Assembly (NCBI RefSeq): GCF_014648275.1
Contig: NZ_BMQU01000012.1
Location: 62,001 to 126,000 of the forward strand
Source: Pseudomonas laurentiana
Lineage (GTDB): Bacteria; Pseudomonadota; Gammaproteobacteria; Pseudomonadales; Pseudomonadaceae
Direction: 5' to 3'
Length of the DNA stretch: 64,000 bases
This document shows, piece by piece, positions 1 to 64,000 of the stretch (position 1 is its first letter; each line of letters opens with the position of its first letter). Under the pieces are notes generated by a model. That model had not been told where the DNA came from, did no database searches, and was given only the letters and a program-made list of their open reading frames with translations. Made by a program: the position numbers and the translations under genes.

Positions 1-11
1 CAAGGGACCTC

Positions 12-2471
12 ATGAAGGGAAATCGGACTCTCGAAGCGCCAAGGTTGCTGGGCATCATTTGGCCATTTGTCGCAGTCGTGCTGTTTCAGGCGTTGCTGGG
101 CAGCATCAGCCTGTACGCGCTGTCGGCTGTGCGGGGTTATGTGGGGGGCGAAAGCCTCTGGTCCAAGGGACAGAAGGACGCTATTTACTACCTTACGCTG
201 TATGCCGACAGTGGCGATCAGGCGGCGTTTGAGAAGTATCAGCGGGCTATTGCCGTGCCCATGGGCGGTCATGACCTGCGCACTGCGCTGGATTTGCCGA
301 CACCGGACATCGCCGCCGCTCGCAGGGGGATGTTGCAGGGCGGCAACCACCCCGATGACGTCTCCAGTGTGATCTGGTTGTACCTGAATTTCCGTCATGT
401 CAGTTACCTGGAAAAGGCGATTCAACTGTGGGCCGTTGGCGATGGCTTCGTGCAGCAAATCGACAGTCTTGCCCAGGAAATACGCCAAGGCTTTGCGCGC
501 GGTAAGGCTTCGGCCAAAAAGGTGGCCGACTGGAAGGCCAGGATTGCGGCGATCAACGAGGGAGTGGCCCCGGCCGCCAGTGCGTTCAGCGATGCCTTGA
601 GTGAGGGCTCGCGGGTGCTCCTGCGCCTGTTGCTGGTTACCAACCTGGCGACTGCATTGTTCCTGATTGCCCTGGCCTGGATGCGCTCGCACAAGCTGCT
701 GGCGCAGCGTCAAGCGTTTGCCAGTGCGCTACAGGCTGAAAAAGAGCGAGCGCAAGTGACCTTGGCATCGATCGGCGATGGTGTGATGACCACCGACGTC
801 GATGGCTGTATTACCTACATGAACCCGGCCGCTGAGCAGTTGACCCACTGGGATGCTCAGCAGGCGCAGGGTTTGCCTCTGGCGGCACTGTTCAATCTGC
901 TTGATGACAATGCCGAGAAGGACAGCCTGACGCTGATTGAGCACATCCTCAGTGGCACCCTGCATGAAGGCGGTGAGCATGCCAAGCTGATTCAGCGCCT
1001 TGATGGCAGCACCGTTTCCGTTGCTCTGGTAGGTGCACCGATTCTGAGCGAAGGGCGTGTCAGTGGCGTTGTGGTGGTATTGCATGACATGACGCAGGAG
1101 CGCCAGTACATCGCCAACCTGTCCTGGCAGGCGACCCATGATGCCCTGACGGGGTTGGCCAACCGCCGGGAGTTCGAGTACCGCCTGGAGCAAGCGCTCG
1201 CAGGCCTGAGTCGAAATGCGGCTCGCCATTCATTGCTGTTTCTGGATCTGGATCAGTTCAAGCTGGTCAACGATACCTGTGGCCACGCAGCGGGCGACGA
1301 GCTACTTCGGCACATTTGTGCAGTGCTCCAGGGCGGGCTGCGAGAAGGCGACACCTTGGCGCGCCTGGGGGGCGATGAGTTCGGCATCCTGCTGGAAAAC
1401 TGCCCGCTGGAGCAAGCCGAGCGGATTGCCGAGAACCTTCGCCAGATGGTGCAGAGCCTGCACTTTGTCTGGAAAGGGCGCCCTTTCATGACGACGGTCA
1501 GTATTGGCCTGGTGCACCTCAGCCAGCAACCCTCCACGTTGGAGGCATCGCTGCGGGCCGCTGATATGGCCTGCTACATGGCCAAGGAGAAGGGGCGCAA
1601 CCGCGTTCAGGTCTACCACGCCGATGACACCGAACTGTCCATGCGTTTCGGCGAAATGGCCTGGATTCAGCGTTTGCACGTCGCATTGGAAGAAAATCGC
1701 TTTTGCCTTTACTCCCAGGAAATTGCAGCGCTGGGTGAGTCGGGCAATGCCGGTGGGCATCTTGAGATTCTTTTGCGGCTGCACGATGAGAGCGGACGCG
1801 TCATTCTGCCTGACAGCTTTATTCCGGCGGCCGAGCGATACGGGCTGATGACCGCACTGGACCGCTGGGTCGTGCGTAACGTTTTCCAGGTCATTCGCCA
1901 GAGCCTGGATGAGCCGCATCAAGGGCCGTTGGCCATGTGTGCAATCAACCTGTCCGGTAGCAGCATTGGTGACGACAATTTCCTTGATTACCTGCATCGC
2001 ATGTTCACTGAATATGCGATACCACCGCAGTTGATCTGTTTTGAAATTACCGAAACCAGCGCCATTGCCAACCTGGGGAGCGCCATTCGCTTCATCAATG
2101 ATTTGAAGGGGTTGGGGTGCAGGTTCTCGCTCGATGACTTCTGCGCAGGCATGTCATCGTTCGCCTATTTGAAGCACTTGCCGGTAGATTTCTTGAAAAT
2201 CGACGGAAGTTTCGTCAAGGATATGCTGGATGACCCGATCAACCGGGCGATGGTCGAGGTGATCAACCACATTGGCCATGTCATGGGAAAACGCACCATC
2301 GCCGAGTTTGTCGAGACGCCGCTGATCGAACAGGCGTTGCGGGAAATTGGCGTGGACTACGCGCAGGGCTACCTCATTGAGCGCCCTGCCATGTTCACCT
2401 GCGATAGCCTGCGGCGCCAACGCACGGTAGAGCCTCCTCACATGCTGAAGGCGCCAGGCACCTTGCGCTGA
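12..2471 (+). CDS. Membrane PAS-GGDEF-EAL c-di-GMP turnover protein
   Basis: This 819-residue protein is an inner-membrane cyclic-di-GMP enzyme. A transmembrane helix near residues 12-35 and a second near 200-222 bracket a periplasmic sensor region that I do not recognise. A PAS domain follows (about 240-365), then a GGDEF domain with an intact GGDEF signature near residue 452. The EAL domain has its first motif as EIL near residue 583. Its other catalytic positions look present: the INLSG Asn, the FEITET Glu, the SLDDF Asp pair, the LKIDG Lys, AEFVE and AQGYL. Both synthesis and hydrolysis of c-di-GMP are therefore possible, although dual proteins often use only one activity. AGGGA lies just upstream of the ATG. 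The TenA-like gene starts 32 bases downstream on the same strand. The input signal cannot be read from the sequence. Confidence 0.93.
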   Translation: MKGNRTLEAPRLLGIIWPFVAVVLFQALLGSISLYALSAVRGYVGGESLWSKGQKDAIYYLTLYADSGDQAAFEKYQRAIAVPMGGHDLRTALDLPTPDIAAARRGMLQGGNHPDDVSSVIWLYLNFRHVSYLEKAIQLWAVGDGFVQQIDSLAQEIRQGFARGKASAKKVADWKARIAAINEGVAPAASAFSDALSEGSRVLLRLLLVTNLATALFLIALAWMRSHKLLAQRQAFASALQAEKERAQVTLASIGDGVMTTDVDGCITYMNPAAEQLTHWDAQQAQGLPLAALFNLLDDNAEKDSLTLIEHILSGTLHEGGEHAKLIQRLDGSTVSVALVGAPILSEGRVSGVVVVLHDMTQERQYIANLSWQATHDALTGLANRREFEYRLEQALAGLSRNAARHSLLFLDLDQFKLVNDTCGHAAGDELLRHICAVLQGGLREGDTLARLGGDEFGILLENCPLEQAERIAENLRQMVQSLHFVWKGRPFMTTVSIGLVHLSQQPSTLEASLRAADMACYMAKEKGRNRVQVYHADDTELSMRFGEMAWIQRLHVALEENRFCLYSQEIAALGESGNAGGHLEILLRLHDESGRVILPDSFIPAAERYGLMTALDRWVVRNVFQVIRQSLDEPHQGPLAMCAINLSGSSIGDDNFLDYLHRMFTEYAIPPQLICFEITETSAIANLGSAIRFINDLKGLGCRFSLDDFCAGMSSFAYLKHLPVDFLKIDGSFVKDMLDDPINRAMVEVINHIGHVMGKRTIAEFVETPLIEQALREIGVDYAQGYLIERPAMFTCDSLRRQRTVEPPHMLKAPGTLR

Positions 2472-2503
2472 ACGTCGACAATCACAAGGAAAAGGAGCTG
2501 ACA

Positions 2504-3298
2504 GTGAGTGACGCATTTGTTCGAATCGGCCCGTTGATGGACCCCGCCAGTTACCCGCTTTGGGCTCAGCAGTTGATTGAAGCCTGCAGCGAGAGTAAAC
2601 GAAAGGTGGTCGAACACGAGCTTTACCAGCGCATGCGAGACAACCGTCTGGGCGCCCGAACGATGCGTCAGTACTTGATTGGTGGCTGGCCGGTGGTTGA
2701 ACAGTTTGCGTTGTACATGGCGCAAAACCTGACCAAGACCCGCTTTGCCCGCCATCCTGGTGAAGACATGGCGCGTCGTTGGCTGATGCGCAACATTCGT
2801 GTTGAACTCAATCATGCCGATTATTGGCTGAACTGGTGCCATGCCCATGGCATCAGCCTTGACGATTTGCAGGCCCAGCAAGTGCCGGCAGATCTGCAGG
2901 CCTTGAGTCACTGGTGCTGGCACACAAGCTCGGCGGACCCGCTGATCATTGCCATTGCAGCGACCAACTATGCCATTGAAGGGGCTACCGGTGAGTGGGC
3001 GGCCCTGGTCTGTTCGACCGGCACCTATGCCGAGGCGTTCCCTGAGGATCAGCGCAAGCGCGCCATGAAGTGGCTGAAAATGCACGCCCAGTACGACGAT
3101 GCGCACCCTTGGGAGGCGCTGGACATCATTTGCACGTTGGCCGGCAACAATCCGTCCAGGGCCTTGCAGGCCGAGCTGCGTCAGGCTATCTGCAAGAGTT
3201 ATGAATACATGCACCTGTTCCTTGAGCGCTGCATGCAACTGGAAGTGTCACAGGAGCGCCAGAGCCCCCGCGAGCGGATGGCTCTGGTTCAAGGCTGA
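2504..3298 (+). CDS. TenA/PqqC-like heme-oxygenase-fold protein
   Basis: This is a 264-residue, all-helical protein of the TenA/THI-4/PqqC superfamily. It is often labelled a TenA family transcriptional regulator in Pseudomonas, but no DNA-binding domain is visible. Candidate metal or substrate ligands include the pattern VELNHADYW around residue 105 and the Glu/His positions in AIEGATGEWAAL and HAQYDDAHPWEAL. Iron-dependent relatives of this fold oxidise small substrates; the substrate here is unknown. The start is GTG, chosen because GGAG lies 6 bases upstream. The gene follows the GGDEF-EAL gene closely and ends 3 bases from the convergent yciK stop, leaving no room for a separate terminator. 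Confidence 0.82.
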   Translation: MSDAFVRIGPLMDPASYPLWAQQLIEACSESKRKVVEHELYQRMRDNRLGARTMRQYLIGGWPVVEQFALYMAQNLTKTRFARHPGEDMARRWLMRNIRVELNHADYWLNWCHAHGISLDDLQAQQVPADLQALSHWCWHTSSADPLIIAIAATNYAIEGATGEWAALVCSTGTYAEAFPEDQRKRAMKWLKMHAQYDDAHPWEALDIICTLAGNNPSRALQAELRQAICKSYEYMHLFLERCMQLEVSQERQSPRERMALVQG

Positions 3299-3301
3299 GG
3301 C

Positions 3302-4042
3302 TTACTGGGCGTCGAACGCCTGGCCGTTGATGCCGGTGCTGTCAGGGCCCATCAGGTACAGATAGACCGGCATGATGTCGGCAGGCAGCGGGTTGCTTTC
3401 CGGATTTTCACCCGGGTAGGCCTGGGCGCGCATGCTGGTGCGGGTTGCACCTGGGTTGACACTGTTGGCGCGCACAGGAGCAACACCTTCCAGCTCATCT
3501 GCCAGGGTTTGCATCAGGCCTTCGGTGGCGAACTTCGATACGCCATAGGCGCCCCAGTAAGCACGGCCTTTGCGGCCAACACTGCTGGAGGTGAAGATCA
3601 CCGAAGCATCCTGCGACAGCTTCAGCAGCGGCAGCAGGGTACTGGTCAGCATGAACGTGGCATTCACGTTGATATGCATTACCCGCATGAAGTTGTCGCC
3701 GGACAGCTGCTCGATCGGTGTGCGCGGGCCGATGATCGAGGCGTTGTGCAGCAGGCCGTCGAGCCGGCCGAACTCATTTTCGATCATGACTGCCAGTTCG
3801 TCGTACTGGTGCGGCAGGGCCGTTTCCAGATTGAACGGAATAACCACGGGTTGTGGGTGCCCGGCAGCTTCGATTTCGTCATAGACCTGGGTCAGGTTGG
3901 CTTCGGTCTTGCCCAGCAGCAGTACCGTTGCGCCGTGCGCGGCGAAGCTCTTGGCAGCGGCTGCGCCGATACCGCGACCGGCGCCAGTGACAAGGATGAC
4001 CCGGTCTTTGAGCAGGTTGGGGCGGGCGGAGTAGTCGAACAT
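3302..4042 (-). CDS. yciK: YciK-family short-chain oxidoreductase
   Basis: This 246-residue classical SDR has the cofactor motif TGAGRGIG near residue 20. The NAS of the NAG-type motif lies near residue 100, a catalytic Ser sits in IFTSSSVGRK, and the active-site pair is in YGVSK. It matches the YciK group of NAD(P)-dependent oxidoreductases, whose physiological substrate is not firmly established. It is the last gene of a leftward set: MTA/SAH deaminase, ubiG, mupP, yciK. The gap to mupP is 25 bases, so co-transcription is likely. It converges on the TenA-like gene. Confidence 0.9.
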   Translation of the reverse strand: MFDYSARPNLLKDRVILVTGAGRGIGAAAAKSFAAHGATVLLLGKTEANLTQVYDEIEAAGHPQPVVIPFNLETALPHQYDELAVMIENEFGRLDGLLHNASIIGPRTPIEQLSGDNFMRVMHINVNATFMLTSTLLPLLKLSQDASVIFTSSSVGRKGRAYWGAYGVSKFATEGLMQTLADELEGVAPVRANSVNPGATRTSMRAQAYPGENPESNPLPADIMPVYLYLMGPDSTGINGQAFDAQ

Positions 4043-4067
4043 GGTGTTTACCTCTAAATAGTCGCTA

Positions 4068-4745
4068 TCAGCAGCCGCAGAGCGCGCTGTCGATCACCTT
4101 GCGCAGTTCCAGTGGATGGTCGACTACCACGTCTGCACCCCAGTTGTTGGGGTTGTCCTCGGGGTGAATGTAGCCATAGCGTACGGCGGCAGTCCGGGTG
4201 CCGGCATCACGGCCCGACTCGATATCCCGCAGGTCGTCGCCCACGAACAGCACGCTGGCCGGGTCCAGATTCAGGGTTTTGCAGGCCAGGATCAGCGGCT
4301 CAGGGTCGGGTTTGCTGTTTGTCACGTGATCCGGGCAGATCAGCAGCGCCGAACGCTCGGCCAGGCCGAGCTGTTGCATGATCGGTTCGGCGAAGCGCAC
4401 CGGCTTGTTGGTGACCACGCCCCACAGCAGGTTGCCTTTCTCGATGTCGGCCAGCAGTTCGGCCATGCCGTCGAACAGGCAGCTGTGAACAGCACAGTTA
4501 CTCTGATAGCGCTCCAGAAACTCCAGGCGCAGGGCCTCGAATTCTACCGCTGCGGGGTCCAGCTCGAAGGTTGCGGAAACCATGGCCCGGGCGCCGCCGG
4601 AAATCACATCACGGATTCTCTGTTCGTCTACAGGGGGCAGGCCGCGGTCGGCCAGCATGGCCTGGCAGATGGCGACGAAGTCCGGCGCCGTATCCAGCAA
4701 GGTGCCATCCATGTCGAAAAGTACGGCTCGCAAACGCATGCTCAT
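4068..4745 (-). CDS. mupP: N-acetylmuramic acid 6-phosphate phosphatase MupP (HAD family)
   Basis: This 225-residue HAD subfamily IA phosphatase has motif [10 protein letters not shown], motif II VVTNKP, motif III with the Lys of SKPDPEPL, and motif [12 protein letters not shown]. It is commonly annotated as phosphoglycolate phosphatase. In Pseudomonas the homologue next to ubiG and yciK is MupP, which dephosphorylates MurNAc-6-phosphate in the peptidoglycan recycling route that bypasses de novo UDP-MurNAc synthesis and affects fosfomycin resistance. The assignment rests on this synteny together with the family. The start codon overlaps the ubiG stop (ATGA), which points to translational coupling. 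Confidence 0.88.
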
Positions 4746-5440
4746 TCCTCGCGCAGGGTTTGAATCATGTAATTGACGTCGACATCGGCCGCCAGCTTGT
4801 AGTGCTTGGTCAGCGGGTTGTAGGTCAGGCCGATGATGTCCTTGACGCTCAGGCCGGCTTCACGGCTCCAGGCGCCCAGTTCGGAAGGGCGGATGAACTT
4901 CTTGAAGTCATGGGTGCCGCGTGGCAGCAGCTTCATGATGTACTCGGCGCCGATGATCGCGAACAGGTAGGCCTTGGGGTTGCGGTTGATGGTCGAGAAG
5001 AACACCTGGCCACCCGGCTTGACCATGCGATAGCACGCGCGAATGACCGAGGAAGGATCCGGTACGTGCTCCAGCATCTCCAGGCAGGTGACCACATCGA
5101 ACTGGCCCGGCATCTCTTCTGCAAGTGCCTCGGCAGTGATCTGCCGGTACTCGACGTTGACGCCCGACTCCAACTGGTGCAGTTGGGCGACGGCCAGCGG
5201 TGCTTCACCCATGTCGATACCGGTGACGGTTGCGCCACGTTGGGCCATTGCTTCGCTGAGAATGCCACCGCCACAGCCAACATCAAGCACCTTCTTGCCG
5301 GCCAGCTTGACGCGCTCGTCAATCCAGTTGACCCGCAGCGGGTTGATGTCGTGCAGCGGTTTGAACTCGCTTTCGCGGTCCCACCAGCGGTGGGCGAGGG
5401 CTTCGAATTTGGCGATTTCAGCGTGGTCGACGTTGCTCAT
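4742..5440 (-). CDS. ubiG: Ubiquinone biosynthesis O-methyltransferase UbiG
   Basis: UbiG is the SAM-dependent methyltransferase that carries out both O-methylation steps of ubiquinone synthesis. The 232-residue protein has the class I SAM-binding motif [15 protein letters not shown], with the acidic ribose-binding residue following in TGIDMGE. Typical UbiG segments [12 protein letters not shown] and LEHVPDP are present. Length is normal for the family. It sits between the upstream MTA/SAH deaminase (60-base gap) and mupP (4-base overlap). Association with the SAH/MTA enzyme fits methyl-group metabolism, but that link is inference. Confidence 0.95.
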
Positions 5441-5500
5441 GGAACAGTCCTCTGAAGCTTCAATAATGCGTTACGGGTCGGCAGCGTGGCTGCAGACGGG

Positions 5501-6832
5501 TTATTCGTGATGGCCGCCGATGCGCTGGCCCCAGGCGCGCGCAGTGGCATTCAGGGCCTGTTCGTCCAGGCGCGTCAGGCGCCGCTCGTCCAGCAGTTGC
5601 TTGCCGTTGACCCAGACGTGCTTCACACAGTCGCGGCCGCAGGCGTAGATCAGTTGCGAAACCGGATCGTAGACTGGCTGCTGAGCCAGGCCCGAAAGGT
5701 CGAAGACGGTCAGGTCGGCGGCCTTGCCCAGTTCAAGGGAGCCGGTAATGGCTTCAAGGCCCAGGGCGCGTGCGCCATTGAGGGTCGCCATGCGCAAGGC
5801 GCGGTGAGCGTCCAGCGCAGTGGCCGAACCCGCGACAGCCTTGGCCAGCAAGGCGGCAGTGCGGGTTTCGCCGAGCAGATCGAGGTCGTTGTTGCTGGCC
5901 GCGCCATCGGTGCCCACGGCAACGTTGACACCTGCTTGCCACAAGCGTTCGACCGGGCAGAAACCACTGGCGAGCTTCAGGTTCGATTCCGGGCAGTGCA
6001 CAACACTGGTGTTGCTTTCTACCAGCAGTGCCAGGTCTTCGTCGCTGACCTGGGTCATGTGCACCGCCTGCAGGCGTGGACCCAGCAGGCCGAGGCGTGC
6101 CAGGCGTGCCAGGGGGCGCTCGCCATGCTGCTCAAGCGACTGCTGGACCTCGAAAGCGGTTTCCTGGATGTGCATGTGAATCGGCGCGTCCAGTTCCTCG
6201 GCGATCACCCGGATCTTCTCGAGGTTCTCGTCGTTCACCGTATAGGGGGCATGCGGGCCGAGGGCCACGGTAATGCGTGGATGGTGGCGCAGGTCGCCAA
6301 ACAGCTCGACCCCCAGGTGCAGCGCTTCATCAGTATTGCGTGCGCCGGGGATCGGGAAGTCCAGCAGGGGAATGGCGATCTGGGCGCGAATACCACTCTC
6401 GTGTACACGCTCGCTGGCGATCTTCGGGAAAAAATACATGTCCGAGAAACAGGTAATCCCCCCCTTGATCTGCTCGGCGATGGCAAGGTCAGTGCCGTCA
6501 CGAACGAAGTCCTCATCGACCCAGCGACCCTCGGCCGGCCAGATGTGTTCTTCGAGCCAGGTCATCAATGGCAGGTCGTCGGCCAGGCCGCGGAACAGGG
6601 ACATCGCGGCGTGGCCGTGCGCGTTGATCAGGCCGGGGCTGAGCAGGCAGTCCGGCAACTCGCGGATTTCTCCGGCGTCGTGGCGCAGCGCTTCGTCGCG
6701 CGGGCCAATGAATGCGACCTTGCCATCCCGGATACCCAGGCCGTAGTCCTTGAATACCACCCCGGCCGGTTCGACGGGCACCAGCCAGGTTGGCAGGAGC
6801 AGCAGGTCGAGGGGGGCGGAAAGCTTGGGCAT
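5501..6832 (-). CDS. mtaD: 5'-methylthioadenosine / S-adenosylhomocysteine deaminase
   Basis: This 443-residue amidohydrolase belongs to the TrzA/ATZ/MtaD family. Metal-binding signatures are the HGH of [11 protein letters not shown], the His of HMHIQET, and the Asp of [13 protein letters not shown]. In P. aeruginosa the equivalent enzyme (PA3170), divergent from mtnA, deaminates methylthioadenosine to methylthioinosine, which a phosphorylase then splits to feed MtnA. The same divergent arrangement is seen here, with a 108-base shared promoter region. It is the first gene of the leftward operon that includes ubiG and mupP. Whether MTA or SAH is preferred cannot be read from the sequence. Confidence 0.88.
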
Positions 6833-6940
6833 GGCAGGAATTCCAAGGACTAAAGGAGTAAGGGCGAAGTATACCCGAGCGCCCGCGCCTGGGGATCGTT
6901 ATAATCATTCGCTTTTGATGTCCGAAGGGTGGGGTGAGTC

Positions 6941-8017
6941 ATGCGCGATCGACTATTGGCTGCAGAGAAGGTAAAGGCCATCGATTGGCGAGACGGTGCC
7001 TTGTACCTGCTTGACCAGCGCATTCTGCCGGCTGAGGAAGTCTGGCTGGCGTATGCCGATGCGCGTGGCGTGGCCGAAGCGATTCGTTCAATGGTCGTGC
7101 GCGGCGCGCCCGCAATCGGTATCAGTGCGGCGTACGGCATTGTCCTGGCGGTGCGCCAGCGCCTGGCTGCGGGTGGCGACTGGAAAGCCGCGCTGGAAGA
7201 AGATTTCACCGTGCTGGCTGAGTCACGGCCGACCGCCGTCAACCTGTTCTGGGCGCTGAACCGCATGCGTGAGCGCCTGGAGCGGCTCAAGAGCACTGAC
7301 GATCCGTTGGCAGTCATGGAAGCCGAGGCCATCTCTATTCATGAGAGTGACCGCGAGGCCAACCTGACCATGGCTCAGTTGGGGGTCGAGCTGATCCGCA
7401 AGCATCAGGGCAGCGAGCAGGCGGTACTGACCCACTGCAACACCGGCGCGCTGGCGACAGGTGGTTTTGGTACCGCCCTGGGCGTGATTCGCGGTGCCTG
7501 GCTGGAAGGCATGATCGAACGGGTCTATGCCGATGAAACCCGGCCCTGGCTGCAAGGCTCGCGGCTGACTGCCTGGGAGTTGGCCAACGAAGGTATCCCG
7601 GTGACCCTGAATGCCGATTCGGCGGCCGCTCACCTGATGAAGACCAAGGGTATTACCTGGGTCATCGTCGGAGCAGATCGCATTACCGCCAATGGTGACG
7701 TGGCCAACAAGATCGGTACTTACCAGCTGGCCGTGAACGCCATGCACCATGGCGTGCGCTTCATGGTGGTAGCGCCAAGCTCGACCATCGACATGAGCCT
7801 GGCCAGCGGTGACGACATTCCGATTGAAGAGCGTGCCGGCAGTGAGTTGCTGGAGGTTGGCGGGCAGCGCGTCGGTGCCGATGTCGATGCCTTCAACCCG
7901 GTGTTTGACGTGACCCCGGCGGACCTGATCGACGCCATCGTTACCGAGAAAGGTGTCGTCGAGCGCCCGGATACCGCGAAGATGACCCAGTTGATGTGTC
8001 GCAAGCGCCTGCATTGA
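6941..8017 (+). CDS. mtnA: Methylthioribose-1-phosphate isomerase MtnA
   Basis: This 358-residue protein of the eIF2B-like family converts 5-methylthioribose-1-phosphate to methylthioribulose-1-phosphate in methionine salvage. Diagnostic segments are [15 protein letters not shown], the catalytic Cys in [18 protein letters not shown], and the catalytic Asp region in [18 protein letters not shown]. Length is normal. It diverges from the MTA/SAH deaminase gene, so the two steps that surround MTI phosphorolysis share one intergenic region. About 270 bases separate it from gyrA. Confidence 0.95.
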
Positions 8018-8286
8018 CTGAGTGGCTCCTGAAGGCCTTCATCGCCGCGGGTGCTAGGGTGCCTGCACCAGCGGCGCTTTGCCGTACTCCCAAGCCCTCG
8101 GCGACTGTGGTAACATCCGACGGTTTCCAAGACTGCCCAATTTGGCTGTCTTTACTGCGCAGATCCATGGCTTAACTCGTTGATTTGTCGTAAGTCGTTG
8201 CAGGGCAGCAGCTTTGCGGCGGCGAGCTTCGTTCGTCCGATCATGGATGTGGCGGAGTTTCACCAGAAAAAGGAATCAGGCTTCTC

Positions 8287-10938
8287 ATGGGCGAACTGGC
8301 CAAAGAAATCCTCCCGGTCAATATCGAAGACGAACTGAGACAGTCCTACCTCGACTACGCGATGAGCGTCATTGTCGGGCGAGCACTGCCCGATGCGCGT
8401 GATGGCTTGAAGCCCGTGCATCGTCGTGTTCTGTTTGCGATGAGCGAGCTGGGTAACGACTGGAACAAACCGTACAAGAAATCTGCCCGTGTGGTCGGTG
8501 ACGTAATCGGTAAGTATCACCCTCACGGTGACACGGCGGTCTACGACACCATCGTACGTATGGCTCAGCCTTTCTCCCTGCGCTACCTGCTGGTCGATGG
8601 CCAGGGTAACTTCGGTTCGGTCGACGGCGATAACGCGGCCGCGATGCGTTACACCGAAGTGCGCATGACCAAGCTGGCCCACGAGCTGTTGGCCGACCTG
8701 CACAAGGAAACCGTCGACTGGGTGCCCAACTACGACGGCACCGAGCAGATCCCGGCGGTCATGCCGACCCGCATCCCGAACCTGCTGGTCAACGGTTCCA
8801 GTGGTATCGCCGTGGGCATGGCGACCAACATTCCGCCACATAACCTGAGCGAAGTCATCGACGGTTGCCTGGCGCTGATCGATAACGCGGACATCACGGT
8901 CGATGAGCTGATGCAGTTCATCCCGGGCCCGGACTTCCCGACTGCCGCAATCATCAACGGCCGTGCCGGCATCATCGAGGCCTACCGCACAGGTCGTGGC
9001 CGCATTTACATGCGTGCCCGTTCTACCGTCGAAGACATCGACAAGGTCGGTGGCCGTCAGCAGATCGTGATCACCGAGCTGCCGTACCAGTTGAACAAGG
9101 CGCGGCTGATCGAAAAGATCGCCGAGCTGGTCAAGGAAAAGAAACTCGAAGGTATCACCGAGCTGCGCGACGAGTCCGACAAGGACGGTATGCGCATCGT
9201 GATCGAGCTGCGTCGTGGCGAGGTGCCTGAGGTCATTCTCAACAACCTCTATGCCCAGACCCAGCTGCAAAGCGTGTTCGGGATCAACGTTGTTGCCCTG
9301 ATCGACGGCCAGCCAAAGGTTCTCAACCTCAAGGAGCTGCTCGAGGCGTTCGTTCGTCACCGCCGCGAAGTGGTTACCCGCCGTACCGTCTTTGAGCTTC
9401 GCAAGGCCCGTGAACGTGGTCATATCCTTGAAGGTCAGGCCGTTGCCCTGTCCAACATCGACCCGGTAATCGCCTTGATCAAGGCATCGCCAACCCCGTC
9501 CGAGGCCAAGGAAGCGCTGATCAGCACCCCTTGGGAGTCCAGTGCCGTGCAGGTCATGGTCGAGCGCGCCGGCGCCGATTCCTGCCGTCCGGAAAACCTC
9601 GACGAGCAATACGGCCTGCGCGACGGCAAGTACTTCCTGTCGCCGGAACAGGCCCAGGCTATCCTTGACCTGCGTCTGCACCGCCTGACAGGCCTGGAGC
9701 ACGAGAAGCTGCTGGCCGAGTACCAGGAGATCCTCAATCAGATCGGCGAACTGATCCGCATCCTCAATAGCGCTGAGCGCTTGATGGAAGTGATCCGCGA
9801 AGAGCTGGAACTGATCCGTGCCGAATACGGCGACGTGCGCCGCACCGAGATTCTCGACGCGCGCCTCGACCTGACCCTGGGTGACATGATTCCGGAAGAA
9901 GACCGGGTCGTGACCATCTCCCACGGCGGCTACGCCAAGACCCAGCCGCTGGCGGCCTACCAGGCTCAGCGTCGCGGTGGTAAAGGCAAATCGGCGACTG
10001 GCGTCAAGGACGAGGACTACATTTCGCACCTGCTGGTTGCCAACAGCCACACCACGCTGCTGCTGTTCTCCAGCAAGGGCAAGGTGTACTGGCTGAAAAC
10101 CTACGAAATCCCTGAGGCCTCGCGTGCCGCCCGCGGTCGTCCGCTGGTCAACCTGCTGCCGCTGGATGAGGGTGAGCACATCACCACCATGCTGCCGGTC
10201 GAGGAGTACACCGAAGGCCACTTCATCTTCATGGCAACCGCCAACGGTACCGTGAAGAAGACCCCGCTGGAGCAGTTCAGTCGTCAGCGTAGCGTTGGCC
10301 TGATCGCGCTGGAACTGGACGAGGGCGATATCCTGATTTCCGCTTCCATTACCGATGGCGAGCGTGAGGTCATGCTGTTCTCCGACGCGGGCAAGGTGAC
10401 ACGCTTCAAAGAGTCCGACGTACGTGCCATGGGCCGTACCGCGCGCGGAGTGCGCGGCATGCGCCTGGCTGAAGGTCAGAAACTGATCTCGATGATCATT
10501 CCGGAGGAGGGCAGCCAGATCCTCACCGCGTCCGAGCGTGGCTACGGCAAGCGTACGGCGATCACCGAGTTTCCAGAGTACAAGCGCGGTGGCCAAGGTG
10601 TAATCGCCATGGTCAGCAACGAGCGTAACGGCCGTCTGGTCGGTGCAGTTCAGGTGCAGGATGGTGAAGAGATCATGCTGATCTCCGACCAGGGCACCCT
10701 GGTTCGCACCCGGGTCAGCGAAGTCTCCAGCCTGGGTCGTAATACCCAGGGCGTAACCTTGATCAAGCTGGCGAGCGACGAGACCCTGGTGGGCCTTGAG
10801 CGCGTACAGGAGCCTTCCGAAGAGGAGGGTGACGAAGAAGGTTACGAGGGTGAGGCCGACGCCGTCGTTGATATCGATGTCGATGCAGACGTTGATGCTG
10901 GCGCAGATGCGGATACAGAAGAAGCGCCGCAGGAATAG
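8287..10938 (+). CDS. gyrA: DNA gyrase subunit A
   Basis: This 883-residue gyrase A subunit has the catalytic Tyr in [10 protein letters not shown] and the GyrA box QRRGGKG at the start of the C-terminal beta-pinwheel, needed for DNA wrapping. The quinolone-resistance region reads [13 protein letters not shown], with Thr at the Ser83 position and Asp at 87. This is the normal Pseudomonas state, so no classical target resistance mutation is seen. The C-terminus ends in a long acidic tail rich in Glu, Asp and Ala from about residue 835. The start ATG has AAAAAGGAA shortly upstream. Confidence 0.98.
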
Positions 10939-11031
10939 TGTAAACGCGGATTTTATGTGGGAGGGCCTGCGCGGCTGGCAATCGGCCTCGCAGCGAATCC
11001 CGCAGACATCAAGAGCAGAGCGAGAGTGGAT

Positions 11032-12117
11032 GTGAGCAAACGAGCCTTTAACTTCTGCGCAGGCCCTGCTGCGCTTCCTGATGCTGTGCTGCAGCGTGCC
11101 CAGGCCGAGATGCTGGATTGGCACGGCAAAGGCCTGTCGGTCATGGAAATGAGCCACCGTAGCGACGACTACGTGGCCATCGCCGAGAAAGCCGAGCAGG
11201 ATCTGCGTGATCTGCTCTCTGTTCCTTCCAACTACAAGGTCCTGTTCCTGCAGGGCGGTGCCAGTCAGCAGTTCGCTGAGATTCCACTGAACCTGCTGCC
11301 TGAGGGTGGCACGGCGGACTACGTGGAAACCGGCATCTGGTCGAAGAAGGCCATTGAAGAAGCGCGCCGCTTCGGTCACGTCAATGTTGCCGCCAGCGCC
11401 AAGCCCTATGATTACCTGGCCATTCCAGGGCAGAACGAGTGGAACCTGACCAAGGACGCCGCTTACCTGCACTATGCCTCCAACGAAACCATCGGTGGCC
11501 TGCAGTTCGACTGGGTACCGCAAGCCGGTGATGTGCCGTTGGTCGTTGATATGTCCTCGGATATCCTTTCGCGTCCAATCGACGTCTCGCAGTTCGGCTT
11601 GATCTATGCCGGTGCGCAGAAAAACATCGGCCCGAGCGGTCTGGTGGTGGTCATCGTCCGTGAAGACCTGTTGGGCCGTGCCCGCAGCAGCTGCCCGACG
11701 ATGCTTGACTACAAGGTCGCAGCCGACAACGGTTCGATGTACAACACCCCGGCGACCTACTCCTGGTACCTCTCCGGGCTGGTCTTCGAGTGGCTCAAGG
11801 AGCAGGGTGGTGTCGAGGCCATGGAGCGTCGTAACCGGGCGAAGAAAGACCGCCTGTACGGCTTCATTGACAGCAGCGAGTTCTACACCAACCCGATTGC
11901 CACCAATGCCCGTTCCTGGATGAACGTACCGTTCCGCCTGGCGGACGAGCGTCTGGACAAAGCCTTCCTGGCCGGTGCCGATGCCCGTGGCCTGCTCAAC
12001 CTCAAGGGCCATCGCTCTGTGGGCGGCATGCGTGCCTCGATCTACAACGCGCTGGGCCTTGAAGCGGTCGAGGCTCTGGTGGCCTACATGGCTGAATTCG
12101 AGAAGGAACACGCCTGA
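11032..12117 (+). CDS. serC: Phosphoserine aminotransferase SerC
   Basis: SerC transaminates 3-phosphohydroxypyruvate to phosphoserine and also serves pyridoxal phosphate synthesis. I place the start at GTG 11032, where the protein begins MSKRAFNFCAGPAALP as in other Pseudomonas SerC, giving 361 residues. The open frame extends further upstream without family similarity. The PLP lysine lies in YAGAQKNIGPSG. The pheA start overlaps its stop (TGATG), so the two are probably coupled in a serC-pheA-tyrA/aroA-cmk-rpsA transcription block. Confidence 0.95.
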   Translation: MSKRAFNFCAGPAALPDAVLQRAQAEMLDWHGKGLSVMEMSHRSDDYVAIAEKAEQDLRDLLSVPSNYKVLFLQGGASQQFAEIPLNLLPEGGTADYVETGIWSKKAIEEARRFGHVNVAASAKPYDYLAIPGQNEWNLTKDAAYLHYASNETIGGLQFDWVPQAGDVPLVVDMSSDILSRPIDVSQFGLIYAGAQKNIGPSGLVVVIVREDLLGRARSSCPTMLDYKVAADNGSMYNTPATYSWYLSGLVFEWLKEQGGVEAMERRNRAKKDRLYGFIDSSEFYTNPIATNARSWMNVPFRLADERLDKAFLAGADARGLLNLKGHRSVGGMRASIYNALGLEAVEALVAYMAEFEKEHA

Positions 12118-13211
12118 TGTCCGAACAGGAGCTCAAGGCGCTGCGCGTGCGCATTGACAGCCTCGACGAGAAAATCCTCGAGCTGATCAGCGACCGCGCG
12201 CGTTGCGCCCAGGAAGTTGCACGGGTCAAGATGGCGTCCCTGAGCGAAGGCGAAACCCCGGTGTTCTACCGCCCTGAGCGTGAAGCACAAGTGCTCAAGC
12301 GGGTCATGGAGCGCAACCCGGGGCCGCTGGGCAACGAGGAAATGGCGCGGTTGTTCCGCGAAATCATGTCCTCCTGCCTGGCCCTGGAACAGCCACTGAA
12401 AGTGGCTTACCTCGGCCCGGAGGGCACCTTCACCCAGGCGGCAGCGTTGAAGCACTTTGGCCATGCTGTCATCAGCAAGCCAATGGCAGCAATCGACGAA
12501 GTGTTCCGTGAAGTCGCAGCCGGCGCCGTGAACTTCGGCGTCGTGCCGGTGGAGAACTCCACCGAGGGTGCGGTCAACCACACCCTGGACAGCTTCCTTG
12601 AGCACGACATGGTGATCTGTGGCGAAGTCGAGCTGCGTATTCACCACCACCTGCTGGTGGGCGAGAACACCAAGACCGACAGCATCAGCCGTATCTACTC
12701 CCATGCGCAGTCGCTGGCCCAGTGCCGCAAGTGGCTCGATGCGCATTACCCGAACGTCGAGCGCGTGGCCGTGTCGAGCAACGCCGAGGCGGCCAAGCGG
12801 GTCAAGGGTGAGTGGAACTCCGCGGCGATTGCCGGTGACATGGCGGCAGGGTTGTATGGCCTGACGCGCCTGGCCGAGAAAATCGAAGACCGCCCGGATA
12901 ACTCCACGCGCTTCTTGATGATTGGTAACCAGGAAGTCCCGCCGACTGGCGACGACAAGACCTCGATCATCGTCTCGATGAGCAACAAGCCGGGTGCGCT
13001 GCATGAGCTGCTGGTGCCGTTCCACGAGAACGGTATCGACCTGACCCGCATCGAAACCCGTCCGTCGCGCAGCGGCAAATGGACCTACGTCTTCTTCATC
13101 GACTTCGTCGGGCATCACCGCGATCCGCTGATCAAGGCCGTGCTGGAGAAGATCAGCCAGGAGGCGGTAGCCCTGAAAGTACTGGGTTCCTATCCGAAAG
13201 CAGTGCTCTGA
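12117..13211 (+). CDS. pheA: P-protein: chorismate mutase / prephenate dehydratase
   Basis: This is a 364-residue bifunctional enzyme for phenylalanine synthesis. An N-terminal AroQ-type chorismate mutase (about 1-90) has RVRIDSLDEKILELI. The prephenate dehydratase domain starts at AYLGPEGTFTQAA, with VPVENSTEGAVNHTLD in the middle. The C-terminal ACT regulatory domain (NKPGALHELL, then DLTRIETRPSR) is the usual site of phenylalanine feedback. Length is normal. Only 40 bases separate it from tyrA::aroA. In P. aeruginosa hisC2 lies in this gap; here it is missing. Confidence 0.96.
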   Translation: MSEQELKALRVRIDSLDEKILELISDRARCAQEVARVKMASLSEGETPVFYRPEREAQVLKRVMERNPGPLGNEEMARLFREIMSSCLALEQPLKVAYLGPEGTFTQAAALKHFGHAVISKPMAAIDEVFREVAAGAVNFGVVPVENSTEGAVNHTLDSFLEHDMVICGEVELRIHHHLLVGENTKTDSISRIYSHAQSLAQCRKWLDAHYPNVERVAVSSNAEAAKRVKGEWNSAAIAGDMAAGLYGLTRLAEKIEDRPDNSTRFLMIGNQEVPPTGDDKTSIIVSMSNKPGALHELLVPFHENGIDLTRIETRPSRSGKWTYVFFIDFVGHHRDPLIKAVLEKISQEAVALKVLGSYPKAVL

Positions 13212-13251
13212 GGTATGGCCATGCGTGATGTTTTGAACAGGGTGCTGGTTC

Positions 13252-15492
13252 GTGGTTGACGTGACAGTAGAGAAGGCTGAACCCGTTATTGATCGTCTGG
13301 TCGTCGTCGGCCTGGGCCTGATCGGTGGCTCCTTTGCCAAGGGCTTGCGCGAAAGCGGCTTGTGCCGCGAAGTGGTCGGGGTTGATCTCGATCCGCAGTC
13401 GCGCAAGCTGGCGGTTGAACTCGGTGTCGTCGATCGCTGCGAAGACGACCTGGCAAAGGCCTGTGTCGGTGCTGATGTCATTCAATTGGCAGTGCCGATT
13501 CTGGCCATGGAAAAGCTCCTGGCCAAACTCGCACAGCTCGAACTGGGGCAGGCGGTACTGACGGATGTCGGTAGCGCCAAGGGCAATGTCGTGCGCGCAG
13601 CGCGCGAGGCCTTTGGCTCGCGCCTGCCGAATTTCGTCCCGGGGCATCCGATTGCCGGCTCCGAGCAAAGCGGTGTGGAAGCCTCCAATGCCGAGTTGTT
13701 CCGTCGGCACAAAGTCATTCTGACCCCGCTTGCCGAGACCGATCCCGCCGCACTTGCGCGTGTTGATAGCCTCTGGCGTGCGCTGGGTGCCGATGTCGAG
13801 CACATGCAGGTCGAGCGCCACGACGAGGTGTTGGCGGCAACCAGCCATTTGCCGCACCTGTTGGCCTTTGGGTTGGTCGACTCGTTGGCAAAACGCAACG
13901 AAAACCTGGATATCTTCCGTTACGCTGCGGGCGGCTTTCGCGATTTCACGAGAATCGCCGGAAGCGACCCGGTCATGTGGCACGACATTTTTCTCGCCAA
14001 CCGCGAAGCTGTTCTGCGCACACTGGATACATTTCGCAGCGACCTCGACGCCTTGCGCGATGCGGTCGATGCAGGGGACGGGCACCAGCTGCTGGGTGTT
14101 TTCACCCGCGCTCGGGTAGCTCGCGAGCATTTCAGTAAAATCCTGGCCCGTCGGGCCTATGTGGACGCTATGAACTCCAACGATCTGATTTTCCTGGCAA
14201 ATCCTGGTGGTCGCCTGTCCGGCCGTATTCGTGTACCAGGCGACAAATCGATTTCCCACCGCTCGATCATGCTCGGCTCGCTGGCCGAAGGCACCACCGA
14301 GGTGGAAGGTTTCCTTGAAGGCGAAGATGCGCTGGCTACCCTGCAGGCCTTCCGCGACATGGGTGTGGTGATCGAAGGCCCGCATCATGGCCGTGTGACC
14401 ATTCATGGCGTCGGCCTCAATGGTCTGAAGCCGCCACCGGGTCCGATCTACCTGGGTAACTCCGGTACCTCGATGCGCCTGCTGTCCGGCCTGCTGGCCG
14501 CGCAGAGCTTCGATACCGTGCTGACTGGCGATGCTTCGCTGTCCAAGCGCCCGATGAACCGTGTGGCCAACCCGCTGCGCGAGATGGGGGCGGTCATTGA
14601 AACGGCTGCCGAAGGTCGTCCACCGATGACCATCCGTGGCGGTCACCCCCTCAAGGCCTTGAACTACACCCTGCCAATGGCCAGTGCCCAGGTTAAATCC
14701 TGCCTGTTGCTGGCGGGGCTGTATGCCGAAGGCAAGACCACGGTTACCGAGCCTGCACCGACCCGCGACCATACCGAGCGCATGCTGCGTGGTTTCGGCT
14801 ACCCGGTGACGGTTGAAGGTGCAACCGCATCGCTGGAGTCCGGTCACAAGCTGACGGCCACTTCGATCGAAGTGCCTGCCGACATTTCCTCGGCGGCGTT
14901 CTTCCTGGTGGCTGCATCGATCGCTGAAGGCTCTGAATTGCTGCTCGAGCACGTCGGCATCAACCCGACCCGTACCGGTGTTATCGACATCCTGCGTCTG
15001 ATGGGGGGTGACATCACCCTCGAAAACCAGCGCGAAGTGGGTGGCGAGCCTGTGGCTGACCTGCGCGTGCGCGGCGCTAAGCTCAAGGGCATTGAAATTC
15101 CCGAGGCGCTGGTACCGCTGGCCATCGACGAATTCCCAGTGCTGTTCGTGGCCGCTGCCTGTGCCGAAGGCCGCACCGTGCTGCGTGGCGCCGAAGAGCT
15201 GCGGGTCAAGGAGTCCGACCGCATCCAGGTCATGGCCGATGGCCTGCTGACCCTGGGCGTTAAATGTGAGCCGACCCCGGATGGCATCATCATTGAGGGT
15301 GGCCCTATCGGTGGCGGCGAAGTTCATGGGCACGGTGACCACCGTATTGCCATGGCCTTCAGTGTTGCCTCGCTGCGTGCAAGTGCACCGATTCGCATCC
15401 ATGATTGTGCCAACGTCGCCACGTCGTTCCCGAACTTCCTGGCGCTGTGTGCCGAAGTCGGCATCCGTGTTGCTGAAGAGGGCAAGTCGTGA
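13252..15492 (+). CDS. tyrA-aroA: Fused prephenate dehydrogenase (TyrA) / EPSP synthase (AroA)
   Basis: This 746-residue fusion is common in Pseudomonas. Residues 1 to about 300 are TyrA, with Rossmann motif [15 protein letters not shown] and [10 protein letters not shown]. From the internal Met at residue 307 the protein is a complete EPSP synthase. It carries [38 protein letters not shown] and GDHRIAMAF. The set GDKS, SAQVK, RDHTE, NPTR is the class II EPSPS signature. However, Gly is retained in GNSGTSMRL where the glyphosate-tolerant CP4 enzyme has Ala, so tolerance should not be assumed. The start could be GTG 13252 or GTG 13261. The cmk start overlaps the stop. Confidence 0.94.
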
Positions 15493-16178
15493 ACCAGCAA
15501 GCACCAGTCATCGCCATCGACGGGCCTAGCGGCTCTGGCAAGGGCACCATCGCCGGGCTGCTTTCCAAGCGCCTGGGCTGGAACCTGCTCGACTCGGGCG
15601 CGCTGTACCGTCTGCTGGCGTTTGCCGCTGGCAATCACGGCGTCGACCTGACCAACGAAGAGCTGCTCAAGACGTTGGCCGCTCATCTGGATGTGCAGTT
15701 CATCCCTGCCAGCGATGGTCAGCCTCAGCGTATTATTCTGGAAGGCGATGACGTCAGCGATGTCATTCGCAACGAAACTGTGGGGGCGGGCGCCTCCATG
15801 GTGGCTTCGTTGCCGGCTGTGCGTGATGCGTTGTTGCAGCGCCAGCGTGCATTCCAGGAGTCGCCGGGCCTGGTTGCTGACGGTCGCGACATGGGCACCG
15901 TGGTGTTTCCCGATGCCCCGTTGAAGATTTTCCTGACGGCCAGTGCAGAGGAGCGCGCACGTCGACGCTACTTGCAGTTGAAGGCCAAGGGCGATGATGT
16001 TAGTCTGTCGAGTCTGCTAGATGAGATACGTGCGCGTGATGAACGCGACACCCAGCGCGCAGTGGCCCCGCTCAAGCCGGCGCCCGACGCAATTCAGCTG
16101 GATTCCACGGAATTGTCCATCGAGCAGGTGTTGGAACGCATCATGAGTGAAGTCGCACTGCGCGACATCGCCGGGTGA
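15489..16178 (+). CDS. cmk: Cytidylate kinase
   Basis: This 229-residue (d)CMP kinase has the P-loop GPSGSGKGT at residues 11-19 and the Cmk segments [15 protein letters not shown] and [10 protein letters not shown]. It phosphorylates CMP and dCMP. Its start overlaps the end of tyrA::aroA by 4 bases. The cmk-rpsA linkage is conserved across gamma-proteobacteria. A 122-base gap to rpsA probably contains an rpsA promoter, but I cannot pick one with confidence. Confidence 0.96.
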
Positions 16179-16300
16179 TCAGGGAGGTTTGCAGGTCCAC
16201 CAGTCAACGTCCTGCAGGCTGCCCTTACTATGAACGAAACCCACATTGTCTGGAGTGTGGTTGCTGGGCGTCTGTTTCGCCCTAATCTACAGGAATTAAA

Positions 16301-17977
16301 ATGAGCGAAAGCTTTGCAGAACTCTTTGAAGAAAGCCTGAAAACCCTCAACCTTCAACCAGGTGCGATCATCACCGGTATCGTTGTTGATATCGACGGTG
16401 ACTGGGTTACTGTCCACGCCGGTCTGAAATCCGAGGGCGTCATCCCGCTCGAGCAGTTCTACAACGAAGCTGGCGAGCTGACCATCAAGGTCGGTGACGA
16501 AGTTCACGTTGCGCTGGACGCGGTCGAAGACGGCTTTGGCGAAACCAAACTGTCCCGTGAAAAAGCCAAGCGCGCCGAGTGCTGGATTGTTCTGGAAGCA
16601 GCTTTCGCCGCCGAAGAAGTGGTCAAGGGCGTTATCAACGGTAAAGTCAAAGGCGGCTTCACTGTTGACGTCAACGGCATCCGCGCCTTCCTGCCAGGTT
16701 CCCTGGTTGATGTCCGCCCAGTGCGCGACACCACCCACCTGGAAGGCAAAGAGCTGGAATTCAAGGTCATCAAGCTGGACCAGAAGCGCAACAACGTTGT
16801 CGTTTCCCGTCGCAGCGTCCTGGAAGCCGAAAACAGCGCCGAGCGCGAAGCTCTGCTGGAATCGCTGCAGGAAGGCCAACAAGTCAAAGGTATCGTCAAG
16901 AACCTCACAGACTACGGTGCATTCGTTGATCTGGGCGGCGTCGATGGCCTGCTGCACATCACCGACATGGCTTGGAAGCGTATCAAGCATCCATCGGAAA
17001 TCGTCAACGTTGGCGACGAGATCGATGTCAAGGTTCTGAAGTACGATCGCGAGCGTAACCGCGTTTCCCTGGGCCTGAAGCAACTGGGCGAAGACCCATG
17101 GGTTGCTATCAAGGCACGTTACCCAGAGAGCACTCGCGTCATGGCGCGCGTTACCAACCTGACCGACTACGGCTGCTTCGCAGAGCTGGAAGAAGGCGTG
17201 GAAGGCCTGGTACACGTTTCCGAAATGGACTGGACCAACAAGAACATCCACCCATCGAAAGTCGTTCAAGTGGGCGACGAAGTGGAAGTTATGGTTCTGG
17301 ACATCGACGAAGAGCGTCGTCGTATCTCCCTGGGCATCAAACAGTGCAAGTCCAACCCATGGGAAGACTTCTCTGGCCAGTTCAACAAGGGCGACAAGAT
17401 CTCCGGCACCATCAAGTCGATCACCGATTTCGGTATCTTCATTGGTCTGGACGGCGGCATCGACGGTCTGGTTCACCTGTCGGACATCTCCTGGAACGAA
17501 GTCGGCGAAGAAGCCGTACGTCGCTTCAAGAAGGGCGACGAGCTGGAAACCGTCATCCTGTCGGTTGACCCAGAGCGCGAGCGCATCTCCTTGGGCATCA
17601 AGCAGCTGGAAGACGATCCGTTCTCCAACTACGTTGCTGTCAACGACAAGGGCGCTATCGTCAAAGGTATCGTGAAAGAAGTTGACGCCAAGGGCGCTGT
17701 AGTTACCCTGGCTGATGACATCGAAGCTACTCTGAAAGCCTCCGAAATCAGCCGTGACCGCGTTGAAGACGCGCGTAACGTCCTGAAAGAAGGCGAAGAG
17801 ATCGAAGCTAAGATCATCAGCGTCGACCGTAAGAGCCGCGTAATCAACCTGTCCATCAAGTCGAAAGACGATGCAGAAGAGCGCGAAGCGATCCAGAGCC
17901 TGAAAACCGCTCCAGAAGTCACTGGTGACACCACCATGGCTGCCCTGCTGCGCGAGGCAATGGCCAAGCAGAACTAA
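16301..17977 (+). CDS. rpsA: 30S ribosomal protein S1
   Basis: This 558-residue S1 protein carries six S1 (OB-fold) RNA-binding repeats. Successive repeats are marked by phrases such as [35 protein letters not shown] and [15 protein letters not shown]. It recruits mRNA to the 30S subunit. AGGAATTAAA precedes the ATG. Codon use is strongly biased, as expected for a highly expressed ribosomal gene. A textbook intrinsic terminator follows within 20 bases. Confidence 0.98.
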
Positions 17978-17993
17978 GTTCTGACTGGTTAAG

Positions 17994-18022
17994 AAAAAGG
18001 GCGACTTCGGTCGCCCTTTTTT
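17994..18022 (+). terminator. Intrinsic terminator of rpsA
   Basis: GGGCGAC, loop TTCG, GTCGCCC, then six T. The flanking A-run extends the stem. It lies 16 bases after the rpsA stop and is symmetrical enough to work on both strands. Confidence 0.95.
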
Positions 18023-18034
18023 GTGCCTGCAAAA

Positions 18035-18306
18035 CACGCGGCCTCTCGAGGGCACCCTACCGACACCATCGCAAACGCCAACAACTGCGGGAGTCTGGCT
18101 TGCCCGCGATGCAGGCACCGCGAACTCGCAGACACCCCGCCGATACCATCGCAGGCAAGCCTGCTTGTATGTTTAGACTTGAAGGGGTGGGTGGGACTAA
18201 AGCCTCGCTTCTGACTCTGACCAGTACAGACTGTGGGAGTCGGGCTTGCCCGCGATACAGGCACCACGACCTCGCAGACTCCCCACCGATACCATCAAAG
18301 TCCTGC
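18035..18306. repeat. Degenerate REP array downstream of rpsA
   Basis: Two imperfect direct repeats of about 75 bases occupy 18084-18165 and 18230-18306. Each contains GGGAGTCxGGCTTGCCCGCG, then CAGGCACC, CTCGCAGAC and CCGATACCATC. A partial third copy of the trailing half (CACCCTACCGACACCATCGC) lies near 18048-18073. The TTGCCCGCG core resembles Pseudomonas REP elements. This accounts for most of the gap between rpsA and ihfB. No gene is visible in 18023-18448. Confidence 0.75.
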
Positions 18307-18448
18307 CAGCCCGCGTTCCTTGGGCATCCCCACTATGGTGCGATTTTGAATTTTTGATTAAGTCAAGATCTACCCTGTTCAAATCCCTCCCAGCATGCTA
18401 CAAACAGAAGAAGCAATGATCTAGCTGCTTGATAAAGAAGGGAAAAAT

Positions 18449-18742
18449 ATGACGAAGTCCGAGTTGATCGAACGTATTGTCACCCATCAGGGGCTGCTCT
18501 CGTCCAAAGATGTGGAGCTGGCCATCAAGACCATGCTTGAGCAAATGTCCCAGTGCCTTGCGACGGGTGATCGTATTGAAATTCGCGGTTTTGGCAGCTT
18601 CTCACTGCACTACCGTGCGCCCCGCGTAGGCCGAAATCCCAAGACCGGTCAGTCTGTCAGCCTTGATGGCAAGTTCGTGCCGCATTTCAAACCCGGTAAA
18701 GAGTTACGGGATCGGGTCAATGAAGACGAGGAAGAGGCGTGA
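18449..18742 (+). CDS. ihfB: Integration host factor beta subunit
   Basis: This 97-residue HU/IHF-family protein begins [10 protein letters not shown]. The DNA-bending arm signature is [20 protein letters not shown], followed by NPKTGQSV. It forms a heterodimer with IhfA. A good ribosome site (AAGGGA) precedes the ATG. In Pseudomonas, ihfB (himD) classically marks the left border of the O-antigen locus, which agrees with what follows here. Confidence 0.97.
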
Positions 18743-18766
18743 TCCTGTCAGGAAAAGGAGATAAAC

Positions 18767-19009
18767 ATGCGCAACCTTAAACGGCTACTGCTGGTAGTGT
18801 TCGTTCTGGCGGTGGCAGCGGTTGTGCTGCTGTTTGTGCTGGAAAACCAACAGGCCGTGGCACTTGTGCTGTTTGGTTGGTCTGCTCCGGCGTTGCCTGT
18901 TGCTGTGATCGTTCTGGCTGCGCTGTTGACTGGTCTCGCCGTAGGCCCGTTGTTGGGCATGTACATCGCCCTGCGCACCAAAAGCCGTGTTCGCCGCACG
19001 AATACCTGA
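18767..19009 (+). CDS. LapA-domain small inner-membrane protein
   Basis: This 80-residue protein has two hydrophobic helices (about residues 6-28 and 41-65) separated by ENQQAVALVLFG. It ends in a basic tail, which is the LapA (DUF1049) pattern. E. coli LapA works with LapB in LPS assembly, but no lapB is seen here. A strong AAGGAG site lies 7 bases before the ATG, and the gene is 24 bases after ihfB, so the two are probably co-transcribed. A link to LPS is inference from the family and position. Confidence 0.85.
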   Translation: MRNLKRLLLVVFVLAVAAVVLLFVLENQQAVALVLFGWSAPALPVAVIVLAALLTGLAVGPLLGMYIALRTKSRVRRTNT

Positions 19010-19154
19010 GGCAAGCCTCGCACTAAACTGCAGAATATTGAACAGCACTCAGAAATAGGACGTTTCCTACGTTCATAGCATCCGATTCCGACACCGTAAC
19101 CACGCGCATCTGTGGAGTAATAGTGCTACTCAAAAACGCATGGAACGGGCTCGT

Positions 19155-20621
19155 ATGGATTTTCCCGCTATTACCCACCACGGCGCCACCCAAGGCGTAA
19201 CCGGCTCCTGTCACCAGCTCGATCTTGATGGCGCTCAAAGCCTGCTGGTCGATTGCGGTCTGTTTCAGGGTGACGAGTCGAGCCCAGCGGCCAACCTTGC
19301 AGTCGACTTCCCGATAGAGGGCATCAAGGCCCTGCTGATCACTCATATTCACATTGATCATGTCGGGCGCATTCCCAGCCTGCTGGCTGCTGGTTTCAAC
19401 GGCCCTATTATCTGCAGTCAGCCCTCTGCCAGGCTATTGCCGCTAGTGTTGGAAGATGCCTTCAAACTCAGCGTCACCCGTGACCAGAACACAGTAGATC
19501 GCTACCTCAAGCGTGTAGAGCAAGCCATCATCGCTGTGCCCTACGATCAGTGGCATGAACTCATCAATACCCCGGACCTGATCTGCAATGTCCGCCTTCA
19601 GCGTGCGGGCCATGTATTGGGTTCGGCGTACATTGAATGTGATATCCACTACCTGAAAACCGCTACCAACAAACGCATAGTTTTTTCTGGAGACCTCGGG
19701 GCGACCCTTACGCCATTGTTGCAGCCACCCAAATCGCCGGAGCGAGCCGACATCCTGGTGCTGGAAAGCACCTACGGCGACCGCCTGCATGAAGACCGTA
19801 CCCATCGCCAGCAACGCCTCGAACAAGCGATCGATCAGGCGTTGGCTGACCATGGCACCATCCTGATTCCGGCATTCAGTGCCGGTCGCACCCAAGAGCT
19901 GCTCTACGAAATCGAAGACATCCTCCACCGCAAGGCGCTGCTGTCTGCCGAGCCTTGCCAAGGCGAACAGGAGCCTCGGCAAGGGTTGCCCATCGACTGG
20001 CCGCAACTGCCCATCATTCTTGATTCGCCATTGGCCAGCCGTTTCACCCAAGCCTACCGTGAGCTTAGCGACTTCTGGAATGACGAAGCCCGGCAGCGTT
20101 TGAGCGAGGGGCGAAAACCGCTGCGCTTCAGGCAGTTGATCACCATTGATAGCCACGTGCAGCACCAGAAAGCCGTCAACTACCTAGCGAGCACCGGCAG
20201 GCCTGCTATTGTCATTGCAGGCAACGGCATGTGTTCAGGTGGGCGAATCGTCAACTACCTCAAGGCTATGCTTGGCGACCCGCGGCACCAAGTGTTGTTC
20301 GTTGGCTACCAGGCAAGAGGCACGCCGGGTGCAGTGATACAGGCAAGCGAGGGCGCCGAAGGCTTTGTCATGATTGACCTGGATGCCGAGATGTACGAGA
20401 TCAAGGCCAAAGTGGCAACGCTGGGTGGCTACTCGGCCCATGCGGATCAGAAAGGCTTGGTGGATTTCGTAACGGGGATGCAGCAGTGGCCTGCGCAGAT
20501 TGTTTTGGTGCATGGAGAGTGGAGGGCGAAAAGGGCGTTGGCTGCTGCTTTGTTCATCCATTATGATCAGATGGAGCATAAGGTAGATGTACGGATTTCT
20601 GGTATGCCAACTGATAGTTGA
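19155..20621 (+). CDS. MBL-fold / beta-CASP RNA metallo-hydrolase family protein
   Basis: The protein has about 488 residues. The metallo-beta-lactamase core shows THIHIDHVGRIP (HxHxDH), a downstream His in RAGHVLGSAY, and the Asp of FSGDLGA. The beta-CASP insert follows, with PAFSAGRTQELLYEIE, GNGMCSGGR and the late His of GGYSAHADQ. These match the RNase/CPSF73-like family, so it is probably an RNA or other nucleic-acid hydrolase; the target is unknown. I prefer the ATG at 19155 (MDFPAITHHGATQGVTGSC), because family similarity begins there. An in-frame ATG exists 15 bases upstream. Confidence 0.88.
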   Translation: MDFPAITHHGATQGVTGSCHQLDLDGAQSLLVDCGLFQGDESSPAANLAVDFPIEGIKALLITHIHIDHVGRIPSLLAAGFNGPIICSQPSARLLPLVLEDAFKLSVTRDQNTVDRYLKRVEQAIIAVPYDQWHELINTPDLICNVRLQRAGHVLGSAYIECDIHYLKTATNKRIVFSGDLGATLTPLLQPPKSPERADILVLESTYGDRLHEDRTHRQQRLEQAIDQALADHGTILIPAFSAGRTQELLYEIEDILHRKALLSAEPCQGEQEPRQGLPIDWPQLPIILDSPLASRFTQAYRELSDFWNDEARQRLSEGRKPLRFRQLITIDSHVQHQKAVNYLASTGRPAIVIAGNGMCSGGRIVNYLKAMLGDPRHQVLFVGYQARGTPGAVIQASEGAEGFVMIDLDAEMYEIKAKVATLGGYSAHADQKGLVDFVTGMQQWPAQIVLVHGEWRAKRALAAALFIHYDQMEHKVDVRISGMPTDS

Positions 20622-20639
20622 GTTGTATAGATGAGTATG

Positions 20640-20657
20640 CTCCTCAGCGGTGAGGAG
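20640..20657 (+). terminator. Hairpin after the beta-CASP gene
   Basis: A perfect 7-bp stem CTCCTCA / TGAGGAG has a GCGG loop and lies 18 bases after the stop. There is no clear T-run, so termination is plausible but unproven. Confidence 0.4.
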
Positions 20658-20828
20658 TACTTGGTGTTATCGGCTTGGGTCACTCGCACCCTCTAATCTC
20701 GCACTTTCTCTCCTGGGGCAGGGGAGTGAAAGCTCTGGTTTGAGTTGTATGGCCTGCTCCCTAGGTCAAGCTTGGCTTGGCATGCGTTGTTGCGGTTCGT
20801 CCTATCTGTCCGATTGTTGCTCCTGCCG

Positions 20829-20902
20829 CGACGTATTATGTCTATTGGTCGGTTTGCCAATTTTCTGAAGCCATTCAGAAGGATAATAGGCATAATACGT
20901 CG
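20829..20902. repeat. Nested inverted repeat upstream of wbpA
   Basis: The outer arms CGACGTATTATGTCTATT (20829-20846) and AATAGGCATAATACGTCG (20885-20902) pair over 18 positions, with one position that would be G-U in RNA. Inside is a second perfect hairpin, TTCTGAA-GCCA-TTCAGAA (20863-20880). This could be an RNA structure in the operon leader, a protein-binding site, or a small mobile-element scar. Confidence 0.8.
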
Positions 20903-21050
20903 ATTTTGGGTTGCAGGGTTGTAGGAATTTTCCTGCCTGATGATCCAAACCAAGACGACTCCTACAGTATTCCTTTGTCGGGCGCAAGACGTGGGCCTGG
21001 TTTGCGAGCTTTTTGTTGCCCGAGCACGAAAATGATAGTCGGAGGTATTT

Positions 21051-21164
21051 GTGACGCGCCATGAGGCTAGGGTGACGAGCGCATTTGCTGCTAAAGGCAA
21101 TGCAAAGCCGCTTTATGGCAACATCGACAGCGGGTTGGTCAATCCCGGTTCGTTGGTGCTTTAA
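21051..21164 (+). CDS. Possible 37-aa leader ORF before wbpA
   Basis: GTG 21051 is preceded by GGAGG with 5-base spacing, an ideal ribosome site, and opens a 37-codon frame that ends 34 bases before wbpA. The peptide starts [20 protein letters not shown] recognise no homologue. It is in a different frame from wbpA. It may be a leader peptide, a gene remnant, or chance. Confidence 0.3.
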
Positions 21165-21198
21165 CTGTTTTAGTTTTATAGATGGGGAGTTTTGCCAG

Positions 21199-23480
<2,282 letters not shown>

Positions 23481-23487
23481 GGCTGAC

Positions 23488-24072
23488 ATGAATTATCAGG
23501 TGCATGCTTCGGCGATCGTCGATGACGGCGCACAGATTGGCGAAGGTTCGCGGGTGTGGCACTTCGTCCACGTTTGCGGTGGCGCACGGGTCGGCAAGGG
23601 GGTTTCCCTCGGGCAGAACGTGTTCGTGGGCAACAAGGTGGTCATTGGCGACAACTGCAAGATCCAGAACAACGTGTCGGTATACGACAACGTCACCCTT
23701 GAAGAGGGCGTGTTCTGTGGTCCCAGCATGGTGTTCACCAATGTCTACAACCCGCGGTCGCTGATCGAACGCAAGAGCGAGTACCGTGACACCCTGGTCC
23801 GTAAAGGCGCCACCTTGGGCGCCAACTGCACCATCGTGTGCGGTGTGACCATCGGTGCGTACGCCTTTGTCGGTGCCGGCGCGGTGATCAACAAGAACGT
23901 GCCGGCCTATGCCCTTATGGTGGGCGTTCCGGCAAGGCAGATCGGCTGGATGAGCGAGTTCGGCGAACAGCTTGACCTGCCCCTTGAGGGCGAAGCTGAG
24001 GCGGTCTGTGAGCACAGTGGTGCCCGTTACCGCCTGAGTGGCAAGACCCTGGCAAAGGAAAGCGCCAAATGA
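23488..24072 (+). CDS. wbpD: UDP-GlcNAc3NA N-acetyltransferase WbpD
   Basis: This 194-residue left-handed beta-helix acetyltransferase has hexapeptide-type repeats throughout ([51 protein letters not shown]). WbpD acetylates the 3-amino group made by WbpE, giving UDP-GlcNAc3NAcA. It starts 8 bases after wbpB and overlaps wbpE by 4 bases. In P. aeruginosa O5 wbpC lies between B and D; it is absent here. Confidence 0.94.
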
Positions 24073-25157
24073 TCGAGTTCATCGACCTCAAGATCCAGCA
24101 GGCCAACCTTAAGGACAAGATCGACGCTGGCATCCAGCGTGTCCTGGCCCACGGGCAGTACATCCTCGGCCCGGAAGTTGCCGAGCTTGAAGAGCGTCTG
24201 GCAGCTTTTGTCGGCGCCAAGTATTGCATCACCTGTGCAAACGGTACCGATGCCTTGCAGATCGCCCAGATGGCCCTGGGCATCGGCCCTGGTGACGAAG
24301 TGATAACGCCGGGCTTTACCTACATCGCGACGGCCGAGACCGTGGCGCTGCTGGGGGCCAAGCCTGTCTACGTCGACGTCGACCCGCGTACCTACAACCT
24401 GGATCCGGTGAAGCTGGAAGCGGCCATTACCCCGCGCACCAAGGCCATCATTCCGGTCTCGTTGTATGGCCAGTGCGCCGACTATGACGCGATCAACGCG
24501 ATTGCCGCCAAGCACGGTATCCCGGTCATCGAAGATGCTGCGCAGAGCTTCGGCGCAACCTACAACGGCAAACGCTCCTGCAACCTGACTACCATCGCCT
24601 GCACCAGCTTCTTCCCTAGCAAGCCGCTGGGTTGCTATGGCGACGGCGGTGCGATCTTCACCAATGACGACGAGTTCGCCAAAGTGCTGCGCCAGATCGC
24701 CCGTCACGGCCAGGACCGTCGTTACCATCACATCCGCGTGGGTGTGAACAGCCGTCTGGACACCCTGCAGGCCGCGATTCTGCTGCCCAAGCTTGAGATC
24801 TTCGAGGCTGAACTTGCGCAGCGTGACAATGTTGCCGAGCGTTATGCCCAGTTGCTCGGTGCGAACGGCATTGCTGCACCCTTTGTGGCTGCAGGCAATA
24901 CCAGCGCCTGGGCCCAATACACGGTGCAGGTGGACGATCGCGAAAAAGTGCAGGCGCAACTCTCGCAGGCAGGCGTACCTACCGCCGTGCACTATCCAAT
25001 CCCGTTGAACAAGCAGCCTGCCGTTCGTGACGACCTTGCCAAGCTGCCTGTTGGAGATAGCGTCGCACAGCGCGTCATGAGCTTACCGATGCACCCTTAT
25101 CTTCTCGTTGAGCAACAGCAGGCAATCTGTAGCGCGCTGAAAGACGCCATTGCCTAA
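24069..25157 (+). CDS. wbpE: UDP-3-keto-GlcNAcA aminotransferase WbpE
   Basis: This 362-residue DegT/DnrJ/EryC1-family PLP aminotransferase places the 3-amino group using glutamate. The PLP lysine lies in [15 protein letters not shown]. Other family marks are [11 protein letters not shown] and [13 protein letters not shown]. WbpB and WbpE act as a pair that recycles NAD through alpha-ketoglutarate. It is the last gene of the wbpABDE block, and the DNA beyond it is IS debris. wbpI, the 2-epimerase giving the manno form, is not in the window, so the gluco product may be used directly. Confidence 0.94.
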
Positions 25158-25604
25158 TCCTGCGGCTATGCAGAGGGTGGGAGAGGCGATGGGGTGAAAG
25201 GGCCTGGCCTAGTTGCCCTAACTGGCAATCCTCGACCCATCCTCTGCGAAGCGTCAGCCGATAGCGTTGATTTCTCAAGAATATGCAAGGGCACGTAGTG
25301 GCGAAGTTCCTGACTTTCCTCCGCTACATGCTGGGCTTGAGCTCCATGGATATCGGCTTCGACCTCGTATGGATGGCGAGGTCGTATCCAATCCGTGGGA
25401 TGCCCTGTTAAGGAAACTCCGAGCAAGTCGCTCAACAACCGGCAACAGGCGGCGTCTTGACCCATCTGGGTGATGGTTTTCAGTGCCCATGTTGCCCAAA
25501 CCAAGGCTCAACCTTGGTTTTCCTTTACTACAGACGCACCTCTCCTGTGGTAGTCAATAATTGTCGGCGCGACATCCACAGGTTCGATAGCGCAAATAGC
25601 GTGG
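25158..25604. other. Junction DNA between wbpE and the IS5 remnant
   Basis: There is no convincing gene in this stretch of about 450 bases. A minus-strand frame of about 110 codons (25166-25504) and a short plus frame exist, but I recognise neither. It holds a terminator-like hairpin at 25498-25520 and probably contains IS debris. Confidence 0.5.
25498..25526 (+). terminator. Terminator-like hairpin downstream of wbpE
   Basis: A perfect 9-bp stem AAACCAAGG / CCTTGGTTT has a 5-base loop and is followed by TCCTTT. It lies about 340 bases after wbpE, so it may belong to the IS junction instead. Confidence 0.4.
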
Positions 25605-26392
25605 TCAGTTAGCCGTGTTCTTGGTCAATCCCCGGAAGCGAGTTTTCACGTAGCCGAGTTGGCGTTTGATTACCCGGAACGGGTACTCCACTTTCGCACG
25701 TACCTGCGCCTTGGCCTTTTCGATCATGCGCTTGGCTTTGTAGCGCGCTGCGTTTGCCCAAGTGCTTATAAGTGCTACGTGCGTAGCTATCTGCCAGATC
25801 GCTGGCCGCCCTTCATGCTCTGGTCTTTTCTCAACACCGGTATAGCCCGCATCGGCACAGGTGACGTTCTCTGCGCCATGCAACAGATGTGCAACTTTCG
25901 TTACGTCGGCCACGTTCGCAGCGGTGCTGTGAACGTGATGCACCAGACCTGATTCAGCATCTGCGCCGATATGGGCCCTCATGCCGAAATAGTACTGGTT
26001 GCCCAGGTAGGTATTGATGGTTTCCAGGATGCCTGCCGCCAACTGGTGTTTCTCCAGCAAGTGCCGGAAATTCATGATTGTCGTGTCTTCCGGGATCGGG
26101 GTGCTGAGCGTCAGCCGAGCAAACTGGCGCATCGAGGTGATCTCGTACAACGCTTCTTCCATCGCTGGATCGCTCAGCGAAACCAGTTCTGCAGCAAGTG
26201 AATGCGCAGCATCGTTTCCAATGGATAAGGCTTACGACCGCCAGCGGCCTTTGGATAGTACGGCTCGATCAACGCGACCAGTCCGCTCCACGGCACGACG
26301 TGCTCCATCTCGGCCAGGAAACGCTCACGGCGGGTCTGCTTGCGCTTACCGGCGTACTCGAAATCGAAAAAGCTCATCTGACTCATGGGCAA
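25605..26392 (-). pseudogene. Decayed IS5-family transposase
   Basis: The minus strand reads like an IS5 transposase broken in two ways. The N-terminal part (MSQMSFFDFEYAGKRKQTRR to HLLQNWF) runs into a one-base frameshift near 26175. The second frame (SLSDPAMEEALYEITSMRQF onward) then loses about 45 residues between INTYLG and NQYYFGMRAHIG, where intact IS5 transposases carry the first catalytic Asp region (VDATLI). It continues with CADAGYTGVEKRPEH and ends in VKTRFRGLTKN. The product cannot be active. I could not define terminal repeats. It separates wbpE from the asnB-like gene and is a likely scar of O-antigen cassette exchange. Confidence 0.88.
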
Positions 26393-26974
26393 GGCTTGTG
26401 GGGGTTGGTTGAGCGGGAGGCTATTTCAGCACAGGTCAGACGGCCTGTGCTGACTTGATCGGAGAGTCCTTAGTAGTACGCAGTCGAATTTTTTTGATCC
26501 GGTATGGATTTGGATGAGCAGTTTCGTGGCTTACGACTCTCAGGGTGCGACTTGTTCGATTGAGCAGGGTTGATCCAGCACGCTCGGCGCGATCGTGCCA
26601 AAGGCCTCAGCCTGCTTGATGTGGGGTAGGGGGGAGCGCGTCAAGCGCTATGCGCTCTGGATGTTGATCGCGAGCGGCTATGAGTGATCGCGCGCATGCT
26701 CTGTAGGGCAGACTGCAGTCCGTCGTGTGTTTCTGGCCCTGGCCTCCAAGGCCGACGTGTGTGATGCGCGCGGTTCAGGTATAGTCCGCGGCCGAGTCGT
26801 GAAAATTTCCCAGGGTTTGCTCGTCACACCCTGGAAAGATCAAGATACGTTTAACACTGTTTAGCTATCTGTGGCCTTTATCTGAATGTGGCGAGTTGGT
26901 AGGCAGTGTATTGTTGAACTCACTTATCATAATTTCCATTGTCGAATTGACGCTGTACTGGGTTGATTGAGCTT
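26393..26974. other. Intergenic region upstream of the asnB-like gene
   Basis: This region of about 580 bases has no gene. It contains a perfect 10-bp inverted repeat TCAGCACAGG / CCTGTGCTGA (26426-26453, 8-base loop) next to the IS5 remnant, and a weaker hairpin CCAGGGT / ACCCTGG near 26811-26836. The last 150 bases are AT-rich and probably hold the promoter for the asnB-like operon, but I see no clear -35/-10 pair. Confidence 0.45.
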
Positions 26975-28861
26975 ATGTGTGGGATTTTAGGGGGCGCGTG
27001 GTTCACAGGCGCGGAAGTTCCTTACGCTCGCGTCGAGCGGGCGCTGGTTCAGCTTCGCTTTCGAGGGCCTGACGATCGGGGTGTCGAAGGTTTTTCCTGC
27101 GCCGCCGCCAACGTTGCATTAGGGCACACCCGGCTTTCCATCATTGATCTGTCATCGGGTGGCCATCAGCCGATGAAGGCCAGCGATGGTCGCTATGTGC
27201 TTGTGTTCAACGGTGAGATCTACAACTACCGTGAACTGCGTGCCGAGCTGGCAGCGGGTGGCAGGGTGTTTACCACCGACTCGGACACCGAGGTGCTGCT
27301 CGCGGCCTGGGAAGCTTGGGGCGAGCAGGCATTGCCGCGCCTCGTCGGTATGTTTTCCTTTGTCCTGCTCGACCACCAGCGCGCCACGCTCACGTGCGTG
27401 CGCGATGCGTTCGGTATAAAACCGCTGTTTTATACCGTTGAAGGTGGGCACTTCCTGTTCGCTTCGGAAGTGGGTGCGATCAAAGCGCTCAAGGCGGCCC
27501 CGCTGCAACTCGATTGGCAACGTGCCTATGACTATCTGGTGCATGGCGATTACGACAGCAACCCTTCGACCTTCTTCGAGGGCGTGAAGCAACTGCCGTC
27601 GGGCCATCTGATGCAGGTGGACTTGCACTCGTCTGCCGTCCGCGAGCCGCGCCCTTGGTGGAAACCCAGCATCAAGGAGCGCACCGACCTGAGCTTCGCG
27701 GACGCTGCCGAGCAGGTCAGGGAGCAGTTCCTTGCCAACATTCGCCTGCATCTACGCAGCGATGTCGCCCTGGGGGCGGCGCTGTCGGGGGGGATCGACT
27801 CTTCCGCGGTCGTCTGTGCCATGCGGCATGTGGAGCCAGACCTGCCGATCCATACATTCAGCTATATCGCCCGCGACAGCGATGTCAGCGAAGAGGTCTG
27901 GGTCGATCGCGTCAATCAACACGTGAATGCCCGCCCGCACAAGGTTGTCGTCAGTGCCGAGAACCTGGTCAGGGACCTGGACTCCATGATCCTTGCCCAG
28001 GGCGAGCCGTTCGGTAGCACCAGCATCTATGCCCAGTACCGGGTTTTCCAGTTGGCTCGGGAAAACGGCGTTACTGTCACGCTGGACGGCCAGGGTGCCG
28101 ATGAGATGCTTGGCGGCTACAGTGGCTACCCGGGGCAGCGCTTGCGCAGTTTGCTGGAAAAAGGCCACCTCAGCGAAGCCTGGTCGTTCCTGAACGAGTG
28201 GGCGCAGTGGCCAGGGCGTGACCGTATCGGGGGCGTCAAGCGCTGCGTCGCGGAAATGACCCAGGGTTCGCTTTACCAGGCGCTCAGGTCGCTGAACGGA
28301 ATGCGCAGCACACCGGCGTGGCTCAACCCTGGGCCGCTGATCGAACGCGGCATCATCCGGGCGTTCCCTCACCAGCGTGCTGAAGTCAACGAGCCGGGGC
28401 GCAGGCTTGCAGCCGAGCTTGGCTTGTCGCTCACCAAGCGAGGCCTGCCCGCGTTGCTCAGGCATGGGGACCGCAACTCCATGCGCTTCTCGGTCGAGAG
28501 CCGAGTGCCCTTCCTGACCCAGGATTTTGTCGACCTGTTGCTCTCGTTGCCCGAGTCGTATCTCGTCTCGCCGAAGGGCGAGACGAAGTCGGTCTTCCGT
28601 GCCGCGATGCGTGGGATTGTGCCGGATGATGTGCTGGACCGCCGTGACAAGATCGGTTTCGCCACACCTGAGCAGGCTCTGTTCGCCTCGATGGTCGATA
28701 CCATTCGCGGTTGGCTGAAGCATGATCTTCATTTGCCGTTCTTCAACCAGGCACAGGCGCTTCGTGAATTCGAACTGATCATGGCAGGAAGGCAGCCCTT
28801 CTCCTGGCAGATATGGCGCTGGATCAATTTCTGCCGCTGGCACAGTCACTTCCTGGGTTGA
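26975..28861 (+). CDS. AsnB-like glutamine amidotransferase (O-antigen uronamide former)
   Basis: This 628-residue class II amidotransferase resembles asparagine synthase B. I start at ATG 26975, because Cys2 (MCGILGG) must become the N-terminal nucleophile; the longer frame would bury it. The glutaminase domain shows RGPDDRGVEG, HTRLSIIDLS and FNGEIYN. The synthetase domain carries the ATP PP-loop LSGGIDSSAV. In O-antigen clusters such homologues (WbpS in P. aeruginosa O6) are thought to convert sugar uronic acids to uronamides rather than to make asparagine. Here the likely substrate is the GlcNAc3NAcA made by WbpABDE; that pairing is inference. Confidence 0.88.
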   Translation: MCGILGGAWFTGAEVPYARVERALVQLRFRGPDDRGVEGFSCAAANVALGHTRLSIIDLSSGGHQPMKASDGRYVLVFNGEIYNYRELRAELAAGGRVFTTDSDTEVLLAAWEAWGEQALPRLVGMFSFVLLDHQRATLTCVRDAFGIKPLFYTVEGGHFLFASEVGAIKALKAAPLQLDWQRAYDYLVHGDYDSNPSTFFEGVKQLPSGHLMQVDLHSSAVREPRPWWKPSIKERTDLSFADAAEQVREQFLANIRLHLRSDVALGAALSGGIDSSAVVCAMRHVEPDLPIHTFSYIARDSDVSEEVWVDRVNQHVNARPHKVVVSAENLVRDLDSMILAQGEPFGSTSIYAQYRVFQLARENGVTVTLDGQGADEMLGGYSGYPGQRLRSLLEKGHLSEAWSFLNEWAQWPGRDRIGGVKRCVAEMTQGSLYQALRSLNGMRSTPAWLNPGPLIERGIIRAFPHQRAEVNEPGRRLAAELGLSLTKRGLPALLRHGDRNSMRFSVESRVPFLTQDFVDLLLSLPESYLVSPKGETKSVFRAAMRGIVPDDVLDRRDKIGFATPEQALFASMVDTIRGWLKHDLHLPFFNQAQALREFELIMAGRQPFSWQIWRWINFCRWHSHFLG

Positions 28862-28869
28862 GTCGAAGG

Positions 28870-28983
28870 TTGATAAGCATCTTGAGAGTCTCGTTCTACG
28901 TTCCGGGCGCTCGTCCGCAGTTCATCAAGGAGGCGTCCCGAGCTTTCATCGATGCCATCCTGACGCTTTTCAGGAGGCATTGA
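28870..28983 (+). CDS. Possible short ORF between asnB-like and GT4 genes
   Basis: TTG 28870 opens a 37-codon frame that ends at 28983, in a frame different from both neighbours. The composition is protein-like and it contains PGARPQFIKEASRAFIDAIL. The upstream ribosome site is poor. It may be a stub of a lost gene. I recognise no family. Confidence 0.25.
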   Translation: MISILRVSFYVPGARPQFIKEASRAFIDAILTLFRRH

Positions 28984-28988
28984 GGCGC

Positions 28989-30179
28989 ATGCGTATTCTT
29001 TACATGCACCCGGCCGCGGCATTCGGCGGGGCGTCCAAAAGCCTCATTGAGCTGTTTGCCTGCCTGCGTCAGCAAGGCGTCACGGGCACGGTCCTGACAC
29101 CACGCGGCCCGGTATGCAAAGCGTTCACCGATGCGGGCATGGACGTCAGGCCTGTACGAGGGCTCAGCCAGTTTGACAACACCCGTTATGGTTACTACCG
29201 GCGATTGCGCTGGATAATCCTTTTGCGGGAGTTGTTGCTGCTGTCGTTTTCCCTGGCGGCCATCTGGCGTTTGCGCCATGAGCGCTTCGATTTACTGCAC
29301 GTGAATGAAATCACCCTGCTGCCGCTGGCCATATTGACCAAATGGGTGCTGCGCATCCCCATGGTGGTGCATGTCCGCTCGTTGCAGCGCACTCCGGGCA
29401 ACGGGCTGCGCACTCGGCTGATCAATCATTGGCTTGCCAGGCATGCCGATGCCGTGGTGGCCATCGATCATACGGTGAGGCAGACACTGGATTCGAAGCT
29501 TCAGGTAGAGGTCGTTCACAACGGGCTGGTGATCGACAACCCCCCAGCAGGCTCGGGTGGTCATTCGAGAGCGCTGGTCACTGTCGGCTTCTTGGGGGTT
29601 CTTATTGCCCTCAAAGGTATTTACGAACTGATCGAGGCCATGCGAATCCTCAAGGAGCGGGGAGTCCAGGTGCATTGCCTGATCGCGGGTGAGAACGCTC
29701 GGCAATTGTCTGGCCTGAAAGCTTGGGTGCTCGGCAAGCTAGGGTTCGCCCGTGATGTTCGTGCGGATCTGGAGCGCCTGATCGTTCAGCATGAACTGCA
29801 AGGGCATGTCAGCCTCCTGGGTTTTGTCGGCGATGTAAGAACGCTGTATCCGCAACTGGATGTGCTGTGCTTCCCTTCGCATCTAGATGCTGCGGGGCGC
29901 CCGGTCTTCGAGGCGGCGTTCTACTCGATTCCCAGCGTGGTGGCGGTCCAGGACCCTGTGCTGGATGCGATCATTCATGAGGTGACGGGCCTGGCGATTC
30001 CCCGGCCGGATCCCGTGCTACTGGCTGATGCGCTGCAACGTCTGGTCGAGAATGACGCGTTTCGCGAGCAACTGGGGCGCCAGGCTCGCGCATGGGCCCA
30101 GGACAATTTCGCTATCGGCGCCAATGCGAAGCTCATGCATGGCGTTTATCTGCGCCTGCAACCGAGTAGCGATAGATGA
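28989..30179 (+). CDS. Glycosyltransferase family 4
   Basis: This 396-residue GT-B enzyme has the N-terminal MRILYMHPAAAFGGASKSLIE, including the glycine loop for the acceptor domain. The central segment VGFLGVLIALKGIYELIEAM opens the nucleotide-sugar domain, and the C-terminal DVLCFPSHLDAAGRPVFEAA is the GT4 EX7E-type region. It is a cytoplasmic enzyme that would extend the lipid-linked O-unit. AGGAGG lies 11 bases before ATG 28989; an in-frame TTG at 28980 is less likely. Its stop overlaps the start of the FAD gene by 4 bases. The sugar it transfers cannot be told from the sequence. Confidence 0.88.
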   Translation: MRILYMHPAAAFGGASKSLIELFACLRQQGVTGTVLTPRGPVCKAFTDAGMDVRPVRGLSQFDNTRYGYYRRLRWIILLRELLLLSFSLAAIWRLRHERFDLLHVNEITLLPLAILTKWVLRIPMVVHVRSLQRTPGNGLRTRLINHWLARHADAVVAIDHTVRQTLDSKLQVEVVHNGLVIDNPPAGSGGHSRALVTVGFLGVLIALKGIYELIEAMRILKERGVQVHCLIAGENARQLSGLKAWVLGKLGFARDVRADLERLIVQHELQGHVSLLGFVGDVRTLYPQLDVLCFPSHLDAAGRPVFEAAFYSIPSVVAVQDPVLDAIIHEVTGLAIPRPDPVLLADALQRLVENDAFREQLGRQARAWAQDNFAIGANAKLMHGVYLRLQPSSDR

Positions 30180-31283
30180 ACGACATCGGTTGTCTGGTCG
30201 TGGGTGGCGGTGTCATCGGCCTGGCCTGTGCCGCCCAGATGGCCCGCCAGGGCAACAGCGTGATGCTGGTCGAGCAGGAATGCCGTATCGACGAGCATAC
30301 CTCAAGCCGCAACTCCGAAGTCATTCACGCCGGTATCTACTACGCACCGGGGTCGCTGAAGGCGGGCCTGTGCGCGGAAGGTCGCGACCTTTTATACAGC
30401 TGGTGCCAGGACCATGGTGTGAACAACCGCCGGGTTGGCAAGCTGCTGGTGGCGGTCACCGAGTCCGAAGTCGCGGCCCTTGAGGCGCTGCAGCGCAATG
30501 CTCGCCACTCGGGAGTAGATAGCCTCGAGGAAGTTTCCGTGGCATGCCTGCGTGAGCTGGAGCAGTCAGTTGCCGGGGTGGCTGCGCTGTTCTCGCCGCA
30601 GACCGGCATCATCGACATCCATGGCTACATGGAGTCGCTGCTTGCCGACGCACGGCGCCATGGCGCGGACCTGGTGCTTGATACCCGGGGCGAGCACCAG
30701 GCACCCACTGCACAGGGCTGGGAGGTGGTGGGGGGCAGTTGTGGCGAGCGCTTCAAGCTCCACGCCCGTTGTGTGATCAACGCCGCCGGTCTTTTCGCCA
30801 GCCAGCTGGCCGAGCGGGTCGAAGGCTTGGCCGCTGCGCACGTGCCGGCCACCCATTGGTGCCAGGGCCGCTATTTCGCCTATGCCGGTCGCGCACCCTT
30901 CAGCCATCTGGTCTATCCGATGCCGGAAACCAACACGGCGCTCCTGGGTGTCCATGCCACCCTGGACCGGGGCGGGCAGGTACGCTTCGGCCCGGAGGTC
31001 GCGTGGACCCAGGCACTGGACTATCGGGTGGATGAGTCTCTTCGCGAGGAGTTTTCTCGCGCAATTGCCAGATATTTCCCATCGATTGATACGAACAAGC
31101 TGACTGCTGGTTGCAGTGGTATACGGCCTAAATGCCGCCGCAGGCCAGCCTGCCGCAGATTTCAGCATTCAGGCGCCGCAAACCCATGGTTTGCCTGGCC
31201 TGGTCAATCTTTACGGGATCGAATCACCTGGGCTGACAGAAAGCCTCGCGATTGCCCGGCATGTCTCCCTGCTTCTCGATTGA
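30176..31283 (+). pseudogene. LhgO-like FAD oxidoreductase with 3' frameshift
   Basis: The first 318 or so codons encode an FAD-dependent oxidoreductase of the L-2-hydroxyglutarate oxidase (LhgO/DAO) family, with dinucleotide motif VVGGGVIGLACAAQMARQG and SSRNSEVIHAGIYY. After CSGIRPK (about 31131) the frame shifts. The natural C-terminus ([14 protein letters not shown], then [20 protein letters not shown]) is read in another frame to a stop at 31281-31283. The unshifted frame instead ends at 31291 with unrelated sequence. A lesion of a few bases, or an assembly error, explains this. Relatives sit in some O-antigen loci, but their role there is unknown. Confidence 0.85.
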
Positions 31284-31297
31284 GTCACTGACTACCC

Positions 31298-32533
31298 ATG
31301 AAGATCCTCGTACTTTCCCAGTATTTCTGGCCTGAAAGCTTCATCATCAACGACATCGTGCGCACGCTGGACGAGCAGGGGCATGACGTGGTTGTTGCCA
31401 CTGGCAAACCCAACTATCCGGATGGCGACATCTTCGAGGGCTACCGGGCAGGCGGAACCCAGCGCGAACGTTACCTTGAACGCATCGATGTCGTGCGGGT
31501 GCCGTTATGGCCGCGCGGGGCGGGCGGGGCGAGAAACCTCATACTCAATTACCTGTCGTTCGTGCTGGCCGGCTTGTTCTATCTGCCTTGGCTGCTGCGC
31601 AAGCGGGAGTTCGATGCCATCCTGGTCTTTGCGCCATCGCCCATCCTGCAGGCCATTCCTGCCATTTTGCTGAAGTGGATCAAGCGCGCCAGGCTGGCGT
31701 TGTGGGTCCAGGACTTGTGGCCGGAGAGCCTGGCCGCCACCGGGTTCGTCCGCAATCGCCTGGCCTTGCGTCTGGTCGGCGGCCTGGTGCGGGGCATCTA
31801 CCGTTGCTGTGACACGCTGCTGGTGCAGTCGCACGCGTTCGTGGAGCCGGTGTCGCGATACGCCGCCAGGGACAAGATTGTCTACTTCCCCAACTCGATG
31901 GACTCCCGTGCCATGGCCCATGCGCCGGCGCTGCCCGAGCCATTGGGCGATGTGTTGGCCAACCATTTTTGCGTGGTGTTCGCCGGCAACCTGGGCACTG
32001 CCCAGGCGCTGGACACGCTGGTCGAGGCGGCGGTGCAACTGTGTGATGACGCGGACCTGCGCCTGGTATTGGTGGGTAGTGGCAGCAGGTCTGCTTGGCT
32101 GCAGGAACGCAAGCAGGCGTTGGGGTTGGACAACCTCATCCTGCCGGGGCGTTTTCCCATGGACATGATGCCGGCCATATTCGAGCGCTCTGCGGTATTG
32201 CTCGTTTCGCTCAACGACCAGGACATCTTCGCCCAGACCGTGCCGAGCAAGATCCAGGCGTACCTGGCCGCTGGCAGGCCGATAGCGGCCAGCCTCAACG
32301 GCGAGGGCGCACGGGTGGTGATCGAGGCGGGAGCCGGTATGGCTTCGGCGGCTGAGCAGGTGGAAGCGCTGGTGGACAACCTACGCCGTCTCAAAGCCAT
32401 GGATCCAGCGATGCGCGAGCAGATGGGGCGGGCTGGCCGGGCTTACTTCGATCAGCATTTCGAGATGAGTGCCCAGGTTCAAAGGCTTGTAAAGGTGCTC
32501 TCAGGTAACATTGCGCCATGTACGGGGCGGTAA
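31298..32533 (+). CDS. WbuB-like glycosyltransferase family 4
   Basis: This 411-residue GT-B protein begins MKILVLSQYFWPESFIINDI, the start typical of WbuB-type transferases that add L-FucNAc or a related L-6-deoxy-HexNAc to lipid-linked intermediates. WVQDLWPESLAATG and VVFAGNLGTAQALDTLVEA support the subgroup. PSKIQAYLAAGRPIAAS is the C-terminal donor-site region. The cluster makes an L-6-deoxy-HexNAc nucleotide further downstream, so this is the best candidate for its transferase (inference). The gene lies 15 bases after the frameshifted FAD gene. Confidence 0.87.
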   Translation: MKILVLSQYFWPESFIINDIVRTLDEQGHDVVVATGKPNYPDGDIFEGYRAGGTQRERYLERIDVVRVPLWPRGAGGARNLILNYLSFVLAGLFYLPWLLRKREFDAILVFAPSPILQAIPAILLKWIKRARLALWVQDLWPESLAATGFVRNRLALRLVGGLVRGIYRCCDTLLVQSHAFVEPVSRYAARDKIVYFPNSMDSRAMAHAPALPEPLGDVLANHFCVVFAGNLGTAQALDTLVEAAVQLCDDADLRLVLVGSGSRSAWLQERKQALGLDNLILPGRFPMDMMPAIFERSAVLLVSLNDQDIFAQTVPSKIQAYLAAGRPIAASLNGEGARVVIEAGAGMASAAEQVEALVDNLRRLKAMDPAMREQMGRAGRAYFDQHFEMSAQVQRLVKVLSGNIAPCTGR

Positions 32534-32570
32534 TTTCAGTTGGGGCGAGGCTAATCTTGAGCAAGTCGAA

Positions 32571-33923
32571 ATGATGACGGTTATTAGCAGGGCTTGGGCG
32601 ATCAGGCATTTACCGGTACTTGTAATGTTGCTGATCTACCTGCCGGCTGCCTGTGTCGGGCAGTTTTTGTTCAGCAATGAAGTGTCTCGGGATTTTCTGA
32701 TCCTGCTGTTTCTTTTTACTGCGACCTATTGGTTCAGTTTTCCTTACTTTTCCAGGTTGTACCTGATTCTGGTGCGCCAAGTGGCAGTGCTGCGCCAGGT
32801 ACCCACTTCGTGTTGGAGCATGCTGGCGGGCGCCTGCTTGCTGATTTATGCACTTGTTCTGGCCTATGTGTCCTGGCGAGCGCCTTCCGTGCCGTTGCTG
32901 GTTGCGCTCAAGGGCGGCAGCCTCATGGACATTGCCCATTCGCGCAGCCAGTACTTGGCCGGGCTCAAGGGCTATGAAAGCGTGCTGCGCTATGCAGTGT
33001 TCATTCTTGGTCGCTCGATCCTGCCGCTGATTCTGGTGGCTGCCTTCATGGCCCGTGCACGCTCGAGGCATGCATTGCTGGGGTTTGTCCTGGTGCTATC
33101 GCTGCTGTCCATGGAAAAAGCCGCGCCGATCTTCGTGCTGCTGCCTCTGGCCCTGCATTTCGCATTTGCAAAGCACTGGAAGACCCTGGCAGCTGTGTTG
33201 CTGCTGTTGGCGAGCAGTATCATGCTCATGACATTCCTGGCCATGGGCGGCAACAGCACCGCGGCCGCGCCTGGTGCCGCGACGCAGGCTTCGCATGGCG
33301 AAGACGCCCAGATGATGGTGCCGCCCGGCATGCCTATCGATAGGGCCATGGCGCCACCGTCGCGCTCAGTGCTCCTCCATCACCTGCATGTGCTATACGG
33401 CGACGGTAAATACAGGCTCGATGCAGCCACGGTCTCGGGCAAATTGACGCTCCTGTTCAACCGGATCGCCTGGGTGCCCTATATCACTGCCTACGACTGG
33501 CTGGAGTTCCAGCGTATCGTCCTGGATGGGCACATCACCAATGGGCGTTCGATCAGCCTGGTGCACCTGTTGTACGGTGAGCCGAAAGTGCCACTGGAAA
33601 AGATGGTCTACGTCTTCGAGTACGGGGCATCTCCAGGCGGGCAGGGGGCCTCGAACACCGTGTTCTTCGTCGACGCCAAGCTTGCTTTCGGCTGGTTGGG
33701 AGTGCTTGCCTATTGCCTGGTCTTTACATTCTGTGCGGCGTGTATTTTCACGTCGGGCAGTCGGGTGCTGATCGTGTCGAGCATTGTCTGTTTCTTCATT
33801 GCCTCGATCAGTTCGTTGACCGCGACACTGCTCAGTGGCGGGCTGTTCATTTACGTTGTGCTCGCCTTCCTGTTGGGTGACCCTCTCAAAGCCAATGCTG
33901 CGGACAAGGAGTTCGCTCGATGA
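32571..33923 (+). CDS. wzy: Putative O-antigen polymerase Wzy
   Basis: This is a very hydrophobic protein of about 450 residues with roughly ten membrane helices and a large loop near residues 210-330 (GNSTAAAPG to ITAYDWLEF). The family diverges strongly, so the call rests on topology and on its place just before wzx, 4 bases overlapping. Start choice is uncertain: ATG 32571 is followed by a second ATG, and the upstream extension to 32511 overlaps the glycosyltransferase. Wzy joins O-units in the periplasm. No candidate wzz chain-length regulator is seen nearby. Confidence 0.72.
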   Translation: MMTVISRAWAIRHLPVLVMLLIYLPAACVGQFLFSNEVSRDFLILLFLFTATYWFSFPYFSRLYLILVRQVAVLRQVPTSCWSMLAGACLLIYALVLAYVSWRAPSVPLLVALKGGSLMDIAHSRSQYLAGLKGYESVLRYAVFILGRSILPLILVAAFMARARSRHALLGFVLVLSLLSMEKAAPIFVLLPLALHFAFAKHWKTLAAVLLLLASSIMLMTFLAMGGNSTAAAPGAATQASHGEDAQMMVPPGMPIDRAMAPPSRSVLLHHLHVLYGDGKYRLDAATVSGKLTLLFNRIAWVPYITAYDWLEFQRIVLDGHITNGRSISLVHLLYGEPKVPLEKMVYVFEYGASPGGQGASNTVFFVDAKLAFGWLGVLAYCLVFTFCAACIFTSGSRVLIVSSIVCFFIASISSLTATLLSGGLFIYVVLAFLLGDPLKANAADKEFAR

Positions 33924-35401
33924 AACCAGGGATGGCGATTTCCACGTTCAAAACTGCCAGCGGGCAGTTTTTCGGCCTGCTGTTCGGTGCCATTGCCGTC
34001 AAGCTCCTGGCTATCGTCGCTGGGCCGGCGGGGGTTGGGCTGTATTCGGTATTGCGTCAGTTGCAGCAGATGCTCTCGTCGGTGGCCTCGATCGGCGGGC
34101 AGAATGCCGTTGTCCAGGGCATGAGCATCTACACCGGGATCACTCGGCAGCGCTTTTTCCTCTCCACTCTTTATGTATTCCTTGCCATGGGCCTGCTCGT
34201 GTGCGGCGCGGTGCTCGCTGGAGCCGATCTGATTGCCGGGCTTGCCCTGGCTGGAGATCATGCCTCGGCGGTGCGCTGGCTGGTGATCCCGGTGATCCTG
34301 GGCACGCTGCTGTTCTTCCTGCGCGGGGTGCTGACGGCAGACGGGCAGTATGGCTCGGTGGCGCTCATAAACCTGGCCACCGGCCTGGGCGCGGCAGTGG
34401 TGGCACTGCCGGCGGGGCTGGCCTACATGCGCGGATACCCTGACCTGCTGGTGCTGCTGGTGGGTGGCGGGCTGGTGCCAGCGTTGCTGATCGCGTTCAT
34501 TCATGTGCGCCGGCTCGGCTACCTGGGCAGCCTCGCTGAATTAGCGCCGAGCGGCGTCACTTGGGATGCCAGCACACGCTTTCTGCACGTGGCGCTGCCG
34601 TCGCTGTTGTCGCTGATGCTGACCCTGGGCTGCGTCCTGGTGGTGCGGGCGAAGGTCGTGCACCTGTACGGCCTGGAAGGCGCTGGCCAGTTCGATGCCG
34701 CCTGGAGCATCAGTGCCATGTACCTGGCCTTGTTCCTCGCTTCCCTGCAGAGCTACCTGCTGCCGACGCTGAGCAAGACGAGCACCGATGCGGCCCTGCA
34801 CTGCGCTCTGTCCAAGGCATTCCATTTCGCTTTGATGTTATCCTTGCCACTGATCGTCGGCCTGGTGGTATTCAAGCCACTGGTGATGAGCCTGCTGTTC
34901 AGCAAGGCGTTCATGCCGGCGCTGGACGTGCTGCGCTGGGTGCTGTTGGGCGACTTTGTCCGTGTGTTGGGCTGGGTCATGTCGACCACGCTCCTGGCCC
35001 GCGCCGACATGAAGGGTTTTGCGCTGGGCGAAGGGCTGTGGAGCCTGGTCTTCGTTGCCGTCGCCCTGCTGCTGCTGCCGCATGGTATCGAGTGGGTCGG
35101 TGTGGCTTACTTGCTGGGCTATGTCGCGTACCTCATCTTTCTCGGCTGGCGTCTGTGGCGGGTACATGGCGCCGGGCTGGAGCGGCACCGTATCGGCCAG
35201 TGGCTCGCCGCACTGGCACTGATTGTCCTGGCCTCCAGGTTGTGCTGGCACGAGCAGCAAATGCTCGCCTGGCCAATGCTGATGATCATTCCTTCCGTGA
35301 TGTTCAGCTGGTATATCATGCAGGCAGATGAGCGAAAATTTGCAGTGCACCTTGCCAGCCAGTCATTGGGACGGCTGAAGCGGTTTACCGGCCGGCGCTG
35401 A
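33920..35401 (+). CDS. wzx: O-antigen flippase Wzx
   Basis: This 493-residue polytopic protein of the MOP/polysaccharide-transport family has about 12-14 membrane helices. The N-terminal segment TFKTASGQFFGLLFGAIAVK and GPAGVGLYSVLRQLQQ are typical of Wzx/RfbX proteins. It would move undecaprenyl-diphosphate-linked O-units to the periplasmic face. ATG overlaps the wzy stop, so the two are coupled. It confirms that this first glycan locus is Wzx/Wzy-dependent, unlike the ABC-type locus further right. Confidence 0.88.
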   Translation: MKPGMAISTFKTASGQFFGLLFGAIAVKLLAIVAGPAGVGLYSVLRQLQQMLSSVASIGGQNAVVQGMSIYTGITRQRFFLSTLYVFLAMGLLVCGAVLAGADLIAGLALAGDHASAVRWLVIPVILGTLLFFLRGVLTADGQYGSVALINLATGLGAAVVALPAGLAYMRGYPDLLVLLVGGGLVPALLIAFIHVRRLGYLGSLAELAPSGVTWDASTRFLHVALPSLLSLMLTLGCVLVVRAKVVHLYGLEGAGQFDAAWSISAMYLALFLASLQSYLLPTLSKTSTDAALHCALSKAFHFALMLSLPLIVGLVVFKPLVMSLLFSKAFMPALDVLRWVLLGDFVRVLGWVMSTTLLARADMKGFALGEGLWSLVFVAVALLLLPHGIEWVGVAYLLGYVAYLIFLGWRLWRVHGAGLERHRIGQWLAALALIVLASRLCWHEQQMLAWPMLMIIPSVMFSWYIMQADERKFAVHLASQSLGRLKRFTGRR

Positions 35402-35429
35402 GTCGGCCTCATGTTTTTCGAGGGAAGCA

Positions 35430-36287
35430 ATGAAGACTCTGGTTCTGGGTGTGACCGGCATGCTGGGCAATGCCGTTTTTCGCGTGTTCAGTGCGGACCC
35501 GGCACATGAAACCTGGGGCACCCTGCGCAGCCAGACTGGCCTGCGTCACTTTGCGAAGGCAAGCCATGATCGCCTGGTCAGCGGTGTAGATGTGCTCGAT
35601 CAGGATATACTTGCCGTCGTTTTGGCGAAGGTGCGTCCTGATGTGGTGATCAACTGCGTGGGGCTGATCAAGCAGCTGGCCGATGCCAAGGATCCGCTGA
35701 CGGCTCTGCCGATCAATGCCATGTTACCGCATCGCCTGGCGCGCCTGTGTGCACTGAGTGGTGCACGCCTTATCCATGTGAGCACCGATTGCGTATTCGC
35801 TGGGCGCAAGGGGCACTACCTTGAGAGCGATCTGTCTGACGCCGAGGATCTGTATGGTAAGTCCAAGTACATTGGTGAACTACATGACGTCAGCAACGCC
35901 ATCACCCTACGTACCTCGATCATTGGCCATGAACTGGACTCCAATTATGCATTGGTGGATTGGTTCCTTTCGCAACAGGAATCGGTGAAAGGTTTCACCA
36001 AAGCCATTTTCTCTGGTTTGCCAACGGTTGAATTGGCGCGGGTCATGAAGGACTTTGTTGTTCCTCATCCGCACCTCAATGGCCTGTATCATGTAGCTGC
36101 CGAACCCATCGCCAAGATGGATCTGCTGCAATTGGTCGCTGCTCGGTACAGCAAGCAGGTCGAAATTCGACCGGACGATTCGCTGGTGATTGATCGCTCC
36201 CTCGACGGCTCGCGTTTCCGCGAGGTGACCGGTTACGTCGCCCCAACCTGGCCTGAGCTTGTTTGCCGCATGCATACGGATCGCTAA
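35430..36287 (+). CDS. RmlD-like nucleotide-sugar reductase (WbvR type)
   Basis: This 285-residue extended SDR has VLGVTGMLGNAVFRVF at the N-terminus, STDCVFAGRKGHYLESD in the middle, and active-site Tyr/Lys in LYGKSKYIGE. It resembles dTDP-4-keto-rhamnose reductase RmlD, but no RmlA/B/C genes are present. Next door are a 4,6-dehydratase/5-epimerase and a non-hydrolysing 2-epimerase. That trio matches WbvB/WbvR/WbvD, which make UDP-L-RhaNAc and UDP-L-QuiNAc. The UDP-L-FucNAc route would instead have the longer WbjC/FnlB, with a cupin domain. I therefore favour a 4-reductase of the L-QuiNAc route. Confidence 0.72.
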   Translation: MKTLVLGVTGMLGNAVFRVFSADPAHETWGTLRSQTGLRHFAKASHDRLVSGVDVLDQDILAVVLAKVRPDVVINCVGLIKQLADAKDPLTALPINAMLPHRLARLCALSGARLIHVSTDCVFAGRKGHYLESDLSDAEDLYGKSKYIGELHDVSNAITLRTSIIGHELDSNYALVDWFLSQQESVKGFTKAIFSGLPTVELARVMKDFVVPHPHLNGLYHVAAEPIAKMDLLQLVAARYSKQVEIRPDDSLVIDRSLDGSRFREVTGYVAPTWPELVCRMHTDR

Positions 36288-36408
36288 AGTCTCAAGTGTA
36301 TTTTTGCACGGGCTGGGATAAGCCACTGTCTTTCCCTTATCGGAATGGCAGGCAATCTAATTATTTTGCGCAACCTTGCAGGTTGACGCGCATAAGCGGG
36401 AAGGTTCT

Positions 36409-37419
36409 ATGTTCGATGACAAGGTATTGATGATCACCGGTGGCACCGGTTCCTTTGGCCATACGGTGTTGCGGCGGTTCCTCAATACCAATGTGCGCGA
36501 GATTCGCATCTTTTCCCGCGATGAGAAGAAGCAGGAAGACATGCGCATCGCCCTGTCCAACGACAAGGTAAAATTCTACATTGGTGATGTACGCGACTAT
36601 GACAGCCTTAAGCAGGCGATGGTTGGGGTCGATTACATCTTTCATGCGGCGGCGCTTAAGCAGGTGCCGTCCTGTGAGTTCTATCCAATGGAAGCGGTTC
36701 GCACCAATGTGCATGGCACCGAGAATGTACTCAACGCGGCCATAGCCAGCGGCGTGCAGCGCGTGGTCGTTCTGTCCACCGACAAGGCAGTCTACCCGAT
36801 CAACGCCATGGGTATCTCCAAGGCAATGGCCGAGAAGCTGGTAGTCGCCAAGTCGCGGATGATTCCTCAAGGCGGCACTGTGGTTTGCTCCACCCGCTAC
36901 GGCAACGTGATGGCGTCGCGTGGCTCCGTCATTCCGCTGTTCGTCGAGCAGATGCGCACGGGCGAACCACTGACCGTCACCGATCCGGCCATGACCCGCT
37001 TCCTCATGTCCCTGGAAGACTCCGTCGACCTGGTCCTGCATGCCTTCGAGCATGGCCAGCAGGGTGACCTGTTCGTGCAGAAGGCACCGGCTTCCACCGT
37101 CGGCGAACTGGCCCAGGCGCTCAAGGAGCTGTTCAAACGCGACAACCAGATTCGGGTGATTGGTACCCGCCATGGCGAGAAACTCTATGAGTCGCTGGTT
37201 TCCCGCGAAGAAATGGCAAAGGCCGAGGATATGGGGCGTTACTACCGCATCCCGGCCGACAACCGTGATCTCAACTACAAAAAGTACTTTGTTGAAGGCG
37301 AGGAAAAGATCTCTGAACTCGACGACTACACCTCGCACAATACCGAACGCCTGGATATTCCTGGCATCAAGCAGTTGCTATTGAAACTCGACTACATCAA
37401 GGAGCAACTCGATGCTTAA
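36409..37419 (+). CDS. UDP-GlcNAc 4,6-dehydratase/5-epimerase (WbjB/WbvB/FnlA type)
   Basis: This 336-residue SDR of the polysaccharide-synthesis (CapD-like, short) family converts UDP-GlcNAc to the UDP-4-keto-6-deoxy-L-hexose intermediate. The cofactor motif is ITGGTGSFGHTVLRRF. The catalytic region is VLSTDKAVYPINAMGISKAM, with Met in place of the usual Tyr, a known feature of these dehydratases. I start at ATG 36409 (MFDDKVLMITGG) with GGGAAGG upstream; the longer frame from 36376 has no similarity. It overlaps the 2-epimerase gene by 8 bases. Confidence 0.9.
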   Translation: MFDDKVLMITGGTGSFGHTVLRRFLNTNVREIRIFSRDEKKQEDMRIALSNDKVKFYIGDVRDYDSLKQAMVGVDYIFHAAALKQVPSCEFYPMEAVRTNVHGTENVLNAAIASGVQRVVVLSTDKAVYPINAMGISKAMAEKLVVAKSRMIPQGGTVVCSTRYGNVMASRGSVIPLFVEQMRTGEPLTVTDPAMTRFLMSLEDSVDLVLHAFEHGQQGDLFVQKAPASTVGELAQALKELFKRDNQIRVIGTRHGEKLYESLVSREEMAKAEDMGRYYRIPADNRDLNYKKYFVEGEEKISELDDYTSHNTERLDIPGIKQLLLKLDYIKEQLDA

Positions 37420-38539
37420 GGTCATGACCTTGGTCGGTACCCGCCCTGAGCTTATCAAGATGAGCCGGGTGATTGCCGAACTCGACCGTCAAGTGAATCA
37501 CGTACTGGTTCACTCCGGGCAGAACTATGACTTCGAGCTGAACCAGGTGTTCTTCGATGACCTGGAAATCCGCAAGCCGGATCACTTCCTCGGTGCCGCC
37601 GGTGAAACCGCCGCGCAGACCATTGCCGAAGTGATTTCCAAGGCGGATGCGGTGTTCGAGCTTGAAAAACCTGATGCGTTACTGCTCTATGGTGATACCA
37701 ACACCTGCCTGGCGGTGATTGCCGCCAAGCGCCGTAAAATTCCGGTTTTCCATATGGAAGCGGGTAACCGTTGCTTCGATCAGCGGGTGCCTGAAGAGCT
37801 CAACCGTAAGGTGCTCGACCATCTCTCCGACATCAATATGGTGTTGACCGAGCATGCCCGCCGCTACTTGATTGCTGAGGGCATTCGCCCCGAGACTATC
37901 ATCAAGACCGGCTCGCACATGCATGAAGTGCTCGACTACTACATGCCCAAGATCCAACAGTCCGACGTGCTGGCGCGCAGCGGCCTGGAAGTCGGCAAGT
38001 TCTTCATCGTCAGCACCCACCGCGAAGAGAATGTGGACACGCCGCAGAACCTGCGTGACCTGCTCGCCACCTTGCGTGCGCTGGCCGACGAATACGGCTA
38101 TCCGGTGATCGTCTCCACTCACCCGCGCACCCGCAAGCGTCTGGAGGCGCTGGGCGAGTCGCTGGAGCACCCGCTGATTCGCTTCGTCAAGCCGTTCGGC
38201 CTGCTGGACTACATCAAGCTGCAGATGTCTGCGTTCTGTGTGCTGTCCGACAGTGGCACCATCACCGAGGAAGCCTCGCTGCTGAACCTGCCGGCCGTGA
38301 CTCTGCGCAACGCTCACGAGCGTCCCGAAGGCATGGATGAGGGCACGCTGATCATGAGTGGGCTGCGCAAGGAGTCCGTGCTTGCCGCGGTCAAGGTGAT
38401 CACGTCGCAGCACAAGGCCGGCGAGCGTGCCGTGCCACTGGTGCCGGACTATGAAGGTGGCCCGGTGTCGCTGCAGGTGGTGCGCGTGGTCTTGAGCTAT
38501 ACCGACTACATCAACCGTACCGTCTGGCGCAAAGACTGA
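37412..38539 (+). CDS. Non-hydrolysing UDP-HexNAc 2-epimerase (WbjD/WbvD/FnlC type)
   Basis: This 375-residue 2-epimerase of the WecB superfamily has VGTRPELIKMSRVI at the start, STHREENVDTP in the centre, and DSGTITEEASLLNLPAVTLR near the end. It resembles the group that acts last in making UDP-L-FucNAc or UDP-L-QuiNAc, rather than UDP-ManNAc-forming WecB. It overlaps its neighbours at both ends, so the biosynthetic set is probably co-translated. Confidence 0.88.
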   Translation: MLKVMTLVGTRPELIKMSRVIAELDRQVNHVLVHSGQNYDFELNQVFFDDLEIRKPDHFLGAAGETAAQTIAEVISKADAVFELEKPDALLLYGDTNTCLAVIAAKRRKIPVFHMEAGNRCFDQRVPEELNRKVLDHLSDINMVLTEHARRYLIAEGIRPETIIKTGSHMHEVLDYYMPKIQQSDVLARSGLEVGKFFIVSTHREENVDTPQNLRDLLATLRALADEYGYPVIVSTHPRTRKRLEALGESLEHPLIRFVKPFGLLDYIKLQMSAFCVLSDSGTITEEASLLNLPAVTLRNAHERPEGMDEGTLIMSGLRKESVLAAVKVITSQHKAGERAVPLVPDYEGGPVSLQVVRVVLSYTDYINRTVWRKD

Positions 38540-39507
38540 TGTCGGCGAAGGTCTTCCTCACCGGCGCCACAGGGTTTGTCGGTTCGGCGATCCTGCGCCA
38601 GTTGCTCGCGGTGCCTGGCCGGGAGGTCGCCTGCGCGGTGCGCGGCACCTCGGCCAGGCTCGCAAGTGATGCGCAACCGGTGCGTTGCGACGACTTCGCG
38701 GTCGATGGCGATTGGCAGCAGGCTCTGGCCGGCGTCGATGTGGTCATCCACTCGGCGGCCCGGGTCCATGTTATGAACGACACCGAGCAGGACCCGCTGG
38801 CGGCGTTTCGCCAGGTCAATGTCCAGGGCACCCTGAACCTCGCACGGCACGCCGCGGTCGCCGGTGCCCGGCGCTTCATCTTCATCAGTTCGATCAAGGT
38901 TAATGGCGAGGGCACCGTGCCCGGCCAGGCTTACCGGGCCGACGATACCCCAGCGCCGAGCGACCCCTACGGCATTTCGAAGTTCGAGGCCGAGCAGCAA
39001 CTGCTGGAGTTGGCGCGGGGCTTTGCGATGGATGTTGTGATCATCCGTCCGGTGCTGGTCTATGGCCCGGGTGTGAAGGCCAATTTCTTGTCGATGATGC
39101 GCTGGCTCGACCGTGGTGTGGTACTGCCCTTTGGTGCCATACACAATCGACGCAGCCTGGTCGCCCTGGACAACCTGGTCGACCTGGTGATCACCTGCAT
39201 GGCGCACCCAGCTGCGGCGAACCAGCGGTTCCTGGTCAGTGACGGCGAAGACCTTTCCACCTCTCAACTGCTCACCCGCATGGCCCAGGCCCTGGGCAAG
39301 CCCGCACGGCTGCTGCCGGTGCCAGCCTGGGCGCTGCAGGCCGGTGCTCGCCTGGTCGGGCGCAAGGCGCTGTCGAAACGGCTGTGTGGCTCGCTGGCCG
39401 TGGACATCGGCAAAACCCGTGAACTTCTCGGCTGGGCACCACCGGTCAAGGTCGATACCGCCTTGCAAGCGGCGGCTCGTCATTATCAGGAATCTCTTCG
39501 TAAATGA
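38539..39507 (+). CDS. WbpV-like NAD-dependent sugar reductase/epimerase
   Basis: This 322-residue extended SDR has FLTGATGFVGSAILRQL at the N-terminus, ISSIKVNGEGT in the middle, and YGISKFEAEQQ as its Tyr-x3-Lys site. Position and type match WbpV of the P. aeruginosa O6 locus, where wbpV-wbpL-wbpM form the conserved 3' end. The likely role is 4-reduction of the WbpM product to give UDP-D-QuiNAc, or the FucNAc epimer; the choice cannot be made by reading alone. It overlaps both neighbours by a few bases. Confidence 0.8.
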   Translation: MSAKVFLTGATGFVGSAILRQLLAVPGREVACAVRGTSARLASDAQPVRCDDFAVDGDWQQALAGVDVVIHSAARVHVMNDTEQDPLAAFRQVNVQGTLNLARHAAVAGARRFIFISSIKVNGEGTVPGQAYRADDTPAPSDPYGISKFEAEQQLLELARGFAMDVVIIRPVLVYGPGVKANFLSMMRWLDRGVVLPFGAIHNRRSLVALDNLVDLVITCMAHPAAANQRFLVSDGEDLSTSQLLTRMAQALGKPARLLPVPAWALQAGARLVGRKALSKRLCGSLAVDIGKTRELLGWAPPVKVDTALQAAARHYQESLRK

Positions 39508-40514
39508 TGTATTGGGCAATTCCCTTCATTACGGGTCTCTCGCTATTGCTGACGGCGTTGTTGCGACGCTACGCGCTGGCAAAGAGCATCATCGACATAC
39601 CCAACGCGCGCAGCTCCCACAGCTTGCCGACCCCTCGGGGAGGCGGCGTGGCGATCGTCGTCGCGCTCCTCGCGGCGCTGCCGTTGCTGGGTTGGGCCGG
39701 GCTGCTCGACAGCGCACCGCTGGCAGCCCTGTTCGGCGCAGGGCTGCTGGTGGCGGTCATCGGCTTCATGGACGACCATGGCCACATTGCCGCGCGCTGG
39801 CGCCTGCTTGGTCACTTCAGTGCCGCGATCTGGGCGCTGCTCTGGATGGGTGGCTTGCCACCACTGGAGCTGTTTGGCCACACGCTGGCGCTGGGCTGGA
39901 TCGGTCATGTGCTGGCGGCGTTCTACTTGGTGTGGATGCTGAACCTGTACAACTTCATGGATGGCATCGACGGCATTGCCAGTGTCGAGGCCATTACCGC
40001 CTGTCTCGGCATTAGCCTGCTTTGCTGGCTAGCGGCTGCTCCCCAGCTGGTCTGGCTGCCCTTGCTGCTGGCGGCGGCAGTCGCCGGTTTCCTGTTCTGG
40101 AATTTCCCGCCAGCGCGCATCTTCATGGGCGATGCCGGCAGCGGTTTCCTCGGCGTGGTGCTCGGGGTGATTTCGCTGCAGGCGGCGTGGGTGTCGTCCC
40201 AGCTGTTCTGGGCCTGGCTGATCCTGCTCGGGGTGTTCGTGGTGGACGCCACCTTCACCTTGGCGCGCCGCCTGGTTCGTGGTGACAAGGTGTATGAGGC
40301 GCATCGCAGCCACGCCTACCAGTTCGCCTCGCGTCGGTATGGCCGGCATCTGCCGGTGACCCTCGCGGTCTGCGCGATCAACCTGCTGTGGTTGCTGCCG
40401 ATGGCCGCAGGCGTAGTATTGGCGGGACTGGATGGCCTGACCGGTGTGCTGGTCGCTTATGCGCCCCTGGTGGCGCTCGCCGTTTATTATCGCGCGGGCT
40501 CGCGCGAAGACTGA
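39504..40514 (+). CDS. wbpL: Undecaprenyl-phosphate HexNAc-1-phosphate transferase WbpL-like
   Basis: This 336-residue polyprenyl-phosphate sugar-1-phosphate transferase of the WecA/MraY family has about ten membrane helices. Cytoplasmic catalytic segments are VIGFMDDHGH, YNFMDGIDGIASVEA and RIFMGDAGSGFLG. WbpL starts O-unit synthesis by moving QuiNAc/FucNAc-1-P (or GlcNAc-1-P) onto undecaprenyl phosphate. ATG overlaps the stop of the upstream reductase gene (ATGA). Confidence 0.92.
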   Translation: MMYWAIPFITGLSLLLTALLRRYALAKSIIDIPNARSSHSLPTPRGGGVAIVVALLAALPLLGWAGLLDSAPLAALFGAGLLVAVIGFMDDHGHIAARWRLLGHFSAAIWALLWMGGLPPLELFGHTLALGWIGHVLAAFYLVWMLNLYNFMDGIDGIASVEAITACLGISLLCWLAAAPQLVWLPLLLAAAVAGFLFWNFPPARIFMGDAGSGFLGVVLGVISLQAAWVSSQLFWAWLILLGVFVVDATFTLARRLVRGDKVYEAHRSHAYQFASRRYGRHLPVTLAVCAINLLWLLPMAAGVVLAGLDGLTGVLVAYAPLVALAVYYRAGSRED

Positions 40515-40536
40515 TTTCACAAGGCCGGGGCGGCAC

Positions 40537-42573
40537 ATGCCTTTCCCAGTCATGCCTTATCGGGACGAGATTCGGAAGTTGGATAAAATCAAGACAGCGC
40601 TGCTGGGGCTTCCCCGGCGTTACAAGCGGACATTACTGCTCGGTATCGACCTGGTGTTGGTCACGCTTGCCTTGTGGATGTCGTTCATCGTGCGTCTTGG
40701 CTACGAAGATGCGGGCAACCCGGTGTTTGATCACCCCTGGTTGTTCATCTCCGCCCCGCTGATCGCGATTCCGATCTTCATCCGCCTCGGCATGTACCGT
40801 GCGGTGATGCGCTACTTCGGCAACGAAGCGCTAATCGCTATTTTCAAGGCCGTGGGGCTGTCTGCGCTACTGCTGGCGCTGGTGGTCTACTGGTACAGCA
40901 ACCACACCACTGTGGTGCCACGTTCGATCGTCTTCAACTACTGGTGGCTGAGCCTGGTGATGCTGGGTGGCTTGCGGCTGCTGATGCGCCAGTATTTCCT
41001 TGGCGACTGGTTCGCGGCTACCCAGCATGTACCTTTCACCAAGCGTGTCAGCGGCTTGCCGCGGGTGGCTATCTATGGTGCCGGTGCAGCCGGAAACCAG
41101 CTTGCCGCTGCCCTGCGCATCGGCCGGTCGATGCAGCCGGTGGCATTCATCGACGACGATCCGAGCATCGCCGACCGGGTGATTTCCGGGTTGCAGGTCT
41201 ACAAACCGCGCAATATTCAGCGCATGATCAAGGACACTGACGCGCAGGAGATCTTACTGGCCGTGCCTTCGGCCAGTCGGGCTCGCCGCCGGGAAATACT
41301 GACGTTCCTTGAAGGTTTCCCGCTGCATGTGCGTAGTGTGCCGGGCTTCATGGATCTGGCCAGCGGGCGGGTCAAGGTCGACGACATCCAGGAGGTAGAT
41401 ATTGCCGATTTGCTGGGGCGGGATGCGGTGCCTGCGCAGGAAGACCTGCTGGAGCACTGTATTGCGGGCAAAGTGGTGCTTGTGACCGGCGCGGGCGGGT
41501 CGATCGGTTCAGAATTGTGCCGGCAGATTCTCGGGCAGAAACCGAGCACGCTGCTGCTATTTGATCACAGTGAATTCAACCTCTACAGTATCACCAGCGA
41601 GCTGGAGCAGCGCATTCGGCGTGAGGCGTTGCCCGTACAGATGTTGCCGGTCTTGGGGTCTGTACGCAATCACGGAAAACTGCTTCAAGTGATGCAAACT
41701 TGGGGGGTGGAGACCGTCTATCATGCCGCGGCCTATAAGCATGTACCGATGGTTGAGCACAACATTGCTGAAGGCGTGATGAACAATGTTATCGGTACGC
41801 TTAACACCGCGCAGGCCGCTCTCCAGGCTGGAGTCGTCAACTTTGTACTGATTTCTACAGACAAGGCCGTTCGACCGACCAATGTCATGGGCAGCACCAA
41901 GCGTCTGGCGGAAATGATCCTCCAGGCATTGAGCCGAGAGGTTGCGCCTGTGCTGTTCGGCGAGAGCGGGAATGTTTCGCAGGTCAACAAGACCCGCTTC
42001 ACCATGGTGCGCTTTGGCAATGTGCTGGGCTCCTCGGGCTCAGTCATTCCTCTGTTCCACAAACAGATCAAAGCGGGCGGACCGTTGACAGTGACCCACC
42101 CGAAAATCACCCGCTATTTCATGACGATTCCCGAGGCTGCACAGCTCGTTATCCAGGCCGGATCGATGGGGCAGGGTGGCGATGTCTTTGTGCTGGACAT
42201 GGGCGAGCCGGTAAAAATCATCAAACTTGCTGAAAAAATGGTTCACCTGTCTGGTCTGAGTATTCGTTCCGAGAGTAATCCTCGTGGAGACATTGCTATA
42301 GAGTTCACCGGCCTGCGTCCAGGCGAGAAACTCTATGAGGAGTTGTTGATTGGTGACAATGTAGTGTCAACTCGACATCCAATGATCATGAGTGCGCAGG
42401 AAGACTACCTTTCTTGGGATGCTCTCAAGGGGCGTCTGCATGCGTTGACGGAGGCCTTGGTGAAGGACGATTACGCCCTTGTGCGCCAGTTACTGCGCGA
42501 AACGGTGAGCGGTTATGCACCAGATGGCGAGATTGTGGACTGGATTTATCAGCAGCGAAGGATTGATCCGTAA
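40537..42573 (+). CDS. wbpM: UDP-GlcNAc 4,6-dehydratase WbpM
   Basis: This 678-residue membrane nucleotide-sugar dehydratase has an N-terminal part with about four transmembrane helices. A CoA-binding-like Rossmann segment follows (VAIYGAGAAGNQLAAAL), then the catalytic SDR domain with VLVTGAGGSIGSELCRQIL and LISTDKAVRPTNVMGSTKR. Members use Met in place of the usual catalytic Tyr. WbpM makes the 4-keto-6-deoxy precursor of D-QuiNAc/D-FucNAc and is the conserved last gene of Pseudomonas O-antigen loci. I start at ATG 40537 (MPFPVMPYRDEI); the longer frame overlaps wbpL. Confidence 0.95.
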   Translation: MPFPVMPYRDEIRKLDKIKTALLGLPRRYKRTLLLGIDLVLVTLALWMSFIVRLGYEDAGNPVFDHPWLFISAPLIAIPIFIRLGMYRAVMRYFGNEALIAIFKAVGLSALLLALVVYWYSNHTTVVPRSIVFNYWWLSLVMLGGLRLLMRQYFLGDWFAATQHVPFTKRVSGLPRVAIYGAGAAGNQLAAALRIGRSMQPVAFIDDDPSIADRVISGLQVYKPRNIQRMIKDTDAQEILLAVPSASRARRREILTFLEGFPLHVRSVPGFMDLASGRVKVDDIQEVDIADLLGRDAVPAQEDLLEHCIAGKVVLVTGAGGSIGSELCRQILGQKPSTLLLFDHSEFNLYSITSELEQRIRREALPVQMLPVLGSVRNHGKLLQVMQTWGVETVYHAAAYKHVPMVEHNIAEGVMNNVIGTLNTAQAALQAGVVNFVLISTDKAVRPTNVMGSTKRLAEMILQALSREVAPVLFGESGNVSQVNKTRFTMVRFGNVLGSSGSVIPLFHKQIKAGGPLTVTHPKITRYFMTIPEAAQLVIQAGSMGQGGDVFVLDMGEPVKIIKLAEKMVHLSGLSIRSESNPRGDIAIEFTGLRPGEKLYEELLIGDNVVSTRHPMIMSAQEDYLSWDALKGRLHALTEALVKDDYALVRQLLRETVSGYAPDGEIVDWIYQQRRIDP

Positions 42574-42612
42574 TGGTGTTGTAATTGCTTTTCTCCGCGC
42601 TGCGTCACCTGT

Positions 42613-42651
42613 TTAAAAGTCTCCGAAAGCCTGGCCACAGTAGACTTTTAA
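42613..42651 (+). terminator. Inverted repeat after wbpM
   Basis: The perfect 10-bp arms TTAAAAGTCT and AGACTTTTAA are separated by 19 bases and lie 40 bases after the wbpM stop. This may end the O-antigen operon. The stem is AT-rich and lacks a T-run. Confidence 0.4.
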
Positions 42652-42783
42652 GCGCAGCTGTCATAGTAATGTACTTCAGAGACTCACGAGATGAGACAGG
42701 TATATTCCCGTAGGGGGCGTGCTTGGTAAACCAAGTTAGCAATTGGTGACTAGTGTAGTGGTCAACTAATCCCGGACACTGCA

Positions 42784-43633
42784 TTGAGTTTTTCCTCAGC
42801 AACAGCGGGCGCGAGCCCGCTGTTGAAATGATGCGGTTGCCGCCAGTTGTAGCGCTGCATCAAAAACCGACCGATATCCTGCTGTGCCAGCGATGCGCTC
42901 ATGTAGCCCACGGCCGGTACCTATTCCGTTTTCAGGCTGCGAAACAACCGTTCCATCGGTGTCGAGGCAGTTTCCACGTCGGCTCATGCTCTACTTGAAG
43001 CGATAGCGCCAAAGTCGCTGACGGAAGCTTCGGCTGCCATATTGGCTTCCTTGTCGCTGTGAAACAGAGCGTTCTGAGGCCGACCACGCTGCTCATACGC
43101 TATGTCCAATGCCTTGATCACCAGGTCGACATCTGGCTTCGATGAAAACGCCCAGCCCACCACGCGGCGGGCGAACAGGTCGATCAAGGCCGCCACATAG
43201 TGCCAGCGACCCTGGGCCCAGACATACGTGATGTCCCCGCACCAGACCTCATTTGGTGCCGACACGGCGAACTCTCTATCCAGCACGTTCGGGATATCAG
43301 GCCGCTCCACCGTCGCCTTTTTGTAGGCATGTGAGCCGGGTTGCTTGCTGATCAACTTCATCTCGCTCATCAGCTTGCGCACCTTGAATCGCCCAATCGC
43401 TATGCCGTCCTCGCGCATCAGCCGCGCTGCGGCTTTGGGGGAACAGTTCATTCACGTGGCTACGCAAAATCAGCCGCTTAACGTCTGGAGATCGGTGCTT
43501 GCGACAGTGCGCGTAATAGCAGGATCGGGTGACTTCAAATACCGAGCACAACAGATCAACAGGCTCTTCAGAACGAAGCTGATCAATTAACGCGAACGCT
43601 CGTGTTCCTCAGCCATCAAGAGCGCGGTGGCCT
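42784..43633 (-). pseudogene. IS3-family transposase OrfB, degraded
   Basis: Minus-strand pieces of an rve-type integrase are recognisable in several frames. These are KATALLMAEEHERSR and LIDQLRSEEPVDLLCSVFEV, then RLMREDGIAIGRFKVRKLMS to GDITYVWAQGRWHYVAALID (first catalytic Asp) and DLVIKALDIAYEQRGRPQNA. After LFHSD the frame is lost, with a deletion. The C-terminal MSRRGNC and YMSASLAQQDIGRFLMQ continue out of frame. It cannot make active transposase. Confidence 0.85.
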
Positions 43634-43635
43634 TC

Positions 43636-44985
43636 CTAAGAAACACCACTTGCCGGTTGCAGCGTGAAGCCAAACTCAGCCGCACGTCGGTACAAACCTT
43701 TCACCACTCGCTCCCGATACTTTTGCTCGTAGTGATCGGCACCTGGGTCTTGATAACTCATTCCGAAACGCATGGCGTTGTAAAAAAGAATCGCGATCTT
43801 TCGAGCGGTAGCAGTCACGGCTTTGGCTTTTCCAATTCGTGCGGCAAGCCGCCGGTAAAATGCACCCAGCGCCGTGTTCGTCCGTCCGACGGTCACTGCT
43901 GCTAACCGCAAGTGGGCGGTCACTCGATTTTTGGTCTTGCGGGTATGGGCCGAAAGTACCTTGCCGCCACTGATGCGACAGCCGGGTGCGAGTGTCAACC
44001 AGGACGTGAAATGGTGGCAGGTACGCCATCGACTTAGATCTGTGCCGCACTCGGCGACCAGCCGCAGAGCCAAATAAGGGCCGATGCCGTGGATCTGGGT
44101 CAGATCAACACCGACCAGTTGATAAAGCAAGGTACGGACATCGAAATTGAGCGCGTTGGGCTGCCGAGTGTTATGTCGTGGTTTTGGCAACTGCTCGACC
44201 GGCGATACTTTCTCTTGCGAGAGTTTGAGCAGCACTTGTGCAATCTGCTGGTCGCAAACCAGTAACTGCGCCTGATAAGCGTCATACATGGACAGCGCCT
44301 GCGTTAAAGCGAAAACGTGCTCGGGCTGGTAGTTGCCGACCAGCGATGCCTCTATCACATCAATACCCGCCTTGCAGCGCTTGTCACTCAGCGCGGCTAA
44401 CGAAGAAGGACTGCGCTCGCCTGCAACGATGGCGCGAATTATCCGCATCCCCGACAAGCCCGCGATATCGGCCACGACGTGATGCAGTCGCGGGTTCATG
44501 TGCGTGAGGGCTTTTTGCATGTGCTGAATATGGGCAGCTGCGTAGTCGAGGTGGCGCTCTCGCAGCCTCAAATAGCTGCGTAAGGCCGAAATCTCACGAT
44601 CCGGATGAAAGCTGGCGCGCAGTAAACCGCAGGCATGGAGCCGTTGTATCCACTGCGCGTCATTTACATCGGTTTTACGTCCTGGCACCGCACGAGCGTC
44701 GCGGGCGTTGGCCAATATCACCTGAAGACCGTGTGCCTCCAAAATCTCGTAAACCGGGATCCAGTAAACGCCTGTCGACTCCATTGCGATGGTCGTTATG
44801 CCAAGATTGACCAGCCAATTGGCCATGCGCTCTAGATCGGCAGTGAAGGCTTGGAAGGTTTGTACGGATTCTTTGGCAAGGTCGGCGGGAACAGCCACCA
44901 CATGAAAGCGTGAGCCAATATCAATGCCCGCTGCGCGATCATGAATGACCGGTAACCCTCGCTGCTTGAAATCGTGCTTGTTCAT
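43636..44985 (-). CDS. IS110-family DEDD transposase
   Basis: This 449-residue recombinase looks intact. The RuvC-like DEDD motif is visible: Asp in AGIDIGSRFHVVAV, Glu in AMESTGVYW, and the Asp pair in GRKTDVNDAQW. The C-terminal Tnp_20 domain has VGVDLTQIHGIGPYLALRL and APGCRISGGKVLSAHTRK, with the conserved Ser-Gly-Gly block. I use ATG 44985 (MNKHDFKQRG), with GGAGG 5-6 bases upstream. No stop or frameshift is seen, so this is the only IS in the island likely to be functional. Confidence 0.92.
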   Translation of the reverse strand: MNKHDFKQRGLPVIHDRAAGIDIGSRFHVVAVPADLAKESVQTFQAFTADLERMANWLVNLGITTIAMESTGVYWIPVYEILEAHGLQVILANARDARAVPGRKTDVNDAQWIQRLHACGLLRASFHPDREISALRSYLRLRERHLDYAAAHIQHMQKALTHMNPRLHHVVADIAGLSGMRIIRAIVAGERSPSSLAALSDKRCKAGIDVIEASLVGNYQPEHVFALTQALSMYDAYQAQLLVCDQQIAQVLLKLSQEKVSPVEQLPKPRHNTRQPNALNFDVRTLLYQLVGVDLTQIHGIGPYLALRLVAECGTDLSRWRTCHHFTSWLTLAPGCRISGGKVLSAHTRKTKNRVTAHLRLAAVTVGRTNTALGAFYRRLAARIGKAKAVTATARKIAILFYNAMRFGMSYQDPGADHYEQKYRERVVKGLYRRAAEFGFTLQPASGVS

Positions 44986-44991
44986 GAGCAC

Positions 44992-45208
44992 CTCCAGTCA
45001 AGTTGAACTGGACGGGGACTCGGATCAAATCACCTTCCTAAACGGGGTCACGGTACGCGCCACCACTAACGGGTCCGCAGCTTCCCCTGGGTCAAGTTTT
45101 TTGACGGGGACTTAGCCTCCAAAAAGCCAGCGACCACTGTCCAGTGGGGTAAGTGTAGAGCACGGTGTTTCTAGTCCAATGGGCCGCGGAGCGCCGGGGA
45201 GGCGGTTT
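44992..45208 (-). other. IS110 non-coding end, candidate bridge-RNA region
   Basis: About 217 bases lie between the IS110 start codon and the inferred element end, with no ORF. In IS621-type IS110 elements this region encodes a structured bridge RNA that guides recombination. I cannot assign target and donor loops by eye. Confidence 0.35.
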
Positions 45209-45468
45209 TTTAAGATCGATTTTTCCCGTTCCAGCCGATTGATTCGAGCTTCTAGCTCCTGGATTTTTTGCTGTTCGGGCGTCAGCGCTTTACTGGTCGG
45301 GGTTACACCATTTCGCTCTTCCTGAAGCTAGTTAACCCATCGACGCAGGGCCGACTCGACCAGCCCAAGCGAACGGGCTGCTTCGATATGGCTATAGCCC
45401 TGATCGAGCGCTAGGCTGGCAGCTTCGCGCTTGAATTCTTGGGTAAAGGAGCGACGTTACTTGGTCAT
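45207..45468 (-). pseudogene. IS3-family OrfA with nonsense codons
   Basis: The minus-strand HTH_Tnp_1 protein reads from ATG 45468 as M-T-K-stop, then RRSFTQEFKREAASLALDQG to SALRRWVN-stop-LQEERNG. The family has Gln at both stop positions, so each stop is a single C-to-T change. The coding similarity ends at EKSILKK, where the IS110 element begins. Confidence 0.85.
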
Positions 45469-45574
45469 CGGACACCTCTCTATGGCGAGCATTCTCGCCT
45501 AAATGGGTGTCCGGAACCATTAGACCACTACAAAGCTCATCGTGCATTAGCCGAAGATGAGCTTTGGCTACTGC

Positions 45575-47461
45575 TTAGTCGGTAGGCAAAAGCACTGAGC
45601 TGTTAAGAGTCGCGGCGTTGTGCAGTGTATGAATGTGATCGATGAACGTTTGAAAATACGGTGCTGCAACTGCCCCGTATTGTACAGAGCCTACCTCATT
45701 CAGGTGGTGGGAGTCCATGTAAATCAAGGTGTTGTTCTGCAACGGGGCCTCAGAAAATAGCGCGCTATTCGAGAGGTCTAGAAAAGATGCATTCTTGTGT
45801 CGAGAAACGAGTGTTTTTACTTTAAAGTTGGCCTGGGTCCATTCGGTGTTCTTCTGTGTGGTCAAATGCAGGCCTATGTTGTTCAGGCGGTAAATTCGTT
45901 GCGGGTTTGATGAGAACATGGGTACTTGGGCAAGCACTAGGACTTTCTGGTTTCTAATGGAAGCCTCTGATATAAACTTGTCAAGTTGCTCCATGAATAG
46001 GGCACTTGGAGTATGGAATTGCCACATGCCAGCAATAACAATTCCATCGGCCTCGGGTATGTATTTTTTGGCTTCATTGATCTGAGCGTTACAGGCGTCA
46101 CGACCCCACTCTGCGATTCGAGTGGTATCGAATCCTGGAATAGTTATGCAGTTGCTTGCTGAAATGACTTTTATTTTCGCATGAATGGAGTTTCCAATAA
46201 CATCAGCAAAATAGTTTAGCTGTGCAGCATGGCTATCGCCTAGCATGAGTAGCGTTTGATTCGATGATTTATCACCGCGCAGGCAGTCGCCTACAATCTG
46301 CCCATGGCAGATTTCAGCGTCTACTGCATAGCGGGTTAAATTATCGGAGAGGGGCGCTGCCAGATGGCGACTTACTATGCCAGCTAAAGTGATCATAATT
46401 AGCGAGGCGATAGCTAAGCTTGCTAGGTGAGTGTATGTGGTTTTGGTTGATGAGCGCTTTCTGAATGGTGACTCAATGTATCGATAAGACAAGTACGCGC
46501 AGCCAACGGTCAGCACCGGGAATGCAATATATGACAAAGCGCTCAGTGTATATGTTCCAGAGAGGTATCGTGTTATCGCCAGTATTGGCCAGTGCCAGAG
46601 ATATAGCGAATAAGATATCGCCCCGATAAAGACCAGTGGTGTAAATGAAAGTGCACGGTTAAATGAGCTATTATAGCTTGTCAATAGCAATGCAGTGCCG
46701 ATGCAGGGTGGTAATGCAAGAAGGCCCGGGAAGCTTGAACTTTCTGTAATCAGGAAGAAGCTGGGGAGGATAAGCACCAGTCCCAGTGCTGCGAGAAAAT
46801 TGGATGCGCGGACTGTTGTGTGGCGACCGGGTGGTATTAAGGCTGCGATGCTTCCTATAAGAAATTCAGGTGTTCTTGCCAGTAGCGAGAAGTAAATTTT
46901 TTGCTGGTGGTTACTCTGTAGGCGGAGCTCAGAGTATGCAAGTAAAGTCACGGTCACTAGACATATTGCCGGCACCAAAAAGCGGCGGGGTATGAGTATT
47001 AGGAGTGCAGGGAGGAGTAGGTAAAACTGCATTTCAACTGCAAGTGACCAGGTGTGAAGCAGTGGTAGCTCGTAAGCGACAGGAGAGAAGTAGTTTCCCT
47101 GTTTTGAAAAAAATGAATTGCTGTCAAAGTAGAGGGCTGATTTTACACTCTGCTTGAATAGGGCGAAGTCGGTGGGGGTTAAAAATATTGCGGCGAAAAT
47201 TGAGAGTATAATTATTAGTGTCAAGTATGCGGGGATAATTCGTTGGGCGCGGCTAGTATAAAAGCCTAGTAGTGAAAAATTCCGGGATTTCTTTTTTTGT
47301 AGGATTAAACTTGTTATCAGGAAGCCGGAAATCACAAAGAAGATATCAACGCCTATAAAACCACCCGGCAGCCAGCTCTTGTTTAAATGAAATAAAATAA
47401 CACTAAGTACAGCGATGGCGCGTAGGCCTTGAATATCGTGCCTGAGTTGATTACTGCTCAT
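45575..47461 (-). CDS. OafA-like acyltransferase with SGNH domain
   Basis: This 628-residue acyltransferase-3 protein has about ten membrane helices (residues 1 to about 370). It begins LRHDIQGLRAIAVLSVILFH, with GVDIFFVISGFLI close behind. The periplasmic C-terminal SGNH hydrolase-like domain has GDSHAAQLN (Ser nucleophile) and a late DSHHLNEVG (Asp/His). Such proteins O-acetylate O-antigen or other surface sugars. The gene uses many A/T-ending codons, unlike the core genes, and is flanked by IS debris on both sides, which suggests horizontal acquisition. Target glycan unknown; the adjacent O-antigen is plausible. Confidence 0.88.
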   Translation of the reverse strand: MSSNQLRHDIQGLRAIAVLSVILFHLNKSWLPGGFIGVDIFFVISGFLITSLILQKKKSRNFSLLGFYTSRAQRIIPAYLTLIIILSIFAAIFLTPTDFALFKQSVKSALYFDSNSFFSKQGNYFSPVAYELPLLHTWSLAVEMQFYLLLPALLILIPRRFLVPAICLVTVTLLAYSELRLQSNHQQKIYFSLLARTPEFLIGSIAALIPPGRHTTVRASNFLAALGLVLILPSFFLITESSSFPGLLALPPCIGTALLLTSYNSSFNRALSFTPLVFIGAISYSLYLWHWPILAITRYLSGTYTLSALSYIAFPVLTVGCAYLSYRYIESPFRKRSSTKTTYTHLASLAIASLIMITLAGIVSRHLAAPLSDNLTRYAVDAEICHGQIVGDCLRGDKSSNQTLLMLGDSHAAQLNYFADVIGNSIHAKIKVISASNCITIPGFDTTRIAEWGRDACNAQINEAKKYIPEADGIVIAGMWQFHTPSALFMEQLDKFISEASIRNQKVLVLAQVPMFSSNPQRIYRLNNIGLHLTTQKNTEWTQANFKVKTLVSRHKNASFLDLSNSALFSEAPLQNNTLIYMDSHHLNEVGSVQYGAVAAPYFQTFIDHIHTLHNAATLNSSVLLPTD

Positions 47462-47707
47462 TATGTTTCTCGTGTTTTTGTCGATTACTGGCGGCTTTAC
47501 TTTGGCCCGTCATTCTACCATCACGGCGCATCAAAATCGCGACTTAGAGGGCAGCGGTACTCGTTGGGGCAACCACCTAAAAGCAAGCGGCGTAGGTCGA
47601 GGGGGGAGTGGCATGGGCTAGCTTTGAATGCGATCCACCGTACCCACATTCAAAGCCACTTGTTGATGCCCGATGCTGTGCTCCGATTTCTCAGGAGCCC
47701 ATTCACC

Positions 47708-48067
47708 ATGATGCGACCCGACGCCAAAGTCGAAAAAGTGTACCTGTACCCCAAGCCCGTCGACTTCCGAAAATCCATCCACGGACTGGCCGCTCTGGTG
47801 GAACTCGATATCAAGGTGGCCGTGTTCGACCCGGTACTTTTCGTGTTCCTCAACAAGCCGCGCAACCGCGTGAAGATCCTCTATTGGGAGTGTAACGGCT
47901 TCTGTCTTTGGCTCAAGCGCCTGGAATCTGAACGGTTCAAAATTTCGCCCGACGCCACCGATGAGGCGATTGTCCTGACCGTCCAGGTACTGAATTGGCT
48001 ACTCGACGGCTTTGACCTCTGGTGCAACCGTCTGCATCAGGTTCTGACTCCGCATTTCGTCGCCTGA
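47708..48067 (+). CDS. tnpB: IS66-family TnpB (Orf2)
   Basis: This 119-residue IS66 accessory protein begins MMRPDAKVEKVYLYPKPVDF and contains RKSIHGLAALVE and ILYWECNGFCLWLKRLE. The length is normal and the frame is open. The IS66 tnpA that should precede it is missing and the left terminal repeat was not found, so the element is truncated on this side. About 245 bases to the left (47462-47707) hold a 10-bp inverted repeat, GCTTTGAATG / CATTCAAAGC (47621-47656), and no gene. Confidence 0.88.
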   Translation: MMRPDAKVEKVYLYPKPVDFRKSIHGLAALVELDIKVAVFDPVLFVFLNKPRNRVKILYWECNGFCLWLKRLESERFKISPDATDEAIVLTVQVLNWLLDGFDLWCNRLHQVLTPHFVA

Positions 48068-48085
48068 GTTAGTATAATCCATGGC

Positions 48086-49612
48086 ATGATTTCCATGCCC
48101 AAAGACCTCCCTGACGATCCTGTTCTGCTCAAGCAATTGCTTGAGCAAATGATCAGTGAGCGTGAGTCGGACAAGGGCAAGATCGTTCACCTCGAAGAGG
48201 AAAACGCCCTGTTGCGCCAGCGCTTGTTCGGCCGCAAGTCCGAGCAGTGAGCGGACCCGCTGACGCCACAAATGGCGTTGTTCAACGAAGCTGAAAGCGT
48301 CGCCGAGCCTGCCAATGAAGCAGCGGAAGAAGAAACCATTGTACCGGCAAGACGACGTGGAAAGCGCAAACCGCTGCCCGTCGACCTTCCGTGGATTGAA
48401 GTCATCCACGAGCTGCCCGAGCACGAACTGACCTGTACTTGCGGGTGCCGTGAGCATCCCATCGGTGAAGAGGTCAGCTAGCAGCCCGAAATTGTCCCGA
48501 TGCAGATCCGTGTGATCAAACACATCCGCAAGATCTATGGTTGCTGTGGTTGCGAGAGCGCGCCAGTGACAGCCGACAAGCCCGCCCAATTGATCGAGAA
48601 AAGCCTGGCCACCCAAGCGTGCTTGCCACGCTGCTGACCACCAAATACGTCGACGGCCTGCCGCTTCATCGTTTCGAAAAAGTGCTGGGCCGCCACGGCA
48701 TCGATATCCCTCGGCAAACCTTGGCGCGTTGGGTCATCCAGTGCAGCGAGCATTTCCAGCTGCTGTTGAACTTGATGCGCGACAGTTTGCTATGCAGCCA
48801 GGTCATCCACTGCGACGAAGCACGCGTCCAGGTATTGAAAGAGCCTGGCCGTGAGCCGAGCAGTCAGTCCTGGATGTGGGTACAAACAGGTGGCCCGTCT
48901 GGCAGACCAGTCATTCTGTTCGACTACTCCACCAGCCGGGCGCAGGAAGTGGCGACGCGCCTGCTCGATGGCTATCGCGGCTACGTGATGACCGACGATT
49001 ACGCAGGTTACAACGCACTGGGTGCACAAGCGGGCGTTGAACGCCTGGGCTGTTGGGCGCATGCGCGGCGTAAATTTGTCGAAGCACAGAAAGTGCAGCC
49101 AAAAGGGAAAACCGGGCGTGCAGACATTGAACCTGATCAACAAGCTGTACGGTGTAGAGCGGGATTTGAATACTGTGAGCGATGAAACCCGCAGGGCCGG
49201 TCGTCACAAACACAGCGTACCGCTGCTGGCCCAATTGAAAAGCTGGATGGAAAAGACACAGTCCCAAGTGACCTCGCAGAACGCTCTCGGCAAAGCGATC
49301 AACTACTTGGCGAGCAACTGGAGCAAGCTTGCGCGGTATGTAGAGGAAGGTTTCCTACCCATGGATAACAATGCTGCCGAACGCGCTATCCGTCCCTTTG
49401 TGATCGGCAGAAAGAATTGGTTGTTCAGCGACACGCCGAAAGGCGCGACAGCCAGCGCACAACTGTACAGCCTGGTTGAAACCGCCAAAGCCAATGGGCA
49501 AAAGCCCTATGCGTGGCTGCGCCACGCACTGAAGCAACTACCGCATGCTTCGACGGTTGACGATTACGAAGCGCTGTTGCCATGGAACTGCAAGCCGGTA
49601 ATGCCACGGTAA
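48086..49612 (+). pseudogene. IS66-family transposase TnpC, broken
   Basis: The frame starts MISMPKDLPDDPVLLKQLLE. Stops occur at 48248-48250 (after RLFGRKSEQ) and 48479-48481. A frameshift near 48605-48620 moves to another frame carrying SVLATLLTTKYVDGLPLHRF and [21 protein letters not shown] second frameshift near 49105 moves back, to [18 protein letters not shown] and [20 protein letters not shown], ending at 49612. All core domains are recognisable, but four lesions make it non-functional. Confidence 0.88.
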
Positions 49613-49657
49613 ACCGAGACCTTACCTTGCGGTAGGTGGGGTCTGTGGATCAGTTAC

Positions 49658-49894
49658 GCTGTTCAGCGATACCCCGAAGGGCGCCATGGCCAGTGCTCAG
49701 ATCTACAGCTTGGTCGCGACTGAAAGGTCAACGACCAAAAGCCTTGTACGTGGCTGCGCCACATATTGGAGCGCCTGCCGCATGCGCGATCGGTGGCGGA
49801 CTACGAAGCATTGCTGCCCTGGAGCTGCTCACCGGAGATGCCACAGTAACCGTGGTCACCACTTCGCTGTAGGTGGGGATCAGGGATCGGTTAC
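49658..49894 (+). mobile_element. 3' remnant of a second IS66-family element
   Basis: The sequence repeats the IS66 transposase C-terminus ([19 protein letters not shown], a frameshift, then [18 protein letters not shown]). It ends in GGGATCAGGGATCGGTTAC at 49894, closely resembling the end of the preceding element (GGTCTGTGGATCAGTTAC, 49657). The first IS66 thus appears inserted in, or recombined with, a related copy. Confidence 0.75.
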
Positions 49895-49978
49895 GATGAA
49901 TCAGGCGCTGCTGAAGAAACTGTAGGATCGGTTTGGTCTGGTCTCGATACTATCACCCAGCTAACCGCACATCCTGAA

Positions 49979-50048
49979 CCTCCGTATACGGAACCGTACG
50001 TACGATGGTGTGAGAGGATGGCGGCTGTGAGGCCGCCTCCTACTCAAT
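49979..50048 (+). ncRNA. Group II intron 3' remnant (domains V-VI)
   Basis: Positions 49979-50008 fit the domain V layout: 9-nt strand, 3 pairs, GAAC loop, 3 pairs, 11-nt strand (CCTCCGTATACG-GAAC-CGTACGTACGATGG). Domain VI follows (GAGAGG...GGCGGC...GCCGCC...CCTACTC), with a bulged branch-point A at 50042 and a probable 3' end at 50048. The catalytic triad position reads CTC. No intron-encoded reverse transcriptase is present, so only the tail survives. Confidence 0.7.
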
Positions 50049-50062
50049 CTATTCGAATAGAG

Positions 50063-51139
50063 TTATCCAGCGGAAGTGCGCGCCACGGGCTGAACTTGAG
50101 TTGCAATAAGTTTCTGTTTTAACCAGCGACGAACGGTAAGATGCTTGTCTTCGAGTAGCCATGCGCAGAGCGCGGAGAAGAGTACACAGACGAAGATCGA
50201 AAGCCATGCTTTGGCGGGTTGCGAGGAGTTCATGTGTGCACTTAGCAGCACCCGGATGGGTTCGTGTGTCAGGTACATTGCATACGACAAGAACGCACCC
50301 TTGGATGCAATCCATTTAGCCTGCGAGGAAACACGTAGGTCAGTGCTAGCAAAGATAATGAACATTAGGGTTACGCCAGTGAGCAACATTAGTTGCTGGT
50401 CATACATGTTCATGTAACTGCCAAACGACAGTCGTTGGAACCTCCATAGCAGACCGGCGATGACCAATGCTAGCGGCAGTGCAAGCCGCTTCCAATTTAT
50501 GGAGGGCATATAGATATAGATATAAGCGCAAGCGGCGCCGAGGAACCACTCCCAGCCAATTGACTCCCAGATTGTAAAGTATCCAACTACCAGTATTGCT
50601 GGTATGGCAAGCACTGCCGCAAGCCCTCGCTCCACTGCCGACATGTCACGCCAAAAGAATACGATACCGAAGAAGACGTATAGCCACCATTCAACTGCAA
50701 TGCTCCAGAAGACGCTATTACCGCCAAATATGTTGACGCGTGGAACGCCTTCGATCATGCGTGTAAAGGGGGTGTGCTGTAGCTGGAATAGATGCGCGAT
50801 CCAGTCCCAGGCAGTAGGCGCAGTTCGACCGATTAGGAGTGCGAACACAACGAACGAAATAAGCATCGCGGGTACGTATAGGACGTAAATCCTACTAAAT
50901 CTATCAATCATGTACTCGCTGAAACTGTATTTCACACGGGTGAGGCAGTGATACGTAATCAGAAAACCAGACAGCCAGAAGAACACAACGACTGCCAAGC
51001 TCTGAAATGGCATGGTTTTTCCGAACCAACTGACAGGTTGCACGCCAGACAGTGTATGTCCAACCAGCACAGAAAATGCAGCCAACGCTCGAATTGCATT
51101 GAGCATCGTTGATTGGCCTATGGTCAAATTTTTCGTCAC
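50063..51139 (-). CDS. Acyltransferase-3 family membrane protein
   Basis: This 358-residue polytopic acyltransferase has LNAIRALAAFSVLVGHTLSG with the conserved Arg and His, FFWLSGFLITYH, and about ten membrane helices. There is no SGNH domain. It probably acylates a cell-surface sugar, but substrate and acyl group cannot be read. It is AT-richer than core genes and lies next to IS66 and group II intron remnants. It diverges from the family 2 glycosyltransferase gene. Confidence 0.87.
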   Translation of the reverse strand: MTKNLTIGQSTMLNAIRALAAFSVLVGHTLSGVQPVSWFGKTMPFQSLAVVVFFWLSGFLITYHCLTRVKYSFSEYMIDRFSRIYVLYVPAMLISFVVFALLIGRTAPTAWDWIAHLFQLQHTPFTRMIEGVPRVNIFGGNSVFWSIAVEWWLYVFFGIVFFWRDMSAVERGLAAVLAIPAILVVGYFTIWESIGWEWFLGAACAYIYIYMPSINWKRLALPLALVIAGLLWRFQRLSFGSYMNMYDQQLMLLTGVTLMFIIFASTDLRVSSQAKWIASKGAFLSYAMYLTHEPIRVLLSAHMNSSQPAKAWLSIFVCVLFSALCAWLLEDKHLTVRRWLKQKLIATQVQPVARTSAG

Positions 51140-51575
51140 GGACGAATCCTTTCTAGTGTGAAAGCATTGGGTAGATTTCGATTTTTGCTGGGAGTGAAGG
51201 TTACCAGAAAGTTCTTTTCAAGACGATGAGTTACCTCAGCATCGTTGTCTCCATGAACCTGTTCGCCGAGCGATTGTCGCTGTTGACCAATTACTCCGGT
51301 TTTTTATCAGAACCGGATGGCATTCATGCTTGACGTGACTTTCCCCGTTGGATACTGGGCGAGCCTTATGCTAGCTAGCAGCCAGGGCTCATTGATTGTC
51401 GACCTGTCCCAGATACAAAAAATATCACGAATAAGCGTCCTAGTATGCCAGTCGAAGCGTTAAACTGTAAGGAAAGGTGGATCCGCCAGTACCCTTGTTA
51501 CCGAGCTTGCAGCTGCACCCCAAAAGGCTAAATGGACGTTATTTGACCAGTTGTTCTGGTCTCTCAGGAGAAACA
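51140..51575. other. Divergent intergenic region
   Basis: About 435 bases lie between the acyltransferase and GT2 genes, with no gene. A short inverted repeat CCGGTT / AACCGG lies at 51296-51316. Promoters for both genes should be here, but none is clear. Confidence 0.4.
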
Positions 51576-52559
51576 ATGTCGAGTGAGTTTCTAGCAACGA
51601 AGAAGACTACTGAGGTGGGGCGTCTCCCCTCCAAGAAAGTGTCGGCCTCTGTGGCTGTATTGATGTGTACACGAAACGGTGAAAAGTTTCTGGTCGAGCA
51701 ACTTGAGTCTATTGAGCGTCAATCTCATAGAAATTTTCATGTTTTCATTTCCGATGACGGCTCAACGGACTCGACCTTAGCCATCCTTCAGCAGCAACAG
51801 CACTCATGGGGGGGGCGAGTTTCTTTGTTTAATGGGCCAGGAAAAGGGTTTGCCACTAATTTCTTGTCGCTGAGTTGCAACCCCGAGGTGGATGCCGATT
51901 TTTTTGCTTGGTGTGACCAGGATGATATCTGGCACGAGGACAAGTTGAAAAAAGCGACGGAATGGTTGTCGGGGGTTCCCGCGGATATACCAGCTTTATA
52001 TTGTTCGCGCACGGAGTTGGTAAGTGAGGTGGGACAGCCAATCGGCTTTTCGACCTTGTTTCGCCGAAAGCCCGATTTTTGTAATGCGCTCGTTCAGAAT
52101 ATCGCTGGTGGTAACACCATGGTATTCAATCGGGAGTTGATGATGTTGCTGCGCGAGGCAGGTGACTCAGTGCCCGCCGTATCCCATGACTGGTGGGCTT
52201 ATCTATTAGTTAGTGGTTGTGGCGGGAAAATTTTTTATGATTCAAATCCTTCAATTCTGTATCGACAACACGATTCAAATTGTGTGGGTGCAAACACAGG
52301 AGTTCGTGAAAGCGGCAAGAGAGTCAAGCAACTGTTGCACGGTCGCTATAGACAATGGATGGACCAGAACATCGTAGCCTTGCAGGCAATCAGTCATCGC
52401 TTTACACCTGAAAACAGAAATACCCTGGAACTGTTTAGCCGTGCTCGAAAAGGTAACCTGTTTAAGCGCCTTGCGGGAATGCGACGTGCCGGCGTCTATC
52501 GTCAAACCTACCTTGGCAATATCGGTCTTTTGGCAGCAATATTCATTCGGCGCGTCTAA
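51576..52559 (+). CDS. Glycosyltransferase family 2
   Basis: This 327-residue GT-A enzyme starts at ATG 51576 (MSSEFLATKK), with CAGGAG at good spacing; the longer frame from 51477 lacks similarity. The nucleotide-sugar segment is VAVLMCTRNGEKFLVEQLES, followed by FISDDGSTDST and the metal-binding region WCDQDDIWHEDKL. It resembles rhamnosyltransferase-like members of the family that build surface polysaccharide. It stands alone on the plus strand, converging on the beta-helix/RTX gene, so its pathway (O-antigen or the ABC-exported glycan) is uncertain. Confidence 0.87.
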   Translation: MSSEFLATKKTTEVGRLPSKKVSASVAVLMCTRNGEKFLVEQLESIERQSHRNFHVFISDDGSTDSTLAILQQQQHSWGGRVSLFNGPGKGFATNFLSLSCNPEVDADFFAWCDQDDIWHEDKLKKATEWLSGVPADIPALYCSRTELVSEVGQPIGFSTLFRRKPDFCNALVQNIAGGNTMVFNRELMMLLREAGDSVPAVSHDWWAYLLVSGCGGKIFYDSNPSILYRQHDSNCVGANTGVRESGKRVKQLLHGRYRQWMDQNIVALQAISHRFTPENRNTLELFSRARKGNLFKRLAGMRRAGVYRQTYLGNIGLLAAIFIRRV

Positions 52560-52584
52560 TCACAGAGCGTGACAGTGACCCGCA

Positions 52585-52610
52585 GATGGCCAGCCTGGAT
52601 ACCGGCCATC
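52585..52610. terminator. Hairpin between convergent GT2 and beta-helix/RTX genes
   Basis: A 7-bp stem GATGGCC / GGCCATC with a 12-base loop lies in the 60-base gap between two convergent genes. There is no T-run on either side, so a bidirectional terminator is only possible. Confidence 0.4.
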
Positions 52611-52619
52611 CTCGGTGTA

Positions 52620-54311
52620 TCAGAAGATAAAGTCTAGAGGAGTGAGTTGATCTTTTCTAATGTTTTTCAGGGTGATGGTACTGGTCTCATTCAGCCGAAT
52701 GACGGCATCGTCGCCCTGTTGAGCAGTCAGTGCCATCACTTCTACAAACGAGGCGAGGTTGCCCGTCAGATCGATGACATCTTTCTCTCCGGCGTAACCG
52801 GAGAAATCCATGATGATGTCGTTGCCGCTGTCCTGTTTTTCCCAGAAGATGAAAGAATCGGCGCCCGGCCCGCCCCACAACACATCGTCGCCCAGGCCTC
52901 CATCCAGTACGTCGTCGCCTTCATTTCCGAAAAGTTGGTCATTCCCTGCGTCACCGAAGAGAAAATCATCACCTGCTCGCCCCTCGATATGGTCATCACC
53001 TTCGGCACCTGCTAGCAAATTGCTGTCGTCGTTACCCAACAGAATGTCGTTATAAGGCGTGCCCTGTGCACCTTGAATATTCTTGAGATGGTCATTGCCG
53101 CAGCATCCGAAGGCCCGGCCGTCATCAAGGTCTACCTTAACTGGTCTGGGTTTCTGTCCCGCAGTGTGCGGATGCCAATAGTCCACCATCGTCGCTTGAT
53201 CCTTGGCGATCAGCTTGTCGTCGCCCGGTGTGAGATTGGGGACGGGAAGAAAATTATGGTATCGAAGACGGTGCAATGGAGAAAGGTAGGTGGCGTATTC
53301 CGGTTCGACCGTTTCAATCTGGCCAGGCGTGGAGCGGCCGTGTTTGAGTATCAACGTCTGCTGGTCGGAGGTGTTATTGCCCAGGTCTTTCACTCGTGTT
53401 TTGTCATGGTTGTCGGGTAAGTAGTAAGGAATTAATGACTGCGTGACATCGTTGTCGCGTATGGCGCCAGCTTCCGAGCGTTTGAATGTGATGCCATGTA
53501 TGAAGTTCTTGACAGTATTACCCTTCACCAACACATCGGTGGCTCCATCACCGCCGACCCATATACCGTAGGTTGAGCGTGAGCGCGTGTGCCAGGCAGG
53601 CATATCAGAAGTGAGTTCCAGAGATCGATTGGAAATGCGGTTGCCTCGAACGATACTGCCGTCACCGAAGTGAGTCAGGCAAATGCCGACGCCTTCGCCT
53701 ATGTCCTTGACGCCGCTACCCCGGACCTCCTCGATAGTGTTGTCACTGACCTGTATGTCTTTGCCATAGACTTCGATGCCCATGGCGTAGGCGTTGGCGA
53801 TCCCAGTGCTCCCGCCTATGTCAGTAATCGTATTGTTGCGTATGACTGAATTATTACCTTCGACCCTGATGCCCCTGAAGGTGCTGTCATGAATAGTCAG
53901 TCGCTCGACCAGATGCTTGCCTTCACCCATGTCGTCAGAGGTTTTTGCGCGGTCGAAATAACCGGAGATGTAAACGGCATACTGGAAACCCGAGAGGGTT
54001 CCATTCCTGATTTCGAGTGCTTTATGCCCAAAGGCAGAAATGCCATAGAAGGCATTATCGGGTGTGCGAGGACCGCTCAGTGTGTGTCCGCCAAGATCCA
54101 GTACGACGTTGTCCGCAGCAATCTGGATGCCATTGCCCTGGGTTTCGAGGGATGCAGATAGTGTGTAGTGCCCAGGTACGCTGATGGTATAGGGCAGCGA
54201 GCTAATCTGCTGCACAGTTGCAGGGTTGGCAAGGGTGGTGTGCCCCCACAAACTGAATACAAGCAGGATCGTTGTTCGCAAGGAGGTAAGGTTGGCGAAG
54301 ATACGGTTCAT
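52620..54311 (-). CDS. Secreted parallel beta-helix protein with C-terminal RTX repeats
   Basis: This 563-residue protein has an N-terminal signal peptide (basic MNRIFANLTSLR, hydrophobic TTILLVFSLWG, then TLANP). Residues of about 45-330 form repeated short strands typical of a right-handed parallel beta-helix (DNVVLDLGGHTL, GIRVEGNNSVIRNNTIT, GIEVYGKDIQVSDNTIE). Residues of about 400-510 hold calcium-binding RTX nonapeptides (GAEGDDHIEG, AGDDFLFGDAGNDQLFG, GDDVLDGGLGDDVLWGG). Beta-helix plus RTX is the architecture of secreted polysaccharide epimerases and lyases such as AlgE-type enzymes, but I see no specific catalytic motif. Its ATG overlaps the stop of the sialyltransferase-like gene, making it the last of five coupled genes with the Wzm/Wzt exporter. 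A role in modifying or anchoring that glycan is inference. Confidence 0.8.
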   Translation of the reverse strand: MNRIFANLTSLRTTILLVFSLWGHTTLANPATVQQISSLPYTISVPGHYTLSASLETQGNGIQIAADNVVLDLGGHTLSGPRTPDNAFYGISAFGHKALEIRNGTLSGFQYAVYISGYFDRAKTSDDMGEGKHLVERLTIHDSTFRGIRVEGNNSVIRNNTITDIGGSTGIANAYAMGIEVYGKDIQVSDNTIEEVRGSGVKDIGEGVGICLTHFGDGSIVRGNRISNRSLELTSDMPAWHTRSRSTYGIWVGGDGATDVLVKGNTVKNFIHGITFKRSEAGAIRDNDVTQSLIPYYLPDNHDKTRVKDLGNNTSDQQTLILKHGRSTPGQIETVEPEYATYLSPLHRLRYHNFLPVPNLTPGDDKLIAKDQATMVDYWHPHTAGQKPRPVKVDLDDGRAFGCCGNDHLKNIQGAQGTPYNDILLGNDDSNLLAGAEGDDHIEGRAGDDFLFGDAGNDQLFGNEGDDVLDGGLGDDVLWGGPGADSFIFWEKQDSGNDIIMDFSGYAGEKDVIDLTGNLASFVEVMALTAQQGDDAVIRLNETSTITLKNIRKDQLTPLDFIF

Positions 54312-55504
54312 TGGTTTTGATCTTGTCGAAGAGCAGGCTTGTTAAGTCGGGTCGAGTTTCGCATTATCCGGTCGTTGGCGCTGTTCATGTATTGGCGTTG
54401 AGCTGGAACAAACAGGCTTCCTATGTGCTGCCGTGTCAGGGCATGGATCACCGAGCTGTCGGACGACAGGGCTAGCAATGCTGAGGCCGATGAAACCGAA
54501 ATCACCTTGCATTGTTGGTTGAGTACCGTAAATAGCTCGATGGGCAGATGTTCCAGATGCTCTGGAAATGGTTGTACCCTGTATTCGCCAAGCGCGTCGA
54601 GTAACTGTGTGACAAAGGCAGAGTCTGTACCGGCGTGTTTTTTTATATAAAGCAATTCGCGGGTCGTCACGTGCTCTTTGCAAATGTCGATGTACAAAGC
54701 GAGCTCATTTTTCTGGCTGGTAAATTTACTTCGGGTGAAGTTGCTGAGTATCAATAAGGCCGTCGTGCTATACCCCGCTTGGATTACATGCTGTTCGAAT
54801 TCATCGATTTCTGGAAACGTTTTCTTTAGGGAATGCAGGGTGTGCATTACCGCATCGGCGGGAATCACCACCGGTTCAGGGTAGGGAATCCCTTCGACCT
54901 GATCATCGAAGTTGATCGCGATCAGTGCCTTTTCCGCCGTTAGCCATGTTTTCACATTGCGCAATCGGCTTCGCCAGAACAACTCCTTAAAGCCACGTAG
55001 GCTTAGGGGCGCGCGCGGCCGCTCAGGTGGGTAGGAGGGGTAGAGAAATCCCGGCGCATCACCGTAGCAGATTATTCGCCCGGGCCTGAGGGCTTGCATG
55101 AAGGCCTGGGACGTATGGTCTGAGCTCGCATCGTGAGCGTAATAGAATGTGGAACAGCCACCGATTTCACTCAACCGCTGCTCAAGCCATCGAGCACGCT
55201 TCATCAGATTCCGATAGGGCGATAGGGGGCCGTCGCGCTCTTGCCGGGAAAATATCAATGTTGAAATGAAAGGATATTGGTGGAGTGCGCTAGCAAAGAA
55301 CTGGCGTGTTCGCGAATCCGGCTCGTGGTCGCTTGCCTCGTAAGACCATAGCACCAAGACCGCCGGAGTATCGGTCGGTATGGCATTGATTACACGGTCA
55401 TGTTCCAGTGCACACAGTGCGTGCAATAGTTGGTGAGGAAACGACACCATCATGACCGCACACGCTGTCTGCGCGACAGCGGTGTCAGGGTTCGAATGGC
55501 TCAT
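54308..55504 (-). CDS. Sialyltransferase/polysialyltransferase-like glycosyltransferase
   Basis: This protein of about 398 residues starts at ATG 55504 (MSHSNPDTAV), which overlaps the wzt stop (ATGA). The frame extends 23 codons further but would overlap wzt. It shows the pattern of bacterial GT52/polysialyltransferase-type enzymes: an early hydrophobic strand, an acidic-Gly motif (CYGDAPGFLY), an HP-motif-like segment (YIKKHAGTDS, with Ala for Pro) and a Ser-rich donor motif (VISVSSASALLAL). Such enzymes use CMP-nonulosonates. The neighbouring legionaminic-acid genes make that donor plausible. The family call is tentative because similarity is at the motif level. Confidence 0.55.
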   Translation of the reverse strand: MSHSNPDTAVAQTACAVMMVSFPHQLLHALCALEHDRVINAIPTDTPAVLVLWSYEASDHEPDSRTRQFFASALHQYPFISTLIFSRQERDGPLSPYRNLMKRARWLEQRLSEIGGCSTFYYAHDASSDHTSQAFMQALRPGRIICYGDAPGFLYPSYPPERPRAPLSLRGFKELFWRSRLRNVKTWLTAEKALIAINFDDQVEGIPYPEPVVIPADAVMHTLHSLKKTFPEIDEFEQHVIQAGYSTTALLILSNFTRSKFTSQKNELALYIDICKEHVTTRELLYIKKHAGTDSAFVTQLLDALGEYRVQPFPEHLEHLPIELFTVLNQQCKVISVSSASALLALSSDSSVIHALTRQHIGSLFVPAQRQYMNSANDRIMRNSTRLNKPALRQDQNQ

Positions 55505-56895
55505 GGTTTCTCGCGCAGGGGCGACATCTGGATGTCCCAAGGCAGATGAGGGCGAATCAGGCAGCCGGGCCAAGTGTTCGGCCAGTTACCTCGCACACCC
55601 GCAGCTTGACTATCGTCTGCCACGCTGAACTTCAGCACTGAAGACTGGATGATTCGATGTTCGGCTTCCGAGCCGGGCCAAAGCTCCACGTCGATACGGA
55701 AGTCCCCCACGTTCAGAAGTGGAGATTGGATCGTGCAGCGTTCAGTATATTGGCCTATCGCGCGGACACCCGGTGGGGCCTGATGATTGTCCATGCTGAA
55801 CAGCAGGTAGTGGCCCGCGAGATCCTTGAGGTGGATGTGGGCGTTGATAGGCCATTTTTCCTTGAGGATGGTGAAGGTTATCTCAACGGTGCAACTGGCT
55901 TTGATATCGAATTGAGCGCTCGGCTTTCCATCCAAGTCGACGATCCTGACGGAATCCAGGCGCACGCAATCGTCGAACAGCGGCGCTTCGGACTCTGCCC
56001 ACACTACCTCGGAGGTCATCGCTATTCCCGACCTGATATAGGAACGGGTGATGTCTGAAACGGTTGGTGCCGAGTCCCTTGACGCTTGGAGGTGTGTCTG
56101 TTCGATCCTGCTATCGTTGATGATTCTGCCGTGGGCCATGTGTACAGCACGATTGCAGATCCGGTTGACAGCATCCATATCGTGGCTGACGAACAGGAGC
56201 GTGCGACCTTGGTCCGCGACCTGCAGCATCTTGTCTGTGCAACGTCGCTGAAAGGCCGCGTCACCAACCGCCAGCACTTCGTCGACGATCAGGATTTCGG
56301 ATTCTAGGTGCGCCGCCACCGAGAACGCCAAGCGAACATACATGCCGGATGAATAGCGTTTGACGGGCGTATCGATAAGTTCTCCGAGCTCGGAGAACTC
56401 GATGATCTCCTCGAGTCGCCGGCTGATTTCCTTGGGCTTCATGCCCATGATCGAGCCGTTCAGGAAGATGTTTTCACGGCCGGTAAGATCACCATGGAAC
56501 CCTGTGCCGATCTCTAGCAAACTGATCAGGCGACCGCGAAAGCGGAACTTGCCAGACGAAGGTGAGGTAATGCGTGACAAAATCTTGAGCAGCGTACTTT
56601 TTCCGCAGCCATTTGGGCCGATGATACCGACACGGTCACCCTCTCCGATTTCCAGATTGATATCTCTGAGCGACCAGAAATGGTTAAGCGGTGCATCCTC
56701 TGTCTGCAGCCCGTCAAGGATGGTATGGGTACCAGGTGCTTCATAGGCAATCTTCACTGCAGGTTTGCGCAGGGGATTGACCACCCGGCCAAAGGCACGG
56801 CGCAATTGCTGATTGACCATTTCGGCGGCGGTCACATTCGATTTGCCAATTCGATACAGCTTGGAAATTTCTTCGCAACGAATGGCCCAGGTCAT
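55501..56895 (-). CDS. wzt: Wzt-like ABC transporter ATPase for polysaccharide export
   Basis: This 464-residue ATPase has Walker A GPNGCGKSTLLK, signature YSSGMYVRLAFSVAAHL, Walker B ILIVDEVLAVGD and the His switch LLFVSHDMD. The C-terminal extension of about 170 residues looks like the Wzt C-terminal carbohydrate-binding beta-sandwich, which in O8/O9a systems selects the capped or modified glycan end. I use ATG 56895 (MTWAIRCEEISKLYRIG), which overlaps the wzm stop; the longer frame is spurious. With Wzm it would export a lipid-linked glycan across the inner membrane. Confidence 0.93.
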   Translation of the reverse strand: MTWAIRCEEISKLYRIGKSNVTAAEMVNQQLRRAFGRVVNPLRKPAVKIAYEAPGTHTILDGLQTEDAPLNHFWSLRDINLEIGEGDRVGIIGPNGCGKSTLLKILSRITSPSSGKFRFRGRLISLLEIGTGFHGDLTGRENIFLNGSIMGMKPKEISRRLEEIIEFSELGELIDTPVKRYSSGMYVRLAFSVAAHLESEILIVDEVLAVGDAAFQRRCTDKMLQVADQGRTLLFVSHDMDAVNRICNRAVHMAHGRIINDSRIEQTHLQASRDSAPTVSDITRSYIRSGIAMTSEVVWAESEAPLFDDCVRLDSVRIVDLDGKPSAQFDIKASCTVEITFTILKEKWPINAHIHLKDLAGHYLLFSMDNHQAPPGVRAIGQYTERCTIQSPLLNVGDFRIDVELWPGSEAEHRIIQSSVLKFSVADDSQAAGVRGNWPNTWPGCLIRPHLPWDIQMSPLREKP

Positions 56896-57752
56896 AACGT
56901 ATCCACGACATTTTTTTCGAAATGCTGGAATATCAATACCCCAACAGTGAAGCACACCACTGCGATCGCAATCAGTGTCAACAACGTGCTTTGCGCCGGC
57001 CACTCTCCGTGCATGGCGTCACGGTAGCTGGTGATGACTAGGGAAAGCGGGTTAACCGAGTACCAAGGCTTGGCCCAGGACGGTACTGCCGAGACCGGAT
57101 AAATGGCCGGTGTGGAGTAATAGAACAGCTGTAGTGCCAGGGGGACCAGATGCTTGATGTCGCGATACTTGGCGTTGAGCGGTGCCAGCATGAGGCCTAC
57201 GCCCAGTCCGATCATCAGCGTGCAGCCGAGCAGTAGCGGCATCAGCAGCAGTAGTTGCAGCGTCCACACGCCGTAGGCGATGGCGAAAGGGGTGATCAGA
57301 AAAGCATACGCAATCAGGAAGTCGACTGCTGCACCTACGGCATATGAACCGCCAATCAGCAGCCTGGGAAAGTAGACCTTGCTGATCAGTCCCGCGTTGC
57401 CCTCGATCATTTGTACTGAAGGATTCAACACGTTCATGAACGCGTACCAGGGGATCACCGCGACCAGGTAGAACATAATGGTAGGCAATCCATCGGTCGG
57501 TACTTTCACCATTAGCCCGAAGACGATGACGAATACACCAACGGTAATCAGCGGAGTTAGAATGACCCAGCCCAGGCCGAAGATAGTCTGTGTATAACGG
57601 CCCTTCAGGTCGCGTTTGCAGAAAACCCACAGCAGTAGTCGAAAGTCCCAGAGGTTTCTAAGCAGCCCCAGAAGGTCGAATTGGCTGGTGTTGCTGACGA
57701 CCGTTTCCCTGAGTGGGGGACGGCTGTTTCCTTTGCTACTCATGGGCGTCAC
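56892..57752 (-). CDS. wzm: Wzm-like ABC-2 permease for polysaccharide export
   Basis: This 286-residue integral membrane protein has six predicted helices and the family segments CKRDLKGRYTQTIFGLGWVI and LFYYSTPAIYPVSAVP. It ends with VNPLSLVITSYRDAMHG before the final helix. The start is GTG 57752, overlapping the upstream stop (GTGA); ATG 57743 is an alternative. It forms the channel with Wzt. Its presence shows that this locus uses ABC-dependent export, distinct from the Wzx/Wzy system to the left. Confidence 0.92.
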   Translation of the reverse strand: MTPMSSKGNSRPPLRETVVSNTSQFDLLGLLRNLWDFRLLLWVFCKRDLKGRYTQTIFGLGWVILTPLITVGVFVIVFGLMVKVPTDGLPTIMFYLVAVIPWYAFMNVLNPSVQMIEGNAGLISKVYFPRLLIGGSYAVGAAVDFLIAYAFLITPFAIAYGVWTLQLLLLMPLLLGCTLMIGLGVGLMLAPLNAKYRDIKHLVPLALQLFYYSTPAIYPVSAVPSWAKPWYSVNPLSLVITSYRDAMHGEWPAQSTLLTLIAIAVVCFTVGVLIFQHFEKNVVDTL

Positions 57753-59299
57753 GTTCTGCTTGAGGTGGTGAACTGGGCTTGAACGCTGGTCAGTTCGGCG
57801 ATCAGGTCAATTATGCGCGCCATGGAGCGCCCGTCCTGCATACCCCATTCGCTGGCACTCTCAATTTGACCGGCGCGGGCCCGTTCATATGCCTCCTTGT
57901 CATCGGTCAGGCGCTCGAGCGTGGACTGGAAGACGCTGTATCGATTGGTCGTCACCAGGCCCTTGGCCCCGTCGAAATCGGTATAGCCATAGTCATAGCA
58001 GTCGTAGTTGATTGCCGGGATGCCACATGCAGTCGCCCAGCGCAAGGTAGAGGAGACGCAGGCGACAAAGAGGTCGCAGGCCGGTACCAGATCGAGGGTA
58101 TCGATATCGGTAACGCGATGATGCAGGCGATAAGGTCGCAGTACCTCGGTCAGCAGTTCGGGGTCGGTTACCGGGTGAGGGCGGATGACCACGTTGAAGT
58201 CAGTGAATCGGCTGACAGTGGCTAGTGCTTTGGCCCAACCCTTGCATAGCGCCTTGTAGTCGGGAAACTCCATGGGGATATTGCGCGAACCGTACTGGTC
58301 GGTGGGCCAGGCGCACACCAGCAGTGGCTTCTCGGGGTCTAGCCTCAGGCGCCGGAATACACGGTTTCTCGCCTGCTCGTCATGCCGTGCGGCATGCAGG
58401 ATGTCGTCATAGGCAGCCCCCGTCACGCGCAATTGACTCTCGGGAAACTGCATCCGCTGATAGTAACGTTCCATTTCGGGGCTTTCGACACCGATGCAGG
58501 TAACGCGACTGCTATTGGGGATCCATGGGTGCTCGGGGGCACACCCGAATGCTTCGAGCAAAATGATCCTGTCCCCAGGCATCCGTAACAGTTTTTTCGA
58601 AGCGTAATAGTTGACCCAGTGTGGGAATAGTGACGCGGTGATCTTGTTGATCAGATTGTGTTCGGCATCATACATCGGCTTGTCGAACAGGCTTTCCACC
58701 ATCTCCTTGGCTGTGCCCACAGCGAAAGGAATGATGAGGGTCGGCACCTGGTCGTTGTTGCAAAGCTTGGTAAGCAAGGCGTTGACCGAGCCAGGGAACT
58801 CCTGGCCAAAGACCACTAGAGAAGGGTTCACCTTCTTGTACACCTGGCGTGCGTAATAGAATGGTCGGAAGAATTTTGCGTTTCTTTTCTTCTGCTGTTT
58901 TTCCACGGCACTGGCCGTCGCATCGGTGAGCCTAAGCAGAGGACTCAGCAAAGCCGACAGCATAAGGACGCCCCATACGGACCATTTGCTTTTGTTGCTG
59001 CGCTGCTCTCGCAAAGAGTTTGGAACGTAGCCGTTCTCCAGGCCGTCGGCTATCTCCTCGTACTTTTTCGACAGTGGCGAGTGCTTCAATGATTTACCTG
59101 GAAAGTAGTCACTGAAGTCGTTGAGGCGACAGGTCGCCCGATCCTGCTTGAGGTTTATGTAGCCTGGCTGCGCAAAGAGAAAGCTGATGCCGTAACCAGC
59201 CTGTTTCGCTGCCACGGCAACCCGACGGAGCTCTACGAACTCACCTGCCTCATTGATGACAAAAAGAATGTTCTTGTCAGGAAGAGAACTGCACTTCAT
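57749..59299 (-). CDS. GT-B-fold glycosyltransferase of the exported glycan locus
   Basis: This 516-residue protein has two Rossmann-like halves. The N-terminal half starts NILFVINEAGEFVELRRVAV. The C-terminal half has VVIRPHPVTDPELL and DLFVACVSSTLRWATACGIP, a basic/HP motif followed by a Ser-Ser motif. These resemble GT-B enzymes such as CDP-glycerol glycerophosphotransferases and Kdo- or sialyl-type transferases. The exact family and donor are not clear to me. It starts the chain of five genes with 4-base overlaps (GT, wzm, wzt, sialyltransferase-like, beta-helix/RTX), so it is very probably a polymerising or priming transferase of that glycan. Confidence 0.65.
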   Translation of the reverse strand: MKCSSLPDKNILFVINEAGEFVELRRVAVAAKQAGYGISFLFAQPGYINLKQDRATCRLNDFSDYFPGKSLKHSPLSKKYEEIADGLENGYVPNSLREQRSNKSKWSVWGVLMLSALLSPLLRLTDATASAVEKQQKKRNAKFFRPFYYARQVYKKVNPSLVVFGQEFPGSVNALLTKLCNNDQVPTLIIPFAVGTAKEMVESLFDKPMYDAEHNLINKITASLFPHWVNYYASKKLLRMPGDRIILLEAFGCAPEHPWIPNSSRVTCIGVESPEMERYYQRMQFPESQLRVTGAAYDDILHAARHDEQARNRVFRRLRLDPEKPLLVCAWPTDQYGSRNIPMEFPDYKALCKGWAKALATVSRFTDFNVVIRPHPVTDPELLTEVLRPYRLHHRVTDIDTLDLVPACDLFVACVSSTLRWATACGIPAINYDCYDYGYTDFDGAKGLVTTNRYSVFQSTLERLTDDKEAYERARAGQIESASEWGMQDGRSMARIIDLIAELTSVQAQFTTSSRT

Positions 59300-59410
59300 T
59301 CGTTACTCACTCGCATCGTAGCTGAGTCTCCATGCTTGAATACTATCTGTGGAGGACGGCCCTGGGGGCGTACCTTGGGTATGCGTGGTCTGGTCGAGTG
59401 CTTGTCAGGA

Positions 59411-59899
59411 TCACCGTGTGTCGTTGAGTGCATTTAAAGCGCGCAATCGGGCGCTCTCGGTTGCCTTCGCAGCTTCTGCGACAGGCCCCGACCCAGGCGT
59501 AAACTTTGCAATTTCCTTTGTCAGTTGCGCGTAGGCATTCAGCTTGACCATCGATGATTCGGGGGATGCGGAAAGTTCGCCCAGCGATTTTTCCGAGGCC
59601 AAGCGAGCGGCAGCTGCAACGGACTCGGGTGCTTTCGTGGCGAGTTTGGCTGCAGCTTCCGGTGAGGACACTGCCAAGTTCAGTGCATCATCCTCTAGTG
59701 TCCCCGCCTCGTCACTGATCTCTGCGGTCAGGGTGGGGGCAGGAGGCACGGGAGCTACAGCTGGAGTAGCAGGGGTGGAGGCGCTTAGCGAGGCAGGGCG
59801 GCCAATTATCTCGTTCTTGACTTTCGGGGAATTATCACAGCCGGTGAGGAGTAGGCACATTGAGCTCAGCACAATGAGAGACATAGGAAGCTTTTTCAC
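59411..59899 (-). CDS. Small Ala-rich lipoprotein
   Basis: This protein of about 162 residues has a lipoprotein signal (KKLPMSLIVLSSMCLLLTGC; the lipobox is LLTG-C). The mature part has a Pro/Ala-rich linker (PATPAVAPVPPAPT) followed by a helical, Ala-rich region with SPEAAAKLATKAPES. I use GTG 59899, because it gives the shortest good signal peptide and AAAGG lies at suitable spacing; TTG 59908 is also in frame. It sits between the PtmE-like gene and the exporter operon on the same strand. I do not recognise the family. The residue after the lipobox Cys is Asp, the classic inner-membrane retention residue in E. coli, though sorting rules differ in Pseudomonas. Confidence 0.75.
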   Translation of the reverse strand: MKKLPMSLIVLSSMCLLLTGCDNSPKVKNEIIGRPASLSASTPATPAVAPVPPAPTLTAEISDEAGTLEDDALNLAVSSPEAAAKLATKAPESVAAAARLASEKSLGELSASPESSMVKLNAYAQLTKEIAKFTPGSGPVAEAAKATESARLRALNALNDTR

Positions 59900-59966
59900 G
59901 GATATCAACCTTTCAATGCGAGGCCTGCAAAGTATCCCCGATATGGGGGCGCCAAGTTATTTGCAG

Positions 59967-61013
59967 TCATCTTTGCGAGGGCCATTCGTGTTGGGCGCGC
60001 TCAAACTCTTCGATCTGGCCGATATCCAGCCAATACTCCCGTAGCGGGAATGCAGCCGTGCTCTTGCGGGCCTTGATCAGGTCCTCGAACAGGGTCGGCA
60101 TGTCGTAGAAAGTCTCGGGCGGAATCAGGTCAAGCGCAGCGGGCGAGATCGCATAAATGCCGGCGTTGACAAAGAATCGGTGGACCGGCTTCTCATCGAT
60201 GGACTCGATGGCTGCACCGTCCATTCGTACCACGCCATAGGGGACCTGGAAGTCGTATTCGCGGACGGTCATGGTCGCCAAGGAATCATGCTCGTCATGG
60301 AATTGCACCAAGTTGTCGAACCGAGCGTGTGTCAGCAGGTCACCGTTCATGACTAGGATCGGATCTTGTGGGCGTTCTGGTAGCAGCGAAAGCGCACCCG
60401 CGGTGCCCAGGCGCTTGTGCTCCTGCAGGTAGCAAATGTTCACGCCCCATTTGCTGCCATCGCCGAAATGGTCTCGCACCACGGACGCGAGGTAGTTCAC
60501 CGAAAGGAAGAAGTTGCGAAAACCCTGCTCGATGAAGCTTTCCAGTATGCATTCCAAGATTGGCTTGCCTGCGATCATCAGCATGGGTTTGGGGCAGTTT
60601 TCGGTCAGCGGACGCAGACGCTCGCCCAGCCCGCCGGCCATGAGTACGACCCAGTTCGGGCGCTCCAGAATGCCGGCAATGCCGTCCAGCGTCACCAGGC
60701 CGACAACCTTGCGTTGGTCATCGATCAGGGGTAAATGGTGCAGCACGTTGCGCCGCATCAGCTTGAGCTGTTCGGCGGGCAGGGAAGTAGTGTGCGCGGT
60801 GATCGGCGAGGCATTCATGACTTCGGATGCGGGGCCGTCCAGCGAAAAACCACGGAGTATGGCCCGGCGGACATCGCCGTCGCTCAGCGTGCCGACGAGC
60901 TGTTGATCCTTGTCTAGCATCAGCGCCAATTGCAGGCCGCTGGCGTCGATACAGCGAATGGCGTCGCGCAGCGTTGCGTCCGTGCCAACTACGGTGTCTC
61001 TCCAGTCCTTCAC
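59967..61013 (-). CDS. ptmE: CBS-domain sugar-1-phosphate nucleotidyltransferase (PtmE-like)
   Basis: This 348-residue protein has two N-terminal CBS motifs (about residues 1-115; TLSDGDVRRAIL and LPLIDDQRKVVGLV). A nucleotidyltransferase domain follows, with VLMAGGLGERLRPLTENCPK, MNGDLLTHARFD and FFVNAGIYAISP. This CBS-plus-NTP-transferase layout is that of PtmE, the GlcN-1-phosphate guanylyltransferase that opens the legionaminic acid pathway in Campylobacter. legB and legC lie immediately across the divergent region, which supports the call. The start is GTG 61013. The CBS pair may bind a nucleotide for regulation. Confidence 0.82.
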   Translation of the reverse strand: MKDWRDTVVGTDATLRDAIRCIDASGLQLALMLDKDQQLVGTLSDGDVRRAILRGFSLDGPASEVMNASPITAHTTSLPAEQLKLMRRNVLHHLPLIDDQRKVVGLVTLDGIAGILERPNWVVLMAGGLGERLRPLTENCPKPMLMIAGKPILECILESFIEQGFRNFFLSVNYLASVVRDHFGDGSKWGVNICYLQEHKRLGTAGALSLLPERPQDPILVMNGDLLTHARFDNLVQFHDEHDSLATMTVREYDFQVPYGVVRMDGAAIESIDEKPVHRFFVNAGIYAISPAALDLIPPETFYDMPTLFEDLIKARKSTAAFPLREYWLDIGQIEEFERAQHEWPSQR

Positions 61014-61625
61014 TTATTGATTTCCTAATCTGTGCCTATTACCAGGAACTAAGATATCCCCGGTTGTCCTTGTCTTGCGAATGATCCCAGCGCGACTAGC
61101 ATGTCGTCATGCCAGGGCTAAGTCGGGAGGGGCGGTATTGTTACCGATTTTGCGTTCGTGACCTAGCTTTGGGCACTCGCAAACTTGCCAGAGATCGTGT
61201 CGCGTCAATTGGGGTAATTCTCCGGGGCAGCGATGGTCAGGTCTAACGCCGTTGCAAAAATGATTAGGCGAGTCCGGCGTCAGTGTGCAGAGCGTTTGCT
61301 CTGCTGGCATGCTCTGACATATTTTGATGCAGCTTTTCGTAAGCTCTTTTATTCCTGTGCGGGTAGCAAGGTGCGGAACGCTGCTTGCTGTATAGTGTCG
61401 CTCCCCAGAAGCTTTTCCCTGCGGATTAGGGTGAAGATTGTGCTGTTGGCGGTGTGTCATGCCGACTACGGGGTGGATGCCGAAGCAGCATGCCAGGCGT
61501 GTCGCAGCTGTTTTGCAGAAAGTGCTCAAGCGACACCGATTGCTGTCGAGTATTGAAGGACCTATTCATTTGTTTCGCGCCTCACGGAATGTATTTTCGA
61601 GGCGGTCTAGTTTAAGGGTTGAACG
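61014..61625. promoter_or_regulatory. Divergent control region between ptmE and legB
   Basis: This region of about 610 bases has no convincing gene, although short frames exist at 61107-61529 (minus) and 61233-61556 (plus). It must carry promoters for the leftward exporter set and for legB-legC-legG. It contains a perfect hairpin, GCAGAGC-GTTT-GCTCTGC, at 61287-61304, and a TATAGTG box near 61393 without a clear -35 element. Confidence 0.5.
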
Positions 61626-62606
61626 ATGACTACAGTTTTAGTGACCGGCGCCGATGGCTTCATTGGTTCGCATCTGACAGAATTGCTTGTGCGTGAAGGC
61701 TACAAGGTCAAGGCGCTTTCTCAATACAATTCGTTTAACTACTGGGGGTGGCTGGAGGACGTCGACTGCCTTTCTCGTATCGAAGTGCTCAACGGTGATG
61801 TCCGTGATCCGCACTACTGCAAGCACATTACCAAAGACGTGGATATCGTTTTCCACTTGGCCGCGCTGATTGCCATTCCTTACTCTTACGTTGCACCTGA
61901 CAGCTATGTCGACACCAACGTCAAAGGTACCTTGAATATTTGCCAGGCGGCCATGGAGAATGGTGTCAAGCGGGTCATCCATACTTCTACCAGTGAAGTT
62001 TACGGTACCGCGAAGTATGTTCCGATCGACGAAAAACATCCGTTGCAGGCTCAGTCGCCCTACAGTGCTTCGAAAATTGGTGCCGATGCGATGGCGATGA
62101 GTTTCTACAACGCTTTCGACCTGCCGCTGACGATTGCCCGGCCGTTCAATACCTACGGGCCTCGCCAGTCTGCGCGTGCAGTGATCCCTACTATCATCAG
62201 CCAGATCGCTTCGGGTCAGAAGCAGATCAAGCTGGGCGATGTGACGCCTACCCGTGACTTCAACTACGTCGCCGACACCTGCCGTGGCTTCCTCGAACTG
62301 GCCCGCTGTGAGCAGGCGGTTGGCGAAGTCGTGAATATCGGCTCCAACTTCGAGATCTCGGTAGGGGACACCCTCAACCTGATCCGCGAACTGATGGGTA
62401 GCGACGTCGAGTTCCTCACCGACGAGCAGCGGATGCGTCCGGAGAAGTCCGAGGTCTTCCGCTTGTGGTGTGACAACAGCAAGATCAATGGCCTGACCGG
62501 CTTCAAGCCCGAGTACTCGATCCGCCAGGGCTTGGAGAAGACGGTTGAGTGGTTCACCCAGCCACAGAATCTCGCCAAGTACAAAGCCAATATCTATAAC
62601 GTCTGA
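61626..62606 (+). CDS. legB: LegB-like nucleotide-sugar 4,6-dehydratase
   Basis: This 326-residue extended SDR has VTGADGFIGSHLTELLVREG at the N-terminus and LSQYNSFNYWGWLE, a phrase characteristic of LegB/PglF-neighbour dehydratases. The catalytic region is TSTSEVYGTAKYVP, with Tyr/Lys in PYSASKIGADAMAM. LegB dehydrates GDP-GlcNAc to the 4-keto-6-deoxy intermediate on the way to legionaminic acid. AGGG lies 8 bases before the ATG. It is followed by legC at 8 bases. The 3' part of the gene is more G/C-ending in codon use than the 5' part. Confidence 0.87.
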   Translation: MTTVLVTGADGFIGSHLTELLVREGYKVKALSQYNSFNYWGWLEDVDCLSRIEVLNGDVRDPHYCKHITKDVDIVFHLAALIAIPYSYVAPDSYVDTNVKGTLNICQAAMENGVKRVIHTSTSEVYGTAKYVPIDEKHPLQAQSPYSASKIGADAMAMSFYNAFDLPLTIARPFNTYGPRQSARAVIPTIISQIASGQKQIKLGDVTPTRDFNYVADTCRGFLELARCEQAVGEVVNIGSNFEISVGDTLNLIRELMGSDVEFLTDEQRMRPEKSEVFRLWCDNSKINGLTGFKPEYSIRQGLEKTVEWFTQPQNLAKYKANIYNV

Positions 62607-62614
62607 GGTCTGGT

Positions 62615-63766
62615 ATGTACGACTCGCTTGTCAGGTTTGTGCGCGATCAGTACCGCACTCAGGAGTTTATTCCACTGCATGCTCCGGTATTTGCGGGTCA
62701 TGAACAGCGGTATGTTGGCGAAACCATCGCCTCCACTTTCGTCTCCAGTGTGGGGGCCTTCGTCGACCGCTTCGAGCACGACATGCAGGTCTTCACTGGC
62801 AGCCCGCGCGCCGTGGCGACCGTCAATGGCACGGCGGCCTTGCACATTGCCCTGTTGCTGGCCGGAGTGAGGGCTGGCGACTTGGTGATCACCCAGTCGC
62901 TGACCTTCGTGGCGACGTGTAATGCCATCGCTTACTGTGGCGCCGAGCCGGTCTTCGTGGACGTCGATCGCGAGACGCTGGGGCTTTCACCCTCGGCGCT
63001 GGAGCGCTGGCTCGATAGCGAAGCGATGATGGGCGAGGATGGCGTATGTCGGTTGCGTAAAGATGGCCGGGTGCTGCGCGCCTGCCTACCCATGCATACC
63101 TTCGGCCATCCGGTGGCGCTCAAGGAACTGCTGGTAGTCTGTGAGCGCTGGCAGTTGGCGTTGGTTGAGGACGCCGCCGAATCCCTGGGCAGTACCTATC
63201 AGGGGCAGCACACCGGCACTTTCGGGCTGATCGGGACGTTGAGCTTCAATGGCAACAAGATCATCACCACGGGAGGCGGTGGTATGGTGCTGACTAACGA
63301 CGCGCTGGGTACAAGGGCCAAGCATCTGACGACAACCGCCAAGCAGCCTCACGCCTATGAATATGTGCATGACGAAGTGGGCTACAACTATCGGCTGCCT
63401 AACCTGAATGCCGCGCTTGGCTGTGCCCAGCTCGAGCAGTTGGACGGTTTCCTGGCGGCAAAGCGTCAATTGGCCATGAACTACAAAGAGGCACTGCAGA
63501 GCAGTGACCTGACATTTGTCACCGAGCCGGCAGATTGCCGTTCGAACTACTGGCTGAATGCTGTCATCTGCCAGGATCTCGCTCAGCGGGATGCGTTGCT
63601 CAAAGCTACCAACGAGCGAGGCGTGATGACGCGCCCCATCTGGGCGCTGATGAACCGTCTGCCAGCCTACCAACACTGTCTGAGGGGGGACCTGAGCAAC
63701 GCCGAGTGGCTGGAAGCGCGGGTTGTCAACCTGCCGAGCAGCGTGCCGCCGCAGGAGGTCAAATGA
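62615..63766 (+). CDS. legC: LegC-like PLP aminotransferase
   Basis: This 383-residue DegT/DnrJ/EryC1 aminotransferase has FAGHEQRYVGETIASTFVSS at the start (a LegC-type opening), NGTAALHIALLLAGV, VEDAAESLGSTYQGQHTG, and the PLP Lys in LSFNGNKIITTGGGGM. It would aminate the LegB product at C4, a step shared by legionaminic and related di-N-acyl nonulosonates. It overlaps the following 2-epimerase gene by 4 bases. Confidence 0.88.
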   Translation: MYDSLVRFVRDQYRTQEFIPLHAPVFAGHEQRYVGETIASTFVSSVGAFVDRFEHDMQVFTGSPRAVATVNGTAALHIALLLAGVRAGDLVITQSLTFVATCNAIAYCGAEPVFVDVDRETLGLSPSALERWLDSEAMMGEDGVCRLRKDGRVLRACLPMHTFGHPVALKELLVVCERWQLALVEDAAESLGSTYQGQHTGTFGLIGTLSFNGNKIITTGGGGMVLTNDALGTRAKHLTTTAKQPHAYEYVHDEVGYNYRLPNLNAALGCAQLEQLDGFLAAKRQLAMNYKEALQSSDLTFVTEPADCRSNYWLNAVICQDLAQRDALLKATNERGVMTRPIWALMNRLPAYQHCLRGDLSNAEWLEARVVNLPSSVPPQEVK

Positions 63767-64000
63767 GCCGTCGCATTGCCGTCTTTACCGGTACCCGGGC
63801 TGAGTACGGCCTGCTTTACTGGCTGATGAAGGAAATCCAGAAGAGCGAGCAGTTGGACTTGCAGCTCATCGTCAGTTGCATGCACTTGTCACCAGAGTTC
63901 GGTTACACCTGGCAGCAAATTGTCGAGGACGGCTTCGAGATCGACGCCAAGGTAGAGATGTTGCTTTCGTCCAATACCGATGTTGGTACTGTTAAGTCCA
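63763..64000 (+). CDS. legG: Hydrolysing nucleotide-sugar 2-epimerase (NeuC/LegG type), 5' part
   Basis: The first 79 codons are present and the gene runs off the window. The start is SRRIAVFTGTRAEYGLLYWL; TGTRAEYGLL is the signature of the NeuC/LegG hydrolysing epimerases, which release NDP to give the free 2-epimer. HLSPEFGYTWQQI also fits. In the legionaminic route it forms 2,4-diacetamido-2,4,6-trideoxymannose, the substrate of LegI synthase. LegH, LegI and LegF would be expected beyond 64000. Confidence 0.87.
   Translation, partial: MSRRIAVFTGTRAEYGLLYWLMKEIQKSEQLDLQLIVSCMHLSPEFGYTWQQIVEDGFEIDAKVEMLLSSNTDVGTVKS

Follow-up and report, generated by a model that had tools for sequence, protein, structure and literature searches.

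The window analyzed here, a 64,000-nucleotide stretch of a Pseudomonas laurentiana contig, carries on its minus strand, in this order, genes for a CBS-nucleotidyltransferase, which we take to be PtmE-like, a small lipoprotein-like protein, a 516-aa glycosyltransferase-like protein, the permease Wzm, the ATPase Wzt, a second glycosyltransferase, and a protein that joins a beta-helix to a block of RTX repeats (Table 1). The five genes from the 516-aa glycosyltransferase to the RTX beta-helix gene are joined by four 4-nt start/stop overlaps (GTGA, ATGA, ATGA, and ATGA). The original prediction, drawn from the sequence alone, had placed the RTX gene last in the operon, and this position was borne out by a hairpin just 3' of its stop codon, followed by a convergent glycosyltransferase gene. 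The hairpin likely marks the operon end; the terminator scan found no terminator with a T-run at this site, and a promoter scan was uninformative (1 site vs. a shuffle mean of 6.2). Translational coupling of the RTX gene to wzm/wzt, as predicted, was found by way of one intervening gene and not directly: the immediate ATGA partner is the second glycosyltransferase gene, itself ATGA-coupled to wzt.

Table 1. Genes and features at the RTX beta-helix locus (positions in the window).
Feature	Position	Strand	Basis and remarks
Convergent family-2 glycosyltransferase	51477..52559	+	PF00535; P. soli counterpart in the corresponding position 55% identical
Hairpin just 3' of the RTX stop codon	52560..52625	-	MFE -28.2 kcal/mol, z -2.63, 3/200 shuffles as good
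RTX beta-helix gene	52620..54311	-	563 aa, ATG start, intact ORF; P. soli orthologue 54% identical
T1SS-like C-terminal part, residues 491-563	52623..52841	-	Alignment to type-I-secreted families; ends DFIF
RTX calcium-binding block (putative), residues 393-490	52842..53135	-	PF00353; opens with GCCGND motif, Cys403-Cys404
Linker, residues 301-392	53136..53411	-	No family match (Pfam, NCBIfam)
Right-handed beta-helix, residues ~29-300	53412..54227	-	PF13229, best stretch 135-291
Signal-peptide-like N-terminus, residues 1-28	54228..54311	-	Sequence features and hydropathy
Second glycosyltransferase, possibly polysialyltransferase-like	54308..55504	-	Coupled to RTX gene by ATGA
wzt, ABC ATPase with Wzt_C-like cargo domain	55501..56895	-	PF00005 over cut-off; ATGA overlaps
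wzm, ABC-2 permease	56892..57752	-	PF01061 over cut-off; 90% identical in P. soli
516-aa surface-carbohydrate glycosyltransferase-like gene	57749..59299	-	TIGR04396, BFO_1060, weak, below cut-off
Small lipoprotein-like gene	59411..59908	-	LTGC box by eye
CBS + nucleotidyltransferase	59967..61013	-	PF00571, PF00483
legB	61626..62606	+	TIGR04180, 526 bits vs. cut-off 475
legC aminotransferase	62615..63766	+	TIGR04181, 534 bits vs. cut-off 420

Glycosyltransferases and exporter

The putative cargo domain of wzt matched Wzt_C (PF14524) just below its cut-off (E 1.1e-6, 29.1 bits vs. 30.4). The 516-aa glycosyltransferase-like protein had no Pfam match, and a search with it recovered 1 of 199 genus genomes, its own, with P. 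soli, which has a 70%-identical copy, evidently falling outside this draw. Counted from the ATG of the overlap, the second glycosyltransferase has 398 aa (421 aa in the ORF list), and it may be polysialyltransferase-like, as suggested by a weak match of its P. soli homologue to PF07388 (A-2_8-polyST; E 0.008, 16.2 bits, below the cut-off of 23.3); the window protein itself had no match, and its search against solved structures gave two matches, both insignificant. Among 243 class genomes its profile recovered its own and no other, and it occurs together with the RTX gene in the same 2 of 399 Pseudomonas genomes. Bacterial polysialyltransferases have an HP motif that is important to them. The second glycosyltransferase reads KKHAGT in the window (54632-54637) and KKHPGT in P. 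soli (locus L016, 7567-8754), and given this difference the two enzymes may differ.

Domain anatomy of the RTX beta-helix protein

The predicted architecture, a Sec-type signal, a right-handed beta-helix, and RTX repeats, was supported by matches above the cut-off to Beta_helix (PF13229; E 8.1e-17, 61.7 bits vs. 25.9) and RTX (PF00353; E 7.2e-18, 64.6 bits vs. 23; best stretch 452-486) in the Pfam profile search, and by a signal-like N-terminus in both orthologues. By eye and hydropathy, this N-terminus runs from a basic start through a hydrophobic core to a cleavage-like site, TLA/N in the window protein and TQA/A in the P. soli protein, which has the same layout. Six RTX nonapeptide-like motifs were counted, where 2000 composition shuffles averaged 0.04 and reached 2 at most, and these motifs suggest that the block would bind calcium and fold upon it. 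In the search against solved structures, the best-scoring stretches of the full protein all lay within residues 400-556, and the RTX block resembled those of CyaA (match 400-500), RTX lipases, serralysins, and the R-modules of AlgE.

RTX proteins generally leave the cell by type I secretion and lack a signal peptide. The original description was right as far as it went and left out a T1SS-like C-terminus: the final ~110-150 residues can be aligned to the C-terminal ends of serralysin, the SMc04171 family, and PueAB, far below the curated cut-offs of those models. The protein thus described would combine a Sec-like front end with a T1SS-like back end. Identity between the orthologues is lowest in the signal-like segment (8/28 residues), intermediate in the linker (47/92), and highest, among the domains, in the RTX block (70/98). 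A second, weakly similar RTX-like stretch was seen elsewhere in the window genome (G000:C7:234344-234586; E 8.7e-6, 33%), within a 1137-codon open frame.

Conservation in Pseudomonas soli

The original prediction expected homologues of the RTX gene to keep company with the exporter and nonulosonate genes, and the sole full-length homologue found, in P. soli LMG 27941, carries the complete operon with gene order unchanged and ATGA at all four junctions. Amino acid identities between the two species were 90% for Wzm, 74% for Wzt, 70% for the 516-aa glycosyltransferase, 54% for the RTX protein, and 45% for the second glycosyltransferase, with 98% for RpsA. Silent divergence in the five coupled genes was near saturation (pS 0.66-0.80), against 0.24 for rpsA, a rough yardstick because it is codon-biased. 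The RTX gene has an intact frame and is under constraint (pN 0.32, pS 0.76). Because gene order and overlaps have outlasted near-saturated silent divergence, we argue for a shared function, with the conservation read from one orthologue pair. Among the coupled genes, the RTX gene and the second glycosyltransferase have changed fastest, as would be expected if both face one variable glycan. The lipoprotein-like gene also diverges fast (46% identity) and occupies the equivalent position in the two operons (P. soli copy, L016 3114-3644).

Distribution of homologues

The RTX beta-helix protein is rare. Among 398 other Pseudomonas genomes drawn, 1 (P. soli LMG 27941) encodes a full-length homologue, and the first set of relatives gave no match in 56 other genomes. 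The class draw gave matches in 9 of 369 genomes including its own, the other 8 of 368 being weak and helix-only, and the phylum draw in 4 of 299 including its own, the other 3 covering 70-82 N-terminal residues. The class and phylum matches trace to 13 distinct ORFs, none with an RTX motif, and of the 10 distinct helix-only relatives in the class survey, 9 have a hydrophobic N-terminal segment. Two peptide patterns scanned against the contigs of 84,980 species, a method that detects near relatives only, returned 36 matches, of which one was a relative, the P. soli locus.

On plasmids, 48 records matched the full protein; among the 20 matches listed, all begin at residue 322 at least, that is, in the linker and RTX part. 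The helix part matched 3 plasmid records weakly, one of them covering 80% at 23.5% identity. Viral contigs held 1 stretch matching a pattern, which was not a relative, and phages gave no helix match at E<=0.01; a phage tailspike origin gained no support from this search.

A polar stripe on the helix

In both orthologues a stripe of polar or charged positions runs along the helix (R149, E151, E180, Y182, H214, W251, D255, K277, R278, and E280). Twenty-five alignment columns hold a charged or aromatic residue that the orthologues share and that all 5 aligned helix-only relatives lack; these relatives were chosen from 10 distinct ones, include three paralogues from one genome, and have gaps at some of these columns. 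W251 and D255 of the stripe are shared with one of these relatives (L007). When the rungs were assigned by eye, the orthologues agreed at 12 of 14 outward strand positions, compared with 145 of 272 positions over the helix as a whole (P 0.011). Beta-helix enzymes carry their groove on the face corresponding to this stripe, and its conservation offers modest evidence for what may be a working groove.

The surroundings of helix-only relatives were mixed. One distant relative (G398) lies among genes for a flippase, glycosyltransferase, UDP-GlcNAc 2-epimerase, aminotransferase, and PglD-like acetyltransferases, a Wzx-type glycan locus, and the other three of the four fetched (G113, G101, and G240) showed no glycan locus by eye. 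A GDP-fucose-synthase-like ORF lies ~3 kb away in the G113 surroundings. At G101 (C27:1-4000; L034), four helix-only ORFs stand side by side, one of them short (160 aa), with no glycan gene seen by eye in the ORF starts.

The adjoining legionaminate-type pathway

The legB and legC genes are placed divergently from the RTX operon, and from the window end onwards (L030, 2036-8325) follow genes for NeuC, NeuB, WbuX, a WbuZ/HisF2-like protein, HisH, and a PseF-like cytidylyltransferase. The NeuC-type epimerase (TIGR03568) and NeuB-type synthase (TIGR03569) were both above the cut-off. The cytidylyltransferase exceeded the cut-off of PF02348 and fell below that of the PseF model (TIGR03584), and the match to the WbuZ/HisF2 model was likewise below its cut-off. 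Judged from these family assignments, the predicted pathway adjoining the RTX operon is legionaminate-type, and the WbuX/HisF2/HisH set suggests that the sugar probably bears an acetamidino group. The association of the RTX gene with Wzm/Wzt and nonulosonate genes, as originally put forward, was upheld by over-cut-off matches to PF01061 and PF00005 in the exporter and to TIGR04180 and TIGR04181 in legB and legC. Since the sole over-cut-off match to OPX (PF02563) in the window genome lies on another contig, an LPS-type route for the glycan appears more likely than a capsule route.

Secretion systems and site of action

A profile search of the window genome (99.99% complete, in 223 contigs, so that absence is not final) returned no PrtD and no GspD over the cut-off, while P. 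soli gave two matches of each; among 14 named control genomes, PrtD was over the cut-off in 0 and GspD in 2. The window genome has an LssB/LapB-type T1SS with HlyD and TolC-type partners. At the start of the RTX block, a Cys403-Cys404 pair is conserved in both orthologues and would fit an oxidizing periplasm; S-layer RTX proteins are described in the excerpted text of one study as being without cysteine (PMC3034196). With no PrtD or GspD over the cut-off in the window genome and a conserved Cys pair, our reading leans towards a protein that acts in the periplasm and may afterwards act at the surface. In P. soli, the PrtD and GspD matches make surface export possible.

Comparison with known systems

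Homologues of the helix occur in exported helix-only proteins (among them L004, L012-L014, and the tandem set at G101), whose N-terminal helix is ~30-36% identical over the longer alignments; they differ in having no RTX motif (13 distinct ORFs) and in mostly lacking the polar stripe (5 aligned). The RTX part is 41.7% identical over residues 401-562 to a Sulfitobacter indolifex plasmid gene annotated as a beta-helix repeat protein, whereas the helix went unmatched there in the helix-only search of the same plasmid collection. Combinations of a beta-helix with RTX repeats are thus already known, from AlgE and, by annotation, from this plasmid gene. Wzm/Wzt loci with legionaminate are known as well, and the Legionella polylegionaminate LPS loci reportedly pair a legionaminate pathway with an ABC O-antigen exporter; we know of no RTX beta-helix in them. 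To our knowledge, RsaA likewise has neither a PF13229-type helix nor a Sec signal.

According to the excerpted sources, S-layer proteins of the RsaA type also carry calcium-binding RTX repeats and are tied to surface O-polysaccharide (PMC6978808, PMC3034196), yet RsaA is a 98-kDa T1SS substrate with the exporter genes rsaD and rsaE adjoining (PMC3034196). The secreted mannuronan C5-epimerases of the AlgE family share the layout, with an A-module beta-helix followed by RTX R-modules, a link to calcium, and a self-made polysaccharide as substrate (PMC4444821, in excerpt), and the R-modules of AlgE4 and AlgE6 match the RTX block here. The present protein differs from AlgE in its Sec-like signal, the absence of DPHD, a helix profile without a PDB match, and its place in a Wzm/Wzt-legionaminate operon. 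AlgG, itself periplasmic, has a right-handed beta-helix and is encoded in a polysaccharide biosynthesis cluster, but it is described in the same excerpts as calcium-independent (PMC4444821), whereas our protein has an RTX block and no DPHD. The rhizobial PrsDE-secreted glycanase PlyA and pRL90140 combine RTX with glycan-processing or beta-helix-repeat parts; they are T1SS substrates without a signal peptide, and no Wzm/Wzt link appears in the excerpted text of that study (PMC2275737).

A Sec-fronted RTX beta-helix as the coupled last gene of a Wzm/Wzt operon was not described in the literature titles and abstract openings among the matches listed. The usual view of ABC-exported O-chains is that they are completed before passing the inner membrane. 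A secreted beta-helix protein dedicated to such an operon and fixed in it would, if true, imply a processing or retention step after export, and a Sec-exported RTX beta-helix, if true, would be an exception to the rule of type I, signal-less RTX secretion. We know of few enzymes that act on legionaminate-class sugars, and the two-species system would offer a small, testable case of a legionaminate-active protein.

Proposed function and alternatives

Our data indicate that the RTX beta-helix protein probably processes or holds the exported legionaminic-acid-type chain outside the inner membrane. In its fuller form, which we prefer with a confidence somewhat short of even, the protein is a dedicated envelope partner of the Wzm/Wzt-exported legionaminate-type glycan, Sec-exported and calcium-folded, that would bind the chain and most likely tailor or trim it. 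Sec would carry the protein across the inner membrane, periplasmic calcium would drive folding of the RTX block, and the protein would meet the glycan once Wzm/Wzt had moved the chain across. The helix stripe could then bind the newly exported legionaminate chain, and the helix would most likely tailor or trim it by a hydrolase- or esterase-type reaction rather than C5-epimerization, while the RTX block, by analogy with the R-modules in AlgE, may help to hold the chain. A narrower proposal sees in the Sec-exported RTX beta-helix a new type of glycan-processing envelope protein, folded on periplasmic calcium, whose helix would carry a novel active-site arrangement and which would trim or tailor (poly)legionaminate immediately after its export by Wzm/Wzt; this is possible, if rather unlikely.

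In favor of a glycan partner are the retained order, overlaps, and reading frame, the co-occurrence of the second glycosyltransferase, the adjoining nonulosonate genes, the polar stripe, the one helix-only relative within a glycan locus (G398), the lack of PrtD or GspD over the cut-off in the window genome, the Cys pair, and the OPX match on another contig. Against it stand the lack of a recognized catalytic family or motif in the RTX protein, so that catalysis is putative, the T1SS-like C-terminus together with the LssB/LapB-type T1SS in the genome, the PrtD and GspD matches of P. soli, and the three of four fetched helix-only surroundings that showed no glycan locus by eye.

The main rival, a form of the calcium-dependent anchor named in the original prediction, is a surface anchor or coat, in which the protein lies outside the cell, binds the glycan through calcium as RsaA does, and holds the glycan or itself in place, leaving the glycan unchanged. 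This is possible, if on balance unlikely. RsaA binds the Caulobacter O-antigen in a calcium-dependent manner and the RTX modules of AlgE bind alginate, as excerpted from the respective reports (PMC6978808, PMC4444821), and both the RTX block, as the best-conserved domain, and the lipoprotein-like gene encoded in the operon would suit such a role. The helix nevertheless keeps its polar stripe on the face where beta-helix enzymes have their groove, and the window genome offers no clear outer-membrane route in the form of GspD or PrtD over the cut-off, though its LssB-type T1SS is present.

Next comes an ordinary RTX glycanase or adhesin secreted by type I, with the N-terminal segment unused and the exporter being LssB/LapB-type or, in P. 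soli, PrtD-type. The T1SS-like C-terminus, albeit below model cut-offs, the LssB-type system with its HlyD and TolC-type partners, and the two PrtD matches of P. soli would agree with such a protein, and RTX polysaccharide-processing enzymes of Rhizobium do leave by PrsDE; however, in the same excerpts the PrsDE substrates have a signal-peptide probability of 0.000 (PMC2275737), whereas both orthologues here have a signal-like N-terminus, nearly all helix-only relatives have a hydrophobic N-terminal segment (9/10), the Cys pair is conserved, and PrtD over the cut-off is missing from the window genome. We consider this route improbable.

It is hardly probable, too, that the gene is a passenger carried along with a glycan island and plays no part in glycan biology. 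Its rarity, the transposase-like ORFs seen nearby by eye, and the low GC content (0.528 for the RTX gene and 0.551 for the operon vs. 0.609 in window 1-16000), a profile as in an acquired island, would agree with a passenger, but order and overlaps have been kept through near-saturated silent divergence, and the frame is intact.

In a nonulosonate glycoside the carbon adjacent to the carboxylate bears no proton, so a uronate epimerase or lyase mechanism would be impossible on the nonulosonate itself. That the protein acts on the exported glycan as a C5-epimerase of the mannuronan type or as a uronate lyase, the enzyme option of the original prediction, is very improbable despite the AlgE layout of beta-helix plus RTX and the precedent of AlgG, an epimerase with a beta-helix that works in the periplasm and whose gene belongs to a biosynthetic cluster (PMC4444821, in excerpt): neither orthologue contains a DPH or D.HE string in place of the DPHD/DPHE-like motif, of which DPHD is common to AlgE and AlgG in the same excerpts, Pfam and NCBIfam gave no epimerase or lyase family match at E<=0.01, and the helix profile matched 0 PDB sequences at E<=10. 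The question would reopen if the glycan also holds uronate, which it may, because a UDP-sugar dehydrogenase family gene (21085-22512) lies in the neighboring cluster.

Neighboring glycan-type genes

That neighboring cluster (window 21085-42573) is separate from the RTX operon and holds, besides the dehydrogenase gene, genes for an aminotransferase, an asparagine synthase-like protein, and glycosyltransferases, as well as a wbpM-like ORF recognized by eye (40444-42573), so that there seem to be two glycan systems in one window. Further along, at 43636-49612, lie ORFs that by eye resemble IS110 and IS66 elements, the IS66-like one apparently in several frames, with an acyltransferase-SGNH gene among them (45575-47461; PF01757 and PF19040). 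Beside the RTX operon, an acyltransferase-3 gene (50063-51139; PF01757) is a candidate for acylating one of the glycans.
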